Shown here piece after piece: positions 1-64,000 of a stretch of DNA of 64,000 nt. The notes under the pieces were generated by a model. The model ran no database searches. It was not told the origin of the DNA and saw only the letters and a list, made by a program, of their open reading frames with translations. The DNA lies in the NCBI RefSeq assembly GCF_013402875.1, contig NZ_CP058579.1:1922001-1986000 (forward strand), read 5' to 3'. The DNA is from Halorarum salinum (GTDB lineage: Archaea; Halobacteriota; Halobacteria; Halobacteriales; Haloferacaceae). Both the position numbers and the translations under genes were made by a program. Within the stretch, counting starts at the first letter, position 1; the number at the start of each line of letters is the position of its first letter.

Positions 1-1096
1 TCTGCTGCCAGTCCACGGTCTCGCTGCCCTCCAAGTCCTCAATGACTAACTCAAGGACGTGCCCAACGGCGGCCCGATCAGCGTCAGGATCGAGCGCACC
101 GAGAGCGATGAGTTCGTCAATAATTCCATCCACGTTCCGATTGACAGCAGCGAGATAGAGGTTTACGACGCTGTTCTGCATCGCCGGCGTGAAGCGGCTA
201 CTCATCCCGAAATCGTAGAAGACGATACGCCCGTCGTCATCGACGGCGAGATTACCAGGATGCGGATCGCCATGGTACACGCCGTGCTCGAGCCCCATCG
301 TGAAGTACGCGTTCGCAACATCCTCCGCAACCTGTTTCGGGTCGTGGTCCTCCGATTCGAGTTCGTCAACGTCGGTGACCTTCGTCCCTTCAACGTAGGC
401 CATGGTGAGCACACGTTCCGAGGAAACATCCTGGTAGACACGTGGGATGACGACCGTCTCGTTGCCGTCGCGTTCGAAGTTTGACCGGATCTCCGCCATC
501 ATTCGAGCCTCCCGCTCGAAGTCGAGTTCCTCCAGAATGATGCGCTCGAAGTCGTCAGCCATGTTCCGGAGCGAAAACTGGAGGCGCTCCGGGGCAAGCA
601 GCATCGCCAGTGGGATGAGTCGGCGGATGATGCGAAGGTCGGTCTCAATGAGATCTTTGACGCCAGGCCGTCGAACCTTCACAACGACTTGGTCGCCCTG
701 ATACGTCGCTCGATAAACCTGCGCCAGTGACCCACCTGCAATCGGTTCCGGATCGAAGTCATCATACGAGTGATAGCCGACATCGTCTGCAAGCGCGGGG
801 ATCATCTCGCGATACGGCCCCGTCGGGACCGCATCCTGCAGCGTGACGAACTCCTCGGCGTACACCTGTGGGACAATATCAGGACGAGTTGAGAGGACCT
901 GTCCGATTTTCACGAACGTCGGCCCAAGATCGAGCATCACGTCGCGAAGCCGGCGGGCACGCTGTGCGTGCGTCTCTCGAGAGATCGAACGGGGGCGTCC
1001 GAAGAGCAAAAACCGACGTCGGTCACGAAGGAAGAGTATCACAAATGGGACAAGATGGCCCAGAATCCGGAAGAGTCGAAGAGAAAACCTGATCAT
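1..1096 (-). CDS. AarF/UbiB-family protein kinase-like protein (C-terminus beyond window edge)
   Basis: ABC1/AarF/UbiB family atypical kinase, usually membrane-associated and linked to quinone or isoprenoid lipid biology. Reading leftwards from the ATG at 1096, the frame stays open to base 1, giving about 365 residues. Visible family signatures are the KxGQ motif (VKIGQVLSTRPD, about residue 65), an Ala-rich loop (IAGGSLAQVYRA), the lysine VVVKVRRPG, the EELDFEREA helix, the catalytic loop HGVYHGDPHPGN and the metal-binding Asp of YDFGMS. UbiB proteins usually exceed 500 residues, so the C-terminal part with any membrane helices lies outside. The substrate is unknown. The neighbouring YHS and VIT1 genes are on the opposite strand and give no pathway hint. 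Confidence 0.9.
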   Translation of the reverse strand, partial: MIRFSLRLFRILGHLVPFVILFLRDRRRFLLFGRPRSISRETHAQRARRLRDVMLDLGPTFVKIGQVLSTRPDIVPQVYAEEFVTLQDAVPTGPYREMIPALADDVGYHSYDDFDPEPIAGGSLAQVYRATYQGDQVVVKVRRPGVKDLIETDLRIIRRLIPLAMLLAPERLQFSLRNMADDFERIILEELDFEREARMMAEIRSNFERDGNETVVIPRVYQDVSSERVLTMAYVEGTKVTDVDELESEDHDPKQVAEDVANAYFTMGLEHGVYHGDPHPGNLAVDDDGRIVFYDFGMSSRFTPAMQNSVVNLYLAAVNRNVDGIIDELIALGALDPDADRAAVGHVLELVIEDLEGSETVDWQQ

Positions 1097-1192
1097 CAGT
1101 GTCAACATCGAATTCTCCGTCGTTCCCTAATAGATACGTGTTGGAAGCGTTCCGAAATCACCATTCGGATGGGCGCCGAAACATTCTGATGA

Positions 1193-1336
1193 ATGCCTAC
1201 CGATCCGGTCTGTGGGATGGAACTCACATCTGATGACGCCGTCGCTACTGTTCAGCACGGAGGGAAGACGTACTATTTCTGTAGCGACGGGTGTCGTCAG
1301 CGATTTGAGGAACAGCCGACTGTATATACGAAGTAG
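1193..1336 (+). CDS. YHS-domain mini-protein (47 aa)
   Basis: A tiny intact gene encoding 47 residues. The N-terminus MPTDPVCGMEL is the classic YHS/TRASH start, followed by KTYYFCSDGCRQRFEE. The DPVCGM Cys and the paired Cys of FCSDGC are the expected metal ligands. Such stand-alone YHS domains are thought to bind or sense soft metals (copper, zinc, mercury); the metal here is inferred from the family. It lies divergent from the UbiB-like gene and about 110 bases before the rubrerythrin-VIT1 gene on the same strand, so a shared metal theme (iron/manganese transport) is plausible. Its full match to the family makes it a confident call despite the size. Confidence 0.8.
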   Translation: MPTDPVCGMELTSDDAVATVQHGGKTYYFCSDGCRQRFEEQPTVYTK

Positions 1337-1449
1337 TCCCCACTTTTCAGGCTTGAGGTCGGGTGAAGTGGCAGTCTCCATTCAATTCTGAAGGCTGTAC
1401 TGTTTCGTCCCCTGGTATCACTAAGTCTTTCCCCATCGAAATCTGGACA

Positions 1450-2580
1450 ATGAGCACGCGTGACGACGTTACGCGGTATCGTCGCAATATACAGGACGAG
1501 ATAGACAGTGCGACCGTCTACGAGGCCATGGCCTCAGCGGAATCTCAATCCCAGCTCGCCGACGTGTATCGGCGCTTGGCGGCGACCGAGCGTGAGCACG
1601 CGGAGTTCTGGACTGAGAAACTTCGTGAGTCGGGCACCGATATATCTACTCCACAGCCGTCTTGGAGAGCTCGTGTTCTCGCGTGGCTCGCCAGCCGGTT
1701 TGGCCCTGACGTTGTCGCCCCGACGATGCGCGCTGGAGAAACAACTGGCGGTGCAGGATACGCCAGGCAATCGGAAGTCGAGGGGACGGGGATAGTGGCT
1801 GACGAACGATCCCACGATCGCCTGCTTGCAGCAATCTCCGAGGCACCCGGCCGTGGCGCAGAAGGGAGCGTCCTCGCCCGCCTTGAAGGGCGACATCGCG
1901 CAACTAGTGGCAACGCCCTCAGGGCGGCCGTTCTCGGAGCGAACGACGGCCTCGTGTCGAACCTGAGTCTCGTGATGGGTGTCGCAGGGGCCGCCCTCAA
2001 CGCGACGGCCATCCTCATCACCGGGTTGGCCGGATTGCTCGCCGGTGCCGGGTCGATGGCGATGGGCGAGTGGCTCTCCGTCCAGAGTTCGCGGGAACTC
2101 TACCAGCGCCAGATCGACATCGAGGCCGCTGAACTCGCTGAAGTCCCCGAAGAGGAGGAAGAAGAGTTGGCGCTCATCTACGAAGCGAAAGGCTTCTCCA
2201 GAGACCAAGCAGAGCAGCTCGCAGAACGACTGGTAGCAGACGAGGCCACGGCACTCGATACACTTGCTCGTGAGGAGTTAGGCATCGATCCCGAGGAGTT
2301 GGGCGGGTCTGCCTGGGAGGCTGCAGGTGCGTCGTTCATCCTCTTCGCACTGGGAGCGATCGTCCCCGTCATCCCGTTCTTCGCATTCACCGGAATCACC
2401 GCTGTGGGGGTTAGTCTCCTGTTGAGTGCGGTTGCGCTCTTTGTGGTCGGTGCTGCGATCACCGTGTTGACCGGCCGTAGCGTTCTCTATTCTGGCACCA
2501 GACAGGTCGTGATCGGACTCGCCGCAGCTGGTCTTACCTACGGCGTTGGGACGCTTATCGGCGTGTCCATCGCCGGATGA
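1450..2580 (+). CDS. Rubrerythrin-VIT1/CCC1 fusion, iron/manganese transporter-like membrane protein
   Basis: 376 residues from the ATG at 1450; an upstream in-frame start at 1363 adds residues with no family character. The N-terminal part is a ferritin-like helical segment (DEIDSATVYEAMASAESQ, then ATEREHAEFW), carrying ExxH-type iron ligands as in rubrerythrin. A linker leads to a VIT1/CCC1 membrane domain: VLGANDGLVSNLSLVMGVAGA, then GAGSMAMGEWLSVQSSRE, an acidic cytoplasmic helical region (EVPEEEEEELALIYEAKGF), and three C-terminal hydrophobic helices. Members move Fe2+ or Mn2+ across a membrane, with the ferritin-like part probably gathering the metal. Substrate choice is an inference. 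The gene appears monocistronic, with the YHS mini-gene just upstream. Confidence 0.85.
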   Translation: MSTRDDVTRYRRNIQDEIDSATVYEAMASAESQSQLADVYRRLAATEREHAEFWTEKLRESGTDISTPQPSWRARVLAWLASRFGPDVVAPTMRAGETTGGAGYARQSEVEGTGIVADERSHDRLLAAISEAPGRGAEGSVLARLEGRHRATSGNALRAAVLGANDGLVSNLSLVMGVAGAALNATAILITGLAGLLAGAGSMAMGEWLSVQSSRELYQRQIDIEAAELAEVPEEEEEELALIYEAKGFSRDQAEQLAERLVADEATALDTLAREELGIDPEELGGSAWEAAGASFILFALGAIVPVIPFFAFTGITAVGVSLLLSAVALFVVGAAITVLTGRSVLYSGTRQVVIGLAAAGLTYGVGTLIGVSIAG

Positions 2581-3125
2581 ACGAGGAACGACTGGAGATC
2601 GGTCCTCGTCTTTGATTGTCGAGCGGCCGTAGTGTAAGTCAGGACTGTACCTCTAATTCCAGACCTGCTGAGCGTGACTGGGGGGTACAGCACTAGGTTC
2701 ATACCGCTCGGAAGACTTCTTTCGGAATTACCCTTGAAGAGACAGTGGATTACCTCGCCGATGAACTCTGCATCATGAGACACAGCGTAGGCAACGGCGA
2801 CAACAACCAGGAGCGCCGTTCCGGTAACGATGGTCGATTGAACTGGCGTCGCAGGTTCCAACTGCCAGACCCGTACGCCAGGTAACGCCCCGAGACAGAC
2901 GAGAAAGACGAGCCCAGCCACAGCATCCCCTCACCCGCTTCTCCCAATTCATGAAACCCGCTTCCCTTCCACAGACCGAATACCTTCTGGGTGATAAGAG
3001 ACTCACCTGTATTGAGCGATCTACCGCCATCTCAATCGTGCGTGTCTCCGGTGCTGGAGTGGCCCCGTGGCGTCAGCGCGCGTCGACAACTGCATTAGCC
3101 TCGACGGGCGCTGGCTCCCGTGCTC
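2581..3125. other. Gene-poor stretch with a possible membrane-protein remnant
   Basis: No convincing gene lies between the VIT1-type gene and the Orc1-like gene. On the minus strand, 2921 down to about 2700 encodes a short peptide beginning MAGLVFLVCLGALPG with two hydrophobic stretches (second around TALLVVVAVAYAV), which then continues antisense through the end of the VIT1 gene. The first 80 residues look like part of a small membrane protein. The tail does not, and no family is recognised. It may be a decayed gene. Confidence 0.3.
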
Positions 3126-4133
3126 TCAACAGGGGCGCTGGAGCCAGATGGACCGGGTCTTCCCGGCGTGGCCCCCGTAGTGATACTCGACGCGGATCAC
3201 CTCAAGGAGTTCGAGGTGTTCGAGAAAATCACTGACCCGGCGCGTGCTCAACGGGGAAGTCTGCGTCTGGGTGCAGCGTTCCCGGTACCAGTCATAAACC
3301 GCACCGGACCGCACTGGTTCTGTGTCGGCCGTCAGCAGTTCGATAGCGTCCAGGAGCAATCGATGATGCGCCGATAACGGAGCCAGTAGTTTGGCATGAT
3401 AGCGCTGGCGGACATCGGGTTGGACGAGACGGACGACGTCCTCGGTGATCCGGCCGTCCGTGACCTCACCGGCCAGAGTGAGCCAGTGGTATGCCAGCCG
3501 GATGTTCGGCGTCGTCGCCGCGATGGAGGCTGCCGCGTCATCGGTCACCTCGTTGTCGAGCCAGTCGTGCCCCCGTGTATTGAGGATGTGGACAACGTCG
3601 ACTTCCGTGTACGGCTCGCAGTAAATCATGGACGGCAGGAGCGAGCTATAGATACGTTCATCGAGTTCTGTGGCCAGGTCGGGATGGATGGCCGAGAGCA
3701 TCACAAGCCGTAGTGTCTGCTGTGGGAGCCGAGAGAGCGAATACAGGAGGTCGGTACCGTCGTTCAGCAGGAGGAAGTCGATATCATCCAACACGACAAC
3801 GAGATCCTGGTCGGCGAGCGCGTCTGTGAGCGCCGAGGTAAGCTGGGCGGTGTGGTACCCCGTCCTGAAGTCACTGTCCGTGACGGCATTGCAGAGTGCG
3901 GTCAGCACCCTGTACTGTATATCGTACTGGATACACGTGAGTCGGCAGACGGTGGTCCGCTCAGGGAGGACGCGTACTGCGTGCCGTGTCAGGAACGTTT
4001 TCCCACCACCCTTTGGGCCGTACAGGTAGAGTGCTGGGTCGCGTCGATGCAGGAGCCCATCCACCAGGGCATCGTACTCATCGCTCCGGCCAACGAGGTC
4101 CGGCACCTCATCGGTCTCACTGTCTCGCGCCAT
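3126..4133 (-). CDS. Orc1/Cdc6-like AAA+ ATPase with C-terminal winged helix
   Basis: 335 residues from the ATG at 4133 (MARDSETDEVPDLVGR). An open frame extends to 4262 but lacks family sequence there. The AAA+ core has LVGRSDEYDALVDGL, Walker A GPKGGGKT (about residue 38), Walker B VVVLDDIDFLLL, and a C-terminal winged-helix-like segment (RRVSDFLEHLELLEVIRVEY). Orc1/Cdc6 proteins recognise origins and load the MCM helicase. Haloarchaeal replicons carry many diverged copies, some acting as plasmid initiators or regulators. The gene is divergent from a second, shorter AAA+ gene with about 190 bases between them holding an inverted repeat, an arrangement typical of initiator genes next to an origin. 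Active initiation by this copy is inferred. Confidence 0.75.
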   Translation of the reverse strand: MARDSETDEVPDLVGRSDEYDALVDGLLHRRDPALYLYGPKGGGKTFLTRHAVRVLPERTTVCRLTCIQYDIQYRVLTALCNAVTDSDFRTGYHTAQLTSALTDALADQDLVVVLDDIDFLLLNDGTDLLYSLSRLPQQTLRLVMLSAIHPDLATELDERIYSSLLPSMIYCEPYTEVDVVHILNTRGHDWLDNEVTDDAAASIAATTPNIRLAYHWLTLAGEVTDGRITEDVVRLVQPDVRQRYHAKLLAPLSAHHRLLLDAIELLTADTEPVRSGAVYDWYRERCTQTQTSPLSTRRVSDFLEHLELLEVIRVEYHYGGHAGKTRSIWLQRPC

Positions 4134-4198
4134 GCCGCCTTTCGAACACCGACCGGAGACATTCATAGCTGCCCGAACCCCCGGTTTCCGATGGGTCG

Positions 4199-4220
4199 TG
4201 GAACTATGTTCACAGTTCCA
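4199..4220. promoter_or_regulatory. Inverted repeat between divergent Orc1/Cdc6-like genes
   Basis: TGGAACT (4199-4205) and AGTTCCA (4214-4220) form a perfect 7-base inverted repeat with an 8-base spacer, inside the 190-base gap between the two divergent AAA+ genes. The TTCCA core is reminiscent of archaeal origin recognition boxes, but only one such pair is seen, so an operator is equally possible. Confidence 0.4.
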
Positions 4221-4324
4221 TCCACATCGAAGAGTCGTATGAGCATATACAGCTCTGATCACCCAAGCTAACCGAAGGACGGCCTCTTCCCTTGTTTTTG
4301 AAGCTTTCCCGAGAGTTGAGTCTC

Positions 4325-5155
4325 ATGTTCGAACGCGCAACGAACCATGGTACACTAATCCGATCCGAATCACCGCTGACAGCAGCGTATACGCCACCAG
4401 AGCCCATTGATAGGAGCCAGGAACTGGCGCTGATTGCGGACGCGGTGCGTCCCCTCATCCATCGCAAGCAGCCAGACCATCTCCTCGTGTTTGGCCCGGC
4501 GGGCGTCGGGAAGACGCTGCTCGCGACCCACGTCCTCTCCCACCTGGCCGAGGAGACGCGGGTGACCACCGCATACATCAACTGCTGGCAGTACAACACT
4601 CGGCCGGCGCTCCTGACCGAACTCCTGATCCAACTCGGGTATCCGGCCCCGCGGAAAGGCAACCCCGTCGACGAACTGGTGACGAAGCTCCGTGAGTGGT
4701 TGGACAAGCACCACGGCGCCGTCGTCGTCCTCGATGAGTTCGACCAACTGACCGACCAGACGGACGTCGCCTACGACCTGCAGGAGACGAGTGACACCGC
4801 AGAGAGTTCCCTCGGATTGATCTTGGTCTCGAACCAGCCACCGGCGGACCTCGAGTTGGAACCGCGGAGCCAGAGCCGGTTGGCGTATCACCCGCTCGAG
4901 ATTCGCCCATACACGGAAGTGGACCTCGTCGAGATCCTCTCACAGCGTGTTGAACAGGCCTTCCATCGCGATGCTGTGGCGGATGAGGCGATCGAGCGGA
5001 TTGCCGCGCTCGTCGCGGCAGAGAACGGGGACTGCCGGGAAGCGCTCACCCTGCTGTTACGGGCGGCTCGACTGGCAGAACGTGACCACGCGGAGACGGT
5101 CACCGTCACCCATGTTGAACGAAGCACCACACAGAGGGAACAATACCGAAGGTAA
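4325..5155 (+). CDS. Short Orc1/Cdc6-like AAA+ ATPase lacking a winged helix
   Basis: 276 residues from the ATG at 4325; a TTG at 4292 would add 11 residues. It has the AAA+ fold with Walker A GPAGVGKT (about residue 57), Walker B VVVLDEFDQL, a sensor-1-like ILVSNQP, the Orc1-like EIRPYTEVDLVEILSQRVE, and a lid region (DCREALTLLLRAARLAE). It stops just after the lid, without the DNA-binding winged helix of standard Orc1/Cdc6 proteins (usually around 380-400 residues). The divergent partner carries the EPYTEVDVVHIL equivalent, so the two are related. Either it works as an ATPase partner or it has lost origin binding. Downstream is the first recombinase. Confidence 0.7.
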   Translation: MFERATNHGTLIRSESPLTAAYTPPEPIDRSQELALIADAVRPLIHRKQPDHLLVFGPAGVGKTLLATHVLSHLAEETRVTTAYINCWQYNTRPALLTELLIQLGYPAPRKGNPVDELVTKLREWLDKHHGAVVVLDEFDQLTDQTDVAYDLQETSDTAESSLGLILVSNQPPADLELEPRSQSRLAYHPLEIRPYTEVDLVEILSQRVEQAFHRDAVADEAIERIAALVAAENGDCREALTLLLRAARLAERDHAETVTVTHVERSTTQREQYRR

Positions 5156-5379
5156 GTCGAGAATCCATACAGGGGGACCTATGGGATCGAGGCAGTAGTT
5201 CGATTTACTGGTCGGATGGAGGGGAAGTACTGGGACAATGTGCTGGTGACTTCTTGGCACCTAGGAAGATACCCCTGCATTTATTCCCGTCCTGCGACTA
5301 TTGGCGCTTGCCGAATCACATGACGGAGGCGACCCCCGCTATCTTCCATAACGAACTGTCGACGCGGACGGCCGATGGA

Positions 5380-5388
5380 TTTATATAG
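5380..5388 (+). promoter_or_regulatory. TATA box upstream of recombinase 1
   Basis: TTTATATAG lies 43-51 bases ahead of the ATG at 5431, so transcription should start near 5410 and leave a leader of about 20 bases. A TATA box (CTTATAAG) sits at the same distance from the related start of recombinase 5. Confidence 0.5.
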
Positions 5389-5430
5389 ACCTCGACGCCG
5401 TCTGTTGACTCTGGATCGTGATGGAAAATC

Positions 5431-6543
5431 ATGGGCGCTGCAGGGGATGGCTACTACCCACGCGATTCCCCGCAAACTGTCCACCAGGTGGCCACAGCTC
5501 CCCACGAGGTTGCCAGACCACCAATGTCCGACCTCGAACCAATCGCACCAACTGACGCACTCGAACTGTACCTCACCGACCGCAGCAGCGACCTGAGCGA
5601 CTGGACGATCCGCTCACACCGCTCCCGCCTTTCAACGTTTATCGAGTGGTGCCGCGACAGTGAAGGCCTCGAGAACCTGAACGATCTCACGGGCCGGACC
5701 ATCCACCGGTACAAGATCTGGCGGCGCGACGAAGGTGATATCAACACAGTCACGCTGAAAACCCAGATCGATACTGTCCGCGTCTTCGTGAAATGGCTCG
5801 AAACGATCGAAGGCTGTCCACCCGACACAGCAGCCAAGATCAAGTCACCGTCACTGAGCCCGGAAGAGAACATCCGAGACACCGAACTCCACACGGACGC
5901 CGCCGAAGAGATGCTTGACCATCTCACCAAGTACGAGTACGCAAGCCTCCGGCATGTCACACTCTCGCTGCTCTGGCACACGCTCATGCGGCGGGGGGCA
6001 GCACGCGCCATCGACCTCCAAGATTACGATCGCGACGAGCAGTATATCCATATCGTCCACCGGCCCGAGACCGAGACCCCGTTAAAGAATGGGCAGGGTG
6101 GTGAGCGGATGGTTGCCCTCCCGAATACCATGTGTGACCTCCTGAGCGACTGGATCGACGATCAGCGGCCCGATGTGACTGACGACTACGGACGGAGTCC
6201 ACTCCTCGCGACGACCCAGGGACGGGTCCACGTCACGACCATCCAACAGTACGTGTACATGGCAACGCGGCCGTGTGCCTACGGCGTAGCGTGTCCACAT
6301 GATCAGGACCCGGACACGTGTGCTGCGGCGGTTGAACGCTACGACGCATCGAAGTGCCCGTCATCCGTCTCACCGCATGCCATTCGTCGCGGGAGCATCA
6401 CGCATTGGCTCCGGAAGGATGTCCCCCAACCAGCGATCAGCGACCGAGCGGATGTTTCGGCGACAGTCCTCGATGCCCACTACGACGAACGAAGTGAACA
6501 GGAGAAGATGGAGCAGCGGCGTGCGTTCCTCGACGATATTTAG
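5431..6543 (+). CDS. Tyrosine recombinase 1 (XerC/phage integrase family) with Cys/His insertion
   Basis: 370 residues from 5431; a second start at 5524 (MSDLEPIAPTDAL) matches where its paralogues begin. The N-terminal core-binding domain (DLSDWTIRSHRSRLSTFIEWC) is followed by the catalytic domain with Arg I in LMRRGAARAIDL, a Lys in ETPLKNGQGGERM, the HxxR motif SPHAIRRG, and the nucleophile Tyr in VLDAHYDERS. Between Lys and HxxR sits a Cys/His cluster: CAYGVACPHDQDPDTC and then KCPSS, likely a zinc-binding knuckle. The usual second His/Trp is not obvious. It is one of six paralogues in this window. The extra N-terminus MGAAGDGYYP resembles a leader peptide ahead of recombinase 5. Confidence 0.85.
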   Translation: MGAAGDGYYPRDSPQTVHQVATAPHEVARPPMSDLEPIAPTDALELYLTDRSSDLSDWTIRSHRSRLSTFIEWCRDSEGLENLNDLTGRTIHRYKIWRRDEGDINTVTLKTQIDTVRVFVKWLETIEGCPPDTAAKIKSPSLSPEENIRDTELHTDAAEEMLDHLTKYEYASLRHVTLSLLWHTLMRRGAARAIDLQDYDRDEQYIHIVHRPETETPLKNGQGGERMVALPNTMCDLLSDWIDDQRPDVTDDYGRSPLLATTQGRVHVTTIQQYVYMATRPCAYGVACPHDQDPDTCAAAVERYDASKCPSSVSPHAIRRGSITHWLRKDVPQPAISDRADVSATVLDAHYDERSEQEKMEQRRAFLDDI

Positions 6544-6818
6544 TAGTGTCTAGACTAGGAATATAACTACACAGTCGGCCGGACGCAACTCTCTTGAGCC
6601 GCATTTGAATGGGATCGAATTAACGAATTTACTCGATCCTATCTTTTCGGTCGTACGTGATTTACCACGGTGGCTGTGTACTGTCTGCCCCAACGAGGAG
6701 CAACGAGTGTTCTCGATGAGCAGTTCGAGTGTCCGGAGGAATAGCAGGTGCTCACCAATTGGTAGCCCATCTCTGAGACCCGGATAACAACTTATCTTCG
6801 GATGCTCCAGAATCTGGC

Positions 6819-7661
6819 TTATCTCACGGCTTTCATAAAGGCACGACTGTCCCCGATAAAGTCCTGATCAAACTCATACTCGTCCAACCAGCCTTCCTCC
6901 ATCTCTTCCGGGTAGACCGCTCCCGTAGCGATGTACGTTTGCCCGCGGTCATACGTTTGCACAACCAGCAACGCGCGATAGTCAATAACAAAATCGTCGT
7001 CCTCGGTTTCAGCAGTAAACTCTGCTGAGAGCGTAAATTCGTCCTCGATAGTGGCCTCAGCATTACTGTAGCTGATATCGTTTCGGCGGCAGGTGGTCCC
7101 CCATTCGCTTTCATAGAGGCCCGTACATAGATCGGCGTCGGTGAACGGATAGTCCGTTTCTAGCTGGTCGCTGAAGACCTCAAGAGCGGTTGCTCCAACA
7201 ATAGTCTCAGCCTTTTCCCGATGGTTCGCAATGTCATCGAGATCGATCTCGACTGCTCCAGGGCCGTACCCCACTAATAGAGAATCGATGACCGACATAC
7301 CGCTGTCATCCTCCTCTGATGTGAAGTCGATGTAGGCCTCGCTCCGCATGGTCTGAAGGGTCCACGCATAGAGCCGCCACTGAGGCACATCCACCCCGAG
7401 ATCATCTTTGACCTTCTCACGGAGTCCTGCGTGCTGGCTGGAGGCACCGATCCAGGCTACGTCGTTGTTATCCTGCTTTTCGTAATCAACGGTTTCCCAC
7501 GGGGATTCGGCGAACAAATCTGGGAGAGTTGGTCTTGTCAGTGATGCTCTGGTCGCGCTGCTTTCCGCTCGACCGGCCACAGAGAATGACGAGAGGGCCG
7601 CGATCCCAGCAATAACCGCTCGCCGTGACATGGCCGTCTTGTTCGAATAATTGGGTGTCAT
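6819..7661 (-). CDS. Exported hypothetical protein with Tat signal
   Basis: 280 residues from the ATG at 7661. The N-terminus MTPNYSNKTAMSRRAVIAGI has a twin-arginine motif followed by a hydrophobic run (IAALSSFSVAGRAESS), a Tat export signal without a lipobox Cys. The mature part is soluble, acidic, with two Cys in LCTGLYESEWGTTCRR and a C-terminal beta-rich segment (RALLVVQTYDRGQTYIATGAVY) that suggests an extracellular binding fold. I do not recognise a family. An open frame upstream of 7661 lacks signal-peptide character and was left out. It is monocistronic, with its 3' end toward recombinase 1. Confidence 0.65.
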   Translation of the reverse strand: MTPNYSNKTAMSRRAVIAGIAALSSFSVAGRAESSATRASLTRPTLPDLFAESPWETVDYEKQDNNDVAWIGASSQHAGLREKVKDDLGVDVPQWRLYAWTLQTMRSEAYIDFTSEEDDSGMSVIDSLLVGYGPGAVEIDLDDIANHREKAETIVGATALEVFSDQLETDYPFTDADLCTGLYESEWGTTCRRNDISYSNAEATIEDEFTLSAEFTAETEDDDFVIDYRALLVVQTYDRGQTYIATGAVYPEEMEEGWLDEYEFDQDFIGDSRAFMKAVR

Positions 7662-7857
7662 ATGCTTTCTATCCACTATTTCACCGGGGGTTACATAAGG
7701 GTACGTCAGACATGAATCATTAGTCAGACAGACGGCATACGTTCCTCTTTTATGTGAACTACAAGCATCGCCCGATCGAAAACCGGCATCGTGCAGAACT
7801 AGCAGCTGAAGCCGTCTCCTCAAGGTTTATTGCCCTCAGTTCTCAAGCGTTGTCTGC

Positions 7858-8025
7858 ATGGCGAACCTTGTGGTCAAATCCGCTGTGAAAGAGAAGCTCG
7901 AAGGAAAGAACGTCGCTGCGGACTTCTACGATAATCTGAACGAGGAGGTTGCTGACCTTCTCGAGGATGCCGCGCGACGCGCTGAGGATAACGAGCGGAA
8001 GACGGTGCAGCCACGAGACCTCTAA
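7858..8025 (+). CDS. DUF1931 histone-fold small protein (55 aa)
   Basis: 55 residues. MANLVVKSAVKE starts a sequence matching the haloarchaeal DUF1931 pattern: one long helix (GKNVAADFYDNLNEEVADLLEDAARRAEDN) and an end KTVQPRDL. The final TVQPRDL is the histone-fold ending seen in archaeal histones. Family members are small, possibly DNA-binding helix-strand-helix proteins; the exact role is not known. A TATA-like TTTATT (7826-7831) ends 26 bases before the ATG, so the mRNA is probably leaderless. It is too short to appear in most gene calls but has a clear family match and start. Confidence 0.8.
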   Translation: MANLVVKSAVKEKLEGKNVAADFYDNLNEEVADLLEDAARRAEDNERKTVQPRDL

Positions 8026-8093
8026 CTCCGGGGATCGACACCTGGCCCAGACTGCTTTCTTCCCACACCAGACCCATTCAGAACGGCGCCAGA

Positions 8094-8465
8094 CTACTGT
8101 ATTCCGAAGAAGTAGTTAATCGCAGCGGACGCACCACCCAGGTCGCGAAAGAATTTCGCAAAGGCTCCGAGCCCAATTGTGCCGAGGATACCCCCACCCA
8201 CAAGTGGATCGATCGCCATCGCTAATCGGAGGAGCGTACCGAATTCGAACATTTCCACGAGGAAGATTCCCCCTGTGAACAAGGCGAAGTCGACGGGCAT
8301 CGCAATCCCCTGTTGAAACAGGACCCAGAGGACCGTGAGGCCACCGAGCAGAATGAGCCACGTATACGTGCGTCCGTGTTCCGTGGCGTTCTCAGGAGCG
8401 CCCTTTCGCCAATTCCGAAAGTAGTTCGCTGTTTGCCACAGTGACTTAAGCAGCCCTGACGACAT
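8094..8465 (-). CDS. Small hypothetical membrane protein (123 aa)
   Basis: 123 residues from the ATG at 8465 (MSSGLLKSLWQTANYFRNW). After a polar N-terminus it has two or three hydrophobic segments: TYTWLILLGGLTVLWVLFQQ, DFALFTGGIFLVEMF and VGGGILGTIGLGAFAKFF. Nothing marks a known family. A longer open frame reaches 8612 but runs through the promoter region of the divergent zinc-finger gene. An inner-membrane location is inferred from hydrophobicity only. Confidence 0.55.
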   Translation of the reverse strand: MSSGLLKSLWQTANYFRNWRKGAPENATEHGRTYTWLILLGGLTVLWVLFQQGIAMPVDFALFTGGIFLVEMFEFGTLLRLAMAIDPLVGGGILGTIGLGAFAKFFRDLGGASAAINYFFGIQ

Positions 8466-8578
8466 GTTCGATAACAAACTGTATGGGCATGTGGAGCATA
8501 AGTTTTGCGCGAAGCGGTTTGAGTGACAGCGCGTCAGAGCCGTTGTTAATAGCAGTTCTCGGTGCACGGGATACCAGT

Positions 8579-8701
8579 ATGGAGGAAGAATGTAGGTACT
8601 GCAGTGTTGCACAAGTCGTCCCTGTCCTCACGATTCAGGTCACTGACGGTCCTCGTCCTGGGAACAAGTATCGGCGATTCTGTACTGCCTGTGAGCGGTG
8701 A
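8579..8701 (+). CDS. Small zinc-finger protein (40 aa)
   Basis: 40 residues beginning MEEECRYCSVAQVVPVL and ending RRFCTACER. Two CxxC knuckles (CRYC and CTAC) about 30 residues apart make a single four-Cys zinc ribbon, the architecture of the many haloarchaeal zinc-finger mini-proteins. It sits 6 bases ahead of the next gene on the same strand and probably shares its transcript. The function is unknown; binding of nucleic acid or a protein partner would fit the type. Confidence 0.55.
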   Translation: MEEECRYCSVAQVVPVLTIQVTDGPRPGNKYRRFCTACER

Positions 8702-8707
8702 CTGCCG

Positions 8708-9067
8708 ATGTGTTCAGTATCCTATTTTCGACAGCATCCCCAGCCGCATGTGCTTCCGCCGGACAGTACTCTGGACGAGAAGCGGGTAATTCCGATCGAA
8801 GAATTCCAAGGAGATGGTGGTGCTGTACTCGCGAGTAGTGCCGTCAAAGGCTCATTAGGAGACGTTATCGAAATCCCGCATAGTTTGCAGGCCCAGTGTG
8901 AAGGTAATGGGCCCACCAGTGCTTGTGAACCTGGTGAGCATGAGCTTGTGGAGAAGATTCATGTGTTGAATGATGCAGTCGGTCTGCTGGTCGTCAACGA
9001 TATCGTGGATGAGGCAGCTGCGTACCGGTTTCTCGCGGGCAAGCTCACGGAACTTCTGGACGCCTAG
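8708..9067 (+). CDS. Hypothetical protein (119 aa)
   Basis: 119 residues, MCSVSYFRQHPQPHVLPP onwards. The N-terminus is Cys/His-containing. The middle reads ASSAVKGSLGDVIEIP and the C-terminus is helical (HVLNDAVGLLVVNDIVDEAAAYRFLAGKL). It follows the zinc-finger gene by 6 bases. No family is recognised. Length, acidic composition and coupling to the upstream gene support it being real, but the first few codons may not be used. Confidence 0.45.
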   Translation: MCSVSYFRQHPQPHVLPPDSTLDEKRVIPIEEFQGDGGAVLASSAVKGSLGDVIEIPHSLQAQCEGNGPTSACEPGEHELVEKIHVLNDAVGLLVVNDIVDEAAAYRFLAGKLTELLDA

Positions 9068-9170
9068 GAAGCATCGGAATCGCCTGCTGGAACCTCCTGA
9101 GCGAGTGTCTGTTGGGATGGGCCAAGAGAAGACGCGTTTTATACTGGCTCCTCAATCATATGGCGTTGTC

Positions 9171-9656
9171 ATGAGTACGAACGTGTTCCTGGCACCGTGT
9201 GACCCGGGCAACTTTGACCGGACGGTGCGTTCCCCTGTTGATCTCAGTGAGTATCCCGAGCATCCGTCTGAGGTGTCAGGGATGGATACCGTCCGGTTTT
9301 GGGGAGTGCGTAACGGGTCGGACAACGAGACTTATTTCGAGAAGATGGAGAGTGGGGATCTCGTCCTCTTCTACCAGGATGGGGCGTACGTGGGGACAGG
9401 ACGGATCGGGACGACCTTTGAAGACGAGGCTGGGTGGGCGAGCTCCACGTTCTGGAACGATGCACCGTCCACGCGCATCTATACGCTGAAAGAGTTCGAA
9501 CAGGTGTCTGTCCCGAAATCCGCGGTCAATGTGATCTTCGACTACGTGGCGGACTTCAATCCACAAGGGCTGATGCGGGTAGCCGATAATCGGGTGACCA
9601 AGTCTCTTGCTTCGATCAAACTGGCGGTGGAGAGATTCAGCGAACGAACCAGCTAG
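9171..9656 (+). CDS. EVE/PUA-like domain protein
   Basis: 161 residues from the ATG at 9171 (MSTNVFLAPCDPGNFDRTV). TTTTATAC at 9137-9144 lies 27-34 bases upstream, which supports this start and a leaderless transcript over the longer open frame. The order of FWGVRNGSDNETYFEKMESG, DLVLFYQDGAYVGTGRIG and a following strand matches an EVE/PUA-type beta barrel, as found in proteins that read modified bases and in restriction-linked modules. Modified-base recognition is a family inference. The gene is monocistronic among small hypothetical genes next to recombinase 2. Confidence 0.55.
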   Translation: MSTNVFLAPCDPGNFDRTVRSPVDLSEYPEHPSEVSGMDTVRFWGVRNGSDNETYFEKMESGDLVLFYQDGAYVGTGRIGTTFEDEAGWASSTFWNDAPSTRIYTLKEFEQVSVPKSAVNVIFDYVADFNPQGLMRVADNRVTKSLASIKLAVERFSERTS

Positions 9657-9683
9657 GCCTTGGACCAGTCGGTCGTGGCCGCC

Positions 9684-10016
9684 CTACTCATATGGTGGCT
9701 GAACATGGGCGAGTACCCGAACATCAAGTTCATCGTACGCAGGCTCGTACACGGTTTCGTTCCCTGGACGCGATTCGGCGGTCCAGCGTGCGCCGTTCAT
9801 GTATTCCCAGAGGATCTCACTGGTGCTTCGCTCGTATCTGATCTGTTGTCTCTCCCGCTCCCCCATCGAGTGGTAGATCACAACATCGAATGTCCCATCA
9901 TCCCATACCCGGACGTTGCATGTCCGAGGTGCGGGGAGCTCTTCTCGAGCGAGCTGGCGGATGCGATCGACAAGTGGTGCAAGCACTTCCATCGGCGGGA
10001 TTCCATCAGCTGTCAT
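9684..10016 (-). CDS. Hypothetical protein (110 aa)
   Basis: 110 residues from the ATG at 10016 (MTADGIPPMEVLAPLVDRI); another start at 10073 would add 19. A helical N-terminus (VDRIRQLAREELPAP) is followed by strands in NVRVWDDGTFDVVIYHSMGER and RQQIRYERSTSEILWEYM. The pattern looks like a compact alpha/beta domain, but no family is recognised. It is convergent with the EVE-like gene and divergent from the next one. Confidence 0.45.
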   Translation of the reverse strand: MTADGIPPMEVLAPLVDRIRQLAREELPAPRTCNVRVWDDGTFDVVIYHSMGERERQQIRYERSTSEILWEYMNGARWTAESRPGNETVYEPAYDELDVRVLAHVQPPYE

Positions 10017-10262
10017 GGGTCTGGGTGGTGTCTCATTCTCCCGCAGCCAGCGGGAGCACTGTTTACCGACCAAAGGTCAATCGAAAGTCTACCGACGGGT
10101 GAGCCTCAATAGGAGCACAGAGACACCCGCGACTGCAAGAAAACGGGACATGTGGTCCCTCTACGAACGAGCACAAAAGTACATCGAACGAGAACACGAC
10201 ACGGAGATTCTATTTTCGCTGGCCTGCTAATTTTATTCCTTTTCACACCCGTTCTAGACCGT

Positions 10263-10706
10263 ATGGGCGAATACGCAGAACACGATATCGACTATATCAG
10301 CGGAGAGCTAGCCGGAATCATCTTAGCCGCTAGCATTCAGACCACGGACGACACAACATTCGACAAAGCCGCCTGGAGGGACCTACAGGGAGAAGACATT
10401 ACGTACAACAGCTTTCCCGGCTATCCTAGCAAGGAGGCGAGGCAGCAGCAAGAAGACCCGTTGACGATCATGAAGTGGGATGATCGTCGCGAAGTTGCAA
10501 CATTGGCGGAGGGAGCAGCGGTTCCTACAGACAGAATCGGGTCGATAGTCTTCGATGATGGGACTGTCGTAAGCAATCGAACCGGGGAGAAGACGATGTT
10601 CTCCTTACCAGACTCGCTATATAAGGTGATTTCACGCCTCAGTGACCTCCGGCTGAAGATCATCCGTGACGTGTACGATTACACTCCTGAGACACGGCCC
10701 AAGTGA
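10263..10706 (+). CDS. Hypothetical protein (147 aa)
   Basis: 147 residues from the ATG at 10263 (MGEYAEHDIDYISGELAGIIL). TTTTATT at 10231-10237 lies about 26 bases upstream, which favours this start over the longer frame from 10152. The body is mixed alpha/beta and acidic (DTTFDKAAWRDLQGED), ending in a helical LYKVISRLSDLRLKIIRDVYDY. No family is recognised. Just upstream, 10150-10230 could encode a 26-residue peptide (MWSLYERAQKYIERE); it is not listed because support is weak. The gene is convergent with recombinase 2. Confidence 0.45.
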   Translation: MGEYAEHDIDYISGELAGIILAASIQTTDDTTFDKAAWRDLQGEDITYNSFPGYPSKEARQQQEDPLTIMKWDDRREVATLAEGAAVPTDRIGSIVFDDGTVVSNRTGEKTMFSLPDSLYKVISRLSDLRLKIIRDVYDYTPETRPK

Positions 10707-10736
10707 CGTCGATCCATGACTAAGATTCGGCAGACC

Positions 10737-11861
10737 TCACTCAGGAGATGCCGAGAGGACTGCATCAATGGCTGCGGTACGCATCTGTCGCTGCTCTTCC
10801 TTCGTCGTCTTATCGTAGTGGTGGTCGAGCACGGCCACCGAAGCATCCACCTCGTCTGAGATAATCTCCTTCGGGACACCATACCGTCGAAGATGGGTAA
10901 TGTACCCCCGGCGGACGTCATGCGGTGATCGCTTGCTCGGACACTCCATATTCCCGGTCTGCTGTGCGGCTCGACACTCAGCAGGGATCTCCCCGTGTGG
11001 ACACTCACCGTCGAAAGCGCATGGCGCCGTCCACTTGTTGATATACGTCCGGATGGTCGGAGACGCAATACGCCCATTGGCCGTTGAGAGCAGTGGTTCA
11101 CGTCCGTACTCATCCGTTGCGTCGACGCGCTGGTGCTGGAGGTAATCGTCAAGCGTGTCGCACACAGCCGGGGGTACCGTAACCTGGCGCTCGCTCTTGT
11201 CCCCGTTCTTCAGTCGTGTCCCGGTCGTTGGTCGATTGTGCAGCTCCAGATATCCCTCGTCATTCTGTGTCGGTGGAGAATAGTCCTGGAGATCAAGTGC
11301 GAGCAGTGTACAGATGCGGAGACCCTTCTCAGCCACCAACAGCCAGACGATGTGCTCCCGGGACGCATACCGGAACGTCGCGAGGTGGCCGATGATCGTC
11401 TCGGCGCGGTCACGCTCCAAGAGTCGATCACGTGTCTCATCTGCAGCGACCACGTCGACATCTGGGACGAGATACGGCAGTTCAGATCTGACGTAGTCCT
11501 GCTGGCGGCAGAAGCGTAGGAAGACGCTCAGGGTCTCCAATTGCGATTCCAGCGTGCGCGGTGCATAGCCGAGGTCAGTCTGGTGTGTTTTGTACGCCTC
11601 TAGATCAGGCCCATCGAGTGCGTTCAGATCATCGATCTCTGCGTACTCCGAACACCATCGTGAGAAGTGCGCCAACCGCGCTGCGTGCGACCGCATCGTC
11701 GACGGGAGATTCCCCTCGGGATTGGTATCGAGATATTCGTCTACCGCTGCATGTGGTCCCCGTGGAACAAGGTCCGCAGCGTTCGTCTCGGCGACGCCCG
11801 TCTCATAGAGGATGCGGCGCAGTTTTCGTTCAAGATCCGGGTGCGTGGCATTGGAATCCAT
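10737..11861 (-). CDS. Tyrosine recombinase 2 with Cys/His insertion
   Basis: 374 residues. It has a core-binding domain (STMRSHAARLAHFSRWC) and a catalytic domain: Arg in EKGLRICTLLALDL, Lys in TRLKNGDKSERQV, HxxR in RSPHDVRRGYITHL, Tyr in VLDHHYDKTT. The Cys/His cluster CAFDGECPHGEIPAEC plus ECPSK precedes HxxR as in its paralogues. It is more diverged than recombinases 1, 3 and 5, with an N-terminal helical extension (ERKLRRILYETGV) resembling that of recombinase 4. It sits at the left edge of the AT-richer catabolic island and could have mobilised it, though no attachment sites were found. Confidence 0.85.
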   Translation of the reverse strand: MDSNATHPDLERKLRRILYETGVAETNAADLVPRGPHAAVDEYLDTNPEGNLPSTMRSHAARLAHFSRWCSEYAEIDDLNALDGPDLEAYKTHQTDLGYAPRTLESQLETLSVFLRFCRQQDYVRSELPYLVPDVDVVAADETRDRLLERDRAETIIGHLATFRYASREHIVWLLVAEKGLRICTLLALDLQDYSPPTQNDEGYLELHNRPTTGTRLKNGDKSERQVTVPPAVCDTLDDYLQHQRVDATDEYGREPLLSTANGRIASPTIRTYINKWTAPCAFDGECPHGEIPAECRAAQQTGNMECPSKRSPHDVRRGYITHLRRYGVPKEIISDEVDASVAVLDHHYDKTTKEEQRQMRTAAIDAVLSASPE

Positions 11862-12076
11862 CTGCTATTTGTGTGCTATCAGTCCGGGATGTCCCAGCCT
11901 CTAAGGCGTGATACTAGAGACAGAAGCTTAAGCATGTGTGTCGGATCTATACCATGGTAACATAGCCAATGATGCATGTCATGCATTCACCAGTCTACAA
12001 GGAGATATCGTTCGGTGATAGTAGACAACTTTCCGGCGGCACTCCTAGCTCGGTCCACTGGTTGCCGGGATTTGAA

Positions 12077-13192
12077 TTATTCCCGATTCCCGGATTTTGC
12101 TACAAGTTTCTCAGTTTTTGAATCAAATAGGTATAGATTATCGACATCAATCTCAAGTGAAATCATGTCTCCGACTGAGAAGTCATTTTCAGCCGAAATC
12201 AGCGCAATGAGTTCACCTTGATTAGTCTCGATCGTGATTTGTGCACGGTCGTCGATTGGTTCATGGAGCATTAATTCTCCATTGAGGGTATTTTTCCGGG
12301 ATCCATGCCTGAGAGAGATAGAGATCGGGCGGATTCCAAGCGTCACCTCGGTGGGATTTGAGTCGGTCAGGATTCGATCAGTCTTGAATTCAAGTGTTGT
12401 ATCTTCGACCGTAACAGTTCCATCGTCCGGTGAGAGTGATTCGAGGGTAGCGTCTAGGAAGTTCATCGATGGATTCCCAATAAAGTTGGCAACAAAAACA
12501 TTTGTAGGATAGTGATATAGGTCCTCGCGGTTGCCAACTTGCTCAAGCCTACCGTCGTTCATGACTGCGATACGATCGCTCATCGTCATCGCTTCTTCTT
12601 GATTGTGAGTGACGTATACCGTAGGTTTCTGGAGTTGCTGGTGAACTCGTTGGACCTCCTTACGAACATCTACCTGGAGTTTTGCGTCAAGATCACTGAG
12701 CGGTTCGTCCATGAGAAACGCTTGCGGATTCTGAACAATCGTCCGGGCAAGCGCGACCCGCTGTTGTTGACCACCACTTAGCTCACCAGGATATTTATCG
12801 AGTAGATCGTTGATTTGCATGATCTCGGCAGCCTCTTCAACCTGCTCCTTTTGTTCATCTTTAGACACGTTATCTATCTTGAGTGGATACGCAATATTCT
12901 TAAATGAGGTCATATGCGGATATAGCGCGATATCCTGAAACATCATCGCAAGATCTCGTTTGCTTGCTGGCACGTCGGTTATGTCTTCCTCACCGTAAAG
13001 GATACGACCACTAGTTGGCGTCTCTAACCCTGCTATACATCGGAGTGTTGTGGTTTTTCCGCACCCTGATGGTCCGACGAGGGTGAGGAATTCTCCTTCA
13101 TTGATTCTGAGATCAACACCCTCTACAGCTATCTCCGTCCGTTGTGAGACCTGGTACTCCTTTCGAAGATCTTTAACCTCTATAGCACTCAT
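12077..13192 (-). CDS. ABC transporter ATP-binding protein (MalK/UgpC type)
   Basis: 371 residues. MalK-type nucleotide-binding subunit of a carbohydrate importer: Walker A GPSGCGKTT (about residue 39), Q-loop MMFQDIALYP, signature LSGGQQQR, Walker B FLMDEPLSDLD, H-loop YVTHNQEEAM, then a C-terminal OB/TOBE region (VTLGIRPISISL). The order DLDAKLQ after Walker B is typical of sugar and glycerol-phosphate importers. It is the last gene of the block reading leftwards, separated from the permease by about 195 AT-rich bases that may hold its own promoter. AT-rich codons contrast with the recombinase next door. Confidence 0.9.
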   Translation of the reverse strand: MSAIEVKDLRKEYQVSQRTEIAVEGVDLRINEGEFLTLVGPSGCGKTTTLRCIAGLETPTSGRILYGEEDITDVPASKRDLAMMFQDIALYPHMTSFKNIAYPLKIDNVSKDEQKEQVEEAAEIMQINDLLDKYPGELSGGQQQRVALARTIVQNPQAFLMDEPLSDLDAKLQVDVRKEVQRVHQQLQKPTVYVTHNQEEAMTMSDRIAVMNDGRLEQVGNREDLYHYPTNVFVANFIGNPSMNFLDATLESLSPDDGTVTVEDTTLEFKTDRILTDSNPTEVTLGIRPISISLRHGSRKNTLNGELMLHEPIDDRAQITIETNQGELIALISAENDFSVGDMISLEIDVDNLYLFDSKTEKLVAKSGNRE

Positions 13193-13387
13193 GTAAGTCT
13201 CTACTCCTATTGATCTATTGGAACAATATAATACTAATGAATATATTCCTATATTTTTCCTTATGTAGTATAGGGGGTGTGTGATTTATTGAGTTGCTGA
13301 AGGCGAGACTCGGAGTAAACATAATGGATGACACAATTAAATAGGAAGTGAGGAGAGAGGACATTCCAGTGAGCTATTGGACTTGCA

Positions 13388-14260
13388 TCAGCCGCTCACC
13401 TGGAAGCCTCTTATGAGGTACTTTTGAAGGAAGTACACGAGGAGGAAGGCAGGCAACAAGGTAATAAATGTAGCAGCCATCATCTCCCCCCACGGTATCA
13501 GCTGATCGTTAATGAGTGTATCCAGCCCGATCGTGATCACGTAGTTCGACTGATCTGTCATGAGGATCTGAGCTAGTGTGTACTCATTCCACGATGTTGC
13601 GAATGCGAACACGACTACAGCGATCATACCAGGCCTGGCCATCGGAAGGGCAACATCGACAAACGCACGGAATCGAGTTGCGCCGGCCATCTGGGCCGAC
13701 TCCTCGAGAGAGTAGGGGACGGACTGGAAGAAGTTCCACATCAACCAGAGGGAAAATGGCAGTGCAAGTGCTGTTTCGGCTAACACCAATCCTAGGCGAC
13801 TATTGAGCAACTGGAGGTCTCTCCACATGATATACATGGGAATCCCAAGTAAGATGGAAGGAAACATGTATCCGAGCAGGACCCCTCTCGCGAACGTCTG
13901 CTTGAATTTGAGATCAAGTCGAGCAAGGCCATATCCTCCTAATGTCGCGAACACGACTGTGAGGGCACACACTCCTGCCGCGACAACTATACTGTTAACT
14001 AGCCACGTGACAAACTCGGTATTGAGTAGGAGCGCCTCGTAGTGGTCCAGCGTGAATTGTGTTGGGAGGAGCGTTACGTCTCTAGTCTGAACATCCTGAG
14101 TTGGCCGGATAGACGTGGTGAAGGTCCATAAGATTGGGAATAGGATGACGACCATCGCCATAGATAGTAAGCCGTAATGAACGAGGCGTTTCAGCTGCCT
14201 GCGCTGCCGATAGGAGATGTGCTTCGAGTCCATCATCGGGCTTTCGGTCTGATTGCTCAT
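13388..14260 (-). CDS. ABC transporter permease (MalG type)
   Basis: 290 residues, with six hydrophobic segments starting at LLSMAMVVILFPILWTF. The EAA loop that docks the ATPase is ESAQMAGATRFRAFVDVALPMARPG, in which the EAA---G core is seen. The N-terminal polar tail is followed by a periplasmic-type stretch (RPTQDVQTRDVTLLPTQFT). Start and the upstream permease stop overlap by 4 bases (14257-14260), so the two are translationally coupled. It belongs to the CUT1-type import complex with the ATPase and binding protein here. Substrate is unknown, a sugar or polyol being most likely. Confidence 0.88.
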   Translation of the reverse strand: MSNQTESPMMDSKHISYRQRRQLKRLVHYGLLSMAMVVILFPILWTFTTSIRPTQDVQTRDVTLLPTQFTLDHYEALLLNTEFVTWLVNSIVVAAGVCALTVVFATLGGYGLARLDLKFKQTFARGVLLGYMFPSILLGIPMYIMWRDLQLLNSRLGLVLAETALALPFSLWLMWNFFQSVPYSLEESAQMAGATRFRAFVDVALPMARPGMIAVVVFAFATSWNEYTLAQILMTDQSNYVITIGLDTLINDQLIPWGEMMAATFITLLPAFLLVYFLQKYLIRGFQVSG

Positions 14261-15222
14261 TCGACACGTACCCCCTTAGATGGTTCAAGGACCCGGAAGT
14301 AGAGGAATGCAGTGACGACGAGCAAGCCAAACAGCATTGTAGCGACAGCCGACGCACCCCCAATGTTCAGTTGCTGGAACGCGGTTTCGTAGGCAAACAG
14401 TGGTGCGGTCAGTGCTACGTCATTAGGCCCACCATGCGATAACACCCAAATGATATCGAACTTATTGAACATCCATACGAATCTCAATAATACGACTATG
14501 AACAACACTCCTCTAAGGTTGGGAAGTGTGACATCACGGAACTTCCTCCACGCACCTGCACCACACATTTCAGCGGCTTCATAGTGGGAGTCAGGAATGC
14601 TCTGGAGTCGAGCAACTGCCATAATGGTGACAAAGATAGAAAACTTCCAACTGCTTACAATAATGATCGCCGGCATCACGAGCGCTTCGGTTGAGAAGAA
14701 TGCGATTCCACTGTCCACGATACCAAGATCGATCAAAATCCGATTGATAATCCCGAACCGAGTATTTGTCATCCAGATAGCGATGAATCCAAACACGGCC
14801 ATCGGAACTAGATACGGTAAGAAGGCAATTGCCCGAATCAAACGTTTGAATTTGAAGTCCTGAGTAACGAGCAATGCCAAACCGAGGCCAAACGTTACTT
14901 GAATCAGTAGGGATCCAGATGCGAATACTACCGAACGCCACACCGATTGCCTGAAGGCCTCCAAAGCAAATAAATCAATATACTGATCGATACCAATCCA
15001 CTCCCAGGTACCGCCGTATGGCGGTACTTGGAAGAAACTTGCTGTAATCGCCCACACGATTGGAAAGATATTGATCAATAAAAATAATATCAAAACTGGC
15101 ATAACTGTAAATGTAATCATCACCTTTCGGTTCGACAGAAGCTCGTCGAAGAACTCTCGGACGTCGGATAGGCGTTGTTGTATTGCTGCCCGTTGAGTCG
15201 GAAGATTGGAAGCCATCCCCAT
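14257..15222 (-). CDS. ABC transporter permease (MalF type)
   Basis: About 321 residues from 15222 (MGMASNLPTQRAAIQQR); 15216 is an alternative. The long in-frame extension to 15276 overlaps the binding-protein gene and is unlikely. Hydrophobic segments begin at MITFTVMPVLILFLLINIFP. The EAA loop is HYEAAEMCGAGAWRKFRDVTLPNLRG. Type matches MalF/UgpA partners of MalG permeases. It starts 5 bases after the binding-protein stop and overlaps the next permease by 4 bases, giving one operon. Confidence 0.88.
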   Translation of the reverse strand: MGMASNLPTQRAAIQQRLSDVREFFDELLSNRKVMITFTVMPVLILFLLINIFPIVWAITASFFQVPPYGGTWEWIGIDQYIDLFALEAFRQSVWRSVVFASGSLLIQVTFGLGLALLVTQDFKFKRLIRAIAFLPYLVPMAVFGFIAIWMTNTRFGIINRILIDLGIVDSGIAFFSTEALVMPAIIIVSSWKFSIFVTIMAVARLQSIPDSHYEAAEMCGAGAWRKFRDVTLPNLRGVLFIVVLLRFVWMFNKFDIIWVLSHGGPNDVALTAPLFAYETAFQQLNIGGASAVATMLFGLLVVTAFLYFRVLEPSKGVRVE

Positions 15223-15226
15223 CAAC

Positions 15227-16648
15227 CTAAATCTGGGTTTCGTCGATGATGCCTTGCATGTTCTGTGCGCGTGCATCTATTGCCTCTTCAATATTCCTTC
15301 CATCAATGAGGATATCACGCTGGATTTTTCCCAGCTCGAAGCTCGAGAAGATTGGACCGGCGTACGGGTTCGGGGGATTGGTTTCCAAGGGAATATCGAA
15401 TGATGTGTTGGCCATCTCAACGAGATCCACGACATCGCGTTCGTAATCCCACTGTGGGCCAAGCGCCTCTTGGAGCTGATCCTGGAACTCACTATCTTCA
15501 AGGATTTGTGGCTGAGTTGGAAGCAGGTGGACAGGGGTTATCGTGAAGAACTCGTAGTAGTTCTCCGGCCGAGTCCAGAATTTGAGGAACTCTTGGCCGG
15601 CTTGTTCGTTCGAGCCGCGGAATGTGAGATATCCCGTCGTGTTTGCCCACGATCGGCGTCCACCTTCTTCGTACTTCTCTTCTGGAACTGGAGCAGTTGT
15701 GTTCCGAATGTTCTCAACAAAGTCATTAGAATCCGTGTCTTTTCCCCGACTTCCATAGATGTATAACTGGTATGTAAGTTCCTGCTCCATCGCGTCGAAT
15801 AGATCGGTGTAGTCGACACCAGTGTTGTCAGGGGAGTACTGGGCAAGTTCCTGAACATGCTCGAAAACCTCGATCCATCTGCTTCGATACGGCTCTTCGT
15901 CCATGACGACTTGCACGTTGTCGTTATCATCACGTTGACAAACAACGGCGTCATTCCCCCATCCTCGAGTGAACAGGCTGAAGGTCGGCTCTCCGAGTTC
16001 CGAAGCATTAGAGAGGAAAGCACCACGAGTTCCGCCCTGCCCGTCGTCATGCTCGCGCGCCATCGCCAGCTCTTTCTCCCAGGTATTCGGAACCTCGTCA
16101 AAAACGTCTTCTCGATACCATTGAGAATGAATTGTTTGATGATTCGGAACGAACGTATTGTCCCCATCAAATTCGAATAAGAATTGTTCGGGCAAGGCCC
16201 CGTACCGCTCTTCCAAGGTATTGATGACCTCGCTGTGGTCCGCAAGTACTCCCTGGGACCCAAAAGTAGCGGCATTCGGAACGACAACCTGCGCTACTTC
16301 CGGGGGATCATTCGACTGTAAGAGTTGAATGATACGCTCTTGGGCGCTCCCGGTTTCGCCGATATACTCGATCCGGACACTTGCACCTGTTTCATCTTCG
16401 AAGTCGGCTGCTAGGCTTTCCCAATATTCCTGAAACGGTTCGGAATTTTCCTGAGAGAGGAGGTGAACCTCCTGTCCACTTATGTCACTTCCATTTGTCC
16501 CAGTGGCAGCACCATTCCCATCATCTGACTCATCTCCACCTCCCGAGCATCCGGAGAGTCCAGCGATTCCTGATGCACCTGCTACTTTGATAAACGTACG
16601 ACGACTCGCTCTCGGACTGGTTCCCCGTCCATTGCTATCACTATTCAT
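15227..16648 (-). CDS. ABC transporter substrate-binding lipoprotein
   Basis: 473 residues from the ATG at 16648. The N-terminus has a Tat motif (RASRRTFIKVAGASGIAGL) and a lipobox LSGC followed by a Gly/Asp-rich linker, typical of haloarchaeal lipid-anchored binding proteins. The mature part is a family 1 extracellular solute-binding fold: FEDETGASVRIEYIGETGSAQ, QLLQSNDPPEVAQV and GREP-like hinge segments. It should capture the transported solute outside the cell. First gene of the binding protein-permease-permease operon. Substrate is not deducible from sequence. Confidence 0.88.
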   Translation of the reverse strand: MNSDSNGRGTSPRASRRTFIKVAGASGIAGLSGCSGGGDESDDGNGAATGTNGSDISGQEVHLLSQENSEPFQEYWESLAADFEDETGASVRIEYIGETGSAQERIIQLLQSNDPPEVAQVVVPNAATFGSQGVLADHSEVINTLEERYGALPEQFLFEFDGDNTFVPNHQTIHSQWYREDVFDEVPNTWEKELAMAREHDDGQGGTRGAFLSNASELGEPTFSLFTRGWGNDAVVCQRDDNDNVQVVMDEEPYRSRWIEVFEHVQELAQYSPDNTGVDYTDLFDAMEQELTYQLYIYGSRGKDTDSNDFVENIRNTTAPVPEEKYEEGGRRSWANTTGYLTFRGSNEQAGQEFLKFWTRPENYYEFFTITPVHLLPTQPQILEDSEFQDQLQEALGPQWDYERDVVDLVEMANTSFDIPLETNPPNPYAGPIFSSFELGKIQRDILIDGRNIEEAIDARAQNMQGIIDETQI

Positions 16649-17226
16649 GGACACGACCATGACATTCACAGGGTGGGTATTAAATCTATTGTATAATTTA
16701 AGGCATTCATACGTGGTCTATTCCAATACGTTTGTTAACTCACGTTATTGGACGCAACCTTCCGTAGTACCATCGTGCGGCACAGTAGGAAGGTTGGTAT
16801 CTAGTAGCGATGGTCGCGTACTGGTCCCGGATAATGCCCGCATGCCTAGCATGCGCTGTTTGTCTCTGAGTACGAGATAATAGCTCCCACTACAAACAGA
16901 CCTTTGGAAGATGTCATTGGCAAGTGTTCCGATCCGACTTCTGCAACCGATGGTACTCCAATTGTCTGTTGATCTCTCAACTACTTCCGGGGTGACGTTA
17001 CTGGCGGTCCGTTCACCGCGCTCGAACAAGGGTGTGCACACTTTATTTGATCGTTCCTCATTTTCGTTCTGCTCAAAAGAAGTGATAGTGGACCGATATC
17101 GGAGATCTCTCCCCACTAGTGAAGTCGCTTCTGGGAACTCTCTATATCCATTGTCGAGCATGACATGACTCTCTATGGTCAGTGGTGGATAAACGCGTCC
17201 GTCAACACCGCCACGACGTTTCTGTA
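16649..17226. other. Intergenic region between binding-protein and MBL genes
   Basis: About 580 bases with no convincing gene. A minus-strand open frame (17230-16745) has no family character. The stretch probably holds the promoter of the transporter operon (AT-rich 16670-16740). It also contains two copies of GCATGC (about 16842 and 16851) and an inverted repeat CTGTTTGT/ACAAACAG near 16858-16900, which could be regulatory. Confidence 0.4.
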
Positions 17227-17961
17227 TCATTCGTAACTCATGATGATCTCTCTCACTGTTGTATTGAATCGTTCAAGATACGGTTCGATGTCTGCTCCGA
17301 TGATCGGAGTCCCATGTGTTGGAGCGATACAGTCTACATCGTAAGTCGAAAAGATCTCGTCGACGTCGTCAATTAGCCGCTCAGGATCCACAAATTCCAG
17401 CCATCGGAACATTTGACGGTGATACTCGTAGATCCGCTCAGAGGAGACATTACCGCTCAGATCTTCAGAAGTATACTCTGTTTCCGAGTCCTGATGGTGG
17501 TTTCCAAATCCATCTGCCGTAAAGAGGGTCCCAGTATCATGGTCGAACGCCCAGACTGTATCGGTGATATCAGCGAGCGGGGCATCAATGAATGAAATTA
17601 ATCGCCCTGCAACAGTTAACCGTTCGCCGGGATTGCACCCAATGTCCACTGATACACCCACAAGTTCTGGCGCTGCCGTTGCACATATTACGTCAAAGCC
17701 TCCTAGTGTATCTTCTAAACTACCGACATTCCCTGCATGGGGAAGATCTGCATGTGAGACTATGACCCCTTCCAGTGAGCCGTTATTAGATGCGTTTTGA
17801 ATTTCTTCGACGATGGCTTCTTCGTGATAATGAGATCCCGTGTCGACCAAGATGGACTCACCATCATTCTTCAATAGGAATACAGAAACGTGAACTAATC
17901 CGTCGCCGAAATCATAGGGCTCACTAATCCATTCGATATCTTGGTGTACAGTTCGTCGCAT
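17227..17961 (-). CDS. Metallo-beta-lactamase-fold protein 1
   Basis: 244 residues. MBL fold: strand SILVDTGSHYHEE, the metal motif region IVSHADLPHAGNVG, later TLFTADGFGNHHQD and the C-terminal APTHGTPI. The usual HxHxDH is replaced by HADLPH, closer to the HxExDH of diiron oxygen-reducing (ODP/flavodiiron) proteins but with Pro where Asp is expected. No flavodoxin domain is attached. It lies 1 base from the second MBL gene, forming a pair. The role may be a hydrolase or an O2/NO-related diiron enzyme serving the catabolic island. Confidence 0.7.
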   Translation of the reverse strand: MRRTVHQDIEWISEPYDFGDGLVHVSVFLLKNDGESILVDTGSHYHEEAIVEEIQNASNNGSLEGVIVSHADLPHAGNVGSLEDTLGGFDVICATAAPELVGVSVDIGCNPGERLTVAGRLISFIDAPLADITDTVWAFDHDTGTLFTADGFGNHHQDSETEYTSEDLSGNVSSERIYEYHRQMFRWLEFVDPERLIDDVDEIFSTYDVDCIAPTHGTPIIGADIEPYLERFNTTVREIIMSYE

Positions 17962-17962
17962 A

Positions 17963-18793
17963 TTAATACGCGCTCATGATACGGCCTTGTTCGATAATAC
18001 GATCGATAACAGCATTATTTAGTCGAAGGTACTCTTCTGTCTCCTCCCGTACTGGAACACCATGAGCCGGAGCAACAACATTCGGTTGTTCTACGTCGAT
18101 AAGCGACTCTATAGCTTGGCGTGTTTTGGTTTCGTCTACGTATTGGAACCAGAAGAGGGCTCGAGAATGAAATTCAACCTGCCGGCTAACAGGGTCATCA
18201 TTGTCGAGTTCGTCAAGGAAATCCAAACAATTCTTTTCCATGTGAACATCTCCCAGCCAGTCGACGGTGAATAATGTCTCAGTCACATGTTCTGCGAGCC
18301 ATGTATGGACCCGATGATCGAGGAAGGTGGGTTCGACGAATTCTATGATCTTTCCACCCAGATCGATCGTTTCACCTGGTGCGACTTTTGTCGCATCTTC
18401 CAGATGGTACATCCCGTGCTTCGAACCAAATTCCGGAGCAATCAGCTCTGCTCCCGGATGCTCTTCAAGGATAGGGAATGTATTCCCGGCATGGGGATTC
18501 TCCGGATGAGAGATAACTAAGTAGTCTAAGTCCTGCCCATCCAGCAAACTGTCCAGCTCATCTAAGATCTGGTTGGTACTGTGGGGAGAGAGGGTATCGA
18601 ATAGAAGCGTTTGATTCCCACAGATTAGAAACGCGTTGTCGCACACGTGGATTTTCTCACCAGAGTTATACCAATCGGGAGGATCATCCGAGTACTTCTC
18701 CCTAAGCGCAGGACTATCATAGCATTCCTGAATCCAGAATATTCCATCAGCTAGTTCTCGCGGCATAGGAAGGGGATGTGTACTAACCAGCAT
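17963..18793 (-). CDS. Metallo-beta-lactamase-fold protein 2
   Basis: 276 residues, related to the downstream neighbour. It has DNAFLICGNQTLLFDTLSPHST, the metal motif SHPENPHAGNTF (HxExPH), FTVDWLGDVHMEKN and the C-terminal APAHGVPV. The HxE pattern is that of ODP-type diiron MBL proteins, again with Pro in place of the canonical Asp. The stop lies one base before the next start, so the two are cotranscribed and may act as a heteromer. Transcription is divergent from the PEBP gene. Confidence 0.7.
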   Translation of the reverse strand: MLVSTHPLPMPRELADGIFWIQECYDSPALREKYSDDPPDWYNSGEKIHVCDNAFLICGNQTLLFDTLSPHSTNQILDELDSLLDGQDLDYLVISHPENPHAGNTFPILEEHPGAELIAPEFGSKHGMYHLEDATKVAPGETIDLGGKIIEFVEPTFLDHRVHTWLAEHVTETLFTVDWLGDVHMEKNCLDFLDELDNDDPVSRQVEFHSRALFWFQYVDETKTRQAIESLIDVEQPNVVAPAHGVPVREETEEYLRLNNAVIDRIIEQGRIMSAY

Positions 18794-18892
18794 AAATATA
18801 CCGGTGGGAACGAATCACACGCACACGGGAGATCGGTTTTGATGGACTTTTGCCCATAGGAACCTTTATTGCACTACCTACGACATCCTCTC

Positions 18893-18904
18893 GCATCCGG
18901 ATGC
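18893..18904. promoter_or_regulatory. Perfect 12-base palindrome between divergent genes
   Basis: GCATCCGGATGC is a perfect palindrome in the gap between the MBL pair (start 18793) and the PEBP gene (start 18959). Part of it, GCGCATCCGG, recurs about 45 bases downstream near 18939-18948. It could be an operator, for example for the IclR regulator encoded nearby. Confidence 0.4.
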
Positions 18905-18958
18905 AAAATTGGACGTAGATGCGCAGTCTATCGTCTTGCGCATCCGGTGGATGGAGAA

Positions 18959-19471
18959 ATGACAACACCAATAGACGGCAAGATCGAGCAGAAGGGAGAA
19001 TTGGCCTTGACCAGTCCGGCATTTGAGGACGGAGAGATGATGCCCGACTCAGTCGGCTATGCAAACGAAAACGAAAACCCACCATTGCACATTTCAGGTG
19101 TCCCTGATGGAGCGGAAGCCCTCGTTCTTGCGATGGATGACCCAGAGGCCGAGCCCGTCGTGGGGCATATCTGGGATCATTGGATGGTATTCGATATCAA
19201 CTCCGAAACAGCCGAGATCCCAGAGGCGTGGACTCCCGATTCAGCAGTTGAAGCGTACAACGACTTTGTGGAAACCGGATGGGGGGGCCCTTCACCCCCG
19301 GAGGGCGACCACGCATATTATTTCAAGTTATTCGCCCTGGACTCCAAGGTCGGGTACCCACCTGCCATTAGGAAAGCCCGGCTCGGCTCTGTAATGGCGA
19401 CGGAGTGTGAAATTCTCGCTCAAACTCAACTCGTTGGTCGATATGACGCTGAGCAGGGTACGATTTTCTGA
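18959..19471 (+). CDS. YbhB/YbcL-family PEBP (Raf kinase inhibitor-like) protein
   Basis: 170 residues from the ATG at 18959 (MTTPIDGKIEQKGELALTSP); an open frame from 18869 crosses the palindromic promoter region. Both PEBP signatures are present: the DDPEAEPVVGHIWDHWMVFDI block and GWGGPSPPEGDHAYYFKLFALD. Family proteins bind anionic ligands such as phosphorylated or phosphatidyl groups; the bacterial and archaeal role is not settled. It is divergent from the MBL pair and upstream of the IclR gene on the same strand. Confidence 0.85.
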   Translation: MTTPIDGKIEQKGELALTSPAFEDGEMMPDSVGYANENENPPLHISGVPDGAEALVLAMDDPEAEPVVGHIWDHWMVFDINSETAEIPEAWTPDSAVEAYNDFVETGWGGPSPPEGDHAYYFKLFALDSKVGYPPAIRKARLGSVMATECEILAQTQLVGRYDAEQGTIF

Positions 19472-19752
19472 TCGCTGAATCCACCCTCCTCATTATTACT
19501 GATCGGAATCGCTAAATCACGGTCATAACGGTGTTTATCCTATCAGTCGGATTGGTTCGAATAGACTTCATCAATGCTGAGTGGAATCTATCTTGCATCG
19601 GCGATAGCGGCTTGAGCGAATGCGTGGAGAGAAATATACTGCAATCGAATTTTTAAATGAAGTGCTGCAAATGACTGTATCGTCCCGAATGGACCATGTG
19701 GCGCGTCCACATATAGCGAACGTTTATTGGGAACGAGTACGAGGAGTGCCTC

Positions 19753-20526
19753 ATGGGGAAGGAAGAAATCAAAGATGGGATGAACGGTTCGCTAATCCGG
19801 TGCAACGCTATTATCTCATACCTTGATGAGGCGGGTGCAACGGGGGTTTCAGAGATTGCTCAAGAACTTGACCGCCCCAAGAGCTCAGTCCATAAATACT
19901 TGAAGACATTAGAATTTCTGGAATTTGTTGAAAATGATGGAGGCGTATACCGCTTAGGATTGCGGTTCCTCGAAATCGGAGGTCGGATACGAAACCGGAA
20001 TCCGATATTCCAGGTGGCTCGACCCTTGGCTGACGAACTTGCAAATGATATCGATGAAGTAATCTTCATTTCTGTTAAAAACGGTAACTATGGCGTGTTT
20101 GTATATCAAACGAATAATCGATATGGCATCGAGAACCTCGCACCCCTTGGGGAACGGTTTTATCTCCACCAAAATGCAGCAGGCAAAGCGATGCTTGCTG
20201 AGTGTTCTAAAAACGAAATCGACCAGTTCATATCGAAGTCGAACCTTCCACCGGCAATGGAAAAAACCACGACCGATCCGAACCAGCTCCGGACGGAACT
20301 CAACCGCATTAGGGACGAAGGATATTCGGTAGGAAAGGGGGAACGATTTGAGGGGATTCGTGCGATCAGTGCAGCGATTCCTGACGGAGAATCAGGCGCT
20401 ATCGGTGCGCTTTCGGTTGTTGTGCCGGATAGTGGGCCAGTTGCAAATAAGCTGGAATCAAAGAGCAGTGAAGCGGTTATGCGCACCGCAAATGAGATTA
20501 GCTTGGCACTCAAATATGACGAATAA
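19753..20526 (+). CDS. IclR-family transcriptional regulator
   Basis: 257 residues. The N-terminal winged helix (GVSEIAQELDRPKSSVHKYLKTLEFLEFV) is followed by an IclR effector-binding domain (LGLRFLEIGGRIRNRNP, FYLHQNAAGKAMLAE, and a C-terminal ISAAIPDGESGAIGALSVVVP). IclR proteins sense small organic or aromatic acids and control catabolic operons. TTTATT at 19723-19728 ends about 25 bases before the ATG, so the start is secure and leaderless. It likely controls the flanking transporter and CoA-transferase genes, which is inferred from position. Confidence 0.88.
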   Translation: MGKEEIKDGMNGSLIRCNAIISYLDEAGATGVSEIAQELDRPKSSVHKYLKTLEFLEFVENDGGVYRLGLRFLEIGGRIRNRNPIFQVARPLADELANDIDEVIFISVKNGNYGVFVYQTNNRYGIENLAPLGERFYLHQNAAGKAMLAECSKNEIDQFISKSNLPPAMEKTTTDPNQLRTELNRIRDEGYSVGKGERFEGIRAISAAIPDGESGAIGALSVVVPDSGPVANKLESKSSEAVMRTANEISLALKYDE

Positions 20527-21179
20527 TCGTTTCTAAATAGTGAACGGATTTGACCGTATGTGCGAAAGCCTAGCACGGCCCCGCTGGAAATCACCAGCAT
20601 TTACAAACGTATGACTGTAAGCCGACTCACTCAGAATTACAACTGCGTGTAAGCAATTCACTCTCGAAGGACACAGATGATGGCGTACATGGACTTCTCA
20701 ACCGGTAAAGCACCTGATCTTCCTCGTAGAGGAGCAATCCATATTCCGTTCGCTATATATGAACAAAGGAAATACTGGCAAGCTCTACCTCCACATTTTC
20801 GGAAGTTATAGTTTCTAACGTCGCGGATTTAGTATACACTATGAGAAATTATGGAGAGAAAATTTCGCACAGTGACGAGGAGCCTGCTACAGGAGATAGG
20901 AATAGAGTGTTCGAGCAGTTAATCGACCCCCGTGCTGGTTGAGCTTTCCTTCCCTAAGAAGTAGAGACGTCGAATTGTTCCTGTACGACGGTCCCCAGCG
21001 CTTGGGATGTTCTGTACGGCATCTACACTCAAGTCCGCCAAAAGATGTGAGTGTCTTCAACAGAACCCCTCCGTCTCAACAACCAAATATAAAAATCGCT
21101 TCTAATATATCCGGAATTTTATACCTTCTTTAAATACCCAATGAGTAACTTTTACTGTGTTGGAATATATCTCCCCATT
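20527..21179. other. Intergenic region with promoter of the CoA-transferase operon
   Basis: About 650 bases between IclR and CaiB genes. TTTAAATA at 21129-21136 is a good TATA box 44 bases before the ATG at 21180. A 33-residue frame at 20841-20942 (MRNYGEKISHSDEEPATG) has a TATA-like GTATAC just upstream but no recognisable product. Nothing else is seen. Confidence 0.45.
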
Positions 21180-22397
21180 ATGCTTGCCCGCGAACGGCAG
21201 GGCCCACTCGATGGGCTCCGAGTGATCGACATGTCGGGGATGATTAGCGGAGGATTTGCTACGACGATGATGGGTGATTTTGGTGCCGATGTCGTAATGA
21301 TCGAACACCCAGAAGTTGGTGATCCCATCCGTGAATGGGCGCAAAAAACAGAGGATGATATTTCACTCTCCTGGAAATCACTCGGTCGAAATAAACGATG
21401 CGTAACTCTCGATCTCAGTTCCGAACGTGGCCGTAAGTTGGCCCTAGAACTAGTGGAAGATGCTGATGTAGCCTTCGAGAATTTTCGGCCAGGCACAATG
21501 GAAAATTGGGGACTGGGTCCTGATGATCTCATGGAAGCAAATCCCGAGATTATTATGGTTCGACTTTCCGGATACGGACAGACAGGCCCTAAATCACAGA
21601 AGCCGGGATTTGGAACGATTGCTGAGGGAATTTCAGGGTGGGCAAACGCAAACGGGTTTCCTGACCGTGATCCACTTCTTCCTCCGATTAGTCTCGCCGA
21701 CCTCACTGCAGCCCAGTTTGCCACGCAGGCAACACTGATGGCAATCTACGAACGAGAACTCAGTCGAGGGGGAAGCAGTAAGGGACAGGTGATCGATGTT
21801 TCCCTGATCGAACCGCTCTGGCGATTATTTTTTGGCGATGTTGAGGCGTACGACGAGTTCGAGCATGTCCAGAACCGTACTGGCAATCGGCATCCAAATA
21901 CAGCACCACGGAATATCTATGAGACAGCTGATGGATACATGACCATGTCTGCATCTAATCAGCGAATTTTCGAGCGGGTAGCGAAAGCAATCGACAAGCC
22001 AGAACTTATTGAAGACTCTCGGTTCACGGATAACTCTGCCCGGGTTGAGAATGTTGAGGCGCTAGATGAGGAAATTGAAGAGTGGACGGAACAACATACC
22101 ACTGCAGAGGCGATCGAAATTCTCGAAGAATTTGATGCCATCGTCGGTCCCGTGAATAATATGGCGGACATCTTCGAAGATGAGCAATATCGAGCCCGAG
22201 ACGCGATCGTGGAGGTTGATGATCCGGATGTTGGCTCCCTCAGAACTTTTGCTACGATACCGAAATTCTCACGAACTCCTGGCGAGGTCGAATTTCTCGG
22301 TCCTCGCCACGGTGAACACAATAATGAGGTCTTTCTCGAAGAACTTGGCCTTGATCGGGAGGAATTCGAGGAACTAAATGCGGAGGGAATTATATGA
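21180..22397 (+). CDS. CaiB/BaiF-family CoA-transferase (family III)
   Basis: 405 residues from the ATG at 21180; the in-frame ATG at 21141 lies only 5 bases after the TATA box and cannot be used from it. Family III CoA-transferase features: PLDGLRVIDMSGMISGGFATTMMGDFGADVVMIEHP, NKRCVTLDLSSERGR, ENFRPGTMENWGLGPDDL, SGYGQTGP and the final DNxDIF-like NNMADIFEDEQYRAR. The DFGAD segment and the catalytic Asp region are intact. It moves CoA between carboxylic acids such as succinate, carnitine or mesaconate; the actual substrate is unknown. It overlaps the next gene by 4 bases (ATGA), so both act in one pathway. Confidence 0.87.
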   Translation: MLARERQGPLDGLRVIDMSGMISGGFATTMMGDFGADVVMIEHPEVGDPIREWAQKTEDDISLSWKSLGRNKRCVTLDLSSERGRKLALELVEDADVAFENFRPGTMENWGLGPDDLMEANPEIIMVRLSGYGQTGPKSQKPGFGTIAEGISGWANANGFPDRDPLLPPISLADLTAAQFATQATLMAIYERELSRGGSSKGQVIDVSLIEPLWRLFFGDVEAYDEFEHVQNRTGNRHPNTAPRNIYETADGYMTMSASNQRIFERVAKAIDKPELIEDSRFTDNSARVENVEALDEEIEEWTEQHTTAEAIEILEEFDAIVGPVNNMADIFEDEQYRARDAIVEVDDPDVGSLRTFATIPKFSRTPGEVEFLGPRHGEHNNEVFLEELGLDREEFEELNAEGII

Positions 22398-23485
22398 AGC
22401 TCAGTGATGTCACCCTCCGCGAAGGCGATCAGATGCCAGGTCGGAACTACACTACTGACCAGAAAATCGATTCTGCCCACCAGTTAGACAAACTCGGAAT
22501 CGATTTTGTGCAGGCTGGCTTTCCGGCAACAGGAGAGAAAGATCAAACAGTTATAACTGAACTCGCAGAAGCGATTCAGGCTGACGTAGTCGCATTGGCA
22601 CGAGCACTGATTGCTGATATTGATGCTGCCCTGGATGCCAACACTGACGTGGTAGACGTATTCATTCCTGTCTCCGATCTTCATCTTGAACACTTGCTTG
22701 GAATGTCACGAGATGACATGATCAAGATGCTAGGTGATGCAGTTGACTATGTGTATGACCACAGTGTGGAGATCCACGTGACGCTGGCTGACGCGTTTAG
22801 AACTGACACCGAGAATTTAATAGAAGTAATCGAAACGGTTCCACAAGCCCAGTATGTTACGCTCGCCGATACCGTTGGTGCACGAACTCCAAAGTCAGTT
22901 GAAAAAATATTGCTCGATTTAAAAGGGAACATCGACCTTTCGCGAATCGGCGTCCACTTCCATGACGACTTAGGTTGTGCAACTGCGAACACTCTTGTGG
23001 CATATAATATAGGTGTAGCAAAAGCTGACATTAGTATCGCAGCGTTGGGGGAACGAGCTGGAAACACTTCGCTTGAAGAGGTCGTTGCCGCTTGTAGTAC
23101 TGATCGGGGAAACACTCTCGGCATAGAGGAGTCGAAGCTGATTCCGGTATGCAAACAGGTACTCAATACTCTCGGCGAAGAAGTAGATGAGCGGAAACCG
23201 ATACTTGGAAACAAAATCGCGGAACACGAATCTGGTATACATACTGCCGCAATGCTTGAGAATCCGGCAACACTCGAACCATACGACCCGCAAAGGTTTG
23301 GTGGAAGCCGTCAACTCCTCTTCGGGGCTTCAACGGGGTCAAGTGCTTCACGGCAGATTCTCGAACGAGCTGGGGTCGACTTTGACGATAATACAGTCAA
23401 GAACTACAAAGAAGTTCTTACTGAACAGGGACCGCTGACATTTGACGAGTCCATTACTCTCGCAAAAGAAATGTTTGGTGACTGA
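22394..23485 (+). CDS. LeuA-like condensing enzyme / HMGL-family carboligase or lyase
   Basis: 363 residues of TIM-barrel HMGL family (isopropylmalate, homocitrate and citramalate synthases, HMG-CoA lyase). Signatures: DVTLREGDQMPG (metal-binding Asp and Arg), HFHDDLGCATAN (metal His pair) and ALGERAGNTSLEEV. The GERAGN loop is typical of the synthases. The regulatory domain of LeuA (usual total about 510) is absent, so the protein ends after the barrel and a helical linker (ADKxHSGIH-like KIAEHESGIHTAAML). With the coupled CoA-transferase it could make or split an acyl-CoA such as a citramalyl or isopropylmalyl compound. Confidence 0.85.
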   Translation: MKLSDVTLREGDQMPGRNYTTDQKIDSAHQLDKLGIDFVQAGFPATGEKDQTVITELAEAIQADVVALARALIADIDAALDANTDVVDVFIPVSDLHLEHLLGMSRDDMIKMLGDAVDYVYDHSVEIHVTLADAFRTDTENLIEVIETVPQAQYVTLADTVGARTPKSVEKILLDLKGNIDLSRIGVHFHDDLGCATANTLVAYNIGVAKADISIAALGERAGNTSLEEVVAACSTDRGNTLGIEESKLIPVCKQVLNTLGEEVDERKPILGNKIAEHESGIHTAAMLENPATLEPYDPQRFGGSRQLLFGASTGSSASRQILERAGVDFDDNTVKNYKEVLTEQGPLTFDESITLAKEMFGD

Positions 23486-23958
23486 GGAAGGTCTAAACAT
23501 TCGAAGTTCTATAATACTCGGGATCTACTGAGTTGTGCGCCAGAAAAGACCCCGAAATTGGTGCCAGTTCTATAACACAGATGTATAACTCTTGGAAATG
23601 TCATATTCCACATTCTGTAGTGACCTTTCAGTATAGCAATCTCTTCCGAATACACCGCAAACGAATCATATATCACGAATAAATTAGAGACGAACTCTCC
23701 AATCTTCAGAATGTACTCACGGTGTGATATAGGACTGACAAAGAATATAACTTGTTGTTTCATCTACAAAATTGTTCAAAAACAGTCGAATTAACTTACA
23801 GTCACTCATTTCCCTACTTTCCTTCGCTCGCCTGTTACTATGCAATCCAATGAGAAGGAAGGACTACGTTCTTGAACTGATACTGAAAGCATTGAATATC
23901 TTCTATGCCAATAACCTTAATCATGGAGAGTACAACCAATACCATGGTTAGATAACCT
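23486..23958. other. AT-rich gap at the end of the catabolic island
   Basis: About 470 bases of visibly AT-rich sequence with no supported gene. A minus-strand frame (23763-23509, MKQQVIFFVSPISHREYIL) has no family. The composition changes back to GC-rich at the next gene, so this may be an island boundary. Confidence 0.4.
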
Positions 23959-24561
23959 ATGGCTTCACTTACGGATTCAGCACGGCCACGAGGCATCCTC
24001 AATGAGCGGGAACGACAGTATTTGCTCGGAGATACAGACATCGAGCCACGAACCCAAACCGAACGCGATATTCGGGCAACTATCCGTGAAAGGTTACGAC
24101 ATGCCATCTTCGATTATGCACTCCTCTTCGATCAACTGGAAAATAGGGACATCGAGCAAGTATTTGACTCACGAGCCGATGATGCTGCGGAACTGCGGAC
24201 AGCGATCGAGGATACCCTTGGGTTCTTCTACCGGGCGACCATTAATTTCCACCCGCCGTTCCAGCATCTGGCCACCGAGGGCATCCAACGTGCCGAACAG
24301 GCCCACTTCGACCGGTACGTGAAGGCGACCATCGACATCGAGGCCACCGCGCCAATCGATCCGGACGTCATTAAAGCGAAGATGACGGGTGAACAGGATG
24401 ACCGTCTCACACCTGAAGAGGCCTCGTGGATCGCGGAGACGGTACTCGCTTCGGATGCCGTCTCCTTCTCTGATCTCGACGAGGCGCATGATCGGCTCCG
24501 GCATCGACAGGCAGGGCTCCACCAAGAGAAGACCTATGACCCGACTGCCGACAACGACTAA
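23959..24561 (+). CDS. Conserved haloarchaeal protein, partner of HerA-like ATPase (200 aa)
   Basis: 200 residues. The N-terminal module RPRGILNERERQYLLGDTDIE followed by QTERDIRATIRERLRHAIFDYALLF resembles a haloarchaeal family of unknown function found next to mobile genes (from memory, not searched). The rest is helical and acidic, with a C-terminal EEASWIAETVLASDAVSF. It lies 20 bases before the ATPase gene on the same strand, so the two form an operon and probably act together. Its molecular role is unknown; a DNA- or ATPase-adaptor is possible. Confidence 0.55.
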   Translation: MASLTDSARPRGILNERERQYLLGDTDIEPRTQTERDIRATIRERLRHAIFDYALLFDQLENRDIEQVFDSRADDAAELRTAIEDTLGFFYRATINFHPPFQHLATEGIQRAEQAHFDRYVKATIDIEATAPIDPDVIKAKMTGEQDDRLTPEEASWIAETVLASDAVSFSDLDEAHDRLRHRQAGLHQEKTYDPTADND

Positions 24562-24581
24562 ACCGGTCAGCGGAAGCAGGG

Positions 24582-26576
24582 ATGGCTGACCGCCCAGCCG
24601 CACCACGGCCACACGAGTTGGACCAATTACAGGCGTTGATGGAGCGGGTCGGTGAGGATGAGGATCGGGTCGACAACCTGCTCACCGTCGCGGCACGGAA
24701 TGCAGAGACGTACGGGAGCCTCATGGACCTGTATCAGCGGAGGGTCGCACAGGTCGTGACCAAAGATGTGTTCTATCCGTACGAACGTGTGGATGGCGAA
24801 CTCACACTTGGGACGGATCCCGACGGACAGCAAATCGCGCTCACCCGGGAGCAACTGAACGAACACCTGCTGCTCGTGGGCATGACGGGGAGTGGGAAGA
24901 CGACGTTCTTCTATAATCTCATGGAGACGGCGATGACTGCTGGACTGCCGGTCATGGTGTTTGATTTCAAAAACGACTACCGCCACCTCGTGGACGATGA
25001 CGAGGACCTCCTGGTGATCAACTGGCGGGATTTCAAATTCAATCCGCTCGCCCCGCCACCTGGCGTCCAACCGGGGAAGTGGGGCGAGATTTTCGCCGAT
25101 ACGTTCGCCCATACCACTGACTTGCTGATCGGCTCGGAGAGTTACTTTCTCGAGCGGCTGGGGCTGCTCTACCAGATTTACGAGCAGGCGGATACCGAGC
25201 GCGCGCCCTCGTTGTTCGAATTGCGCGACCTCGTACAGGCCGACTGGATTACCAAGGCCTCACCGAAGTTCAGGTACAAGGAACGGGTCGCGAGCCGTCT
25301 TTCGATGATAACGGGATTTTCTGGTGAGATCTTGGACTGTAGCCAGGGGTATCCGCTCGAAGACCTACTTGAACGGAACGTCGTGTTCGAACTGAAGGAA
25401 CCCAACCAGTTTGCCACCAACTTCGTGATCGAAACGATGCTGACGTGGATCTTCTACTACCGAGATGCACAGGGACAGCGGCAGGGATTGCGCCACCTCA
25501 TCTTGTTCGACGAGGCCAAACGCGTCTTCGATGTGAATCGCGAACGCCAGCCAGAATCCGGGTTTCCACCGATCGACGATCTCGTAGGGAAAGTCCGGGA
25601 GTTCGGGGAGGGGCTGGTCGTCGCAGACCATGAACCGTCGAAATTGACGGACAGCATCAAAGCCAACACGCACACCAAGCTCTGGTTGACGCTGGGCAGC
25701 GGGACGGATACCCATGAGATGGCCCGGACCTTCGGGATCGAACAGGAGGCGGTTGACTTCACCCGGACGATGCAAAAAGGCGAAGGCCTGCTGAAACTCG
25801 CTGATCGCGATCCCGTCCCGATTTTGCTCCCGGACTATCCGGTGGAGAAGGTGATGACGGAACCTGAGATCCGGAGCCGGATGGCACCCAAACTGGATGC
25901 ATTCGCGACTGCCGACAGAGAGCGCCCGGCACGGTTTGAGGAATTTCTGGACCACGACGAGAAGGACGAGTCGACGGACTCAACCTCCAGTGTCGAAGCG
26001 GCTGGCGAGGCCCTGCTTGCAAGTGTGAACGACCAGCCGTTTCTCGGGATGGCCGAGCGGTACAAAGCACTCGGGGTCGATACGAAGAAGGGAACGAAGG
26101 CCAAGAACGAGCTGGTCTCGTTGGACCTCGTGCGTGAGGTTGAGGTGAACACCTGGAAACGCGGACGGAACCCGAAACTGCTGGAACTCACCAGTGAAGG
26201 TCGCCGTGTGCTTCGCGAACGCGGATACGAGATCCGCTCGAGTGGCAAAGGTGGGATCGAACATCAATGGTGGCAGGAGAAAATCAAAGCCCACTACACC
26301 GAGCAGGGCTATGATGTGACGGTCGAGTACCATCTTGGGAAGAAGAGCATCGACGTCTACGCTGTGGCCGGCGATGAGTCGGTCGCGATCGAACTTGCAC
26401 TCAGCCCGGACCATGAAGTCGAGAACATCAAGAAGTGTCTGGCACAGGGGCCGGACCGCATTCAGGTCGTCTATACGGAGACGGCTGTGAAAGACAGTAT
26501 CCAAGCCGCCTTACGTGAAGAACTGGGCAGTATCCCTTCGACCGTTTCGTTTTCCTCCGTCACTGAATTCACATAG
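24582..26576 (+). CDS. HerA/TraD-like ATPase with winged helix and nuclease-like tail
   Basis: 664 residues. The ATPase part has Walker A VGMTGSGKTTFFYNLM (about residue 99), DFKNDYRHLV, a Walker B LILFDEAKRVFDV (about 306) and GEGLVVADHEPSKLTDSIKANTHTKLWLTLGS, all typical of HerA/FtsK/TraD hexameric DNA motors. A winged-helix-like segment follows (KGTKAKNELVSLDLVREVE). The end (residues about 565-650) has a nuclease-like fold: GYDVTVEYHLGKKSIDVYAVAGDESVAIELALS, with an Asp...Glu pair but Ala-Leu where PD-(D/E)XK needs the Lys, so cleavage is doubtful. It could be a DNA translocase for conjugation or a defence motor. Confidence 0.7.
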   Translation: MADRPAAPRPHELDQLQALMERVGEDEDRVDNLLTVAARNAETYGSLMDLYQRRVAQVVTKDVFYPYERVDGELTLGTDPDGQQIALTREQLNEHLLLVGMTGSGKTTFFYNLMETAMTAGLPVMVFDFKNDYRHLVDDDEDLLVINWRDFKFNPLAPPPGVQPGKWGEIFADTFAHTTDLLIGSESYFLERLGLLYQIYEQADTERAPSLFELRDLVQADWITKASPKFRYKERVASRLSMITGFSGEILDCSQGYPLEDLLERNVVFELKEPNQFATNFVIETMLTWIFYYRDAQGQRQGLRHLILFDEAKRVFDVNRERQPESGFPPIDDLVGKVREFGEGLVVADHEPSKLTDSIKANTHTKLWLTLGSGTDTHEMARTFGIEQEAVDFTRTMQKGEGLLKLADRDPVPILLPDYPVEKVMTEPEIRSRMAPKLDAFATADRERPARFEEFLDHDEKDESTDSTSSVEAAGEALLASVNDQPFLGMAERYKALGVDTKKGTKAKNELVSLDLVREVEVNTWKRGRNPKLLELTSEGRRVLRERGYEIRSSGKGGIEHQWWQEKIKAHYTEQGYDVTVEYHLGKKSIDVYAVAGDESVAIELALSPDHEVENIKKCLAQGPDRIQVVYTETAVKDSIQAALREELGSIPSTVSFSSVTEFT

Positions 26577-26622
26577 CCAAGAACCCGTCTCGACCCCACA
26601 GGAGATTGATTTTCGGCCCAAT

Positions 26623-26708
26623 AAAAGAAAAGGAGAAAAGGAAAAGAAAAGGAAAAGAGGAGGAAGGGAAGGGGAGAGAAGAAGAGGGGATGAGGAGGGA
26701 AGGAAGGA
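26623..26708 (+). repeat. Polypurine tract of 86 bases
   Basis: Right after the HerA-like stop codon, 26623-26690 is 68 uninterrupted purines (AAAAGAAAAGGAGAAAAGG and similar), followed by one T and 17 more purines. It has A/G mirror symmetry and could form triplex (H-DNA) or R-loops. A Lys/Glu/Arg-rich open frame across it is a low-complexity artefact. Confidence 0.85.
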
Positions 26709-27243
26709 TCGGGGTGTGAACCCGATCGGTGCGCGTGCTTGCTGGAGGGCAAGCAGTGCGCCCGGCGGTAGCCGGGAGGCGATTGCGGTGGCGATCGGTC
26801 CAGAGTGGGAGTGCCCATCGGGGAGATGGGAGCGGGGCGTGCGCACTGTTGGACGGTCGTGCGCAGCGGAGAGAGCGGTCCCTGTCAGGGGGAGTGGGGC
26901 AGGGACCGGTGAGGGGGTGGTGAATCCACGAGGTGTGGTGCAGGGAGTTTCCACGCTGTGGAGTAACGGTGGCGGACGGGCGGTGTGTCGTCCTTGGAGG
27001 GGGATGGGCCGACACTGGCATATTGGGGTGTCGGTGGCTGGCGAACTGCCGGCGGGCAGGTTGTTCGCGGTGGGGTGCAAACCAGGTTGTGTGGTGGGAG
27101 GGCTAGACCGGGAGTGTGCGGTGCACGGTGGGTCTCCGGTGTAGCCGGGGCGTTATTGAGGAACGCATTCTCGCTGTCGCTCGAATCCGGAGGTAATCCG
27201 AGATGGATGGCTGACTGAGTAGGGTGCCGACGGTGTCGGCACC
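26707..27243 (+). ncRNA. Candidate structured RNA: G-rich run of at least a dozen hairpins
   Basis: The plus strand folds into consecutive stems. The best are 26707-26727 (7 bp), 26731-26761 (11 bp with a bulge), 26761-26776 (6 bp, GGTA loop), 26814-26830 (6 bp), 26840-26865 (7 bp), 26876-26908 (9 bp), 27009-27034 (7 bp), 27046-27059 (5 bp) and 27223-27243 (9 bp with a 3-base loop, terminator-like). Strand composition is strongly G over C. No frame on either strand looks like a protein. It matches neither RNase P, SRP nor tRNA by eye. It follows the HerA-like gene and polypurine tract and precedes a recombinase. A transcribed RNA is an inference; GC-rich sequence folds easily. Confidence 0.4.
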
Positions 27244-27433
27244 GCAGCTGATTGTGGACTTGTTGGTAGAGGGCGGGCCGTGTACGGAAGCGGCAGAGTA
27301 ACTCATCGAGAAGATTCACGGAGACGGCAGTAGCAATGGTTCGCGAGTAGTGTGATTCCGTTACTTCCGAGCATGGAAAGACCCAACCTTGCTTTAAGAG
27401 TTCGTGGCCCGGCTGGGGATAGATCGCAGCGAT

Positions 27434-27785
27434 ATGCCTGCGGTGGTCGGTGCAGTAACAATGGGCGAATCTGAAACGATCTATACCGCTATCCTGACGG
27501 CAGAGTACCGCGATGAACAGGATTCGTTTGACATCGATATTCAGTACGTGGAGGCGTTGCCGGCTCGTGGGCCGTCTACGCTCGTATACGGCCGGTATCC
27601 AATCAGAACATTAGCTGCCGGCCTGGACAACGATACGGAGAACGCCTTCACCGACTATCAGGCTCTGCAGGGACTCCCGAACGGGCCGGAAACGATGGTG
27701 AGACACACGAAATCAGGCGTTTCGGTGTTTCACGAGCCGGTCTGGATTGGGGCTCAAAGTCGAGTGGTTCGCACGAGAGCGAACC
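27434..27785 (+). pseudogene. Possible 5' gene fragment running into recombinase 3
   Basis: In the same frame as the 3' half of recombinase 3, an open frame from 27434 (MPAVVGAVTMGESETIYTAIL) gives about 110 residues of protein-like, acidic sequence (DIQYVEALPARGPSTLVYGRY). It has no own stop before the recombinase start at 27786, where the frame becomes antisense-like noise. It may be a small gene truncated by recombinase insertion. No family is recognised. Confidence 0.3.
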
Positions 27786-28795
27786 ATGGAACTCGAACCT
27801 ATCGACCCCGAAACGGCGCTGGAACTGTACATCGCAGAGAAAGAAATGGAGCTGTCGAAGTCGACGCTCCGGTCACACCGATCGCGGCTCGGCCACTTCA
27901 TCCGGTGGTGCGACGAGCGCGACATCACCAACCTGAACGAACTGACGGGCCGGAAGCTCCAGGAGTTCCGTCTCTGGCGACGGAACGACGGCGATCTTTG
28001 CAAGGTGAGCGTGAAGACGCAGATCGACACGCTGCGCGTCTTCATCCGGTGGTTGGGTCCATCGACGCTGTAGACCCAGAGTTGTACGTCAAGGTGATCT
28101 CACCGGACGTGACCCCGGACGAGAACAGCCGCGACGTAAAACTCGACGCCGAGGACGCGGAAGCGATTCTCCAACACCTCGAAACGTACGAGTACGCCTC
28201 TAGGGATCACGTCACCATCGCGCTGCTCTGGCACACGATGTTGCGGCGTGGAGCAGCCCGCGCCCTCGACGTCGACGACTACGACCCAGAAGAACAGTGT
28301 CTCGAGGTGCGGCATCGACCGGATTTGGACACGCCGATCAAGAACGGAACCGACGGCGAGCGCTTCATCGGGTTGTCCGGGTGGTTGTGCCAACTGCTCG
28401 ACGACTGGCTGCGCGATCGCCGCCCCGACGTGACGGACGACTACGGGCGCGAACCGTTACTGGCTACGCAGTACGGACGGCCGTCCAGGACGACGATCCC
28501 AAAGTACGCGTACCGGTGGTCACGGCCCTGCGCGTACGGCGAGGAGTGTCCGCACGGGCGGAATCTGGAGGATTGTGAAGCGACGGAGCAGGGACACGCG
28601 TCGAAGTGTCCTTCTTCGATCAGCCCGCACGCGATCCGCCGGGGGAGTATCACGCACCATCTGAAGGAGGACATCCCGGAGACCGCTGTGAGTGGTCGGG
28701 CTAACGTCAGTCAGCGGGTGCTGGACCAGCACTATGATCGGAGGACTCAGAGAGAGAAGATGGAGCAACGGAGAAAGTATCTGGATCAGTTGTAG
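27786..28795 (+). pseudogene. Tyrosine recombinase 3, frameshifted
   Basis: The start at 27786 (MELEPIDPETALELYI) aligns with paralogues 1 and 5. The frame runs through the core-binding domain (TLRSHRSRLGHFIRWC) to FIRWLG and then stops. The rest (SIDAVDPELYVKVISPDVTP onward) continues in the next frame to 28795. The break is at about 28054-28057, where GGTTGGGTCC lacks one base compared with the expected TGGAGTCC. Beyond it all catalytic elements are intact: MLRRGAARALDV, TPIKNGTDGERF, SPHAIRRG, VLDQHYDRR, and the CAYGEECPHGRNLEDC cluster. Either a recent pseudogene, an assembly error or a programmed shift. Confidence 0.75.
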
Positions 28796-28850
28796 CGACG
28801 GGGTCTAAGCGATAATTCTATCAGAAATCTCTCTGTGGGACGGAAATAGA

Positions 28851-29526
28851 ATGGAAGCTGATGCATCGGTACTGGAGTTCTACGAGCAGATTGATTCAAT
28901 GACGGGGACGCTCCCAGCGTTCAACGAGATGTTGTTCTATACCGGATCGCCGGATGCGAAGATCGTGGTCCTCAGTAAAGCGCCAACGTTACCGAACGGC
29001 CCCAATGACCACACGTTGTACCAAACGGTGACTGCGGGGGATAGGTGACCGGTCAGTAGATGATAATGCCTCGTTCTTCCGGACTTATCCCTTTCAGGAA
29101 GGGACGAGGAACGATCTGTTCCGGGAGTATGTCGACCGTCTCCTCGAGTTCTGCGACCGGCCGACCGAGGGGATTGGATTCACGGACCTCTGTAAGCGTC
29201 CGTTAGCTGCGTTCGGTGAAGAGACATCCCTTGATGAGGTGTGGAACGAGTCACCGTACAGCAGGGAGGATGTGATCCTAGTACAACTCCACCACGTCGA
29301 TCCAAAAATCGTAGTGTGCAACAAGAAAAACGTCTCCCGACTCCTTTCTCAAGCGTTTCTGGGGGATGACGGCTACGACAGTGACGGGTGGCCGGCGTCG
29401 ACATGGGATCGAGTGCAGTCGGAGGATGTGATTCTGGTTTATTCGACGATGGCCCACATGCAAATGAGCCTGTTGAGCCGGAAGCGCCTCTCTGAGGAGA
29501 TCCAGCGGTTGTACCGGGCGGGGTAG
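28851..29526 (+). pseudogene. Frameshifted gene, possibly uracil-DNA-glycosylase-like
   Basis: Frame one from 28851 (MEADASVLEFYEQIDSMTG) carries FNEMLFYTGSPDAKIVVLSKAP and ends at 29048. The sequence then continues in another frame from about 29040 (GDRSVDDNASFFRTYPFQEG, GIGFTDLCKRPLAAFGEE, EDVILVQLHHVDPKIVVCN) to 29526. A one-base insertion or loss near 29035-29045 (GCGGGGGATAGG) explains the break. The strand-plus-helix order and the KIVVLSKAP and FTDLCKRP segments recall the uracil-DNA glycosylase superfamily, but this is tentative. It follows the frameshifted recombinase. Confidence 0.5.
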
Positions 29527-29961
29527 AACTTTCGGCCTGAACAGGGCGGTCCACCGGATGCGGTCGTCTACGTCAATGACGTCAAGATCGAAGCAGAGTC
29601 CATGGCGGCGAGCGCCTTCGCGCAGGTCCGAGATCTGCTCCCGTGAGGGTTCGGTGTCGGAGTGGGTCTCCTTCTCAACGAGGGTTAGGTCGTCTGTCAG
29701 TTCGTTCACACGGTTGGCATCGGGGATGCGGTCGTTGATCTCCGGTGATCAGGGCGGCGGCCGGTGTGATCGGCGAAGGGGACATCCTCGAGCGCAGCTT
29801 TGACCAATTCGATGAACCTTAAACCTCTCCTGGGCATCATACCATACCCAAACCCAATGGTGGTCGACCTTTTTACGCAACTCCGAGATGTTATCGTCAG
29901 GGGAAATCTCCCATCGAAGCGCATGTTGAGAGTAGAGACTGATTTCATTTCGGGTCGTCAC
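29527..29961 (-). pseudogene. Decayed gene in three frames
   Basis: Protein-like pieces follow one another in three minus-strand frames: NEISLYSQHALRWEISPDDN and HHWVWVWYDAQERFKVHRIG (29961 down to about 29815), FIELVKAALEDVPFADHTGR (to about 29755), and INDRIPDANRVNELTDDLTL with CFDLDVIDVDDRIRWTALFR (29735-29550). Order is collinear, so it is one gene broken by at least two frameshifts. No family is recognised. It is convergent with the glycosylase-like pseudogene and downstream of the Rad50-like gene. Confidence 0.45.
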
Positions 29962-29998
29962 AAGCGCTTGGTAGATCCTCCTCTATTTTTCTGGGACG

Positions 29999-32500
29999 CT
30001 AATTCCATCGAAGATCGTAGTGATTGCGGCAATTGCATCTCAATTCGCAGTATCCGTCGAACTCCTCGTACCGGATCGAGGAGCCACACTCATCGCAATA
30101 GAGGAGATCATAAGCTTTCTTGTGGGCTTCATAGACTTCCTCAAACTCGTCAAGACTGAGTGTCAACCATTTTCCTGGAGACCAGTGGACTCGTCGATTT
30201 ACCTTATTGAGCTGCTGACCGACGTCGTTTAGCACTTTGCCAAACTCACTATCAAGATCATCTACGCGTTCCCACATCTCTTCCTCATCATCGGCGTGAA
30301 GATTCAGGTTGTCCTTTGCTCGGCCTGTGAGGGTGTTCAGCCTCCCCGAAACTGCATCCCTGAAGTCACTAAGCCGATATGTCCCACTGGGGTCATACTC
30401 CACTTTCCCCCCTATTGACATACACGTCTGTTGTAACATTCGCTCCGTAGCATATCGGAGCTCGTGAGCCGCTCGTTCCATCTCGTCGTCAGCCATAGCT
30501 TCTTCGACCGTTTCCCACTGTTCGTAAACATCGATGTAACTTCGGCTCTCTTTCACCCCGTCGTCTATTGACCACTCGCGAAGGTGGACCTTTGATCCGC
30601 CGTAGAGTGCCCCCTGGGACCTCAGTTGTTCGGCCCAAAGCTCGTCGTGGGTAGTAATGATGATCTGATATTCATCTGCAAATTCCTCAGCAATCGTACG
30701 TGCAATCTGAAGCCTATGATCTTGATCAACGGACATGACGACATCATCGAGGAGAAGAAGCGATTTTTCGTCGTGTTGCAGATAATCAGTAAGCGCGAGA
30801 TGAAGACAGAGTCCCAAGGAATCGAGATGTCCCTCGCTAAACACGGAATGGGGAGGATATTCCCCGGCATCGTAGAATTCCTTCTTAAGATCAGCTCCTG
30901 TATCGGTCACTTCGATCGAAGCTTCCGTCCCATCTTCATCGGGGTGAATCGAGCAATAGTAGGACTCCACTCGATCCGTGATGTCCTCGTAGATCGCACC
31001 AATGACCTCACAGCGTGATTCGATGAAAGCCCTTTCAGCAGTCTCGACATCACTGAGGAGGGATCGAAGTCGGTCGACCTCCTCATCGAGTTCCTCGTAT
31101 TCCTGCCACCGCTTTGCGATTGTGTCGATCCGCTCATATTCCTCCTCGGCCTCACTGAGGTCGTCGAGCTCTTCCGTCCGGGACTGGAGTGAATTGGAGG
31201 CTCTGACAATCCGTTTATCTTCAATATCGATCTTCGGGGCCTCTGGTTCACAGATTGGCAACTCCAATCGATGGAAACTTCGATCGTGAATCAGACCTCC
31301 CCGGAGGGAATCCAATGATTCCTCAACTCTTCGTTCGAATTTCTCCAATTCCTCGACTTCCGGATATTCGTCTTCATCCAATTCCTTGACGAGGTACGTG
31401 AGGTGGTCCAGTCCCTCTTCAAGACGGTTGACAATATCCTGCTGAAGTTCGTCGAGGTGATTGAGTACGCTTTGGAATTCTCGGAGTTCCTCCCGCCGTC
31501 GACGAACGTCCTCATGCAATGGCATTTTCTCGTCCCAATCCTGCTGACAAAGCGGGCAAACGTCTGCGTCAGGAGGGATTACGTCCTCACCGAGTTCTAG
31601 CAGCTCAAGCCGTTTTGCGCTAACATCGGCCGATTCTCGTTCTCTGCATTCCTCAAGCAACGAGTTCACCCGTTCGAGTTCTGTTGGCAGCTCTTCCTCC
31701 AGTCGGTCGAGCCAAGCAACAAAATTCTGGAGTTCCACTTGGGGTCGCTCTCGACGGAGCGCCTGGGCAGAAAGTGTCTCAAGCGGGGATTCGACGTCAT
31801 CTCGGACGGATTCTGGATCGATTGTCTCAATCGGATCGCCGCCAAAGGATTCTCGTAGCCCGTTAATCTCCTCTAGAAGGGCCTTCCTCAGTTCGTGTTC
31901 TTCGTCCGTATTTGAATCTGCAAGCTCTTGGAGTCGCTCAAACGTGTTTTCTCGCTTGGCTTTTGCGTCTTCTAACTCACCTTCGAGGTTCCTACGGGTC
32001 CGTTGTAGTGATAGTCGCCTGTCATCGATGTCAGGCAGGTTTAACAACTCACTGAGAACTTGCCGTCGAGACTTCGGTTGCGTGATGATGAGGTCCAAGA
32101 GATCATCACGTGTAAGGATGTGCTGGCCTTGCTGGGCCGTTTCGATGATGTGGAGCAATGAATCTGGAAGGTCTTCTTGTGGCGGATCGAGGCGGGAATC
32201 GTCGACAGATCGCTGAACGTCTACACTATCGTCCGCACTCTCATCATTAAATGTGGCCGACACGACACAATCGCCATCTGCATTGACGTTCCGAATGATC
32301 TCATCTTTATTTACACTCCCCATTCCAGGTCGATCCAGCTGTCGAATATTGTTTGTGAGAAGATAGTTGATGGCCTCTAAGACCGAACTCTTCCCAGATC
32401 CGTTCGGCCCTACGATGATCGCATTTCCACAGTCGGGCTCGAAGGTGTATTCGTCCTTGATTCCCCGAAAATTCTGAATCTTGAGTGTCTGAAGTTCCAT
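29999..32500 (-). CDS. Rad50/SMC-like ATPase with zinc-hook CxxC and C-terminal zinc ribbon
   Basis: 833 residues. The N-terminal ABC half has QNFRGIKDEYTFEPD and Walker A VGPNGSGKSSVLEAIN (about residue 31). Long coiled coils (about 150-310 and 330-490) flank CPLCQQDW near residue 315, a Rad50-style zinc hook. The C-terminal half has the signature-like FSEGHLDSLGLCLHLAL and Walker B KSLLLLDDVVMSVDQDH. After the ATPase comes a helical part and a zinc ribbon (YCDECGSSIRYEEF, LRCNC). No Mre11 partner is nearby. Instead a 58-residue gene lies 3 bases upstream. This resembles SMC-type defence ATPases (Lamassu or ABC-three-component kinds) more than housekeeping Rad50; that is inference. Confidence 0.75.
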   Translation of the reverse strand: MELQTLKIQNFRGIKDEYTFEPDCGNAIIVGPNGSGKSSVLEAINYLLTNNIRQLDRPGMGSVNKDEIIRNVNADGDCVVSATFNDESADDSVDVQRSVDDSRLDPPQEDLPDSLLHIIETAQQGQHILTRDDLLDLIITQPKSRRQVLSELLNLPDIDDRRLSLQRTRRNLEGELEDAKAKRENTFERLQELADSNTDEEHELRKALLEEINGLRESFGGDPIETIDPESVRDDVESPLETLSAQALRRERPQVELQNFVAWLDRLEEELPTELERVNSLLEECRERESADVSAKRLELLELGEDVIPPDADVCPLCQQDWDEKMPLHEDVRRRREELREFQSVLNHLDELQQDIVNRLEEGLDHLTYLVKELDEDEYPEVEELEKFERRVEESLDSLRGGLIHDRSFHRLELPICEPEAPKIDIEDKRIVRASNSLQSRTEELDDLSEAEEEYERIDTIAKRWQEYEELDEEVDRLRSLLSDVETAERAFIESRCEVIGAIYEDITDRVESYYCSIHPDEDGTEASIEVTDTGADLKKEFYDAGEYPPHSVFSEGHLDSLGLCLHLALTDYLQHDEKSLLLLDDVVMSVDQDHRLQIARTIAEEFADEYQIIITTHDELWAEQLRSQGALYGGSKVHLREWSIDDGVKESRSYIDVYEQWETVEEAMADDEMERAAHELRYATERMLQQTCMSIGGKVEYDPSGTYRLSDFRDAVSGRLNTLTGRAKDNLNLHADDEEEMWERVDDLDSEFGKVLNDVGQQLNKVNRRVHWSPGKWLTLSLDEFEEVYEAHKKAYDLLYCDECGSSIRYEEFDGYCELRCNCRNHYDLRWN

Positions 32501-32503
32501 GGA

Positions 32504-32680
32504 TTAGCTCCTATCCTCTATCACTTGTTCAGAGAACTCATAAGGCGGATCGTCAGCCAAGGCGTTGGCGAGAATAGTCTCTGCAACGTCTTCGTCAACG
32601 CTACTCTCCTCAATTTTCGATCTGAATGTATCGAAAATCTCCTCTCGGATTTCGTCAGTGCTCGCACCTGGTTGGACCAT
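32504..32680 (-). CDS. Small protein partnering the Rad50-like ATPase (58 aa)
   Basis: 58 residues, MVQPGASTDEIREEIFDTFR through ETILANALADDPPYEFS to the stop 3 bases before the ATPase start. It is mostly helical and acidic. The tight spacing means co-translation, so it is probably a subunit or regulator of the ATPase, as the small middle components are in ABC-three-component systems. There is no sequence family recognised. Too short for standard calls, but codon usage, start and position agree. Confidence 0.6.
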   Translation of the reverse strand: MVQPGASTDEIREEIFDTFRSKIEESSVDEDVAETILANALADDPPYEFSEQVIEDRS

Positions 32681-32846
32681 TGATGGTAAACGTAGCTGAC
32701 TGGTAACTAAAAAAACTCTTTGGGGATTCGAGTGTTTTTAAGCCCGTAAGCGAATAGTTCGACTTCAGCTTCGGGAGCCTATTGGAGAACTTCATACTGG
32801 CACAACGACGTTCTACGGAGGTGTTTGGCAGAGGGTTCGACGAGGA

Positions 32847-32987
32847 GTGGTGACTTCTGTACGTCGTATCACGCGAGTCGAGAGCCAGGTGGTCTTTGCT
32901 GCCGGCGAAGAACCGAAGGCGTTCTTGGAGGCGTTATCGATCGATATCGTCGAATTCAAGACGGAATCAACCATCAGATTCGTTTAG
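32847..32987 (+). pseudogene. C-terminal fragment of an unidentified protein
   Basis: A frame ending at 32987 reads TSVRRITRVESQVVFAAGEE and PKAFLEALSIDIVEFKTEST, protein-like to the stop. In the same frame upstream (to about 32750) the sequence remains plausible (LQLREPIGELHTGTTTFYGG) but there is no ATG, GTG or TTG before the GTG at 32847. It overlaps the stop of recombinase 4 by 21 bases, tail to tail. Probably the remains of a gene truncated by a rearrangement at the recombinase. Confidence 0.35.
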
Positions 32988-34082
32988 CGCATTGCGGAGA
33001 ACTTCTCGCCGCTGCTGTATCTTCTCGTCTTCAGTTCGTATATCGTAGTGTTCGTAGATTACCACTGGTGAGACGTTGCACCGGTCACTGACGACCTCGA
33101 CGGGAACACCCGCCTTGAGGAGTCGGGTGATGTAGCCCCGACGGATGGGGTGCGGCGTGACGCTCGACGGGCACTTCGACGCTTGGTCAAGATCGGTTGC
33201 GGCGCCGCACTCGTCGGGGTCCCGGTCGTGAGGACACTTCAGACCGACCACACATTGGCGGGACCACTTGTAGACGTACTTCCGAATGGTCGACTTCGAG
33301 AGCCGACCCTGTGGAGAGGCTAGCAGTGGATCACGACCGTGCTCATCCGCCACGTCCGGCCGTCGGTTCTTGAGGTAGTCCTCGATGAGGTCACACGCCT
33401 CTGAGGTAATACTAACCGGCCGCTCTCCCTGGGGACCGTTCTTGAGCGGCGTCTCGGTATCTGGCCGGTGGACCAGCTTCAGATGCGGGTGTTCGTCCTC
33501 CCGCTGATAGTCGTCGACATCAAGCCCGTGAGCGCCGCCCATCCGCATGCCCGTCTCGACCAGAATTAGCCAAGTCAAGTGCTCGACGGTCGCGTACTCG
33601 TACTTCTCCAGGTAATCGAGGATCTCGTTTGCCCGGTCCGTCGTGAGGGTAGTCTCGCGGACGTTCCCGCCGTCGGGGATGACGGGCGACTTAATCTTCT
33701 TGAACAGCCCGTGCTGCACTGCGTCGATGGTCTCACACCACTCGACGAACACGCGGAGCGTGTCCATCTGGGTCTTCTCGCTGGTGACGTTGAGGTCTTC
33801 GCGCCGCCAGACGCGGAACTCGTGGACGTCGCGAGCGGAGAGATCGTTGAGGTTTTCCATGCCCTGCTCGTCGCACCAATCGACGAAGAAACCGAGCCGG
33901 GACCGGTGGGACCTGACGGTGGCCTGCTGGCACTCGCGGGCCTTATCCTCCAGGTAGAGGTCCAGCGCCTCCTGCGGTGAGATCGGCTCCAGCGTCGTCT
34001 CCGTCCGCTCCAAGATGTCCCGGAGGAGCGCTTCGGTCTCGTCTGAATCGATTACATCGGGGATGTCGTTCGACACAGTCAC
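32967..34082 (-). CDS. Tyrosine recombinase 4 with Cys/His insertion
   Basis: 371 residues. N-terminal helical extension (ETEALLRDILERTETTLEP), core-binding domain (ATVRSHRSRLGFFVDWC), catalytic Arg in GMRMGGAHGLDVDDY, Lys in TPLKNGPQGERPV, HxxR in TPHPIRRGYITRL and Tyr in VIYEHYDIRT. The Cys/His cluster CVVGLKCPHDRDPDEC with KCPSS is the clearest in the set. It is the only paralogue with an overlapping small upstream gene (ATGA at 34079-34082) encoding an RHH-like protein, giving a recombinase-repressor operon. It borders the broken toxin module and the Rad50-like operon. Confidence 0.87.
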   Translation of the reverse strand: MTVSNDIPDVIDSDETEALLRDILERTETTLEPISPQEALDLYLEDKARECQQATVRSHRSRLGFFVDWCDEQGMENLNDLSARDVHEFRVWRREDLNVTSEKTQMDTLRVFVEWCETIDAVQHGLFKKIKSPVIPDGGNVRETTLTTDRANEILDYLEKYEYATVEHLTWLILVETGMRMGGAHGLDVDDYQREDEHPHLKLVHRPDTETPLKNGPQGERPVSITSEACDLIEDYLKNRRPDVADEHGRDPLLASPQGRLSKSTIRKYVYKWSRQCVVGLKCPHDRDPDECGAATDLDQASKCPSSVTPHPIRRGYITRLLKAGVPVEVVSDRCNVSPVVIYEHYDIRTEDEKIQQRREVLRNALNESDG

Positions 34083-34285
34083 AGCAGCTCCGCCCAGAAC
34101 TCTTCGAGCGAGCCGTCCGGATGGAAAGCTTCGATCCGATCGGGGTTCTCCTGGACGTAGTACTCCACGGCTCTGCGGAGCAGGTCGGTCGCTTGTTGGT
34201 CAGTCTCGTCGAGGGCGTCCACGATCAAGGTCGCCTCGTCATCCGGGAGGCGGGTCGCGAACGCCCGGGAGCTGTTTGAGCCCAT
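34079..34285 (-). CDS. Ribbon-helix-helix-like small protein upstream of recombinase 4 (68 aa)
   Basis: 68 residues from the ATG at 34285 (MGSNSSRAFATRLPDDEATL); another ATG at 34312 would add 9. A minus-strand TATA-like TCTATTTT (34311-34318) sits 26-33 bases ahead of 34285, so the shorter, leaderless start fits best. The pattern is one beta strand (AFATRLPDD), a helix (TLIVDALDETD) and a second helix (ATDLLRRAVEYYVQEN), as in RHH repressors and antitoxins. It overlaps the recombinase start by 4 bases. Direct and inverted repeats just upstream are likely operators. Confidence 0.55.
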   Translation of the reverse strand: MGSNSSRAFATRLPDDEATLIVDALDETDQQATDLLRRAVEYYVQENPDRIEAFHPDGSLEEFWAELL

Positions 34286-34358
34286 CGGCTTGGCCGATGG
34301 GAAATCCGACAAAATAGATTGGTGAGAATTGGCGGTTGGTGAGGCACCAATTCACCAA
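34281..34358. repeat. Hairpin plus TTGGTGAG repeats at the RHH/recombinase promoter
   Basis: 34281-34301 is a perfect 9-base stem with a TTG loop (CCCATCGGC/GCCGATGGG). Next to the TATA box are two direct copies of TTGGTGAG (34319-34326 and 34336-34343, spaced 17) and the opposite-orientation CACCAATTCACCAA (34345-34358). Further CCACCAA-type copies continue to about 34490. They suit a repressor operator or a recombinase binding site. Confidence 0.55.
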
Positions 34359-34527
34359 TATCGGTGCTGGAAGCGGAAGATTTCTTGCGAAATTGCAGTC
34401 GGACCACCAATTTCGAGTGAACGACAATTAGCTCGGTTGGTGGTCGGAATCCAATTTGGTCACCTCGCCACCAACTTCGTCACCCACACGTCGATTTTCG
34501 AATTGCCAATTGTTGGTCAGGGGCCCC

Positions 34528-35095
34528 TCAAACTGGACGATCATGCTCGATATCCGCTTCGGAAAAGGTGACCTCGAACGTCCGCGCGCGGCGGGTAGTC
34601 AGGCGGTTGTACCCTATTCGGGTCGTTCCGATGTACTCGTTCAATTCAGAAACGACGTCGTCGGCTAGATCGAGTGTAACGGTCGCGACGTGCTCGTCTT
34701 CCAAGTGGTCCTTGAGTGTCACCGGATTCCAGGGCGAGACGAACGATCGCCGCGGGAGCGACCTCTCGATGAAGGGGTCGTTTCGTTGCGTCCTGTGAGT
34801 GTAACAGCCGCAACGACGTGTTCCTCGCCGTAGAAGGGATGCCGGTCGTTGGAGATGACGCCGTCCGGCCGTCGGCCACCGGCATCAAAGGTAGTTCGGG
34901 CTGTAACAACGGCCTCGAGCGGAAACTCCCTTCAACTGTCCTCGGTTTCTCTGAGACGTTCGAGGTCGTCTGTCCAGTCGGGGTTCCGACCGTACCTCTG
35001 GTCTTCGTACGCGGAAGTAACAGGCGTGAGATCGAATCTTGGCCAGTTCTCATACTTGTTACTTGATCCTGTATAGATGACCCTCTCTGGATCTT
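34528..35095 (-). pseudogene. Broken toxin-antitoxin module (MazF/PemK-like toxin, upstream antitoxin remnant)
   Basis: Reading leftwards, an antitoxin-like C-terminus (YENWPRFDLTPVTSAYEDQR to RLRETEDS) ends at the TGA at 34932-34934. Immediately after comes a MazF/PemK-like sequence: FPLEAVVTARTTFDAGGRRP, DGVISNDRHPFYGEEHVVAA, then, after a shift near 34785-34795, FIERSLPRRSFVSPWNPVTL and VATVTLDLADDVVSELNEYI. SND and SPW are typical of the toxin fold. The toxin has no start codon after the antitoxin stop, and the antitoxin loses its 5' end at the RecQ gene. So it is probably dead. Confidence 0.55.
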
Positions 35096-35121
35096 GGGAA
35101 ATACTTTTAGCGAGACAACCG

Positions 35122-37215
35122 ATGAGAGGGGGCGTGGACTCGGATTCGAAAAGTGGGATCAGGCGGCGGGGCCAGGAACTATTGGAACAGAGTCTCGGAC
35201 TAGACGCGGAGTTCCGGCCCGACCAATGGGAGGCGATCGAGCGCTTGGTCGTCGACAAGGAGCGGGTACTACTCGTCCAGCGAACCGGGTGGGGGAAGAG
35301 CACGGTGTACTTCATCGCGACAAAGCTACTCCGCGAGCAGGGCCACGGCCCGACGCTCATCATCAGCCCGCTGCTGGCGTTGATGCACAATCAGATCCAG
35401 GACGCGGAGAACCAGCTGGGTCTCGAAGCCTGGACGATCAACTCCAACAACACGGAAGATTGGACCGAAGCGAAGGAAGCTGTCGTCGACGGAACCTGCG
35501 ACGTTCTCCTGATCTCGCCGGAACGGTTGGCGAATATCGAATTTCACGAGGACGTCCTGATGGAAATGGACGACGAGTTCGGGATGCTCGTGGTGGACGA
35601 AGCTCACTGTATCTCCGACTGGGGCCACGATTTCCGTCCCGATTATCGTCGTATCAAGCGTATCCTCCAGGAATTCCCGGATCACATCCCGGTCGCGGCG
35701 ACGACTGCGACTGCGAACGACCGGGTGGTCGACGACGTCACCGACCAGGTTCCTCGACTCCGGGCGATTCGTGGCGACCTGGTCCGTGATTCCCTGCGCA
35801 TCCAGACGAATGAGATCGGCTCCCGAGCCAAACGTTTGGCCTGGCTCGCCGAGATCGTCCCGGAACTCCCGTCGTCGGGTATCGTTTACTGCCTGACGAC
35901 CGACGAGGTCGAGACAGTCGCCGAGTGGTTGAGCGATCAGGTGTTGGACTTCGAGCCCTACCACGGTGGGATGGACGGCGACCGTCGCCGTGAGTTGGAG
36001 GATCGACTGATGAACAACGAAGTCGACGGTCTGGCCGCGACGAATGCGCTGGGGATGGGGTTCAACAAACCGGACCTTGGGTGGGTCGTCCACTTCCAGC
36101 GACCGCCGAACCTCATCCGGTACTACCAGGAGATCGGCCGGGCTGGTCGGGGCCTCGAGGAGGCATTCGCAATCTTGCTCTCGGGGGACGAAGACGACCG
36201 GGTCGCGGAGTTCTTCATCGAACAGGCCTTCCCAGAGCCGGAGGATTTCGAGACCGTCCTCTCGACGTTGGAGGCCAGTAACGAACCGTTACACAAGTAC
36301 GAGATTCTGAAGCGGGCGAACATCTCCTGGAAGGCTGCCTCGCAGTGCCTGGACATGCTCAGGGTCGACAACGCCATCATCCGGGTCGACGACGGCTTCG
36401 AACGGACGTCGAAGGACTGGAGCTACGACCACGACCGGATCGAATCGGTGACCCGACACCGGTGGGAGGAACTCGATCGAATTCAGGAGTTCGCCAGAAC
36501 CGACGAGTGCCTGACAGCGTTCATCGACGACGAACTGGATGGTTCTCTCGAGGGCGACTGCGGCCGTTGTGCAAACTGTACTGAGCCGGTTATCCCGACC
36601 GACATCGAGGACGAGCGGCTGATCCAGGCGGCCGTTGAGCACTATCGAGCGGAGTCGTGGGACGAGATATCGCCACGGTACTACCTGCCGACGGAGAACG
36701 GTAAATCGAAGATCGAAAAGCACCGGAAGCACGAACCGGGTCGCGTCCTATCCGTGTACGGCGACCCCGGATACGGTGAGCTCGTGAGTCAATCCTGGGA
36801 ACAGGAGGACACGTACAGCCAGGAACTGGTCTCTGCAGCTGTACGGCAAATCGAGACCGAATGGAACCCCACTCCAGCGCCGACGTGGGTGACGGCGGTA
36901 CCGTCGCCAACCGACTGGCCGAAGGTTCGAGACCTCGCTCGACGAATCGCGGCCGGGCTTGGACTAGAGTACGTCCAGGCAGTTGAACGGGTCAAGGAAA
37001 TGCGACCACAGCATGAGTTGGCGAACTCCTACCAGAAACGATGGAACGTGGAGGATGCCTTCGACGTTACTGAGGATGTTCGATCGGCGCCGGTGTTGCT
37101 TATCGACGATACCGTCGGATCTCGGTGGACTTTCACAGAGGCAACATTCGAGCTACGGGACGCAGGAAGTGGGTCGGTCTATCCGTTCGCGTTAGCTGAG
37201 CGGACTATGTGGTGA
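35122..37215 (+). CDS. RecQ-type DNA helicase fused to a phosphoribosyltransferase-like domain
   Basis: About 697 residues from 35122 (MRGGVDSDSKSGIRRRG); the ATG at 35077 is an alternative. Helicase motifs: FRPDQWEAIERL, Walker A RTGWGKST (about residue 54), DEAHCISDWGHDFRPDY, TATTAT-like AATTATAN, TNALGMGFNKPDL and YYQEIGRAGRG. A zinc cluster (CLTAFIDDELDGS with CGRCANC) follows, as in RecQ. The C-terminal end holds VLLIDDTVGSRWTFTEAT, a PRPP-binding-type loop, so the tail is ComF-like. RecQ unwinds DNA 3' to 5'. The fusion partner may sense or bind a nucleotide. Upstream is the truncated toxin module; downstream the nuclease gene. Confidence 0.8.
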   Translation: MRGGVDSDSKSGIRRRGQELLEQSLGLDAEFRPDQWEAIERLVVDKERVLLVQRTGWGKSTVYFIATKLLREQGHGPTLIISPLLALMHNQIQDAENQLGLEAWTINSNNTEDWTEAKEAVVDGTCDVLLISPERLANIEFHEDVLMEMDDEFGMLVVDEAHCISDWGHDFRPDYRRIKRILQEFPDHIPVAATTATANDRVVDDVTDQVPRLRAIRGDLVRDSLRIQTNEIGSRAKRLAWLAEIVPELPSSGIVYCLTTDEVETVAEWLSDQVLDFEPYHGGMDGDRRRELEDRLMNNEVDGLAATNALGMGFNKPDLGWVVHFQRPPNLIRYYQEIGRAGRGLEEAFAILLSGDEDDRVAEFFIEQAFPEPEDFETVLSTLEASNEPLHKYEILKRANISWKAASQCLDMLRVDNAIIRVDDGFERTSKDWSYDHDRIESVTRHRWEELDRIQEFARTDECLTAFIDDELDGSLEGDCGRCANCTEPVIPTDIEDERLIQAAVEHYRAESWDEISPRYYLPTENGKSKIEKHRKHEPGRVLSVYGDPGYGELVSQSWEQEDTYSQELVSAAVRQIETEWNPTPAPTWVTAVPSPTDWPKVRDLARRIAAGLGLEYVQAVERVKEMRPQHELANSYQKRWNVEDAFDVTEDVRSAPVLLIDDTVGSRWTFTEATFELRDAGSGSVYPFALAERTMW

Positions 37216-37308
37216 TTCTAAAGTCACGGATCGCCAGCGTCTTCTCGCGTGGAACGCCAGCTCCCAGGCAGTCGTAGTTTTATCTAACACGGCTATCATA
37301 GTTCGCTA

Positions 37309-38588
37309 ATGGCCGCGACCGACGATCTCGAAGAGCGACTCCGAGAGCTCCGGGCCTCGCTCGAGGCGCTGCCATCGGTGTCGGAGCCACCGAAGACGAC
37401 ACTCCGGATTCTCGGCTCGACGAAATCGGAGCAGCACTGGAATACGCTTCTGGCCTACTTTCTCGACCCGTCGCAGCCACACGGGTTCGGTCCCGACTTG
37501 CTCAAGAGTTTCCTCGACCGAGTCCAGATCGAGACCGACATCGACCTTGAGTACTTCCACCGAGATATCGAGGCCGTCTCAGTGGACACCGAGCTCACGT
37601 CGCCACGGGACAACCGGCTCGACATCGTGCTTCGCGCGCCCAATGCGTGGTTCGTCTGGATCGAAGCCAAGGTCGACGCCTCCGAGGGCACCAAACAGAC
37701 CGATCGGTACGTTAAAGATACGCACCTCGGCAATGAGGAGAAAGCCGAGTACCCCGACGACGGTCAGCACTACCTCTTCCTCTCGAAGGAACATGCACCG
37801 GACTCCAGTGCCGGCGAGTTCGAGGACCTGTACTGGCGCCACGTCGTCGAGGCGTTCAGAGACGAACTCAACCACGCACACGGTCAGTATCCGGAGCGGA
37901 GCGTCAATCAACTACGGAGTTCCTGTCGACGATCATCAGGGTGACCAGCATGGAAGACGACGACTTCACGCAAATCCAAAAGGAGAAGGTGCGATTGCTC
38001 AACGAGTACCGCGACGATATCGACGAGCCCCTCAATGCGGCCGAGTCACTGCGTCAACGGTCTATCGAGGAGTGGCCGGAGCGATTCCGGAGTGAGCTTG
38101 ATGACGAGCTCTGGACCGAGGATTGGCTGGTCCGCGAAGACCCTGGGAAGTGGGGCTGCATCTTCCGCGAAGGCTGGTACCTTGATGACAATAATCTCGA
38201 ACCGACCCGGGACCACGTAGAGACACAGGGACCTACAGGGTTCCGACTGCACTACGTCCACCTGATCCGAAACGAGCGGTCTTTCACGGAGGGGGAACTC
38301 ACCTATCTCCTGCGCTGCTCGACGAGTGTCCCGATGCGAGATGAGTTCCATCTGCTCTTCAACAACGATCGATGGCAGGAGAGACTTCGCCCCTTGTTGA
38401 AAGAGCGTGGAATCACGAACAAGGGCAACAAACGTGACCTGATGCAGAAGACCTACGACGTGGACCAATCGGGGCTTCCAGAGAGCTACTTCAAAACGCT
38501 CGCGACAGCATCCGATGAACACCTCCCGATCGCAGAGGTAATTAACGATATCGTTGCTGAAGCCCGCTCAAATGTCCTGGACACATAA
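37309..38588 (+). pseudogene. PD-(D/E)XK nuclease gene split by one frameshift
   Basis: First part, 37309 to about 37912: MAATDDLEERLRELRASLEA, SEQHWNTLLAYFLDPSQPHG, catalytic DNRLDIVLRAPNAWFVWIEAKVD (Asp...Glu-x-Lys) and TKQTDRYVKD. The frame then stops at 37944. The continuation TEFLSTIIRVTSMED is in the next frame and runs to 38588 with KWGCIFREGWYLDDN and a SAP-like RGITNKGNKRDLM. One base appears lost near 37913 (CAACTACGG for CAACTAACGG). The domain matches PDDEXK_4 proteins. The second half could be a separate ORF from 37941, but continuity of sequence favours one broken gene. It follows the RecQ-PRTase gene. Confidence 0.6.
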
Positions 38589-38706
38589 CCCTGTCTCGTA
38601 ATTCCGCTTCTTTGTCCTGTTAATATATGCGCCGTAATTTTTCTATTGGTGTCCTAGCCGACCACAATACTGAGATATGAAAAATCGCTCGTAGATTTTA
38701 CACCAG

Positions 38707-39465
38707 TCACGAGCCCCCGAAGTCAGGGTGCAGTATCTCCGGGTATATGTCAAGCACTTCGTCCATCTTGGGTTTGGACTTTTCGGGGAGGGCAGGGTAC
38801 TGAACATCTTCGTTCCGCGGCCCCAGGTCGAGTTCCTTCGCCGTCAGTGCGAGTACAGCAGCATCGATAACGTCGTTCAACCGCCCCTTCGAGATCCGAT
38901 CGTGCCACTCAGCTCCGTTCTCTCGGTTGAGTACGATATCCGTGACTTCCTCGTGGAGATTTTGGTCCTCCTCCAGTACCTTGAGACGTTCCTCTCGACC
39001 ATCCGGTGTCTTCTTTCCAGGAAATTGGCTGGAGTCAAATCCTGCAAAGCAGATCTCTGGGTGACTCTCATACGTTTTCTCTTTGGCCCCCTCGAATTCC
39101 TGGAGAAAGACGTCTACTTCCAAGACTCGAGGGAAGAGCCACCAACTTTGGCTACCTAGCGAATCACCGTTTAATTCCCGAGCACGATTGTAGTCCTCAG
39201 CTTCGATTACGTTCCTTCCTGGAATGGAGAAAACTGTGCTCCTTCGAGAATTTAGTCGGTCCATCGCTTCGTTGTCACAGTCCCGTGTACCAGATACAGG
39301 AAGACCGATGGGAATATCCATAAGGATGGATCGGACGTCGTCATCACGGCCGTGATTGAGCCAAACGTTGAGGATCGATGGTTCGGTTGTAACGGCCGTC
39401 TCATCGCCTGTCTTGACGACCACCCAACAAGTACTTGCCCAATCCACGCCGAGGTACAAGGTCAT
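38707..39465 (-). CDS. DUF429 family protein, RNase H-like predicted nuclease
   Basis: 252 residues. Signatures of DUF429: N-terminal YLGVDWASTCWVV, DIPIGLPVSGTRDCD, the SRRSTVFSIPGR segment, YESHPEICFAGF and the C-terminal NDVIDAAVLAL. The acidic residues after GVD, in DIPIG, and in DVIDA are the expected RNase H-like metal ligands, all present. Substrate unknown. The frame is intact and divergent from the small SH3-like gene. Confidence 0.8.
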   Translation of the reverse strand: MTLYLGVDWASTCWVVVKTGDETAVTTEPSILNVWLNHGRDDDVRSILMDIPIGLPVSGTRDCDNEAMDRLNSRRSTVFSIPGRNVIEAEDYNRARELNGDSLGSQSWWLFPRVLEVDVFLQEFEGAKEKTYESHPEICFAGFDSSQFPGKKTPDGREERLKVLEEDQNLHEEVTDIVLNRENGAEWHDRISKGRLNDVIDAAVLALTAKELDLGPRNEDVQYPALPEKSKPKMDEVLDIYPEILHPDFGGS

Positions 39466-39562
39466 GAAGCGCTGGATGCTCGGAGAAACCTTGAAACCTG
39501 AGTTGGGGATGTACTCGTGGTGGTCCGTAACAGACAGGGCGTCTCCCTCTGAAGCTCAAATA

Positions 39563-39799
39563 ATGAGGCGATTCGAAACGGGTGATTCGGTCCGGATTGA
39601 TATTCCTGACGAGACTGATTCCGATCACGAACTATATCACGGCCGGGTTGGGGAGGTGTTAGAGATAATCGAGGACGACGCAGAATGTCATACTGGTGAT
39701 GAACGTGATTCGCACTTGTTTGTCGTGAAGCTCGAGAATGGAGACATCGGGCATTTTAGGTGGCGTGATTTGCGTCCAGACAACCGATCCCAGGACTGA
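39563..39799 (+). CDS. Small SH3-like beta-barrel protein (78 aa)
   Basis: 78 residues from the ATG at 39563 (MRRFETGDSVRIDIPDETDS). Strand pattern RFETGDSVRIDIPD, ELYHGRVGEVLEIIEDD, LFVVKLENGDIGHFRWRDLR is that of SH3/KOW-type barrels, common as small haloarchaeal proteins. The function is unknown; nucleic acid or peptide binding would fit. It is divergent from the DUF429 gene and convergent with the dead GIY-YIG gene. Confidence 0.5.
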   Translation: MRRFETGDSVRIDIPDETDSDHELYHGRVGEVLEIIEDDAECHTGDERDSHLFVVKLENGDIGHFRWRDLRPDNRSQD

Positions 39800-39804
39800 A
39801 CTCA

Positions 39805-40449
39805 TCAGGAAATGTGATACGCAAACCGATCAAGAAAGGCTGGGTCGTAGGACTCGTCGACGTGGTTCACGTTGCAGAGCCTCGACTCCCTAATCTTTTG
39901 ACCAGGGCTGTCATTGCCGAGGCATTCCTTCGTCCGGGGGTCGATCGGGGGTTTCCCGTAGTTGCTAACGAACGCGATGGCGTTCCGCTTAAGGTACGCC
40001 CAGTTGCTCTCGGGCCCCGGCTCGTCGGGGAAGTCAATCCTGAGGAAGGGTAGTTGCTGACCCGGCGCTCCATTTCGAGTTCTTCGAGGTAAAGTTCGCG
40101 CCCGGCACTGCTGCCGTCGCCCTATATGGGTTATACATCGAGGAGGTTATGGCGCTCGATCAAAGCTTCCCCGGCGTGCTCCCGGAAGACTAAGCCCCTC
40201 TTGATTGCCTCCTCCCTCGTACGTACCGGTGAGATTGCCCCGGAGGTTCCGAAGGCGATTCCAAAGTGACGTACCGCTCCCCTCGGAGATGGCGTGGATG
40301 CCGACGCGGGTGAGACGTAATTGATCGGTATCCTGACGCTCTTGGTCGGTCCTGAAGAAGGAGTAGACTACCCGGTCTGGCCAATCCGTGTAGCCGTCGC
40401 GCTCACCCAGTGTCTGTTTCCCACCAACCTTGGTCTCCAACTGGCTCAT
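39805..40449 (-). pseudogene. GIY-YIG nuclease-family gene, decayed
   Basis: Pieces in order: SQLETKVGGKQTLGERDGYT and RLTRVGIHAISEGSGTSLWN (40449 to about 40200), REHAGEALIERHN in a shifted frame followed by two stops, LYLEELEMERRVSNY, then in a further frame FPDEPGPESNWAYLKRNAIA, NYGKPPIDP and NVNHVDESYDPAFLDRF to 39805. This matches the layout of haloarchaeal GIY-YIG proteins (THAISEGS, RNAIALLSNYG, WNVNHVDE). At least two frameshifts and two stop codons break it, so it is a true pseudogene. Confidence 0.7.
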
Positions 40450-40534
40450 AAAGCCATCAAATTGACCTAGGTCTTTTTGGTGAGTCGTCTAACGAGACCG
40501 TGGTATTGGTAGAGTCCAAGGATCTTTCTATTCG

Positions 40535-41737
40535 CTACAACGTTAAACTCTCGGCCGGGCATCCATTTTCTAAGATGTATCGACAGTTGCCGGAAAGTCC
40601 CTTGGTCAACGGATTTCTCGAGCCAACAAAACTATCGAACAAATTTGACGTCACCCACTCAGTATCCCCACCCTCATCTTCTCCGTGGAACGTGACCCCC
40701 TCTGGCACCCGAAGCCGTTCGTACTCACGCCCCCTCTGAACCCTTTCCTGAAGCGACCGAGTCAGCTGCCACCTGTACGAGTCACGCTGCTGGTGACTCT
40801 GTGTCCTTGCAAGCGCGTTGAGCGTAAACCGCCGCTCGATGTAATCCCGGAAATCCGGATCGAACGCCCCTAAAAATGCATCCATGCTATCAAACTCGTC
40901 TGGAAGTTCCGGATACTCTCCAGGGTAAGCACGTGGATCCAACTCGATCGTGTCGAAGAACGCTTCATCCCGGACGCCACGGATAGGAAGCCCATAGTCG
41001 CAGCGTTTGATGTGCTCCTTGAGGTCGTCCCAGAAATAGACGAGCGGATGATGGCTCGTGGATCGATCGCCGAATTGGCAGTAGGGGTACGTGTCGAGGC
41101 CCGTCATGGCCCACTTTTGAGTACGGTACTTCCCGATTACATGGGACCGATCCAAAGCTACCGGGCAGTACTCAACGTAAATCCAGGAGAGCTCTTGACG
41201 ATGTCGCAACGCCTGAAGAAACACGGCGTACGCATCAACGAACACAGACCTCGCTAGCCCCTCTCTGATGTGATCTTGTTGGGGAACGGCCGGTAGTGCC
41301 AAGAATGCCTCCCCAGGGCTATACTGGAGGACGAGGTTGTACACCTGCGTCATGTTCACACGATAACAGAGCCATTGGATCGCGGAGTCATCTGGACCGA
41401 GAACGCGGGTCTTGACGGGGGCCTTGTGTTGAAAGACGACCTCTTTGGCCGTGTCGAGCTTGATGTCATATCCCTTCCCGAGCGGTGACTTCGTGTACTG
41501 TGTTCCGCCTTCTTCGACTCGGGTGGGTGCGAGGGCAATCCGTCGCTTGAATCCGTCAGCTAAGGCCGAAAGCTGCTCGTGCGTGATGTTGACCTCCAGG
41601 GTATTCTCGTTCGGGAGCGTCCCGAGGTCGGCGAAAACGTCGTCAGGATAAACTCGAAAAACGAAGTCTCCAATTGTGAAATCCAAATAACCTGACGGGC
41701 CTCCTCTGAATTGGTAGGTCATATAACCTATCTTCAC
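40535..41737 (-). CDS. Unknown 400-aa protein coupled to Ski2-like helicase-nuclease
   Basis: 400 residues with no family I recognise. The start overlaps the helicase stop by 4 bases (41734-41737), so it is translationally coupled and probably part of the same system. The N-terminus is beta-rich (LDFTIGDFVFRVYPDD, TLEVNITHEQLSALADGFKR). At residues about 95-110 LDTAKEVVFQHKAPVKTRV gives an Asp...Gln-x-Lys pattern that could be a QxK-type variant of the PD-(D/E)XK nuclease core. The middle is helical with Cys (YCPVALDRSHVIGKY) and the C-terminus acidic/aromatic. Nuclease character is inference. Confidence 0.6.
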   Translation of the reverse strand: MKIGYMTYQFRGGPSGYLDFTIGDFVFRVYPDDVFADLGTLPNENTLEVNITHEQLSALADGFKRRIALAPTRVEEGGTQYTKSPLGKGYDIKLDTAKEVVFQHKAPVKTRVLGPDDSAIQWLCYRVNMTQVYNLVLQYSPGEAFLALPAVPQQDHIREGLARSVFVDAYAVFLQALRHRQELSWIYVEYCPVALDRSHVIGKYRTQKWAMTGLDTYPYCQFGDRSTSHHPLVYFWDDLKEHIKRCDYGLPIRGVRDEAFFDTIELDPRAYPGEYPELPDEFDSMDAFLGAFDPDFRDYIERRFTLNALARTQSHQQRDSYRWQLTRSLQERVQRGREYERLRVPEGVTFHGEDEGGDTEWVTSNLFDSFVGSRNPLTKGLSGNCRYILENGCPAESLTL

Positions 41738-44541
41738 CGCTCGCCCAAGATGCGTTTGACCTCACGTCGGGTGAGGTGACCGGTGCTCGTGAACAACTCG
41801 GCGAACGTCTCTGGTTGAATGGTCGAACGTTCGGCGTGTATCATCAACGTAGTAAATGCAGCCACCGGAAGCAGAAGGACTCCTTGACGCCTCGCCTCAT
41901 CGTGCGCCCCCGAGGCGAACTGTGGCGTCCCAATGGTCAGTTGGAATGGTTGGGTGTCGGCCTTCCGGACCACGTCGGTCGCGTTATCGACGCTAATCTC
42001 TCCTTCCTCAAGGTCCTCCTTCGACTTGCATTCGACGGCAATCACGAGGGGGGTCCCATCAACCTCGTACGGCGTACTCTGATCGTCATTCAGGATTGTA
42101 AGTTCGCCCTCGGGGTATCGATCTTGCCCCTGTTCGTCGAAGCTCCGGTATTGCAGTCCATTGCAGTTCCCCAGACGCTCCTCACAGTGGTTTTCGAACA
42201 CCGTCTGCGTCGTCTCGAAAAGGGATCGAATTGCCCCAGTATCGGCCCCCTCACTTCGGGCATCAAGTAGCGTGTTTCGGCGGGAGAGCTCGGGTTCCTC
42301 GCAGAACTCATTGATTGCCCGACGAGTATATTTGAACGCCTGCTGACCGGGCATCTCGCCGAATAATCGGAACATGGGTCCAGTCGCAATCTCGCTTGGA
42401 TGCTCGATATCGAGCCCGTCACGCATGTGATCGATCCACCGCCGCTCCGTCGCGATGTGGTGTCTGGCAAATGCCGCCCCACCAGCGTCCAGCCCGTAGC
42501 GCACCTGGTATTCCAGCTGTTCGAGCTGGTCGTTGAATACGGCCACGAGCGGGTCTTCTGCCTCTTCCAGGATCTCCGTGAGCGTCTTAATCCCGCGGGC
42601 GAACATCGGCGCGGCCCGTTCGCTTACGTCGCTGGGCGTCCGACTACTCGTGATTCGCCGTCGAGTGAAGCTCACCCCGAGCTCCTCTCCCCTGAGCCAA
42701 TCGGCAATGACCTGGGCCGTAACCAGCGCGTTCGCGAGCGTCTCGTCGGAGAGATCATCTGAATCGGGAAGGGGTAGTCGGTCGCGAATCGGTTCGAGAT
42801 CAATTCCCCTCTCACCACCACGGCGGTATAGCCGGCACTGATCGAGGAGCGGTGACGCACCGAGTACTGTGAGGAAGTCGATTACGTCGAACTTGTCCAG
42901 CGATTTAACGTCCCGGAGGTAGCGGACGGCCGCGTGCACCGTCGCCGGGGCGATGAGCTGCTTTGAGGTCGCGTACCCGAGGTCGGTTAGGTCGAACCGG
43001 CCCGATGATTGGCCGGAATCCACCATGCCCTGAGCGATCAGCTCCTCAACCGTGGCTTCGATCCCCTGGATCGTCTCCGATTCAGGAAGGTCGGTGGTCG
43101 CACCGTGGAACGTGTCTGAAAGGAACTCGTAGATTCGATCCGGGCCTTCGTACTCCCGAATCAGATCGAGCACGAGTTCCGGGTCGATAGGGTTGATCGC
43201 CGAGGTGACGGGTTCGATGTCGCCGGTGAGAAAGTTGTCGTAGAGGTCCTGCTGTTGGAGCGCGTTCTCCGCATACAGTACTGCCTCCCCGGGGTCATCG
43301 CCGTACTGTGGCCGCCCCGATCGGCCGACGAGGTTCTTGTATTCACCGGTCGTCATCGGCCGGCCGTATTCGCCGGAGCCGCCGAGCCGCGGCTTGGTGA
43401 TGAAGACGCGATCGATCGGGAGGTTAATTCCGGCCCCGAGGGTAGTCGTCGACACGACGACTCGTAAGCTGCCGTCTTCAAGTCCGCCGACGACACATCG
43501 TTTCACGGTATCGTTCAGACCAGCGTGATGGAACCCAACGCCGTGAGGGATGCACGCTTCGAGCGCTTCCTGCACCTCGCCACGTCGATCTGCGGCGTCC
43601 GAGATCCGCTCCTCGAGATCACGGGTGACGACCCTGTCGACTTCGACCGGACCACTTCTGGGGTGGTCGCGTAGGAAGGAGGCGATTGCTTCCGCGTACC
43701 GTTTTGCATCCCGTCGGATCGGGGCAAAGATCAGCGCTTGTCGCCCGGGGTCGCCACTTAGGAACTCCAGCGCTGGGTTGACATGGGGGACCTGCTCGAC
43801 GTACCTCGAAACTGACTCTGTGATTGGTTCGTCTTCCCGATAGAGATTGAGCTCATCGCTTCCAACGACGTGGGTGCCTTCCCAGAGAGAGCACTTTCGC
43901 CAAGTTCCGGAGTCGCTCCACTCGGCCGCCAACCACTTGGCCACCTGTTCACAGTTGGGCGCCGTCGCACTGAGCCCCACGACGCGAATCTCCGGGTACT
44001 CAGTTCGGAGCTTGGTTGCCACGACCTCGAGGTTAGGCCCGCGCCGCTCGTTACTGAGTGTGTGAAATTCGTCGATGACGACTAGGCCGATTTCGTTAAT
44101 GTAGCCCCCATGATTTCGGAGGTGATAGTCGAATTTCTCGTAAGTCATCACAAGAATGTCGGCTGCGAACAGCTCGACTGGTTCCATTCGATCCCCACCC
44201 AGCGAGGTCTCCACGGATAGGTCGAATGTATCGCCGATCGTCTCCCGGAACGTCTGAGTTTTCTCCTCGGCAAGTGATCGATAGGGGATGAGGTACACAC
44301 TTATTTCCCGTTCGACGGCCGTCGCATTATCGACGATGGCGAACTCGGCGGCAAGGGTCTTGCCAGTTCCTGCTTCCGCGACCATGAGAAAGCTCTCGGC
44401 GTTGAGAAGGCCTGCATTGAGTGCGTCGAACTGGGTTCGCCAGAGGGAATCGATATCCCGATCGTTTCGTAAATGGTCGACATACGTACTGACGAGCCCG
44501 TACTTACTAGTGAGCAACTCGATTTCCGAACTCGTACTCAT
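41734..44541 (-). CDS. Ski2-like DEAD/H helicase with C-terminal nuclease-like domain
   Basis: 935 residues. Helicase core: Walker A AEAGTGKTLAAEF (about residue 54), VIDEFHTLSN (DEFH box, about 154), VVGLSATAPN, a second RecA domain with AGINLPIDRVFI and YKNLVGRSGRPQYGD. Winged helix and helical-ring-like regions follow, as in Ski2/Hel308. Near residue 840, PLVIAVECKSKEDLEEGEIS has a Glu-x-Lys after a preceding acidic strand (a PD-(D/E)XK pattern). Ski2-type helicases unwind RNA or DNA. This one is coupled by 4 bases to an unknown 400-aa gene, and divergent from a DUF4268 gene. Antiviral function is inferred from this context (compare Hachiman HamB). Confidence 0.75.
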   Translation of the reverse strand: MSTSSEIELLTSKYGLVSTYVDHLRNDRDIDSLWRTQFDALNAGLLNAESFLMVAEAGTGKTLAAEFAIVDNATAVEREISVYLIPYRSLAEEKTQTFRETIGDTFDLSVETSLGGDRMEPVELFAADILVMTYEKFDYHLRNHGGYINEIGLVVIDEFHTLSNERRGPNLEVVATKLRTEYPEIRVVGLSATAPNCEQVAKWLAAEWSDSGTWRKCSLWEGTHVVGSDELNLYREDEPITESVSRYVEQVPHVNPALEFLSGDPGRQALIFAPIRRDAKRYAEAIASFLRDHPRSGPVEVDRVVTRDLEERISDAADRRGEVQEALEACIPHGVGFHHAGLNDTVKRCVVGGLEDGSLRVVVSTTTLGAGINLPIDRVFITKPRLGGSGEYGRPMTTGEYKNLVGRSGRPQYGDDPGEAVLYAENALQQQDLYDNFLTGDIEPVTSAINPIDPELVLDLIREYEGPDRIYEFLSDTFHGATTDLPESETIQGIEATVEELIAQGMVDSGQSSGRFDLTDLGYATSKQLIAPATVHAAVRYLRDVKSLDKFDVIDFLTVLGASPLLDQCRLYRRGGERGIDLEPIRDRLPLPDSDDLSDETLANALVTAQVIADWLRGEELGVSFTRRRITSSRTPSDVSERAAPMFARGIKTLTEILEEAEDPLVAVFNDQLEQLEYQVRYGLDAGGAAFARHHIATERRWIDHMRDGLDIEHPSEIATGPMFRLFGEMPGQQAFKYTRRAINEFCEEPELSRRNTLLDARSEGADTGAIRSLFETTQTVFENHCEERLGNCNGLQYRSFDEQGQDRYPEGELTILNDDQSTPYEVDGTPLVIAVECKSKEDLEEGEISVDNATDVVRKADTQPFQLTIGTPQFASGAHDEARRQGVLLLPVAAFTTLMIHAERSTIQPETFAELFTSTGHLTRREVKRILGER

Positions 44542-44698
44542 TCTGTCTCGATGTCTAACTCGGTGTAAATATAAGTTTCTCCTGAGTGAAACATGGCATG
44601 TTTAAATCTATGAATATTGATTGGATAAAAGTGGTTTTGGGCGTTTAACTCATTTCGCTCCTGGAAGGCTTTTGTAACTGCGTTGAGCAGAGGAGCGT

Positions 44699-45661
44699 AT
44701 GAGACAGGGTTCGCCAGCAGATTTCCACGAGCTTGAACCACAGGACGTCCGCGAATATTGGTCCCACGAGGCCCACGATTTCACACCGTGGTTGGCGGAC
44801 TCGATTGGGTCTGAAGAGGTATCGCATCTGGAGGACGTTCTCGGACTAGATTTAGAAGTGACCGAGACGGAGAAGAGCGTTGGAAAGTACAACGTCGATA
44901 TCGTTGCCGAGGTCGTCGACGATGGCCGGCAGGTCGTAATCGAGAGCCAACTGAGTTCTTCGGATCACGACCACCTCGGGAAGTCCATTGCCTACGCGGC
45001 TGGGGTTGATGCAGATATCATCGTCTGGATCTCACCCACGTTCAATGACGAACATCGAGACGCTATCCAGTGGCTGAATAAGAATAGCCGCGAGGGTGTC
45101 GATTTATTCGCAATTCGACTCGAAGTATGGCGAATCGGCGAATCTCCCCCAGCAGTCCGGTTCAATCCAGTCGAGGATCCCAGCGAGTGGAAGGAGAAAG
45201 CCAAGCGCTCGAAGGGAGAGCTGACCGAGACGAAGAAACTTCAAGAGGAGTACTGGACGCAGTTCCGAGATCTAATCGAGGGCCAGGAGACGCTATTACG
45301 GGGGCGGAAACCGAAGCCGCAGCACTGGTACAACAATCCGATTGGGAAATCGGGCTATAAACTTCAGTTTACGGTTAACACGGTGGAGAACAAGCTGTAC
45401 GCCCAACTCATCATAAACGACGACCCAGAAGCGTATCAGTCTCTGGAGCAACAGAAAGACCAGATAGAGGAGGAGATGGGCGAATCGCTCCTCTGGAGAC
45501 CTCCCGAAGAGGCCCAAGGAGAGAGCAACCGGAGTAAAATCACACTTCGCCGGGACGGATTCCTGTCCGACAAGGAGGAATGGGAGGAGTATCACGAATG
45601 GATGTTAGACCGGGGTGAACAGTTCCACGAGGTGTTCGCGGGACGGATTCAGCAATCCTGA
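44699..45661 (+). CDS. DUF4268 protein with endonuclease-like N-terminus
   Basis: 320 residues. N-terminal restriction-like fold: GKYNVDIVAEVVDDGRQVVIESQLSSSDHDHLGKSIAYAAG, in which the Asp, the Glu and the Gln (E-x-Q in place of E-x-K) mark a PD-(D/E)XK variant. C-terminal DUF4268 region: YWTQFRDLIEGQETLLRGR, WYNNPIGKSGYKLQFTVN and KITLRRDGFLSDKEEWEEYH. DUF4268 proteins occur near restriction and defence genes. It lies divergent from the Ski2-like operon and may belong to it. The intact start is at 44699 after an AT-rich promoter stretch. Confidence 0.7.
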   Translation: MRQGSPADFHELEPQDVREYWSHEAHDFTPWLADSIGSEEVSHLEDVLGLDLEVTETEKSVGKYNVDIVAEVVDDGRQVVIESQLSSSDHDHLGKSIAYAAGVDADIIVWISPTFNDEHRDAIQWLNKNSREGVDLFAIRLEVWRIGESPPAVRFNPVEDPSEWKEKAKRSKGELTETKKLQEEYWTQFRDLIEGQETLLRGRKPKPQHWYNNPIGKSGYKLQFTVNTVENKLYAQLIINDDPEAYQSLEQQKDQIEEEMGESLLWRPPEEAQGESNRSKITLRRDGFLSDKEEWEEYHEWMLDRGEQFHEVFAGRIQQS

Positions 45662-45824
45662 GAGTTGGATATTTATGTGTTACCGCGTTGTGAGTTGAAT
45701 TCGTGGGAGAATCGAGAGTGTGAATGAGGACATAGAAATCTTAGCGGGCAACCGGGAAGATTTGCTTGAAGAACTACGGGATGTCGTCTGCGCAGATGAA
45801 GAATGAGTCATCAGAGGGGTTCTA

Positions 45825-46373
45825 ATGGAAATCGTGAGTACAATGGGAACCGGTTCGCTTGGGCGCGAACTGGACTTAGAGCCTCTCGTTAGCGATCTTC
45901 AGTCACGACTTGGTGAGGTAGTGAATGCGAATTTTCGTGGCGACGCTATGGTGACCGTCCGATTAGAAGAAAACGGACCTGCCTACACAATCTATCGAAC
46001 TGGGTCATTCCAAATCCGGGGTGCCGAGACTGAAGAGGATTTGGTAAGTGCAGAGGGACGCTTCCGAGAAGCATTAGATGAACTTGATATTGAGGTAAAC
46101 GATTACGAATTTGAACACGTGACTTCGGTGTTCATGGAAACCCTTGACCAAAAGGTAGATCTTGAAACTGCGATGATTGCTCTTGGGTTGGAAAATGCCG
46201 AATACGAGCCGGAACAATTCCCAGGACTCATTTATCGCCCTCCCTCTTTCGAGGTCACCTTGCTGGTCTTCGCAAGCGGGAAGATCATCATTGGCGGAAC
46301 TACTGACAGGAACCAGGCCCTCGATGCAGTGAACCGCCTACGAGAGCAGTTAAGTTCCATAGAACGCGTTTGA
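45825..46373 (+). CDS. Divergent TATA-binding protein paralogue
   Basis: 182 residues. A TBP has two direct repeats. The second is well kept (YEPEQFPGLIYRPPSFEVTLLVFASGKIIIGGTTDRNQA) and the first is diverged (FRGDAMVTVRLEENGPAYTIYRTGSFQIRGAETEED). The N-terminus MEIVSTMGTGSLGRELDLEP replaces the usual acidic tail and matches the start of its neighbour. Divergence suggests a specialised promoter factor. It is convergent with a second TBP. A 28-residue frame just upstream (45720-45806) is unsupported. Confidence 0.8.
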   Translation: MEIVSTMGTGSLGRELDLEPLVSDLQSRLGEVVNANFRGDAMVTVRLEENGPAYTIYRTGSFQIRGAETEEDLVSAEGRFREALDELDIEVNDYEFEHVTSVFMETLDQKVDLETAMIALGLENAEYEPEQFPGLIYRPPSFEVTLLVFASGKIIIGGTTDRNQALDAVNRLREQLSSIERV

Positions 46374-46384
46374 GGCCCTTGCTC

Positions 46385-46924
46385 CTAGAAGAGAGTATCA
46401 ATTTCCTTTAAGAGATCAGCGACTGCCTCTTCGGCCGAGTGAACGTCTGTTGTTCCGGTGATGATTACCTTTCCAGAACCGAAGATTAACATCACACAGT
46501 TATGGTTCGTCGGTCTGTAGACTAACCCAGGAAACTGCTCTGGCTCATACTCAGTGAACTCTAGCCCCAGCCCGATAGCAAGCGCTGAGAGATCCAGTTG
46601 TTTGTCGATATCCGCCATACAAACATAATTCTGGATTTTATACCACTCGTCCCCAGCCTCCGGAAGAATGCTATGGTCTGTGAGTAACCGGAGAAATTCC
46701 GAGGGAGTAGCGAATGCCTCTTCCTCTGAGCCAGCCCCGGTGATGATGTATTTGCCCGTGCGGTAAACCGTGATTAGAGGTGCAGAGTCATCGAGACGGA
46801 AGTAGGCACCTGGATATTTCTCTGGGTCGTAATCAACAACCTCGCTCAATTCATGAGCTACAACCTCAAGATCTATCTCAATGCCCAAAGAGCCCGAAGC
46901 GACGACGTTCTCCACGCTAACCAT
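46385..46924 (-). CDS. tbp: TATA-binding protein paralogue
   Basis: 179 residues. Repeat 1: YDPEKYPGAYFRLDDSAPLITVYRTGKYIITGAGSEEEAF. Repeat 2: YEPEQFPGLVYRPTNHNCVMLIFGSGKVIITGTTDVHSAEE. The EQFPGLVYR and SGKVIITGT segments are canonical TBP. The N-terminus MVSVENVVASGSLGIEIDLE is standard archaeal. It differs from housekeeping TBP in parts of repeat 1 (SDHSILPEA-type insertion, CMADIDKQLDL). It is convergent with the other TBP, their stops about 11 bases apart. Haloarchaea commonly carry several TBPs on plasmids; which promoters these serve is unknown. Confidence 0.85.
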   Translation of the reverse strand: MVSVENVVASGSLGIEIDLEVVAHELSEVVDYDPEKYPGAYFRLDDSAPLITVYRTGKYIITGAGSEEEAFATPSEFLRLLTDHSILPEAGDEWYKIQNYVCMADIDKQLDLSALAIGLGLEFTEYEPEQFPGLVYRPTNHNCVMLIFGSGKVIITGTTDVHSAEEAVADLLKEIDTLF

Positions 46925-47121
46925 TCTATGATCCTCTATGTCACGTCTCTCATCTCACCGAATAATAAACTGCGGTAACTGGCTTTCTTGGTCGCCGGTC
47001 TTTGCTGGATGTACAAACTGCCAAAAATCGCAGCTGTCGAGAGGTGACGTAGGTTCATATACGAAAACGAGGGGAATTACCCTCGGATGATTCACCGACA
47101 GCCCGCGACTGTTTGCCAAGA

Positions 47122-47129
47122 GTATATAT
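47122..47129 (+). promoter_or_regulatory. TATA box of the methyltransferase-helicase operon
   Basis: GTATATAT lies 32-39 bases before the ATG at 47161 and 14-21 before another at 47143. Transcription should begin near 47150, which argues against the in-frame TTG at 47113 and for 47161. Confidence 0.5.
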
Positions 47130-47160
47130 GGTGCTAGAGAGAATGGCCGTCAAGCGAAAT

Positions 47161-50100
47161 ATGTCTGTCAGAACTCCCATCGAAGGTCTCGCCTCAATCG
47201 AAAACGGAGGCGACGTTATCGACTATCTACTCAATTCAGAAGGATTAAACTACAGTACCTTTGTCGAGGTCCCGAGCGGAATAAAGCGTAACCAAGGGAG
47301 GAACGATTGGTACGAGGCACACTTAGTCGATGAGAATGGTGACGGCATCATTCGATACATCGAGCTCGAAGCATCTGGGGATAGCCCCACATTTAGCGAT
47401 CTGAAGCGACACCTGAAACGCCACGGAAGCCCAGTTAACGAACTTTTCACTGTCATCGCATACAGGAAATCCGATGAGGGGCCACTGACCAGTCCCCTGA
47501 ACGACGACCTAACGTTCCTTTACATTGAGGAGCAGTTTTCTTCAGAAGACGTCGAGGTGACCTTCGATCTCAACTACTTCACGGTCAAGCGGTTTGGCGT
47601 CGAACCAGCGTACCTCGACTATCTTGACGACCTCTCCGTGGACTCTGGACAAGGTCGAACGAGTCTCGAAGGGGACGTTGAGGATGTCTTCTCCATCCGA
47701 GAGGTCACGCGTAACTTCTACCAAGATTTCGGGGAAATCTTCCGTGAGGATCTTCAAGATGCGATTCACGGCTTGAAGGAACCGGAGGAGAACCTCAATG
47801 CATATACGCGAACGGTCGTCAATCGCGTCCTGTTCTTGCTGTTCATTGAGGAGAAGGGGTGGCTTGACGGCGATGTGGACTACGTCGAGAACAAGTACGA
47901 AGAAGTGGCCAAAGAGGACGATCTGCACGTTTACGACGACTTATTCGAGCCACTGTTCTTCGAAGCGCTCTCAGAGGAGGGGACAACGGAATCGGACCGC
48001 CTCGGTCAGATCCCCTTCCTCAACGGCGGTCTGTTTGAGCGCAAGGACATCGAAGAGGACGTTGAAATTGACGAGGAATTCTTCGACAAGCTCCTCAGTC
48101 CGGAGGATGGCGACGATGGCGAACCGGAAGGGTTCCTCCGGCGATACAAGATCTCGCTTCGTGAGTCGAATCCCAGCGAACAGGAACTCGTCGTCGACCC
48201 GGAGTTCATCGGGCGTATCTTCGAGATGTTCATGCAGGAGGACGAACGTTCAGAGGTGGGCGCGTTCTACACCCCGAAACCTATCACCGCCTACATGACG
48301 AAGAACGCGCTCAAGCAGCATCTGCTGGGGCAAACCGACATCTCCCACGAAGAGGCTGTGTCACTGGTTAGTGACCACACCGCCCCCGACTCGCTCACTG
48401 AGGACCAGATCGAGGACGTCAATAACGCTCTTCGATCTGCGACTGTACTGGATCCGGCAGTGGGCAGTGGCGCGTTCATCATCGCCATGCTGGAGGAGCT
48501 TGTCGCCGTCTCGGAAGCACTTGACGATAGTACTGGCGACGGCCGAAGCCGGTTCCAGCTGAAAGAAGAGTTCATCGCGGACACGCTCTACGGTGTCGAC
48601 ATCGACGCTGGCGGTATCGAACTGTGTAAGTTCCGTGTCTGGCTCCACCTAATGCAGGATCTCGACGTAGACCACGACGAGTTCCTTGATTCTAACGAAG
48701 AATTCGCACTGCCCAATCTCGGATTCAAGTTCTTTGTCGGAAACAGCCTTGTCGGAGAGCATGACCCAACAAACGTCGACGCTCAGCAAGCCACTCTAAC
48801 GGGGGGGCTCGACAGCACACTCGAAGAGATTCACGAGGTTAGGACCCAATACCAGACCGCACACGGTGATGAAAAGGATCGACTTGCCGAGCGTCTTGAG
48901 GAACTTACTGACGAACTGGACACTCAGTTGGCCGTTGAGAAGAGTAGCTGGATGACTGAGGTTGTTGAAGAAACGGACGAAACCTTCGCGTGGACACTTA
49001 ACATTCCAGAGGTCATTCTGGACGGGGGGTTCGATATTGTAATTGGTAATCCACCGTACGAAGGGCAATCTCAACAGGATTATATCGGAGAACTCGCCCG
49101 CTTCTACGACAAGAAGTACGACTTCTACAAGACCATCCCACGGATGCGACACGATTTGTATCAGAAATTCAATATTAGGGGTTGGGAACTGACACGGAAA
49201 GGCGGTGTACTGTCCTATATTACGAGCAATACGTTTTACACCATCGGGTCTAAGCAGACGACGCGGCAACTGCTCCAGCGGAACCAATTACTCGATTTAC
49301 TAAGAGCGAATTCTGACACATTCGAAGCAACGGTCGAACCTGCAATCTTTGCACTGCAAAAGCGGGATCCAGATCCAGCACACAAATTCAATTATATCGA
49401 TGCATCAGAGACAGAGATTCAGGAGTATCGCTCGTTCGTTCGGGAATTAGACACTTCCGAGTCCGACGCTGAACGGGTCGCACCGCTTGACCTCCACGAT
49501 TCATCCCGCGGGTATCGCGTCCAACTTCAGGTCTACAAAGACACGCTGCGGAGTGCGTTTTTCGAGCCGACCGAGACGAACATGAGGCTCCACGACCAAT
49601 TTATGTCCCGGATCAAGAGCCTCGCCGAGGAGTGGGAGTCTGAGTTACAGGACGTAACGACATTGAAGCATAACGCAGAGAAGATAACGCAAAACCACAC
49701 CTCACAATTAGATACAGGCGATGTGTCTATCCTCGGATTGCTAACTCTCGGAGGACAGGGGATGACGACCGATAAGAATGCGAAGTATATGGCATTTTTA
49801 GAAGGAACCGAAGAGGCCGAAGAGTTAGCCGACCGAAACCCCGACTTCAAGCTGAACGAGCGCAACGAAAATGAGTATAAATACCTTGACAAGGTTATCA
49901 CCAAAGATCGAGTCGCGGATCCCAGTAATCTCACTTCTGAGGAACAATTAAACGGAATTGATAGCTCAAAGACAGCCACCTGGGTTCCGATCGAAAAGGG
50001 GTTCCGTCAATCAGATCTTTACTATAAGCCTCAGGTCGAATATATCAACTGGTCAAAGGATTCATTACAGGAAATTCAGAGTCACCGGAACGGGATCTTA

Positions 50101-50505
50101 AAGAATATCGACTATTACTTTGAACCCGGAGTGTTCCTCTCTATCGGCGGATTCGCTAATCTTAAAGCCAGATATACGAATAACCGAGCTATCGACCATA
50201 CTGGTAATATATTCGCCCCAACTATCCTACAAAAGCTGTCCGTGAAGTACCTCATCGGAATCCTCAATTCAGAAGTACCCATCCATATCACCGAGAACTT
50301 CATTAATTCAACTGGACTTGAGACCGCCGACCTCCGTTTGATTCCCATTCCGATTCCGACCGAGGAACAACGGGAAAGTGTCGAGATGCTGGTCGATAGA
50401 GCGATTGAATCTCAGCGAGGGAATCGGTCGGAGTCTCTTGAATCGATTCAGGTAGAGGTTGAAGAGATCGTAGAGCAGATCTATCAGGTGGACTTGGATG
50501 AGTGA
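47161..50505 (+). CDS. Eco57I-like/N6-adenine methyltransferase, type II-like restriction-modification
   Basis: 1114 residues from the ATG at 47161 (MSVRTPIEGLASIENGGDVI). N-terminal portion resembles helical regions of large restriction enzymes (YYIEEQF-type, NRVLFLLFIEEKGWL). Then FYTPKPITAYMTKNAL, motif I VLDPAVGSGAFIIAMLEEL (about residue 428), DTLYGVDIDAGGIELCKFRVWL, and the catalytic motif FDIVIGNPPYEGQ (NPPY, about residue 630) of adenine-N6 methylases. The C-terminus (KYLIGILNSEVPIHITENF) is a target-recognition-like region. It methylates host DNA. The next gene overlaps by 8 bases and should be the cleaving partner. Confidence 0.85.
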   Translation: MSVRTPIEGLASIENGGDVIDYLLNSEGLNYSTFVEVPSGIKRNQGRNDWYEAHLVDENGDGIIRYIELEASGDSPTFSDLKRHLKRHGSPVNELFTVIAYRKSDEGPLTSPLNDDLTFLYIEEQFSSEDVEVTFDLNYFTVKRFGVEPAYLDYLDDLSVDSGQGRTSLEGDVEDVFSIREVTRNFYQDFGEIFREDLQDAIHGLKEPEENLNAYTRTVVNRVLFLLFIEEKGWLDGDVDYVENKYEEVAKEDDLHVYDDLFEPLFFEALSEEGTTESDRLGQIPFLNGGLFERKDIEEDVEIDEEFFDKLLSPEDGDDGEPEGFLRRYKISLRESNPSEQELVVDPEFIGRIFEMFMQEDERSEVGAFYTPKPITAYMTKNALKQHLLGQTDISHEEAVSLVSDHTAPDSLTEDQIEDVNNALRSATVLDPAVGSGAFIIAMLEELVAVSEALDDSTGDGRSRFQLKEEFIADTLYGVDIDAGGIELCKFRVWLHLMQDLDVDHDEFLDSNEEFALPNLGFKFFVGNSLVGEHDPTNVDAQQATLTGGLDSTLEEIHEVRTQYQTAHGDEKDRLAERLEELTDELDTQLAVEKSSWMTEVVEETDETFAWTLNIPEVILDGGFDIVIGNPPYEGQSQQDYIGELARFYDKKYDFYKTIPRMRHDLYQKFNIRGWELTRKGGVLSYITSNTFYTIGSKQTTRQLLQRNQLLDLLRANSDTFEATVEPAIFALQKRDPDPAHKFNYIDASETEIQEYRSFVRELDTSESDAERVAPLDLHDSSRGYRVQLQVYKDTLRSAFFEPTETNMRLHDQFMSRIKSLAEEWESELQDVTTLKHNAEKITQNHTSQLDTGDVSILGLLTLGGQGMTTDKNAKYMAFLEGTEEAEELADRNPDFKLNERNENEYKYLDKVITKDRVADPSNLTSEEQLNGIDSSKTATWVPIEKGFRQSDLYYKPQVEYINWSKDSLQEIQSHRNGILKNIDYYFEPGVFLSIGGFANLKARYTNNRAIDHTGNIFAPTILQKLSVKYLIGILNSEVPIHITENFINSTGLETADLRLIPIPIPTEEQRESVEMLVDRAIESQRGNRSESLESIQVEVEEIVEQIYQVDLDE

Positions 50506-53500
50506 CCCAGACTGGAGCGACTACTCCGACGTCCTCGACAACCGCGAATATGACGTCGCCGAGCGAGCGAACGCTCTTGCGCCTGAAGCCGAGACTGTCC
50601 GCATCGCCGTCGGTTACTTCTATCTTGGTGGTTTCGACCTCCTGAAGGAGAATCTCCGAAGGGCCGAACGCATTGAGATCCTCATCGGAACCGATACCGA
50701 TCAGCGTACCATCGATGAACTGGAACGTGGGTTCGCTGACGACCTAGATGAATACGACCGCTCTGAAGCCCAAGAGGGGATCAATCGGCTTTACGAGCTC
50801 ATTCAGGAGGACAAGGTGGATGTGCGTGTGTACGACGACAGTCGGTTCCATCCGAAGCTCTATCTCTTCGAACATCCGGCGGGTTCCCCGGACCTCGGCC
50901 GGGCGATTATCGGCTCCTCGAACCTCTCCGCCAGCGGTCTCCGTGGGAACGTCGAACTGAACGTCGAAAAGAAGGACAACAACACGATCCGGTATCTCGG
51001 CGAGTGGTTCGAGGATATCTGGGCGGAGGCCAGCGAATTCGATAAGGACCTTATGTCTGCCGAGATAGAGAAGTCGCAGTTCGGAGACGACCTCCCAGAC
51101 ACCTCCACGGGAAAAGGTGAAACATCGGTCGCCGAGGTGGAAACGATTTCACCGTACGAAGCGACGAAACGGTTTATTGTCGAGCAGTTTTCCCGAGACG
51201 TCCGAGAGGGCACCCTACTTCAGGACATCTCTGGCGATTACGAAGAACAACTCACAGCGTTCCAGCAGGACGCGTTCAGGGCAGCTCGTCGTCCGCTCGA
51301 AAAATACAACGGCGTCGTACTAGCGGACAGCGTCGGTCTGGGCAAGTCATACATCGGTGCCCCTCTCGTACAGGACTACACGAGTTCCCGAGATGATGTT
51401 CTCGTCATCGCTCCCAAACGGTTGGAGCGGATGTGGATGCGGGACCTCCTTGATGCGGACACCGGCGAGTTCCCGACAACTGCTGAGAAGACGTTTATGA
51501 GTTTCAATAAACTCTCCCGTCTATCTGAAAAGGAGATCCAACGGCTCCGTGGAGTTGATCTGATTCTCGTCGACGAGGCTCACAACCTCCGAAATACTGG
51601 AACACAGCGCTACGATAAACTCCAGTCAATCGGTCGGATGGGCAAGAAGTTCGTGATGCTGACTGCAACGCCGATCCACAACTCCGTCAGAGACGTGGAC
51701 AATTTGATCAAGGTGTTTGCCGACGACGATGACTTCGACATCGAGCTTCAGGGCTTGTCACCGAGCGAGATTTTTAAACAGTATGACCGCCTCTCCAGCG
51801 AGGAAGACAAATCCGCGAGCACTCAGAGTCGGCTTTCGGACTTGGAAGAACTCATTGAGTCAATTATGCGGGAGGTCATCATTTCGAGGGACCGGAAGTA
51901 CATCCTCGAAAATTACGAGGAGATCACCATCGGAGACCGGGCCATTAGCGTCCCTGATCGAAAGCCGCGTCTTGTCACACCCGATGACCCTCGTCTCGAC
52001 GAACTCTATAGTGACATCGTCGATACAGTCATCGGCTCAGATGACTCCGAGAACTCTGGATTGAACATCCCCTACGTTAGTGCTGATCGGTATGACGCTG
52101 ACGGAGACGAAGAAGAGGAACTAATCATTGAGTACCAGAACGCGAGCATTCTGATGCTCATTAATCTCCTCAAACGTCTTGAGAGCAGCCTTGCCGCGTT
52201 CGAGAGTTCTGTTGAACGGCTTATGGAACGAGAGCGCATCACACGTCACATCGCTACTGGTGACCTGGATGATGCGCAAAACCGGAGTGACGCCGTCGAA
52301 CAGATACGAGATACATTCGAGGACGATTTCGCCAAAGATGTTGACTTCGAGGACGTCGCAGAAGCCCTCAATAGAGTCAGTCCATCGAAGAGGGATGAAA
52401 TCGTAGCAGACATTGATGAAGACCTTCGAGAACTGGATCGAATAAAACGGCAAGCACAGAATGCACTTCAGACCAAAGAAGATGGACGCACTAAAGACGC
52501 TAAGGCGGAACGTCTGCGTGGGTTAATTGACCGAGAGCTATCGGACGAGAAGGTTCTCATATTCAGCCAGTACGTACCCACGATTACGCACCTCTTTGAG
52601 CAACTAACTGGGGAGAATCCTGCACACACGAACGTTGCTACACTTGGTCAAGATCCGAGTAATCCTACCGTCGGATTTGTCCACGGGGGAAGTGGGTACG
52701 ATGAGAGAATTGTTGAGCGATTTGCTCCAGAAGCTCAAGAGGCCGATGTGACCCTCGGCGAAGAGATTGACATCCTGTTTGCGACCGACGTATTAGGAGT
52801 CGGACAGAATCTCCAAGATGCACGAGTCCTCGTGAACTACGATCTCCACTGGAACCCGATGAAGATGGAGCAGAGAATTGGGCGTCTTGACCGCATCACC
52901 ACGCGGCATGATGAACTGTGGATCTACAACTTTGCTCCGACAGGTGACCTACGGAAGCAGCTCGGGCTCGTCGAGGGGATTCAAGAGAAAATCGAAGATA
53001 TCGCCAACACGTTCGGTCATGCCGCTCCCATCCTGGATACTGCTGAAGAGCAAGTACACAAAACGCTCATCACCTACGAGCGACTGGAAGAAGGCGGTGC
53101 AGAGTTTGGGGACGAACGGTTGGAGGGTATTGGGTCGAAGTACGACGATCTCAGAAATGTCGTTCGATCGTTCTGTGAGGAGAATGATGTCGATATCGAG
53201 GAGCTTCTGGAAACCTACGATGCCGTCGCAGACAGGTCGGAACCACAGTATTTCGTCTCTCCTGGCGAAGAAGGATACGTCTCACTCGCCCACTTAGAAC
53301 ATAGTAGTGGACGCACTGAATGGCGGACCACCATCTTCGATTCGGATCGAGTACAAAGCACCACAATCGGAGGGCAAACGGTCTTCACCCAATTCCCACG
53401 GTTAGAGACTGATGAAGTTCGAGTGTTCGAAACCATCTCCTCCCCCGATACCACTCGCCACGCGATTCCTGAGGACGATTTTGATGAGTTGAAGTCTTTC

Positions 53501-53860
53501 GTGAGTGAGTTGGGCACGCCGAGTACGTGGCAAAACGACATTCTTAGTCGGCAGAGTGGAGATAGTGACGTTGTTACCGACATTAAACAACTATGTCGAC
53601 AGATTGCGGACAGCGACGTGGATGTGAGCGGAGAAGCAGAAAAGATTGTTGGCCTGCTGGGTGATCACGAGATGAGCGACTGGGCAGAGGGCCAGTTGCG
53701 CACAATACATCGGAGACGTCGTAGATATGGGGCTAACGGTACGATTCGAAGGATACACCACAAACTCACAGAGGGGATTGAGTTAGTCGATCCGGAGACC
53801 GTTATGGAAGCAGAAGTTGCGATTGCAGGGCAATTGGACGATAGCACACCGGAGAAATAA
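50498..53860 (+). CDS. PLD nuclease-SNF2 helicase, restriction partner
   Basis: 1120 residues. The N-terminal phospholipase-D-like domain has the HxK motif RFHPKLYLFEHP (about residue 116) and IIGSSNLSASGLRGNVELNV. Then an SNF2-type helicase: Walker A LADSVGLGKSYIG (about 276), LILVDEAHNLRN (DEAH, about 358), MLTATPIHNSVRD, and motifs V-VI LFATDVLGVGQNLQDARVLV and MKMEQRIGRLDR (about 760-790). It starts 8 bases inside the methyltransferase, so both form one restriction-modification cassette. DISARM has related parts (PLD, SNF2-type DrmD, methylase), but here PLD and helicase are fused and no DrmA/DrmB follows. Confidence 0.82.
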   Translation: MSDPDWSDYSDVLDNREYDVAERANALAPEAETVRIAVGYFYLGGFDLLKENLRRAERIEILIGTDTDQRTIDELERGFADDLDEYDRSEAQEGINRLYELIQEDKVDVRVYDDSRFHPKLYLFEHPAGSPDLGRAIIGSSNLSASGLRGNVELNVEKKDNNTIRYLGEWFEDIWAEASEFDKDLMSAEIEKSQFGDDLPDTSTGKGETSVAEVETISPYEATKRFIVEQFSRDVREGTLLQDISGDYEEQLTAFQQDAFRAARRPLEKYNGVVLADSVGLGKSYIGAPLVQDYTSSRDDVLVIAPKRLERMWMRDLLDADTGEFPTTAEKTFMSFNKLSRLSEKEIQRLRGVDLILVDEAHNLRNTGTQRYDKLQSIGRMGKKFVMLTATPIHNSVRDVDNLIKVFADDDDFDIELQGLSPSEIFKQYDRLSSEEDKSASTQSRLSDLEELIESIMREVIISRDRKYILENYEEITIGDRAISVPDRKPRLVTPDDPRLDELYSDIVDTVIGSDDSENSGLNIPYVSADRYDADGDEEEELIIEYQNASILMLINLLKRLESSLAAFESSVERLMERERITRHIATGDLDDAQNRSDAVEQIRDTFEDDFAKDVDFEDVAEALNRVSPSKRDEIVADIDEDLRELDRIKRQAQNALQTKEDGRTKDAKAERLRGLIDRELSDEKVLIFSQYVPTITHLFEQLTGENPAHTNVATLGQDPSNPTVGFVHGGSGYDERIVERFAPEAQEADVTLGEEIDILFATDVLGVGQNLQDARVLVNYDLHWNPMKMEQRIGRLDRITTRHDELWIYNFAPTGDLRKQLGLVEGIQEKIEDIANTFGHAAPILDTAEEQVHKTLITYERLEEGGAEFGDERLEGIGSKYDDLRNVVRSFCEENDVDIEELLETYDAVADRSEPQYFVSPGEEGYVSLAHLEHSSGRTEWRTTIFDSDRVQSTTIGGQTVFTQFPRLETDEVRVFETISSPDTTRHAIPEDDFDELKSFVSELGTPSTWQNDILSRQSGDSDVVTDIKQLCRQIADSDVDVSGEAEKIVGLLGDHEMSDWAEGQLRTIHRRRRRYGANGTIRRIHHKLTEGIELVDPETVMEAEVAIAGQLDDSTPEK

Positions 53861-54021
53861 TTCACAGAAGTATCCTGCTATCTAACTCTCCTGTAGTAGA
53901 GAGTAACCCAAAGCCTAAGCCGTTGCTTTACATCTTGGCTCTTGCGAACCACAAGACGGCGACGCCCTGATGCACGATCCATGATGCGACATCATGGTCT
54001 CTACAGCCAGAACGGTCGTTC

Positions 54022-54031
54022 CCTTATAAGG
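54022..54031 (+). promoter_or_regulatory. TATA box upstream of recombinase 5
   Basis: CCTTATAAGG, a perfect palindrome, lies 43-52 bases ahead of the leader ATG at 54074, the same distance as the TATA box of recombinase 1 from its MGAAG start. Confidence 0.5.
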
Positions 54032-54073
54032 AACCCACCGCTGTCCCGTGTATCACGACCATCACGAAAACGA

Positions 54074-54106
54074 ATGGGCGCTGCAGGCGCTGGTCACTAC
54101 CCGTGA
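54074..54106 (+). CDS. Leader peptide MGAAGAGHYP ahead of recombinase 5
   Basis: ATGGGCGCTGCAGG starts a 10-codon frame MGAAGAGHYP ending in TGA at 54104. Recombinase 1 begins with the nearly identical MGAAGDGYYP, there continuing in frame. Codons agree for the first five residues. Here the stop uncouples it from the recombinase start at 54206. It may be a regulatory uORF or a conserved DNA site read as peptide. Confidence 0.35.
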   Translation: MGAAGAGHYP

Positions 54107-54205
54107 CCGAGGGTGATTTCCGCCGTTCCAGCCGCACTCCCCGACAATCCCAGATGGGCCATGCTCCGAGACTCATCCGGTTCGCTCAACACCACCCCAT
54201 CAGCA

Positions 54206-55219
54206 ATGAGTCTCGAACCCATCACCCCAGACCACGCGCTCGACCTCTACCTCACCGACAAAGCCAACGAGCTTGCGGAGGCCTCCCTCCGCGGCCACCA
54301 GTACCGGCTCGGCCACTTCGTCCGCTGGTGCAACGACATCGCAGCCATCGACAACCTCAACACGATGACCGGCCGCAAGCTGCACGAATACCGGCTCTGG
54401 CGCCGTGAAGACGGTGACCTGAACAAAGTCAGCGAGAAAACCCAGATGGACACCCTCCGCGTGTTCATCCGGTGGCTAGAATCCATCGATGGCGTCGAAC
54501 AGGACCTGAGCGAAAAAGTGCTGTCCCCGTCGGTCACCCCCGACGAGAACACCCGGCACGAGATGATCGACAGCGACCGCGCCACACAGGTCCTCGCCCA
54601 CCTCGAAAAGTACGAGTACGCAAATCTCCCGCACATCGCCATCGCCCTGATGTGGCACACGATGATGCGGATCGGTGGCGTCCACGCCCTCGACGTCGAC
54701 GACTACCACCCAGACGACCAGTACCTCGAAGTCCGGCACCGGCCAGACACTGGAACCCCCATCAAGAACAAGGGAGACGGCGAACGCCTGGTAGCGGTCT
54801 CCGACCAAGTGGCCGAACTGCTTGATGACTGGCTCACCCAGAAACGGCCCGATGTCACCGACGAGTACGACCGGACCCCCTTACTGGCCACCCGGCAAGG
54901 CCGCGCCAACAAGACCACGCTCCGTGCCTACGTGTACCGCTGGACCCGGCCCTGTGTCACCGACAATCCCTGCCCCCATGACCGCAACCCAGACGACTGC
55001 GACGGGATGCACCGCGATTTCGCCTACCGCTGCCCCTCCAGCGTGAGTCCCCACGCCATCCGCCGCGGCTCCATCACGCACAACCTCAACAGCGACGTGC
55101 CAGCTCAAGCGGTCAGCGACCGGGCGAACGTCAGCCAGCGCGTGATCGACCAGCACTACGACCGGCGCACCGAACGCGACAAGATGGAACAACGACGGGC
55201 GTACCTGGACAACCTCTGA
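54206..55219 (+). CDS. Tyrosine recombinase 5 with Cys/His insertion
   Basis: 337 residues from 54206 (MSLEPITPDHALDLYLTDKA); a GTG at 54113 would add 31. Core-binding domain (SLRGHQYRLGHFVRWC), catalytic Arg in TMMRIGGVHALDVDDY, Lys in TPIKNKGDGERLV, HxxR in SPHAIRRGSITHNL, Tyr in VIDQHYDRRTERD. The Cys/His cluster is CVTDNPCPHDRNPDDC then RCPSS. It is closest to recombinases 1 and 3 in sequence and end (KMEQRRAYLDNL), pointing to recent duplication. Its promoter has a TATA box (54022-54031) and the leader peptide. It is convergent with recombinase 6. Confidence 0.87.
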   Translation: MSLEPITPDHALDLYLTDKANELAEASLRGHQYRLGHFVRWCNDIAAIDNLNTMTGRKLHEYRLWRREDGDLNKVSEKTQMDTLRVFIRWLESIDGVEQDLSEKVLSPSVTPDENTRHEMIDSDRATQVLAHLEKYEYANLPHIAIALMWHTMMRIGGVHALDVDDYHPDDQYLEVRHRPDTGTPIKNKGDGERLVAVSDQVAELLDDWLTQKRPDVTDEYDRTPLLATRQGRANKTTLRAYVYRWTRPCVTDNPCPHDRNPDDCDGMHRDFAYRCPSSVSPHAIRRGSITHNLNSDVPAQAVSDRANVSQRVIDQHYDRRTERDKMEQRRAYLDNL

Positions 55220-55251
55220 GGCTGCCCCGCTAGCTGTCACACCGCGGTGCG

Positions 55252-56427
55252 TCACTGGGCGTACCCGGACTCCGGGTCGTCCCCAACCGCCCGGAACTCG
55301 TCCTCGAACCGCTCCCGCTCCTCGGTCGAATCCGGTAAGTCGTAATGGAGGGCCTGCACCCGCGGGGACACATCACACCGCTGTTGAATCGCATCCGAGG
55401 ACACCCCCCGGTTCCGCTGATCCGTGATATACCCGGTGCGGACATGGTGCGGTGCCCGACTGCTCGGACACCGGAACGCCGCATCATTCGCCTGCGCCGC
55501 CTCACACTCGTCCGGATCCCGGTCATGCGGACACTCGAGCCCAACCACACACGGACGCGTCCACATATACGCAATCTTCTGTAGCATCGACGGGCTGATC
55601 CGGCCATCACCCTTCGTCAACAATGGCTCCCGCCCCAGCGCATCACGCACTGGCGGCCGCACATGCGCCAGATGATCCCGGATAATCCCCGGTGTCTGGC
55701 CGTAGAGGGTGATCTCGCGCTCGCTTTGCTCGTTATTCTTCAGCGGCGTTCCCTCCCGGTGCCGGAACGTGAGGACACCGGTCTGCCGGTTGAAATCACC
55801 CACATCAAGCGCCCGAAGCCCGCTTTTCCGCGGCCCGGCCTGGCACATCAACTCCATGGTCACGTGCTCCACAGTCGCGTAACGGAACGTCCGCAGGTAG
55901 GCTAACGCCGCCTGCGCTACCTCGGGCACCAGCTGCTTCTCGTCGACTCCCTCCCCTCGGTCACGGTCCACCCGTGGAATCTCCACGCAGTGTTCGAACC
56001 GGACTGGCGCCATCCGGTGCTCGATCAGGTACCGGATAAACTCCCGGAAGAGGTACATATCATCGCGCAACGTGTTGTTCGCCAACGGTTTGGCCCGGGA
56101 CAACGACTCATACTTCCGCCAGGACCGGTACCGTTCCACGTCCTCACTGGTGAGGTCCTGCGTCGTTGTGATCCCTGCCGTCTGCAGATACGTCTCGAGG
56201 TAGTCGAGCTTCCGGGTGTAGTGGCTGGTCGTTTCCACGGCCTCCAGTTTGTGCTCACGAAACTCTGCGAGGACCTCGGTCATCGGCCGGGACTTCAGGA
56301 CGAACTCGGGGAAGGACTCAGCGATCTCGTCTACGACCGTGGAGGCGATCTGCTCCAGAAACTCCTCTGACGGGTTCTCTGAGAGGCGTTGTTTGACAAG
56401 CTCAACATCGTCAGGGCGGTCAGCCAT
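55252..56427 (-). CDS. Tyrosine recombinase 6 with Cys/His insertion
   Basis: 391 residues, the longest and most diverged copy. It has a long N-terminal extension (EQIASTVVDEIAESFPEFVL), core-binding domain (SHYTRKLDYLETYLQTAGI), catalytic Arg in GPRKSGLRALDVGDF, Lys in TPLKNNEQSEREI, HxxR in APHHVRTGYITDQ and Tyr in QALHYDLPDST. The Cys/His cluster is CVVGLECPHDRDPDEC plus RCPSS. Its 3' end lies 32 bases from that of recombinase 5, tail to tail. A 71-residue gene ends 18 bases upstream and is probably cotranscribed. Confidence 0.85.
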   Translation of the reverse strand: MADRPDDVELVKQRLSENPSEEFLEQIASTVVDEIAESFPEFVLKSRPMTEVLAEFREHKLEAVETTSHYTRKLDYLETYLQTAGITTTQDLTSEDVERYRSWRKYESLSRAKPLANNTLRDDMYLFREFIRYLIEHRMAPVRFEHCVEIPRVDRDRGEGVDEKQLVPEVAQAALAYLRTFRYATVEHVTMELMCQAGPRKSGLRALDVGDFNRQTGVLTFRHREGTPLKNNEQSEREITLYGQTPGIIRDHLAHVRPPVRDALGREPLLTKGDGRISPSMLQKIAYMWTRPCVVGLECPHDRDPDECEAAQANDAAFRCPSSRAPHHVRTGYITDQRNRGVSSDAIQQRCDVSPRVQALHYDLPDSTEERERFEDEFRAVGDDPESGYAQ

Positions 56428-56445
56428 TTGTGCAGGCCGCGGCCA

Positions 56446-56661
56446 TTACCACCAGTCCTCCTCATCGAGGTAGAGAGGGGTGGTGAAGTCAGTGGTAGCG
56501 TAGGGCTGGTCCTCCTCCCAGTACTGCATCCGCTGGTCCATCGCATCGTCAAGCTGAGCGGCCTTATTCTCCGCAAGCTCGTGGCTGAGCCCTGGGGCGG
56601 TTGCTGGTTCGAACGGTCGGTCGAACTGGTCCAACGCAGTGTTGGCTTCGTTACTGGTCAT
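56446..56661 (-). CDS. Hypothetical protein ahead of recombinase 6 (71 aa)
   Basis: 71 residues from the ATG at 56661 (MTSNEANTALDQFDRPFEPA). Acidic and aromatic with a helix AENKAAQLDDAMDQRMQYW and an acidic tail (LYLDEEDWW). No family is recognised. It ends 18 bases before the recombinase 6 start on the same strand, a position like that of the RHH gene before recombinase 4, so it may be a recombinase regulator or directionality factor. Confidence 0.45.
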   Translation of the reverse strand: MTSNEANTALDQFDRPFEPATAPGLSHELAENKAAQLDDAMDQRMQYWEEDQPYATTDFTTPLYLDEEDWW

Positions 56662-56805
56662 GGCGACGGCTGAGGCTACGCCTTGGCCGATATTAAAACG
56701 TTTCTCTGCTTCACACCCGAACGTGACGATGCTGGTATCGAGTACAACACGGCTTGCCGAGGCCACGCAGTGGCATCCTCTCGCCGCGGCATGTCATCAC
56801 CTCCC

Positions 56806-57189
56806 TTATTCGCCGCGGTCCTGCTTCACTTCTTCAAGCATTTTCTCCATCTCCTCGATCGACAGACTGGACTCGTGGGCAAGCCCGCGGAACCGCTCCC
56901 GTTCGAACTCTTCAAACTCATCATCCAGATCGGTCAACATCTGGACCACGACCTCGCCCTTCGCCGTCAACTCGTACGTCCCGTCCTCCTCCCGCACCAA
57001 TTCAGCGTCCTTGAAATCGTTGATGAAGTGCTGGACCCCGGAGCGGCTGGCATCGATGTTCTTGTGGATATCCTTCGCGGGCACGCCTTTCGTGATCTGC
57101 TCTAGCGCGGCCAACCGCTTCCAGTTCCCGAGGGCGTTCAGCACCTCTTCGATCATCTGGCGGCGTTCCAGGTCAAGTTCAACGGCCAT
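56806..57189 (-). CDS. Winged-helix transcriptional regulator (127 aa)
   Basis: 127 residues from the ATG at 57189 (MAVELDLERRQMIEEVLNAL). Winged helix: GNWKRLAALEQITKGVPAKD, IHKNIDASRSGVQHFINDFK (recognition helix), then wing DGTYELTAKGEVVVQ and a C-terminal dimer helix (DDEFEEFERERFRGLAHES). The type is ArsR/PadR-like haloarchaeal HTH. It is divergent from the E1/E2-like operon, about 155 bases apart, so it likely controls that operon. Confidence 0.65.
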   Translation of the reverse strand: MAVELDLERRQMIEEVLNALGNWKRLAALEQITKGVPAKDIHKNIDASRSGVQHFINDFKDAELVREEDGTYELTAKGEVVVQMLTDLDDEFEEFERERFRGLAHESSLSIEEMEKMLEEVKQDRGE

Positions 57190-57344
57190 ACCGCCTTCTT
57201 GACCACCCCGTACATTAGTGTTCACGGTTCCAAGATGCGGGATGCCACGAATACAGACGGCAGCTCCGAAAATGACTTCAACGCTAAGATACCGGCATGG
57301 AAAACATTTATACGTCTGCGTCGGATAGGATGGCCTGACACGCC

Positions 57345-57563
57345 ATGGGCAAACAACCCCGCACCAACGAACCCGGCGAACAGGACGAAGCGAACAAGAC
57401 AATCGCGGAGTACAAGCGCGAGCACGGTATCCCGCCCGAGAAACCGATGGTGTACACGCTCGGGACCGACACCTACGAACTCCACGACCAGGACCTGGTC
57501 GGGGACGTCCCGGACGGTGCAACCATCGAATCGCTCTCGGTCAACGACCCTGTGTTCGGGTAG
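57345..57563 (+). CDS. Small C-terminal-Gly protein, possible ubiquitin-like modifier (72 aa)
   Basis: 72 residues. A polar, charged N-terminal tail (MGKQPRTNEPGEQDEANKTI) is followed by a compact-looking KPMVYTLGTDTYELHDQDLV and an end ESLSVNDPVFG with C-terminal Gly. First gene of an operon with E2- and E1-like genes, so it is the natural candidate for the modifier or substrate. It is not a clear beta-grasp by eye and carries one Gly rather than GG, so this is inference from position. TTTATA at 57308-57313 lies about 32 bases upstream, giving a leaderless start. Confidence 0.5.
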   Translation: MGKQPRTNEPGEQDEANKTIAEYKREHGIPPEKPMVYTLGTDTYELHDQDLVGDVPDGATIESLSVNDPVFG

Positions 57564-57679
57564 GTAGGGCCGCTCCCGTCCCTCTCCCTGCTGACGCAAC
57601 CGCCCGACTCCCCTCCAACCTTGCTTTGGAAGCCCATCCCCCCGATACCCGAAGAGGACCACCACACACCCCCCATACC

Positions 57680-58072
57680 ATGATCGACAAAGACCGCGTC
57701 AAAATCGAATTGAACGCCCTGAAACCCGTCTGTGATGAGGTCCGCTCGGATCTCAACGAAGGCTGGGTCGAACTCCACGGCATCACCTTCCCATCCGGAT
57801 GGCGGCCCCGCACCGGTGCCCTCCGGTTTGAACTTCAAGACCCCTATCCGGGCAGTCAGCCGAAAGCCTTCATCCCCGAAAATATGCGGTACAAAGGAGG
57901 CCGTCCGCACATCATGCTTCGGAGCGGGCCGCCCGGCTGGCGGAAGTACTGCATCCACCGCCTCGAGCTGGACGCCGGGTTCGATACGCTTGTGTCGATG
58001 ACCCGGTTAATCGAGAAATCGCTGCTGCGCCCGCACAGCAAGAACCCGGTCAAGAAGGCCTCTCGACGATGA
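57680..58072 (+). CDS. Prokaryotic E2-like ubiquitin-conjugating-fold protein
   Basis: 130 residues from the ATG at 57680 (MIDKDRVKIELNALKPVCDE). E2/UBC-like order: helix 1, strands WVELHGITFPSGWRPRTGALRFELQDPYPGSQPKAFIPENMRY (the xPxxxP flap region), then RPHIMLRSGPPGWRKYCIHR with a Cys in the catalytic position (YC), and a C-terminal helix (DTLVSMTRLIEKSLLRPH). Family: prokaryotic E2 (Prok-E2 types). Such proteins accept a modifier from an E1 and pass it to a target. The next gene, E1-like, overlaps by 4 bases. Confidence 0.65.
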   Translation: MIDKDRVKIELNALKPVCDEVRSDLNEGWVELHGITFPSGWRPRTGALRFELQDPYPGSQPKAFIPENMRYKGGRPHIMLRSGPPGWRKYCIHRLELDAGFDTLVSMTRLIEKSLLRPHSKNPVKKASRR

Positions 58073-59001
58073 CCGGGGCCGGCTCCACCCACACGCCGGA
58101 CGCGCGGTTTGACCGGACGATCCGCGCCCTCGGCCAATCCGGCGTGAACCGGCTTGCCACCACGCACCTCGCGGTCGTTGGCTGCGGCGGTCTGGGCTCC
58201 ATCATGGCCGAGGAATTCACCCGGTACGGTATCGGCCAGCTCACACTCATCGATCCTGATGTGGTGGAGGAATCGAACCTGCCGCGGCTGTTCGGAGCGT
58301 TTCCTGCGGATGTCGGCCGCCCCAAAGTCGAGGTGGTTCGCGACCACCTCGCCCGTATCGATGAGAACGTCCGGGCGACCACGGTACAGGATCGGGTTGA
58401 GAACGCTACTCCAGCACTCCGGGAGGTTGACCTGATCGTCGCTGGCCTTGACCGCGTGTCCACACGCCAGTGGCTGAACGCGTACGCGGTCCAGCACCGC
58501 ACCCCGTACGTCGATGCCGGGGTTATCATCACTACCAGCGGCACCGAGGAGACCGAGACAGGAACAGCACCGCACATCGAGACGATGGACGGCTACATCC
58601 AGGTGGTACTGCCCGGCCACTCCGCCTGCTTCGCGTGTCTGAACCGCGGAGATCCGGAACGCGCCCGGATCGAACGCCTCACCGAGGAGGAACGCGAGGA
58701 GGAACTCGCCCGCGGCTACATCGACGAAACACAGCTGTCCCCGGAACCTGCGGTCGTCCCGTTGAACGGGGTTGTTGCCTCGAAAACGGTGCAGCTCGTG
58801 GCCAAGCTCGTGACCGGGTACGCCGAGCCACCGGACTACCTGCATTTCGAAGGCGTCAGCAACGACCTCACCACGCTGTCCACCACGCCACGGCCGGACT
58901 GTCCGCTCTGCAACCCCGGCACTGACCAGGACCTCGATCTCGAGGCGGACTTCGATCTCACCCCCGCCGAGAACGACCCAGACCCGGAGACAGACCAATG
59001 A
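58069..59001 (+). CDS. E1/ThiF/MoeB-like adenylyltransferase
   Basis: 310 residues. ATP-binding fold HLAVVGCGGLGSIMAEEFTRYGIG (about residue 33), metal and nucleotide contacts IDPDVVEESNLPRLFGAF, KVEVVRDHLARI and DLIVAGLDRVSTRQWLNAYA, VDAGVI. Two CxxC pairs (ACFACLNR and CPLCNPG) should bind structural zinc as in ThiF/MoeB. It activates the C-terminal Gly of a modifier by adenylation. It overlaps the E2-like gene by 4 bases and the next gene by 4, giving a tightly coupled set. C-terminal acidic tail (DLDLEADFDLTPAE). Confidence 0.82.
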   Translation: MTGAGSTHTPDARFDRTIRALGQSGVNRLATTHLAVVGCGGLGSIMAEEFTRYGIGQLTLIDPDVVEESNLPRLFGAFPADVGRPKVEVVRDHLARIDENVRATTVQDRVENATPALREVDLIVAGLDRVSTRQWLNAYAVQHRTPYVDAGVIITTSGTEETETGTAPHIETMDGYIQVVLPGHSACFACLNRGDPERARIERLTEEEREEELARGYIDETQLSPEPAVVPLNGVVASKTVQLVAKLVTGYAEPPDYLHFEGVSNDLTTLSTTPRPDCPLCNPGTDQDLDLEADFDLTPAENDPDPETDQ

Positions 59002-59333
59002 ATCCATACCTCGACCACGTACTCTCGGCCATCGCCGGTGGCATCAGCAGCGTCATCATCGTAACATTGGTCCGGGATATCCCCGGCGGCACAGAGGCAG
59101 CAACCGTCGGAGGCATCCTGCTGTTCACCGCCGCGGTCATTGACTGGCTGCGCGAGCTCAGCCCAGACCACCCCTCCAGAATGCCCCGGCAACCGGTCGA
59201 AACCGATCCCAACGCCCTCGATCTCGACACGACCGGGTTGTTCACCGACCACCAGAACACCGCTGTCCCTGACAGGGGCCGCCGCCCCCACCCGTGGACA
59301 ATCCAGGCCCAGCGCCACGAGGACAACAGATGA
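58998..59333 (+). CDS. Small membrane protein in the E1-E2 operon (111 aa)
   Basis: 111 residues. Two hydrophobic segments near the N-terminus (LSAIAGGISSVIIVTLV and ATVGGILLFTAAVIDWL), then a polar Pro/Arg-rich cytoplasmic tail. It overlaps the E1-like gene by 4 bases and the next gene by 4. It could anchor the conjugation complex at the membrane. No family is recognised. Confidence 0.5.
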   Translation: MNPYLDHVLSAIAGGISSVIIVTLVRDIPGGTEAATVGGILLFTAAVIDWLRELSPDHPSRMPRQPVETDPNALDLDTTGLFTDHQNTAVPDRGRRPHPWTIQAQRHEDNR

Positions 59334-59587
59334 ACTTCGAGACAGCTGACCTCCATGACTGCGGACACGTCGGCCAACTCGCCGGCGTCTGCCAATACGC
59401 CGCGCCCAACGAGCAGGGGTGTGCGAACAAGATCTGCGAGCAGTGCATCGGCACCTGCGATATCTGCCGGGCAGTCCTCTGCCCGCATCACGCCGTCCGG
59501 CTCGAGGACGGGACACAGGTGTACTGCTCGGACCATGTGAACGGGTACATCGCCCGCACACTCCTCAGCGCCCTGCTCGACCGCTAA
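59330..59587 (+). CDS. Cys/His-rich zinc protein (85 aa)
   Basis: 85 residues from the ATG at 59330 (MNFETADLHDCGHVGQLAGV). Many metal ligands: CGH, CQYAAPNEQGCANKICEQC, CDICRAVLCPHHAVRL, and YCSDH. The spacing CxxC...CxxC with His resembles B-box or RING-like cross-brace zinc fingers. In an operon with E1 and E2, a RING-like E3 ligase role is conceivable but not shown. It overlaps the preceding gene by 4 bases and precedes another zinc protein by 15. Confidence 0.55.
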   Translation: MNFETADLHDCGHVGQLAGVCQYAAPNEQGCANKICEQCIGTCDICRAVLCPHHAVRLEDGTQVYCSDHVNGYIARTLLSALLDR

Positions 59588-59602
59588 CCCACCCCCCTGT
59601 AT

Positions 59603-60235
59603 ATGGACGATACTGACACCAACGCCGATCCCACCACAATGACCGACAACACCACTGATGCCGACCCGGTGACCGACAACACCTACCAGAAGAAAACGAC
59701 ACGCCGCATCGGCGACCCCGACGCGTTCGTCGTCGATGACGCGACAACAACCACAGACGTTGGGACGATGAACCAGCACACCGATGTCGTCATCCGTCCC
59801 TGCAAATGCGGGAACACCGAACAGGAGCTCAGCACCATCTCCCAGTGCAGCCGCTGCACCGAGAAATGCTGTCCCAAGTGCCGTATCACACTCTCACGGC
59901 GGATTCGCTGCCCGGACTGTGCCGAACAGGAGTTCCACCTCACGAAAGCCGTGTTCATCGCGCTGTACCGCCTGGACGTACACGAACACGGCGGCACCGA
60001 CCTACTGGAACAGGTCGAGCACACGGCTGCCGTCACCCTGATCGAACACAACTACATCCAGATCGAGGCCGCTGTCGAGGAGGACGGCACGCTCGCGGTC
60101 GACGCGGACAACCCGCTCTCCGTGGCGGGGAAGGAAGCACTCCACGTCGGCGAACAACTGTACAACGACGACGAAGACGTTGCTCGGCTCAAGCAGGAGT
60201 TGATCATCCAACAGGTGGCGAACAATGGCCGCTAA
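59603..60235 (+). CDS. Zinc-finger protein with helical C-terminus (210 aa)
   Basis: 210 residues (59639 is another start). After a disordered Asp/Thr-rich N-terminus, a zinc cluster: RPCKCGNTEQELSTISQCSR, CTEKCCPKCRI and IRCPDCAEQEF, at least two four-Cys sites, followed by helices (AVFIALYRLDVHEHGG, HTAAVTLIEHNYIQIEAAV) to the end. It resembles the preceding small zinc protein. It is in the E1-E2 operon, 15 bases after the upstream gene and overlapping the next by 11. Confidence 0.55.
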   Translation: MDDTDTNADPTTMTDNTTDADPVTDNTYQKKTTRRIGDPDAFVVDDATTTTDVGTMNQHTDVVIRPCKCGNTEQELSTISQCSRCTEKCCPKCRITLSRRIRCPDCAEQEFHLTKAVFIALYRLDVHEHGGTDLLEQVEHTAAVTLIEHNYIQIEAAVEEDGTLAVDADNPLSVAGKEALHVGEQLYNDDEDVARLKQELIIQQVANNGR

Positions 60236-60596
60236 CACCCTCCCCGCCGTGGTGGGGACACCGCTGTTCCTGCCGCTGCCTACAACCCCGAACGAACTCG
60301 TGTTCCTCGCTGCGGTGTTCGCCGGGGCGATGGCCATCCTGTTCGGCATCCACCCCACCGCCGTCCTCGGTGCGGCCTACCTCGTGCTGGTCATGTATTT
60401 CGTTGACGTGCTCGGGCCGCACCCGATGCTCGCGGTCCTGATCATCGCGACCGCTGCACTCGCCCGCCTCGCCGGAGTTGGCGGTGACAAACTCCGGACC
60501 TGGCTGCACAACGCCGGCCCGGAAACCCTGGCCGCTGTGGCCGGTGTCCTCCAGCACCTCATTTCCACTCGTCGTGGCGGGCGTGAAAACGAGTAG
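60225..60596 (+). CDS. Small hydrophobic membrane protein (123 aa)
   Basis: 123 residues. Two to three hydrophobic segments (ELVFLAAVFAGAMAILFGI, AVLGAAYLVLVMYFVDVLG, MLAVLIIATAALARLAGV), then a helical C-terminus (HNAGPETLAAVAGVLQHL). It overlaps the preceding zinc protein by 11 bases. The second membrane protein in the operon. Function unknown. Confidence 0.5.
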   Translation: MAANTLPAVVGTPLFLPLPTTPNELVFLAAVFAGAMAILFGIHPTAVLGAAYLVLVMYFVDVLGPHPMLAVLIIATAALARLAGVGGDKLRTWLHNAGPETLAAVAGVLQHLISTRRGGRENE

Positions 60597-60632
60597 CGTT
60601 CAAAAACGTATGACCAGTGACACGTACACAGC

Positions 60633-61532
60633 ATGACCCCTCCCATGTATTCGATCACGCCCAAGACCGTTCCTGCCACGTTGAAAGCCCAGCACCAGTG
60701 GGTGTGCTGGCGCGAAGAATCCCGGGACGGACAGGACAAACCCGCGAAGGTACCGATCAATCCGGGGACCGGCACGTATGCGAGCGTGGCCGACCCGGAG
60801 ACGTGGACCACCTTCGCTGCCGCCTACACCACGTACCGGGAAGACGACACGGTGGCCGGTGTCGGGTTCGTGTTCACCCCGGACGACCCGTACGTCGGCG
60901 CTGACCTGGATGACTGCCGTGACCCGGCCACCGGGAAACTCGCGGACTGGACGCGAGATATCGTTCAGCGCCTCGACTCGTATACGGAGGCGTCACCGTC
61001 AGGGACCGGTGTCCACGTACTCGTCCGCGGGGAATTCCCTGACGGGAAGTGCCGGAACGGCGACGTTGAACTGTACGACCGGGACCGGTACTTCACCGTG
61101 ACCGGGCGGCACCTGTCCTTGACACCGCCGACGGTGAACGACCGCACTGAACCACTGAGCGAACTCCACGAAGAGTACCTCGCTGCTGATACCGGGAGCG
61201 GTGAGCGCGAGCTGGCTGATGGCGGTGCCCCCGAGGATGCACCACTGGCGGATGCAGACCTGCTCGAGTACGCGTTGAACGCATCAAACGGGGAGAAGTT
61301 CGACCGGTTGTGGCGCGGTGATACCGCTGGGTACGCGAGCCATAGCGAGGCGGACCAGGCCCTGTGTAACCTGTTGGCGTTCTGGACGGGTGGTGATGCA
61401 CACCAGATCGAGCGGCTATTCAGCAAAAGCGGTCTCATCAGGGACAAATGGCGTGACCGGCCGAACTACCGGAAACGAACCATCGAGACGGCGATCAGCG
61501 ATTGTCCTGCCTTTTACGACCCGGAGCACTAG
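60633..61532 (+). CDS. Primase-polymerase-like (NrS-1 type) replication protein
   Basis: 299 residues. Motifs of prim-pol family: FVFTPDDPYVGADLDDCRD (Asp-x-Asp metal ligands), SGTGVHVLVRGEFP, GDVELYDRDRYFTVTGRHL, then a helical C-terminal domain (ADADLLEYALNAS, SEADQALCNLLAFWTGGD, NYRKRTIETAIS) as in phage NrS-1-like and haloviral proteins. No helicase domain follows. It should synthesise primers for plasmid or virus replication. It follows the membrane gene by 36 bases, so may share the operon. Confidence 0.7.
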   Translation: MTPPMYSITPKTVPATLKAQHQWVCWREESRDGQDKPAKVPINPGTGTYASVADPETWTTFAAAYTTYREDDTVAGVGFVFTPDDPYVGADLDDCRDPATGKLADWTRDIVQRLDSYTEASPSGTGVHVLVRGEFPDGKCRNGDVELYDRDRYFTVTGRHLSLTPPTVNDRTEPLSELHEEYLAADTGSGERELADGGAPEDAPLADADLLEYALNASNGEKFDRLWRGDTAGYASHSEADQALCNLLAFWTGGDAHQIERLFSKSGLIRDKWRDRPNYRKRTIETAISDCPAFYDPEH

Positions 61533-61942
61533 TCCGCTCGCATCCCTTCAGCCAGCACCTGAGCTTCCACCAGTTCTTCCCATTCAGCTTCCAGCGCCAG
61601 TTTCGCATCCTCCATCTCACGCAGTTCTGCCTGGAACCGGCGGCGTGCCTCGGTCAACTCACTGTGAAGCTCATCCAGCCGCCGTTCTAACCGTGGCCGT
61701 TTCTCCGAGGTCCGGACGTGTCGCGATAGCTCGTGGTCGACCTCCCGGATCTCCGTTTTCAACCGGGCAACCGTCGAGTCATACAGTTGGATGCGGCTCT
61801 GGATCTGTGCTTCCTTCGCGGTGAGCTGGCGCTGGACGCGTTCGAGTTCAGATTCGGCGGTTGCCGCCAGGAACTGGGTGACATCGAAGCCTGCTGCCGC
61901 GTCCTGATACTCGGTGTCTCGAGGCGTGTTCTCCCGCTCCAC
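61529..61942 (-). CDS. Coiled-coil protein (137 aa)
   Basis: 137 residues, almost entirely coiled coil (ESELERVQRQLTAKEAQIQS and RLERRLDELHSELTEARRRF). Heptads run from about residue 30 to 125. No enzyme motif. Stops of this and the primase-like gene overlap by 4 bases, tail to tail. Possibly a structural or partition accessory. Confidence 0.5.
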   Translation of the reverse strand: MERENTPRDTEYQDAAAGFDVTQFLAATAESELERVQRQLTAKEAQIQSRIQLYDSTVARLKTEIREVDHELSRHVRTSEKRPRLERRLDELHSELTEARRRFQAELREMEDAKLALEAEWEELVEAQVLAEGMRAD

Positions 61943-62045
61943 GCCCGAGTCTGGGGAGGTTGAAGATTAAGAAGAGAGTCGGGAATCACGGGGGTCCCGG
62001 TTTCGCGGAATCGGACGTCATGGAATCGGGGGTAGGCACGTGATG

Positions 62046-62405
62046 TTAGCGGGAGAAGCAGTTACGAACGGAGTCGAACCGGTGTTCGTGATCGAGGGCC
62101 GTGCGGGGGACGTGACAGGTCTGGCAGATCTCCTGGTCGAGCAGGGTGTCACCGGCGTCAGTGGGAGTGTAGGCGATGATGAGGTCACGGTCAATGTCGT
62201 CGGGGGAGAGGATGTGGGTTTTGACGAGGCCGCGTTCCTGGAGCTGGGTGATACGGCGCCCGATGGTCTGGACGGAGCGTTTGCCGAGGCGGTCGTACGC
62301 CTTCGTCTTCCACAGTGGTTCGGCATCGAGCAGACAGAGGAGTTCGAGGTCTAGCTCATCGAGCTGTTCGAGTTGAGACTCCGAAGTAGTGACAGGGTCG
62401 GTCAT
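62046..62405 (-). CDS. Winged-helix regulator with Cys/His tail (119 aa)
   Basis: 119 residues from the ATG at 62405 (MTDPVTTSESQLEQLDELDL). Winged helix: LDLELLCLLDAEPLWKTKAY, DRLGKRSVQTIGRRITQLQE (recognition helix) and wing RGLVKTHILSPDDIDRDLII, then CQTCHVPRTALDHEHRF, a CxxC/HxH zinc site. A typical haloarchaeal plasmid regulator. The start at 62405 is favoured over the earlier frame from 62441 because the extra 12 residues are a hydrophobic run. Confidence 0.6.
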   Translation of the reverse strand: MTDPVTTSESQLEQLDELDLELLCLLDAEPLWKTKAYDRLGKRSVQTIGRRITQLQERGLVKTHILSPDDIDRDLIIAYTPTDAGDTLLDQEICQTCHVPRTALDHEHRFDSVRNCFSR

Positions 62406-62496
62406 AGGTACAACAACTACCACCGAATCTTTAAAAATCAAAAAGGAGGGTTCCAGCCGCCAAACCGACTGGAACCGAAAGAAGAATCGCGCTCAC

Positions 62497-63258
62497 CTAC
62501 GCAAGGGCCGTGGCGTCATCCTCTTCATCGCCACTCTCATCTGCAGCCTCAGCAAGCGGATCATCGACCTTCCCAATGATGTACTTCACCGTCGAGTATT
62601 CATCCTTCTCCGGATTATCCCGATTCGCATTCTTCAACTGGATCTCGACTTCCATCCCAAGAAGATTCTGCCGCAGATAGTTCTCCAACGCCGCGTTCAC
62701 CGCATCATTGTCGTCCAGATCCACAGGCTCGAACGGGTTGATCGGCTCACCATCCCGGTCATATAACTGGATGGCGCCTTTATCCTCACCATCCGTGAGA
62801 ACACCTTCGGCTAGACCCAGCTCGAACAACGTATCGTACAACTTTGCGTTGTTGTAACTGCCAGTGCTCCGAGTGAGCGATGCCTTGGTATACATCTTCA
62901 TCGGGATGTGGCCTTCTGGGACCTGCTGAAGTGTGTCCCAGTCAATCTCCTCCCGACGCTCGTTGACCGCAGCAATCTCTTCGCGATGCGCCTCAACCTG
63001 CTCGAGGACCGCTTCTTCTTTCTCGTCATCGAGGCCGAGTTCGTCGACAGGGATGTACGTGTAGATCTGCAGTACATCCTCTTTCTCATCGTCGTTATCC
63101 GACCCCCACGCTTTCCGCGGGTAGATATCGGAGACGTGCCCGATTTTTGCCTTGTACTGGCCGTTGTGCTTAAGTTTGAATTGGAGAGGTTCGACATGTA
63201 GTTCGTCTTCGTCGTAATCGGTGCCGTTTCCGCCACCGTCTAGTGCGATATTTGCCAT
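62497..63258 (-). CDS. Acidic hypothetical protein of the replication module (253 aa)
   Basis: 253 residues from the ATG at 63258 (MANIALDGGGNGTDYDEDEL); a GTG at 63273 adds five. Mostly beta/alpha, acidic: QFKLKHNGQYKAKIGHVSDI, VLQIYTYIPVDELGLDD, ASLTRSTGSYNNAKLYDTLF, GMEVEIQLKNANRDNPEKDEY, ending in an acidic tail. The YxAKIxHVSDIYPRKA and final acidic tail resemble phage single-strand DNA-binding proteins, but this is unproven. It is divergent from the RPA-like gene, sharing a promoter region of about 210 bases. Confidence 0.45.
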   Translation of the reverse strand: MANIALDGGGNGTDYDEDELHVEPLQFKLKHNGQYKAKIGHVSDIYPRKAWGSDNDDEKEDVLQIYTYIPVDELGLDDEKEEAVLEQVEAHREEIAAVNERREEIDWDTLQQVPEGHIPMKMYTKASLTRSTGSYNNAKLYDTLFELGLAEGVLTDGEDKGAIQLYDRDGEPINPFEPVDLDDNDAVNAALENYLRQNLLGMEVEIQLKNANRDNPEKDEYSTVKYIIGKVDDPLAEAADESGDEEDDATALA

Positions 63259-63434
63259 TGTTGATGTTGTCACCTGTTGTGCAGCCGAATTCGTGTGAGC
63301 CGGGTGTTCTGCGTGGCTCCAGGTGTTTCGGCCGATGTAACGTGAGTTTCGTATGACCGTTCACAAGACGTGGTCAGTGTCCATGAGCGACAAAAGCTGC
63401 TAGCGCTCACTACCCACCTATTATTTAACAATCC

Positions 63435-63444
63435 TTTTATATAT
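63435..63444 (+). promoter_or_regulatory. TATA box of the RPA-like gene
   Basis: TTTTATATAT lies 26-35 bases before the ATG at 63470, which fixes the start and suggests a leaderless transcript. Confidence 0.6.
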
Positions 63445-63469
63445 CATAGTTTATGCGAGGGGAGATCAT

Positions 63470-64000
63470 ATGACTATCGTTGCAATCGAGGAATCTGCCG
63501 AGACGGCCGCCGTGTCGCCAAAGGAACCAGCACCGCAGGAGGTTCGCGAATACATCTTGGACAACACCGACCTGACCGCAGATACCCTCACCGGTGCCCG
63601 GAATGAGGTGCAGGCCGAGATCTCGTTCCTCTCGGACGTGGCCGCATACTATCTCATCGCCCAGCGCCACGGCTTGGATCCGGCCGAATTCTTCCAGACC
63701 AAGAAGCAGGCGTACGCACTGAAGGTCGGCAACCTCCGGCCGGAGATGCGGTCCGCCGATCTCACTGCAACGGTGAAACAGATCACCCCGATCAACGAGT
63801 TCGAACGCGACGATGGCAGCGACGGGAAAGTCTGCAACATCATCGTCGGCGATCAGACCGGGAAAGCGGTGGTCACACTGTGGGATGAGGATACGGCCTA
63901 TGCCAGCGAGTTCGAGTCGGGCGATAAGCTCCGCATCGAGGACGGGTATACGAAGATGGCCTCCGATTTCTGCCAGAGCCGGTTCGGCTGCGAGGTAGAG
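63470..64000 (+). CDS. RPA-like single-stranded DNA-binding protein (C-terminus beyond window edge)
   Basis: 177 residues visible from the ATG at 63470 (MTIVAIEESAETAAVSPKEP). A helical N-terminal region (QEVREYILDNTDLTADTLTG, ISFLSDVAAYYLIAQRHG) precedes an OB fold: RPEMRSADLTATVKQITPIN, KVCNIIVGDQTGKAVVTLWD, FESGDKLRIEDGYTKM. The RSADLTATVKQI and GxAVVTLWD strands are typical of archaeal RPA. The frame is open to the window end. It protects and organises single-stranded DNA in replication and repair. Confidence 0.75.
   Translation, partial: MTIVAIEESAETAAVSPKEPAPQEVREYILDNTDLTADTLTGARNEVQAEISFLSDVAAYYLIAQRHGLDPAEFFQTKKQAYALKVGNLRPEMRSADLTATVKQITPINEFERDDGSDGKVCNIIVGDQTGKAVVTLWDEDTAYASEFESGDKLRIEDGYTKMASDFCQSRFGCEVE

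Follow-up and report, generated by a model that had tools for sequence, protein, structure and literature searches.

The window analysed here is a 64-kb stretch of the Halorarum salinum chromosome (C1:1922001-1986000 of a 4.26-Mb genome), and all positions below are counted from its first nucleotide. It carries a pair of genes on the minus strand, as are all motifs of the pair given below. The upstream gene (32504..32680) encodes a small, acidic protein of 58 residues, which we call the companion. The downstream gene (29999..32500) encodes an 833-residue Rad50/SMC/LmuB-like ATPase with a zinc hook, a predicted HEPN-like domain at its C-terminus and a zinc ribbon, assigned from the open reading frame, Pfam, PADLOC and alignments. 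The ORF calls leave 3 bp between the companion stop codon and the ATPase ATG, exactly the arrangement described in an earlier note on this DNA.

That note had also proposed SMC ATPase halves, a CPLC zinc-hook-like motif and an additional C-terminal zinc ribbon, all of which held up. Pfam AAA_23 (75 bits) and SMC_N (69.5 bits) match the protein and cover both ATPase halves. With Pfam AAA_13 (PF13166), a family that we take to cover RloC and PrrC, it scores 19.7 bits against a cutoff of 36, and the C-terminal domain lies outside the match. The Walker A motif GPNGSGKS (residues 31-38; 32387..32410) was identified in a haloarchaeal alignment and in a second alignment that combines archaeal and bacterial proteins. 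The hook motif CPLC (residues 315-318; 31547..31558) is invariant in the 16 haloarchaeal homologues aligned, and the CPxC pattern is invariant across 13 archaeal and bacterial homologues. A signature-like motif, SEGH (residues 555-558; 30827..30838), follows, in which SEG is invariant and the fourth residue is His, with a single Gln, in both alignments. The Walker B motif LLLLDD (residues 581-586; 30743..30760) ends in an Asp pair that is invariant in both, with Asp in place of the catalytic Glu that is usual in ABC ATPases. The AlphaFold model of the full-length ATPase is poor (pLDDT 57.6, pTM 0.40) and supports only the overall arrangement of an SMC-like head and coiled coil; in this low-confidence model the hook is placed between long helices at residues 251-307 and 327-373.

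By itself, a 58-residue ORF is uninformative, because 104 ORFs of at least 40 aa overlap the 11-kb stretch around the pair. When the gene pairs were surveyed, as the earlier note had suggested, a companion gene lay upstream of each complete ATPase homologue that was checked, whether archaeal or bacterial. Sixteen haloarchaeal loci, counting the window, have a small ORF (called at 58-94 aa) whose end falls at the ATPase start or slightly within it. The companion dN/dS is 0.11-0.19 among three relatives (L027, L028 and L029), a comparison made between relatives, synonymous sites being saturated against the window itself. Searched against 391 haloarchaeal genomes, a companion profile gave strong matches (E of about 1e-14 or lower) in 17, and these are the same 17 that contain the ATPase, with no orphan companion; three weak matches, which fall within ORFs of 400 aa, resemble noise. 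Since 16 of the 17 loci went into the profile, finding those 16 again is by construction, and its independent support comes from the seventeenth genome (G364) and the absence of orphans. Conservation upstream of the homologues, the dN/dS values and co-occurrence in the same 17 genomes together establish that the companion gene is real and under purifying selection.

The companions have few features in common in alignments, among them one invariant Phe near the middle. Most members are acidic; one from a Nitrospirota bin (L042) is only weakly so (pI 5.3), which argues against charge mimicry as a general property of the companion. The author of the earlier note did not recognise the small protein, and it has no match in Pfam, NCBIfam or PADLOC. 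The companion is probably translationally coupled to the ATPase, and a coupled tiny gene in first position is the pattern expected for an antitoxin or an obligate subunit. The gene order and overlap of the pair also fit a toxin-antitoxin layout, with a small gene upstream of a larger one.

A C-terminal domain with candidate catalytic residues

The region beyond the ATPase core comprises a putative HEPN-like helical domain and a zinc ribbon (residues 658-833; 30002..30529), delineated from an AlphaFold model and VIA-align. The ribbon cysteines at 802, 805, 822 and 824 (30029..30097) are present in all 22 domain-bearing homologues. Past position 645, the invariant residues in these 22 archaeal and bacterial proteins are A677, R682, E686, H772 and the four Cys; G648, W662, A678 and N768 are each absent from a single protein. 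Two motifs supply candidate active-site residues, R682-x3-E686 (30443..30457; 22 of 22) and N768-x3-H772 (30185..30199; His in 22 of 22, Asn in 21 of 22). In the module ATPases the Glu and His are 80-87 residues apart, and R, E and H are kept even in two more distant SMC-like proteins (L057 and L094). These three residues and the Cys are retained although the remainder of the domain diverges, which suggests that the domain is catalytic.

A model of the domain built from three sequences (pLDDT 66, pTM 0.64) consists of a helical bundle followed by strands. The top VIA-align matches to this model are mostly HEPN proteins (2q00, 8.2; 2hsb, 7.9; 4nqf, 7.8; 1ufb, 7.4; 1o3u, 7.3; 1wol, 7.2). These Z values of 7.2-8.2 are below 13 and can be reached by unrelated helical bundles, and Foldseek E values are 0.1 or worse, so the evidence for a HEPN-like fold is suggestive rather than proof. 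The classic HEPN Rx4-6H motif is absent from the domain; the conserved His is instead part of NxxxH and the invariant Arg lies in the R-x3-E helix. Searches of PDB sequences and of Pfam with the C-terminal domain returned nothing significant.

The domain is present in 13 of the 16 aligned haloarchaeal members and in all bacterial members. Four variants, L035, L036, L038 and L075 (Halomontanus), have the companion and an ATPase of 644-657 aa and lack both the C-terminal domain and the zinc ribbon. The ATPase and companion in these variants must therefore function without the domain or with some other effector, and the domain may not be the sole effector of the family. Conversely, at one locus (L058, 9670-10203) a 177-aa ORF encodes the C-terminal domain alone, in which R, E, H and the Cys are retained; a UvrD-like helicase and a partner gene adjoin it, and this lone domain is possibly a deletion remnant.

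Distribution and defence neighbourhoods

The ATPase is patchily distributed, occurring in 17 of 391 haloarchaeal genomes. In bacteria, the pair is found on plasmids of Rhizobium, Mesorhizobium, Sphingomonas, Roseibium, Phaeobacter, Pseudohalocynthiibacter and Bradyrhizobium; the companions on these alphaproteobacterial plasmids are annotated 'hypothetical protein' and usually overlap the ATPase by 4 bp. It is also present in a contig of a viral collection (L056) and in the Nitrospirota bin, which is at least one true relative among the matches listed from a scan of genome contigs; a second candidate from the contigs, L043, was dropped, having the appearance of an ordinary SbcC-type protein. 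No viral sequence matched in scans with single sequences. Profile scans of viral sequences returned L056 and the two distant proteins L057 and L094, which belong to other subfamilies, and the remaining matches were generic P-loop proteins. Phage records contained no match to the module. Most bacterial and most haloarchaeal copies stand alone, without BREX. The pair is a mobile two-gene module spread over Archaea and Bacteria.

Three haloarchaeal copies lie inside BREX operons. Two of these (G029 and G284) have a BrxC-like gene, pglX, companion, ATPase, pglZ and brxL in this order, all on a single strand. In the third, on plasmid pHTIA of Halorhabdus tiamatea (G079), the pair is placed between pglX and pglZ genes annotated as BREX-5, on the same strand, in a locus that also holds BrxA, BrxB and BrxHII. 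A TIR gene related to ThsB/PDC-S66 is situated between pglZ and brxL in the G029 locus (L028, 14752-15951). Elsewhere, some 12 kb separate pglZ from the ATPase (G271), or the pair adjoins DUF499/DUF1156 genes (Halobacterium noricense, G320), adjoins a DndH/SspH-like protein (G058) or lies near a DrmD/BrxH-like helicase (G036). With the window counted, roughly half of the 17 copies in haloarchaea lie within or close to a modification-based restriction system. The association of the pair with defence is well supported, and the likeness to SMC-based antiviral systems remarked on in the earlier note is borne out both by these BREX, DUF499/DUF1156 and Dnd/Ssp-like neighbours and by LmuB as the best match in PADLOC. 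Neither the association with BREX nor the RloC-like residues of the C-terminal domain figure in that note.

The window itself retains a trace of such an operon. A frameshifted remnant of the start of a BREX pglZ gene lies directly downstream of the ATPase (29760..29898, minus strand), detected by tblastn as two pieces (63% and 50% identity, E 2.5e-8) and by a DNA match (74% over 104 nt, E 7e-14). It covers the first 52 codons of pglZ, and its distance from the ATPase stop codon equals that of pglZ in an intact BREX operon (L028). Upstream of the companion, the window showed no convincing pglX remnant, and a search found no PglX or PglZ elsewhere in this genome, a negative that falls short of proof. 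Because the pglZ remnant is present and PglX and PglZ were not found elsewhere, the window copy is most readily seen as what survives of a lost BREX operon, now flanked by integrases. One of these tyrosine integrases lies at 32967..34082 (minus strand; Pfam Phage_integrase, 48.6 bits), and the other, on the plus strand at 27404..28795, is split between two frames that match the L027 integrase at 27789-28058 and 28052-28792.

A census of PglZ in the 391 genomes identified 23 with a BREX-1-like PglZ and 62 with a BREX-5 PglZ, and the pair is nested in two of the former and one of the latter. It is absent from all 31 other pglZ-upstream regions inspected. The contents of the pglX-pglZ junction vary among these 31 haloarchaeal loci (L166-L196), from nearly empty to single small genes or 353-aa genes, and other junctions hold OLD-like ATPases of 551-713 aa, at times accompanied by an 820-aa gene, or further genes. 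In haloarchaea this junction is a variable cargo slot in BREX-1-like as well as BREX-5 loci.

Other genes of the window were recorded as well. It contains six related tyrosine integrases, including the split one, with matches at 5530-6540, 10758-11789, 27789-28792, 32991-33992, 54212-55216 and 55339-56235. A HerA-like ATPase of 664 aa (24582-26576) lies upstream of the split integrase. A UvrD-like helicase, mostly accompanied by a PD-(D/E)XK-type partner gene, is found next to or near the module at L027, L033, L039, L058 and L074, and positions 32798-32969 of the window may hold a fragment of it (E 1.6e-5). A RecQ-like helicase (35077-37215; PADLOC PsyrT, 813 bits) followed by a PD-(D/E)XK protein (37309-37944) is likely another defence system. 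Positions 40535-44541 hold a helicase whose matches are HamB (Hachiman)-like and Hel308-like, with an unassigned 400-aa gene ahead of it in the same direction and overlapping it by 4 bp; the two are possibly a Hachiman-like pair. An overlapping pair of a PglX/type IIG-like methyltransferase and an SNF2-type DrmD-like helicase (47113-53860) is a possible restriction or BREX-related system. The defence island of the window also contains an extra TATA-binding protein gene with two TBP repeats (45825-46373; 99 bits).

A proposed mechanism and its alternatives

We are evenly balanced on whether the pair is a self-contained, mobile backup module against viruses, often carried as cargo of BREX or another modification-based restriction system, in which a zinc-hook ATPase acts as the switch that frees an RNase. 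By analogy with RloC and PrrC, the simplest reading would be that the ATPase and hook sense and the RNase-like domain acts; the cargo role is likewise drawn by analogy, PrrC riding in a type I restriction operon as the pair does in BREX. The ATPase would dimerise through the zinc hook, and its heads might sense DNA ends or other abnormal DNA of infection, or restriction that has been disabled. An ATP-driven rearrangement could then free the HEPN-like domain as an RNase, and cleavage, probably of tRNA or some other structured RNA, would stop translation. The part of the companion is the step that we hold most loosely: it might bind the ATPase head or the base of the coiled coil, and there either hold the RNase off or sense the trigger. 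The location in BREX operons and the standalone plasmid copies would fit either restriction loss or DNA breaks as the trigger.

As the earlier note had observed, no mre11 gene adjoins the ATPase, and none occurs within the 64-kb window. The true mre11-rad50 operon of the same genome is at C1:3159962-3164051, 1.2 Mb from the pair. A distant homologue (L037, 26% identical) does adjoin mre11, and that operon too has a genuine rad50 of its own. We therefore rejected a housekeeping Rad50 with an mre11 neighbour, the outcome that the note had named as counting against its proposal. An assignment as archaea-specific SMC-related protein (ASRP) was also discarded, the score with NCBIfam NF045487 being 39.6 against a cutoff of 300. 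A divergent Rad50 dedicated to end processing rather than defence could draw on the GO term for double-strand break repair in the automatic annotation of several relatives and on the mre11-rad50 neighbours of L037. We nevertheless regard it as very improbable given the patchy occurrence, the separate operon, the defence-island and plasmid contexts and the extra RNase-like domain.

Two other alternatives keep the pair within defence, and we consider each of them unlikely. The pair could be a reduced Lamassu system, with the ATPase as LmuB, the companion as a shrunken LmuC, the C-terminal domain as a structural element and the effector elsewhere. For all members tested the best PADLOC match is LmuB PDLC03859, which scores 62-113 bits and aligns with almost the entire ATPase, and the full-length model has solved Lamassu structures among its fold matches. 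A CPxC hook is frequent in LmuB, which at about 650 aa is similar in length to the short variants, and its small partner LmuC is missing from some systems (PMC10586767). However, neither the window nor the loci viewed showed a recognisable LmuA-like gene beside the pair, and for that reason we did not file the pair under Lamassu. The companion matches no PADLOC model, the full-length model fits Lamassu no better than Rad50 or cohesin, and most members carry a C-terminal domain with conserved catalytic-type residues. Lamassu (LmuA, LmuB and LmuC; DdmABC) resembles the pair in its zinc hook and, in many systems, a small middle subunit, whereas the partner in the window is far smaller and without a library match, the ATPase has an extra C-terminal domain, and its Walker B motif has DD as against the usual Glu-to-Gln. 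Alternatively, the ATPase and a tiny adaptor could scan DNA and so help or license BREX or other restriction, in the manner of DndD-DndE, with the HEPN-like domain only binding nucleic acid. The position of the pair inside BREX operons and the persistence of variants without the domain would suit such a role, and Dnd systems do pair ABC ATPases with a small DNA-binding partner (PMC10853773). Against it, the pair occurs without BREX in most bacteria and most haloarchaea, and the retention of R, E and H points to catalysis. An SMC gene cluster is upregulated in infected Halorubrum lacusprofundi (PMC10544981).

Within the reading of the pair as an antivirus switch, a narrower proposal is that it represents an undescribed two-gene guard family of Archaea and Bacteria, in which the tiny subunit controls the zinc-hook ATPase-RNase and allows it to fire on restriction loss or DNA ends. 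We put this forward tentatively and with some doubt; the family has possibly been described before, for example in the supplements of a 2026 BREX survey or in the 2020 ABC-ATPase survey of Krishnan and colleagues. If it is correct, the companion would define a new class of sensors or antitoxins serving SMC-like defence proteins, and some BREX operons would carry a second layer of defence, a zinc-hook RNase active when restriction is blocked, in parallel to PrrC in type I restriction and PARIS in BREX. The logic of RloC and PrrC would then reach archaea, where to our knowledge few abortive systems have been tested, and SMC-type immunity would gain a tiny control subunit. As a small, self-contained pair on plasmids of culturable alphaproteobacteria, the module is easily testable in laboratory strains.

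Comparison with known systems

The ATPase and DUF4435 pair of Salmonella LT2 is presumably PARIS-like. In the StySA BREX locus this pair lies between pglX and pglZ and is, like the pair described here, a two-gene ATPase module in the pglX-pglZ junction, a precedent for cargo at this site (PMC9009780), although its partner is a DUF4435 protein and that in the window is a tiny protein. The main text of the 2026 BREX survey lists OLD-ABC, HEPN, Schlafen, PIN and HNH proteins as accessory effectors and names no Rad50/SMC-type zinc-hook ATPase among them; the OLD-type ATPases described there are, like the window ATPase, accessory effector ATPases taken up by BREX loci (PMC12839542).

RloC shares with the window ATPase the Rad50-like ATPase halves, the zinc hook and a C-terminal Arg-x3-Glu...His arrangement. 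In RloC this is Arg-x3-Glu-x36-52-His, with each residue needed for tRNA cleavage, and zinc-hook mutations raise activity (PMC2610378); the enzyme is activated by DNA breaks (PMC3874168). The spacing of R682-x3-E686 is that of RloC R692/E696 (PMC2610378), whereas the Glu-His gap of 80-87 residues in the window family exceeds the 36-52 of RloC, and the family adds the zinc ribbon and a constant tiny partner gene. Both are linked to restriction loci, RloC sometimes so (PMC2610378, PMC3710099), but the context of the window family, unlike that of RloC, is usually BREX, DUF499 or standalone on plasmids. PrrC sits in a type I restriction operon, EcoprrI (PMC3710099), where the co-encoded restriction enzyme keeps it silent until a phage anti-restriction peptide triggers it (PMC2610378, PMC3710099). 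For PrrC, the papers cited here describe no adjoining small partner of the window type, and the zinc-hook/coiled-coil insert is described as setting RloC apart from it, the window ATPase having the hook. PrrC nevertheless resembles the window ATPase in combining an ABC ATPase with a C-terminal nuclease that has an Arg-Glu-His triad, and in its restriction-operon setting.

Follow-up and report, generated by a model that had tools for sequence, protein, structure and literature searches.

A Hel308-type helicase with a Mrr-like nuclease domain encoded in overlap with a putative nuclease in a haloarchaeal defence island

Known helicase-nuclease systems and the layout of the locus

The combination of a helicase with a nuclease is a known kind of defence arrangement. 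In Hachiman (HamAB), a two-gene unit, a Ski2-type SF2 motor core is combined with a nuclease. All HamBs are reported to carry an N-terminal HamA-binding region, NAH, which is absent from other Ski2-type relatives, and HamB and the repair helicase Hel308 have been proposed to be evolutionarily related (PMC12278908). ZorD, of the multi-gene Zorya system, is described in PADLOC as a defence part in which a helicase is fused to a Mrr-like nuclease; its helicase is of the SWI2/SNF2 type. Archaeal immunity is poorly charted (PMC12988326). Here we describe a locus from the window, a 64,000-nucleotide stretch of the Halorarum salinum genome, in which the new element is a helicase of the Hel308 type, unlike that of ZorD, fused to a nuclease.

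The locus lies on the reverse strand and consists of a gene for a 935-residue Hel308-type helicase with a C-terminal Mrr-like nuclease domain (41734..44541), followed by a gene for a 400-residue nuclease-like protein (40535..41737) of what we call the QxK family. The initial annotation had described a 4-base overlap between these genes, and reading of the sequence confirmed it as a GTGA stop/start overlap (41737-41734, reverse strand). Besides the GTG in this overlap, the 400-residue protein has candidate starts at ATG codon 6 and TTG codon 18 and, since its homologues begin near its residue 30-36, the true start could be either of these. Whichever start codon is used, the distance from the helicase stop to the second gene is at most about 47 nt, and the sequence holds no space for a separate intergenic promoter between the two genes, which are probably co-transcribed. 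A TATA-box-like element, CTTATATTTA (44566..44575, reverse strand), lies ~29 nt upstream of the helicase ATG and is the candidate single promoter of the operon; in haloarchaea, leaderless transcripts are expected to have a TATA box at about such a spacing before the start codon.

On balance, we favour reading this locus as a two-gene transcript of a defence island that joins an independently mobile Hel308-type helicase-nuclease to an independently mobile nuclease of the PD-(D/E)XK type. This proposal builds on the architecture, the conserved catalytic signatures, the adjacency of the genes and the occurrence of each family apart from the other, all of which can be read directly from the sequences, while the DNA polarity and the nuclease chemistry would be those expected of the families. 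The first gene would encode a 3'-5' DNA helicase of the Hel308 type fused to a Mrr-like nuclease. Like Hel308, this enzyme would load onto 3' single strands or forks, in DNA that is either invading or under replication, and unwind the DNA while its nuclease domain cuts in cis; it would form a complete, self-contained module. The second gene would encode a separate PD-(D/E)XK-type nuclease with an E-D-QxK signature, found elsewhere as a stand-alone protein on plasmids or among defence genes, and would be a mobile addition to the helicase, brought into translational contact with it here and contributing a second cutting activity.

The helicase and its C-terminal domain

The helicase motifs named in the initial annotation were all found at the expected places in the 935-residue ORF: AEAGTGKT (Walker A, residues 55-62, with K61), DEFH (D157) and GRSGRP (406). 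They define a RecA1/RecA2 motor core at about residues 28-430 (43252..44460, reverse strand), which was matched by the Pfam models DEAD (9e-28) and Helicase_C (4e-5). The best NCBIfam model for the protein was PRK02362 (Hel308-type), with 286.6 bits over residues 22-617, aligning the motor, winged-helix and ratchet regions, and the best-matching solved structures were those of Hel308. The winged-helix and ratchet region itself was assigned to residues about 431-735 (42337..43251, reverse strand) using PRK02362 and family profiles. A profile of the C-terminal half matched archaeal Hel308-sized proteins over its positions about 12-240 (winged-helix/ratchet), and the profile of the fused-helicase family matched Hel308-sized proteins in almost every one of 243 haloarchaeal genomes, with many of the matches extending to position 734. 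By these comparisons, the helicase is of the Hel308 type, winged-helix and ratchet region included. It differs from Hel308 in carrying an additional C-terminal nuclease domain of ~200 residues, in its PRK02362 score, which is far under the equivalog cut-off of 887 bits, and in its phylogenetic position, since the fused helicases formed one clade (99/99) in a maximum-likelihood tree, apart from the haloarchaeal Hel308s and from the HamBs. In this tree, which was midpoint-rooted and sampled these three groups, the path from the fused helicases to Hel308 was shorter than that to HamB.

An alternative is that the pair represents a variant of Hachiman (HamAB) or of AbpAB, since it has the layout of two genes, helicase plus nuclease, and since the PADLOC HamB models matched the helicase, the best of them being HamB1 (128 bits). 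The matched stretches, however, were in the motor core, with only helicase residues 44-417 aligning to HamB 156-529; outside this core the protein resembles Hel308 rather than HamB, and PRK02362 scored 286.6 bits against the 128 bits of HamB. As a yardstick, we used the haloarchaeal Hachiman loci, where genuine HamA was present in 7 of 145 genomes and HamB had 838-868 residues. Their HamBs have the Walker A motif at about residue 165-186, preceded by about 160-180 residues, as compared with residue 55-62 and ~54 preceding residues in the window helicase, so that the HamA-binding NAH region is missing from the latter. The gene order of the pair is also the reverse of that in the haloarchaeal Hachiman loci. 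HMM searches for HamA/DUF1837 (PF08878) gave no match in the 400-residue protein and none in the whole genome to which the window belongs, and hhalign of the 400-residue profile against haloarchaeal HamA returned a probability of 0.5%. With the nuclease fused to the helicase and a second nuclease of another family, the pair also differs from HamAB in composition. Membership of Hachiman or AbpAB was rejected on these grounds (the HMM and hhalign comparisons, the search of the whole genome for PF08878 and the absent N-terminal region) and we regard it as highly improbable, in agreement with the earlier view that neither protein is a Hachiman component.

The remaining part of the helicase, residues 736-935 (41737..42336, reverse strand), is read as a Mrr-like PD-(D/E)XK nuclease domain on the basis of conservation and hhalign. 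This region gave no Pfam match and no noteworthy PDB match, and its AlphaFold model was not usable (pLDDT 33.7). We aligned the seven members of the fused-helicase family, from haloarchaea and two other Halobacteriota genomes (homologues 31-54% identical to the window protein), and residues E811, E837, C838, K839 and S840 were invariant, which argues that the E-x-K segment is more than a chance occurrence. The fused Glu-x-Lys nuclease-like segment previously pointed out at the C-terminus thus held up, with E837-C-K839 conserved in 7/7 members. It forms part of ECKSK (residues 837-841; 42019-42033, reverse strand), and E811, whose codon lies at 42109-42111 on the same strand, is a possible first acid of the domain. 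The profile of the C-terminal half also gave, at a lower score, a match of its nuclease part to two haloarchaeal proteins of 450 residues, which are themselves Mrr_cat proteins (6e-10), and hhalign of the nuclease domain against haloarchaeal Mrr_cat proteins gave 85% (E 6e-6). While the domain aligns to these proteins, it differs from Mrr_cat (PF04471) in its ExK motif, which is preceded by a PE-type acid at a distance of 26 residues, in being fused to a helicase and in having no direct Pfam match.

Neither a fusion of Hel308 with a nuclease nor the QxK family turned up in the literature searched (the archaeal Ski2 survey PMC10946056 lying outside it), and both families look undescribed. A nuclease-bearing helicase of the Hel308 type in a defence island is a direct case of Hel308 apparently recruited for defence.

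The 400-residue protein

The 400-residue protein had no Pfam, NCBIfam or PADLOC match at E<=1, as expected from the initial annotation, which had placed it outside the recognised families. Its family gave nothing convincing in PHROGs or the PDB, and the family profile matched neither HamA nor Mrr by hhalign. By profile search, 16 of the 391 haloarchaeal genomes, among them that of the window, proved to encode homologues of about 240-400 residues; a scan of genome contigs for relatives yielded one MAG only, which was already among those known. In the alignment of these 16 members, with a mean column identity of 24%, eight columns were invariant: E76, G89, D91, Q103, K105, Q131, P149 and W236. 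The putative catalytic signature E76...G89-Y90-D91...F102-Q103-H104-K105 (41423..41512, reverse strand) includes the Asp...Gln-x-Lys pattern noticed before, whose D91, Q103 and K105 were identical in 16/16 members, and the resulting E...D...QxK corresponds to the Gln variant of the PD-(D/E)XK-type active-site pattern. In Mrr-type enzymes, QxK is known to substitute for ExK. The presence of E76, D91, Q103 and K105 among the eight invariant columns suggests that the protein is itself probably a nuclease of the PD-(D/E)XK type, rather than the subunit of unknown type for which it had been taken.

It could also be that the protein is not a nuclease and that the conserved E-D-QxK residues reflect another fold or a binding role. 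Its profile resembles no library family, and the AlphaFold model, built from a 2-sequence alignment, gives no usable fold (pLDDT 37.6), both of which would be compatible with such a protein. However, it is precisely the E, D, Q and K positions that are invariant across 16 very divergent sequences, and the QxK substitution has its counterpart among the Mrr-type enzymes; we thus consider a non-nuclease role quite unlikely. The 400-residue proteins make up a nuclease-like family that is patchy, apparently uncatalogued and located on haloarchaeal plasmids and in defence islands.

Distribution, neighbourhood and possible roles of the two genes

Full-length fused helicases were present in 4 of 391 genomes of the class (the window's own counted), on one further plasmid and in two non-halobacterial genomes. 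The proteins encoded on plasmids of Halorarius halobius and Natronosalvus amylolyticus are 54% and 43% identical to the window protein, respectively; the others are in genomes G036 and G011 and in the non-halobacterial Halobacteriota G494 and G445. None of these six had the 400-residue gene beside it (0/6; in G011, where the helicase gene starts at contig base 1, this refers to the downstream side), and no fused helicase lay beside the other members of the 400-residue family at the loci examined. With 4 helicase genomes and 16 QxK genomes among 391, 0.16 genomes with both genes would be expected by chance, as against the single one observed, which is that of the window; no association between the two families can therefore be claimed. 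Since relatives carry the fused helicase alone, the first gene appears to be a complete module and, since each gene is found alone in other archaea, their pairing may be a local combination.

The same distribution bears on whether the two genes form an obligate two-component system, in which the helicase-nuclease would be a sensor that activates the 400-residue effector nuclease in trans and the effector slot would be exchangeable, a Hachiman-like logic built from unrelated parts. The GTGA overlap on the same strand, with no space for an intergenic promoter, would suit such a system, and recruitment of extra nucleases by Hachiman has published precedent (PMC12799240). Another small gene follows the helicase at 22 nt in G494 and G445; it encodes a protein of 183 residues (truncated in G445), without a Pfam match, in which RHIQIH matches the Rx4H pattern known from HEPN RNases. 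Against this, the pair was seen in the window only, 4 of the 7 fused helicases (those other than the window, G494 and G445) have no convincing close follower gene, and the other members of the 400-residue family examined all lack such a helicase nearby, which makes an obligate system only a tentative, rather improbable reading. A related and unlikely proposal is that of a new defence system whose Hel308-Mrr fusion would detect abnormal DNA and govern an effector that is encoded by the gene behind it and can be exchanged; the effector would be the QxK nuclease in the window and a possible HEPN-type protein (Rx4H) in G494/G445, with none elsewhere. If true, this would be Hachiman-like logic from Hel308 and unrelated nucleases.

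Returning to the preferred reading of two independently mobile genes, we analysed the neighbourhood for signs of defence. PADLOC matches around the pair included PsyrT-like (812 bits), PDC-S11, PDC-S26-like and LmuB-like genes, and an IIG-like methyltransferase and a PLD/SNF2 helicase were also present. The neighbours of the 400-residue family members comprised OLD-type ATPases, DUF262, HEPN, E2/ThiF, and 7-deazaguanine or type I restriction genes, and several homologues are plasmid-borne. The surroundings in G036 and G011 were not clearly defence islands, and pattern scans of IMG/VR and searches of INPHARED phages revealed no carriage by viruses. Judged from the families and the neighbourhood, the pair may have an anti-virus or anti-plasmid role. 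A host DNA-repair helicase-nuclease, unrelated to defence, would agree with the repair function of the Hel308 relatives and with the position of the gene amid housekeeping genes in G494 and G445. However, the fused helicase is rare and patchy (4/391), partly plasmid-borne and adjoins defence genes in the window, and Hel308-sized relatives are present besides it, so we assign a low probability to a role in host repair.

The divergent DUF4268 gene reported beside the pair is indeed present (44699-45661, 320 residues; Pfam, PADLOC), but its proposed part in the combination was not upheld. It matches PDC-S11, a separate listed single-gene candidate, at 366 bits, the loci of the other fused helicases yielded no homologue of it, and it stands outside the two-gene unit; it was therefore rejected as a third component. 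Co-occurrence of all three genes was likewise found in none of the other genomes examined, which largely contradicts the three-gene combination initially suggested. In addition to the full-length proteins, a Salarchaeum plasmid record carries a C-terminal fragment of a fused helicase at its end.

The defence island and a degraded gene in the window

The genes at window positions 29999-32500, 35077-37215, 44699-45661 and 47113-53860 form a defence island, coding respectively for an LmuB-like ATPase, a PsyrT-like RecQ helicase (812 bits), PDC-S11 (DUF4268), and a IIG-like methyltransferase followed by a PLD/SNF2 helicase.

Immediately downstream of the 400-aa gene lies a degraded gene (window 39820-40479, minus strand). 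Aligned across 224 aa, it is 41% identical to a protein of 236 aa that is intact in genome G120, where its gene (positions 2363-3073 of locus L111) adjoins HamA. True two-gene Hachiman, in the order HamA then HamB, is present in haloarchaea, having been found in 7 of the 145 genomes sampled (loci L114-L117).

Surroundings of QxK family genes

A DUF429 gene is located near the helicase/400-aa locus (window 38707-39465), and its relatives also occur near QxK genes at loci L014 and L015. On a Salinigranum marinum plasmid, the family member at L013 (7805-8803; also L105) is flanked by E2/ThiF genes and a 7-deazaguanine cluster consisting of queC-folE-queE-queD and a TGT-like gene. At L056, positions 7113-11894 encode a protein of 1593 aa whose N-terminus is ATPase-like, 80 nt downstream of a QxK gene; elsewhere in that genome, at L057, a similar arrangement seems to be present in broken form.

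A small gene behind the fused helicase

In two related non-halobacterial archaea, a small gene containing RHIQIH begins 22 nt 3' of the fused helicase (L097, 5436-5987; L098, 8611-9021, where it is truncated). RHIQIH is possibly a HEPN Rx4H motif.

What the first reader, a model, noticed from the sequence alone, without database searches (positions are those of the whole stretch)
57345..60596. Haloarchaeal E1-E2-small-protein operon with zinc and membrane partners
Seven genes are coupled (4- to 11-base overlaps between most): a Gly-terminated small protein, an E2-like protein with a Cys, an E1-like adenylyltransferase with two CxxC, two small membrane proteins and two zinc proteins, one RING/B-box-like. 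A divergent HTH gene probably regulates them. This resembles bacterial ubiquitin-like conjugation operons used in defence (Bil type) but is linked to a primase-like gene, so it may come from a plasmid or virus. No JAB protease is seen.
Basis: partly seen in the sequence, partly recalled or inferred. Interest (0 to 1): 0.85.

Follow-up and report, generated by a model that had tools for sequence, protein, structure and literature searches.

The report
Haloarchaeal ubiquitin-like conjugation operon (Bub type)
A plasmid-derived stretch of a salt-loving archaeon's chromosome carries a ubiquitin-like tag, an activating enzyme and a transfer enzyme that are relatives of the bacterial "Bub" tagging pathway, but here the transfer enzyme has a cysteine where every bacterial relative examined has a serine.

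Summary
In detail: Ubl (72 aa), E2-like, E1 and four further genes lie at 57345-60596, with 4-11 bp overlaps at four of six junctions. The chemistry is right, but the filing (Bil) is not. Profiles of 14 haloarchaeal relatives point to the bacterial Bub family. The E1 family matches Citrobacter BubCD over JAB and E1 (E=6e-42). The modelled window E2 matches BubB best (Foldseek E=4e-4, probability 1.0), and Pfam puts its relatives in Prok-E2_E. Two departures stand out. First, the E2 active-site residue is Cys in 14/14 haloarchaeal members and Ser in 10/10 bacterial relatives and in a second haloarchaeal type. Second, every relative's E1 is fused to a JAMM protease; the window E1 alone lacks it, and its Ubl ends exactly at the family's ...FG terminus. 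The two zinc proteins plus the primase-like gene are an independent plasmid cassette, found without the Ubl genes next door in five genomes, so they are not core parts and only weak E3 candidates. Relatives lie on haloarchaeal plasmids or integrated elements; none was found in virus collections. The window Ubl has an unusual N-terminus, so partial decay of this copy is not excluded. Verdict: new variant of a known kind.

The parts
56809..57189 (-). divergent winged-helix regulator (probable), 127 aa
   Evidence: HVO_A0261_N E=8e-12; related HTH genes beside the Ubl cassette in L025, L028, L031, L074, L075
57306..57312 (+). TATA-like box (tttatac) about 33-39 bp before the Ubl start codon; probable promoter
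   Evidence: read from sequence; inference, not tested
57345..57563 (+). ubiquitin-like protein, 72 aa, ends ...VNDPVFG
   Evidence: profile of relatives finds it at E=3.8e-5; family ends in (V/Y/P)FG plus 0-31 residues; L057 homologue E=4e-7
57680..58072 (+). E2 (UBC fold), 130 aa, active-site Cys91
   Evidence: Pfam Prok-E2_E in relatives
58069..59001 (+). E1 (ThiF), 310 aa, adenylation residues intact, four zinc-type Cys, no JAB domain
58998..59333 (+). small membrane protein, one transmembrane segment
   Evidence: hydropathy; a membrane-protein gene directly follows E1 in L025, L031, L057, L074, L075
59330..59587 (+). zinc protein 1 (B-box/RING-like Cys/His pattern), 85 aa; plasmid cassette gene
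   Evidence: 48% identical to L028 copy; also L087-L091 and, cut short, L057
59603..60235 (+). zinc protein 2 (eight Cys in CxC/CxxC pairs, then a winged-helix-like C-terminus by eye), 210 aa; plasmid cassette gene
60225..60596 (+). membrane protein, about three transmembrane segments
   Evidence: hydropathy; weak match in L028 (E=0.0025)
60633..61532 (+). primase-like plasmid gene (NrS-1 type), last gene of the zinc cassette

Best explanation
The first three genes encode a Ubl-conjugation cascade of the Bub family. E1 adenylates Gly72 of the Ubl. Because no Cys other than the four zinc-type ones is conserved in the E1, the Ubl probably passes directly from the adenylate to Cys91 of the E2, as a thioester, and from there to an amine on a target. 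The membrane protein that overlaps E1 probably brings this to the membrane. The Ubl is born with the mature ...FG end, and the JAB protease that is fused to E1 in all relatives is gone, so this copy can conjugate without processing and cannot reverse it by itself. The cassette sits on an integrated plasmid, upstream of a plasmid zinc1-zinc2-primase cassette with which it may be co-transcribed. Shown here: homology, folds (E2), residues, gene order, JAB absence, plasmid linkage. Inferred: thioester chemistry, membrane site, irreversibility, regulation. Role most likely: conflict between mobile elements or viruses and host (defence or element maintenance), by analogy only.
For: Homology of all three genes with the window left out of the profiles. 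JAB-E1 profile against BubCD E=6e-42 over both domains, including the GYI...P-x-V-x-x-L-N region. E2 model: top Foldseek hit BubB, E=3.8e-4, probability 1.00, TM 0.69. E2 relatives score Prok-E2_E at or near the Pfam cut-off. Bacterial plasmid relatives have the same order Ubl-E2-JAB/E1, several Ubls also ending in FG. Adenylation residues (two Arg, GxGGxG, D62, N70, R73, K86, D128) invariant in 14/14. JAMM motif in 13/13 relatives, absent in the window. Cys in 14/14 haloarchaeal type-1 E2s. E1 tree: the 14 form one group, one change of the Cys/Ser label, window next to the JAB-bearing Natrinema copy, 95/90.
Against: The window Ubl's first 18 residues (MGKQPRTNEPGEQDEANK) lack the hydrophobic residues that form strands 1-2 in the relatives, and its AlphaFold model is weak (pLDDT 74, pTM 0.54). 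No target, no conjugate and no expression are known. Bub pathways themselves have not been shown to stop phage (PMC13373217).
Confidence: 0.7

Rival explanations
1. The window copy is decaying or has changed job: JAB is lost and the Ubl no longer folds as a full beta-grasp, so no conjugation takes place; the intact systems are the relatives.
For: Only member without JAB; aberrant Ubl N-terminus against 11 others; weak Ubl model; the same genome holds a Cys-less E2 relative in an operon without E1 or Ubl about 20 kb away.
Against: All seven ORFs are open, tightly coupled, with third-position GC of about 0.8 in the genes listed; E1 adenylation residues, E2 Cys and the Ubl FG end are all kept; the JAB deletion leaves the E2-E1 4-bp overlap intact.
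Confidence: 0.2
2. One integrated seven-gene system in which the zinc proteins are RING/B-box-type E3s for the Ubl.
For: Overlapping genes here; same order in L028; zinc1 remnant behind the cassette in L057; five of the seven genomes with zinc protein 2 also carry an E2 relative, against about 12 of 391 overall (P about 2e-7 to 2e-6).
Against: Zinc1-zinc2-primase stands alone in L087-L091; two genomes (G132, G363) have it with no E2 found; most Ubl cassettes lack zinc genes; the association can come from sharing one plasmid type.
Confidence: 0.15
3. A sulfur-carrier or cofactor system (ThiS/MoaD-like) with no protein conjugation.
For: ThiF-type E1; TtuB and ThiS are among the Foldseek hits of the Ubl.
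Against: A UBC-fold E2 with an invariant Cys; no sulfur-transfer or cofactor gene in the operon; terminus is FG, not GG; specific kinship with BubCD/BubB.
Confidence: 0.05

Closest known systems
Bub (bacterial ubiquitination-like) pathway, Citrobacter BubB/BubCD (PDB 9ea4, 9ea5, 9eae) and bacterial operons multiubiquitin-E2/UBC-ThiF-DUF6527
   Same: Ubl-E2-(JAB)E1 order, sequence match over JAB and E1, E2 fold match, Ubl ending in FG in several bacterial members
   Different: E2 has Cys instead of Ser; no DUF6527 or phosphotransferase gene seen next to the haloarchaeal cassettes inspected; single Ubl; membrane-protein genes; JAB missing in the window copy
Pfam Prok-E2_E (PF14462) / operon type 6d of Iyer et al. 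2006 (PMC1779556)
   Same: E2 family; a relative passes the Pfam cut-off (L059, 25.2 vs 25 bits); Ubl + JAB + E1 + E2 composition
   Different: window E2 itself gives no Pfam hit; the His two residues after the Cys is not conserved in all (CIE, CVR variants)
Bil (BilABCD) defence operon
   Same: Ubl, E2, E1 and JAB types of protein
   Different: no PADLOC E2 or Ubl match; the sequence and fold evidence points to Bub instead
SAMP/UbaA system of haloarchaea
   Same: Ubl activated by a ThiF-type E1 in haloarchaea
   Different: the 2010 survey of archaeal Ubls reports no archaeal E2 (PMC2948915); here a UBC-fold E2 sits in the operon

Membership tests
Bub | E1 of the BubCD type (JAB fused N-terminally to E1) | tested here: inconclusive
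   family profile vs BubCD E=6e-42 over both domains; 13/13 relatives have JAB-E1; the window copy keeps the E1 half only
Bub | E2 of the BubB fold | tested here: met
   top Foldseek hit 9eae_C, E=3.8e-4, probability 1.0
Bub | Ser at the E2 active-site position (as in Citrobacter BubB and 10 bacterial relatives) | tested here: not met
   Cys91 in the window and Cys in 14/14 type-1 haloarchaeal E2s; three bacterial rows (L092-L094) were shifted two columns by eye
Bub | DUF6527 partner gene, as in bacterial relatives | tested here: not met
   no such gene in the window operon; present in L092-L095, L097, L099, L101
Bub | oxyester Ubl~E2 intermediate (recalled, paper not readable here) | not testable with these tools
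   papers PMC12885553 and PMC12145246 not held
Bil | match to known Bil E2/Ubl families | tested here: not met
   PADLOC gave no hit for Ubl or E2; E1 hits are generic ThiF (E1-E2 models)
Prok-E2_E | Pfam gathering score | tested here: inconclusive
   window none; L059 25.2 bits, L057 24.0, L024 15.0 vs cut-off 25
RING/B-box E3 (zinc proteins) | known RING or B-box profile match | tested here: not met
   no Pfam family above cut-off for either zinc protein
SAMP-activating E1 UbaA | NCBIfam UbaA equivalog score | tested here: not met
   72 bits against cut-off 450

The most novel reading that the evidence does not exclude
A haloarchaeal branch of the Bub family works through a Cys thioester while the bacterial branches use Ser, and the window copy is a protease-less, pre-matured, membrane-located version that makes conjugates it cannot remove, with plasmid RING-like proteins recruited as E3s.
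Probability: 0.15. Interest if true: 0.8.

Novelty: new variant of a known kind. Interest (0 to 1): 0.55.

Why it matters
A 2010 survey found no E2 in archaea (PMC2948915), and the known haloarchaeal SAMP pathway was described without one. Here haloarchaeal plasmids carry complete E1-E2-Ubl cassettes. The family contains both Ser and Cys at one E2 position, so it is a natural comparison for how an ester-forming and a thioester-forming E2 differ. The window copy, without JAB and with a ready-made FG end, is a natural test of what the fused protease is for: processing, or removal of conjugates.

Tried and rejected
Bil filing: no PADLOC support, Bub evidence stronger. Viral origin: E2 and E1 profiles gave nothing in viral contigs, E2 nothing in phages, zinc protein 2 nothing in viral contigs. 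Frameshift as the cause of the odd Ubl N-terminus: the other frames show no beta-hairpin-like sequence, and an in-frame stop lies just upstream of the start codon (by eye). A stand-alone JAB replacing the lost one: none in the window; the genome has three Prok-JAB proteins elsewhere, which do not match this JAB family. Own-genome ThiF sequences as tree outgroups: one was picked in the wrong frame or strand and both are long branches, so the root, and hence whether Cys or Ser came first, is unresolved. E2 alignment as a search query in the search for related loci failed; the E1 C-terminal alignment was used instead. The Bub papers could not be read.

Full report
What is there. Ubl 57345-57563, E2 57680-58072 and E1 58069-59001 are followed by a membrane protein, two zinc proteins and a second membrane protein up to 60596. 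Four of six junctions overlap by 4 or 11 bp; the Ubl-E2 gap is 116 bp and the zinc-zinc gap 15 bp. A primase-like gene follows 36 bp on. The E1 is a ThiF protein (E=1e-49); the Ubl, E2, zinc and membrane proteins have no hit above cut-off in Pfam or NCBIfam and no significant hit in PADLOC or PHROGs.

Relatives. Searches of haloarchaeal genomes found E2 relatives in a few percent of them (14/391 in the class sample including weak hits, 6/170 in the family, 11/392 in the order). With loci from genome contigs and plasmids this gives 14 distinct loci with Ubl-E2-E1 in that order (L040's second Ubl gene carries a frameshift), plus a near-copy in Natribaculum longum. Named hosts are Halobellus captivus, Haloglomus halophilum, Halolamina pelagica, a Natronococcus, a Halorientalis MAG, Haloferax marisrubri, a Natrinema, Natribaculum and Salinigranum marinum. 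Many copies are on plasmids. With the window removed from the profiles, they recover the window's Ubl, E2 and E1 at E=3.8e-5, 7e-30 and 7e-111 among 1,498 six-frame segments, with no other significant hit.

Kinship. The E1 family profile matches Citrobacter BubCD over both JAB and E1, E=6e-42, far ahead of the next structure. The AlphaFold model of the window E2 (pLDDT 87.6) has BubB as its only hit under 0.001 (E=3.8e-4, probability 1.00, TM 0.69); eukaryotic E2s follow. Relatives reach or approach the Pfam Prok-E2_E cut-off. tblastn with a haloarchaeal JAB-E1 finds bacterial plasmid operons annotated multiubiquitin protein, E2/UBC, ThiF, then (in part of them) phosphotransferase and DUF6527; several of their Ubls end in FG, as do the haloarchaeal ones. 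The system therefore belongs with Bub, not Bil.

The cysteine. At the E2 active-site position all 14 haloarchaeal type-1 E2s have Cys (context [YWH]C[IVA]); Citrobacter BubB and the ten bacterial E2s examined have Ser (RWSRH, or WFSWH after a two-column shift by eye), and so does a second haloarchaeal type (Ubl-E2 fused, LSWH/LSYH; L096, L106, L076). On the E1 tree the Cys group needs one change; which state is older is not resolved. That Bub works through oxyester intermediates is recalled from its paper, which could not be opened here.

The missing protease. Every type-1 and type-2 haloarchaeal relative has a JAMM motif (HSHP...S..D) in an N-terminal domain fused to E1. The window E1 starts right after where that domain would end, its overlap with the E2 gene unchanged, and no JAB remnant is in the window. 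Relatives' Ubls carry 0-31 residues after FG; the window Ubl ends at FG. Some JAB-bearing relatives also end at FG, so the two facts are compatible but do not prove a link.

E1 chemistry. Adenylation residues are invariant in 14/14. The only invariant Cys are the four of the two CxxC, so there is no candidate for a conserved E1 thioester Cys; direct transfer from adenylate to E2 is the likely route (inference).

Membrane theme. A membrane-protein gene directly follows E1 in the window and in L025, L031, L057, L074 and L075; the E1s of L059 and L026 end in a transmembrane segment themselves. This repeats often enough to suggest a membrane site of action.

Zinc cassette. Zinc1-zinc2-primase is conserved as a block in L028 and in L087-L091, where no Ubl/E2/E1 gene is adjacent in the latter five. 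Five of seven genomes with zinc protein 2 also have an E2 relative (P about 2e-7 to 2e-6), which shared plasmids can explain. The primase is found on over 100, mostly haloarchaeal, plasmids. The zinc proteins are therefore plasmid genes that may or may not serve the Ubl system.

Setting. Two tyrosine recombinases lie just upstream (54113-56427), and an MCM and HerA-like ATPases lie downstream (L036); the region is an integrated plasmid-like element in a 4.0-Mb contig. No tRNA lies in the window.

Doubts. The window Ubl N-terminus lacks the hydrophobic pattern of strands 1-2, and its model is weak (pLDDT 74), although nearly all its structural neighbours are beta-grasp proteins (best E=0.14). 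A decaying copy remains possible (0.2).

Noticed in passing
L036:16354-17380 (same genome, about 20 kb downstream of the finding): A Cys-less E2-like gene with two small membrane-protein genes and a divergent HTH, beside a HerA-like ATPase, without E1 or Ubl.
   Followed up: partly
L023, L026/L042, L024/L043, L040: Doubled architecture Ubl1 - Cys-less E2 (UEV-like) - Ubl2 - Cys E2 - JAB-E1 in four genomes; L040's second Ubl is frameshifted.
   Followed up: partly
L029:6947-9410 and L030:7494-8125: Ubl ending in VFR plus Cys-less E2 with no E1, next to a gene that looks transglutaminase-like by eye and an Hsp70-like gene ('GIDLGTTRSG').
   Followed up: no
L096, L106, L076: Second haloarchaeal Bub-like type: Ubl fused to or before a Ser-type E2, JAB-E1, and (L096, L106) a KTSC-domain protein.
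   Followed up: partly
L059:1296-6549: Salinigranum plasmid: 7-deazaguanine genes (QueC, QueE, FolE, transglycosylase; DNA-modification-like) beside the Ubl cassette.
   Followed up: no
window 50498-53860: PLD-nuclease plus SNF2-type helicase, 1120 aa, next to the recombinases; a possible defence gene.
   Followed up: partly
window 56446-56766 (minus), L028:8680-8820, L087, L089, L091: Tiny acidic proteins near the zinc cassette with a shared look (QDPY.TT..., ending WW in the window and L028).
   Followed up: no
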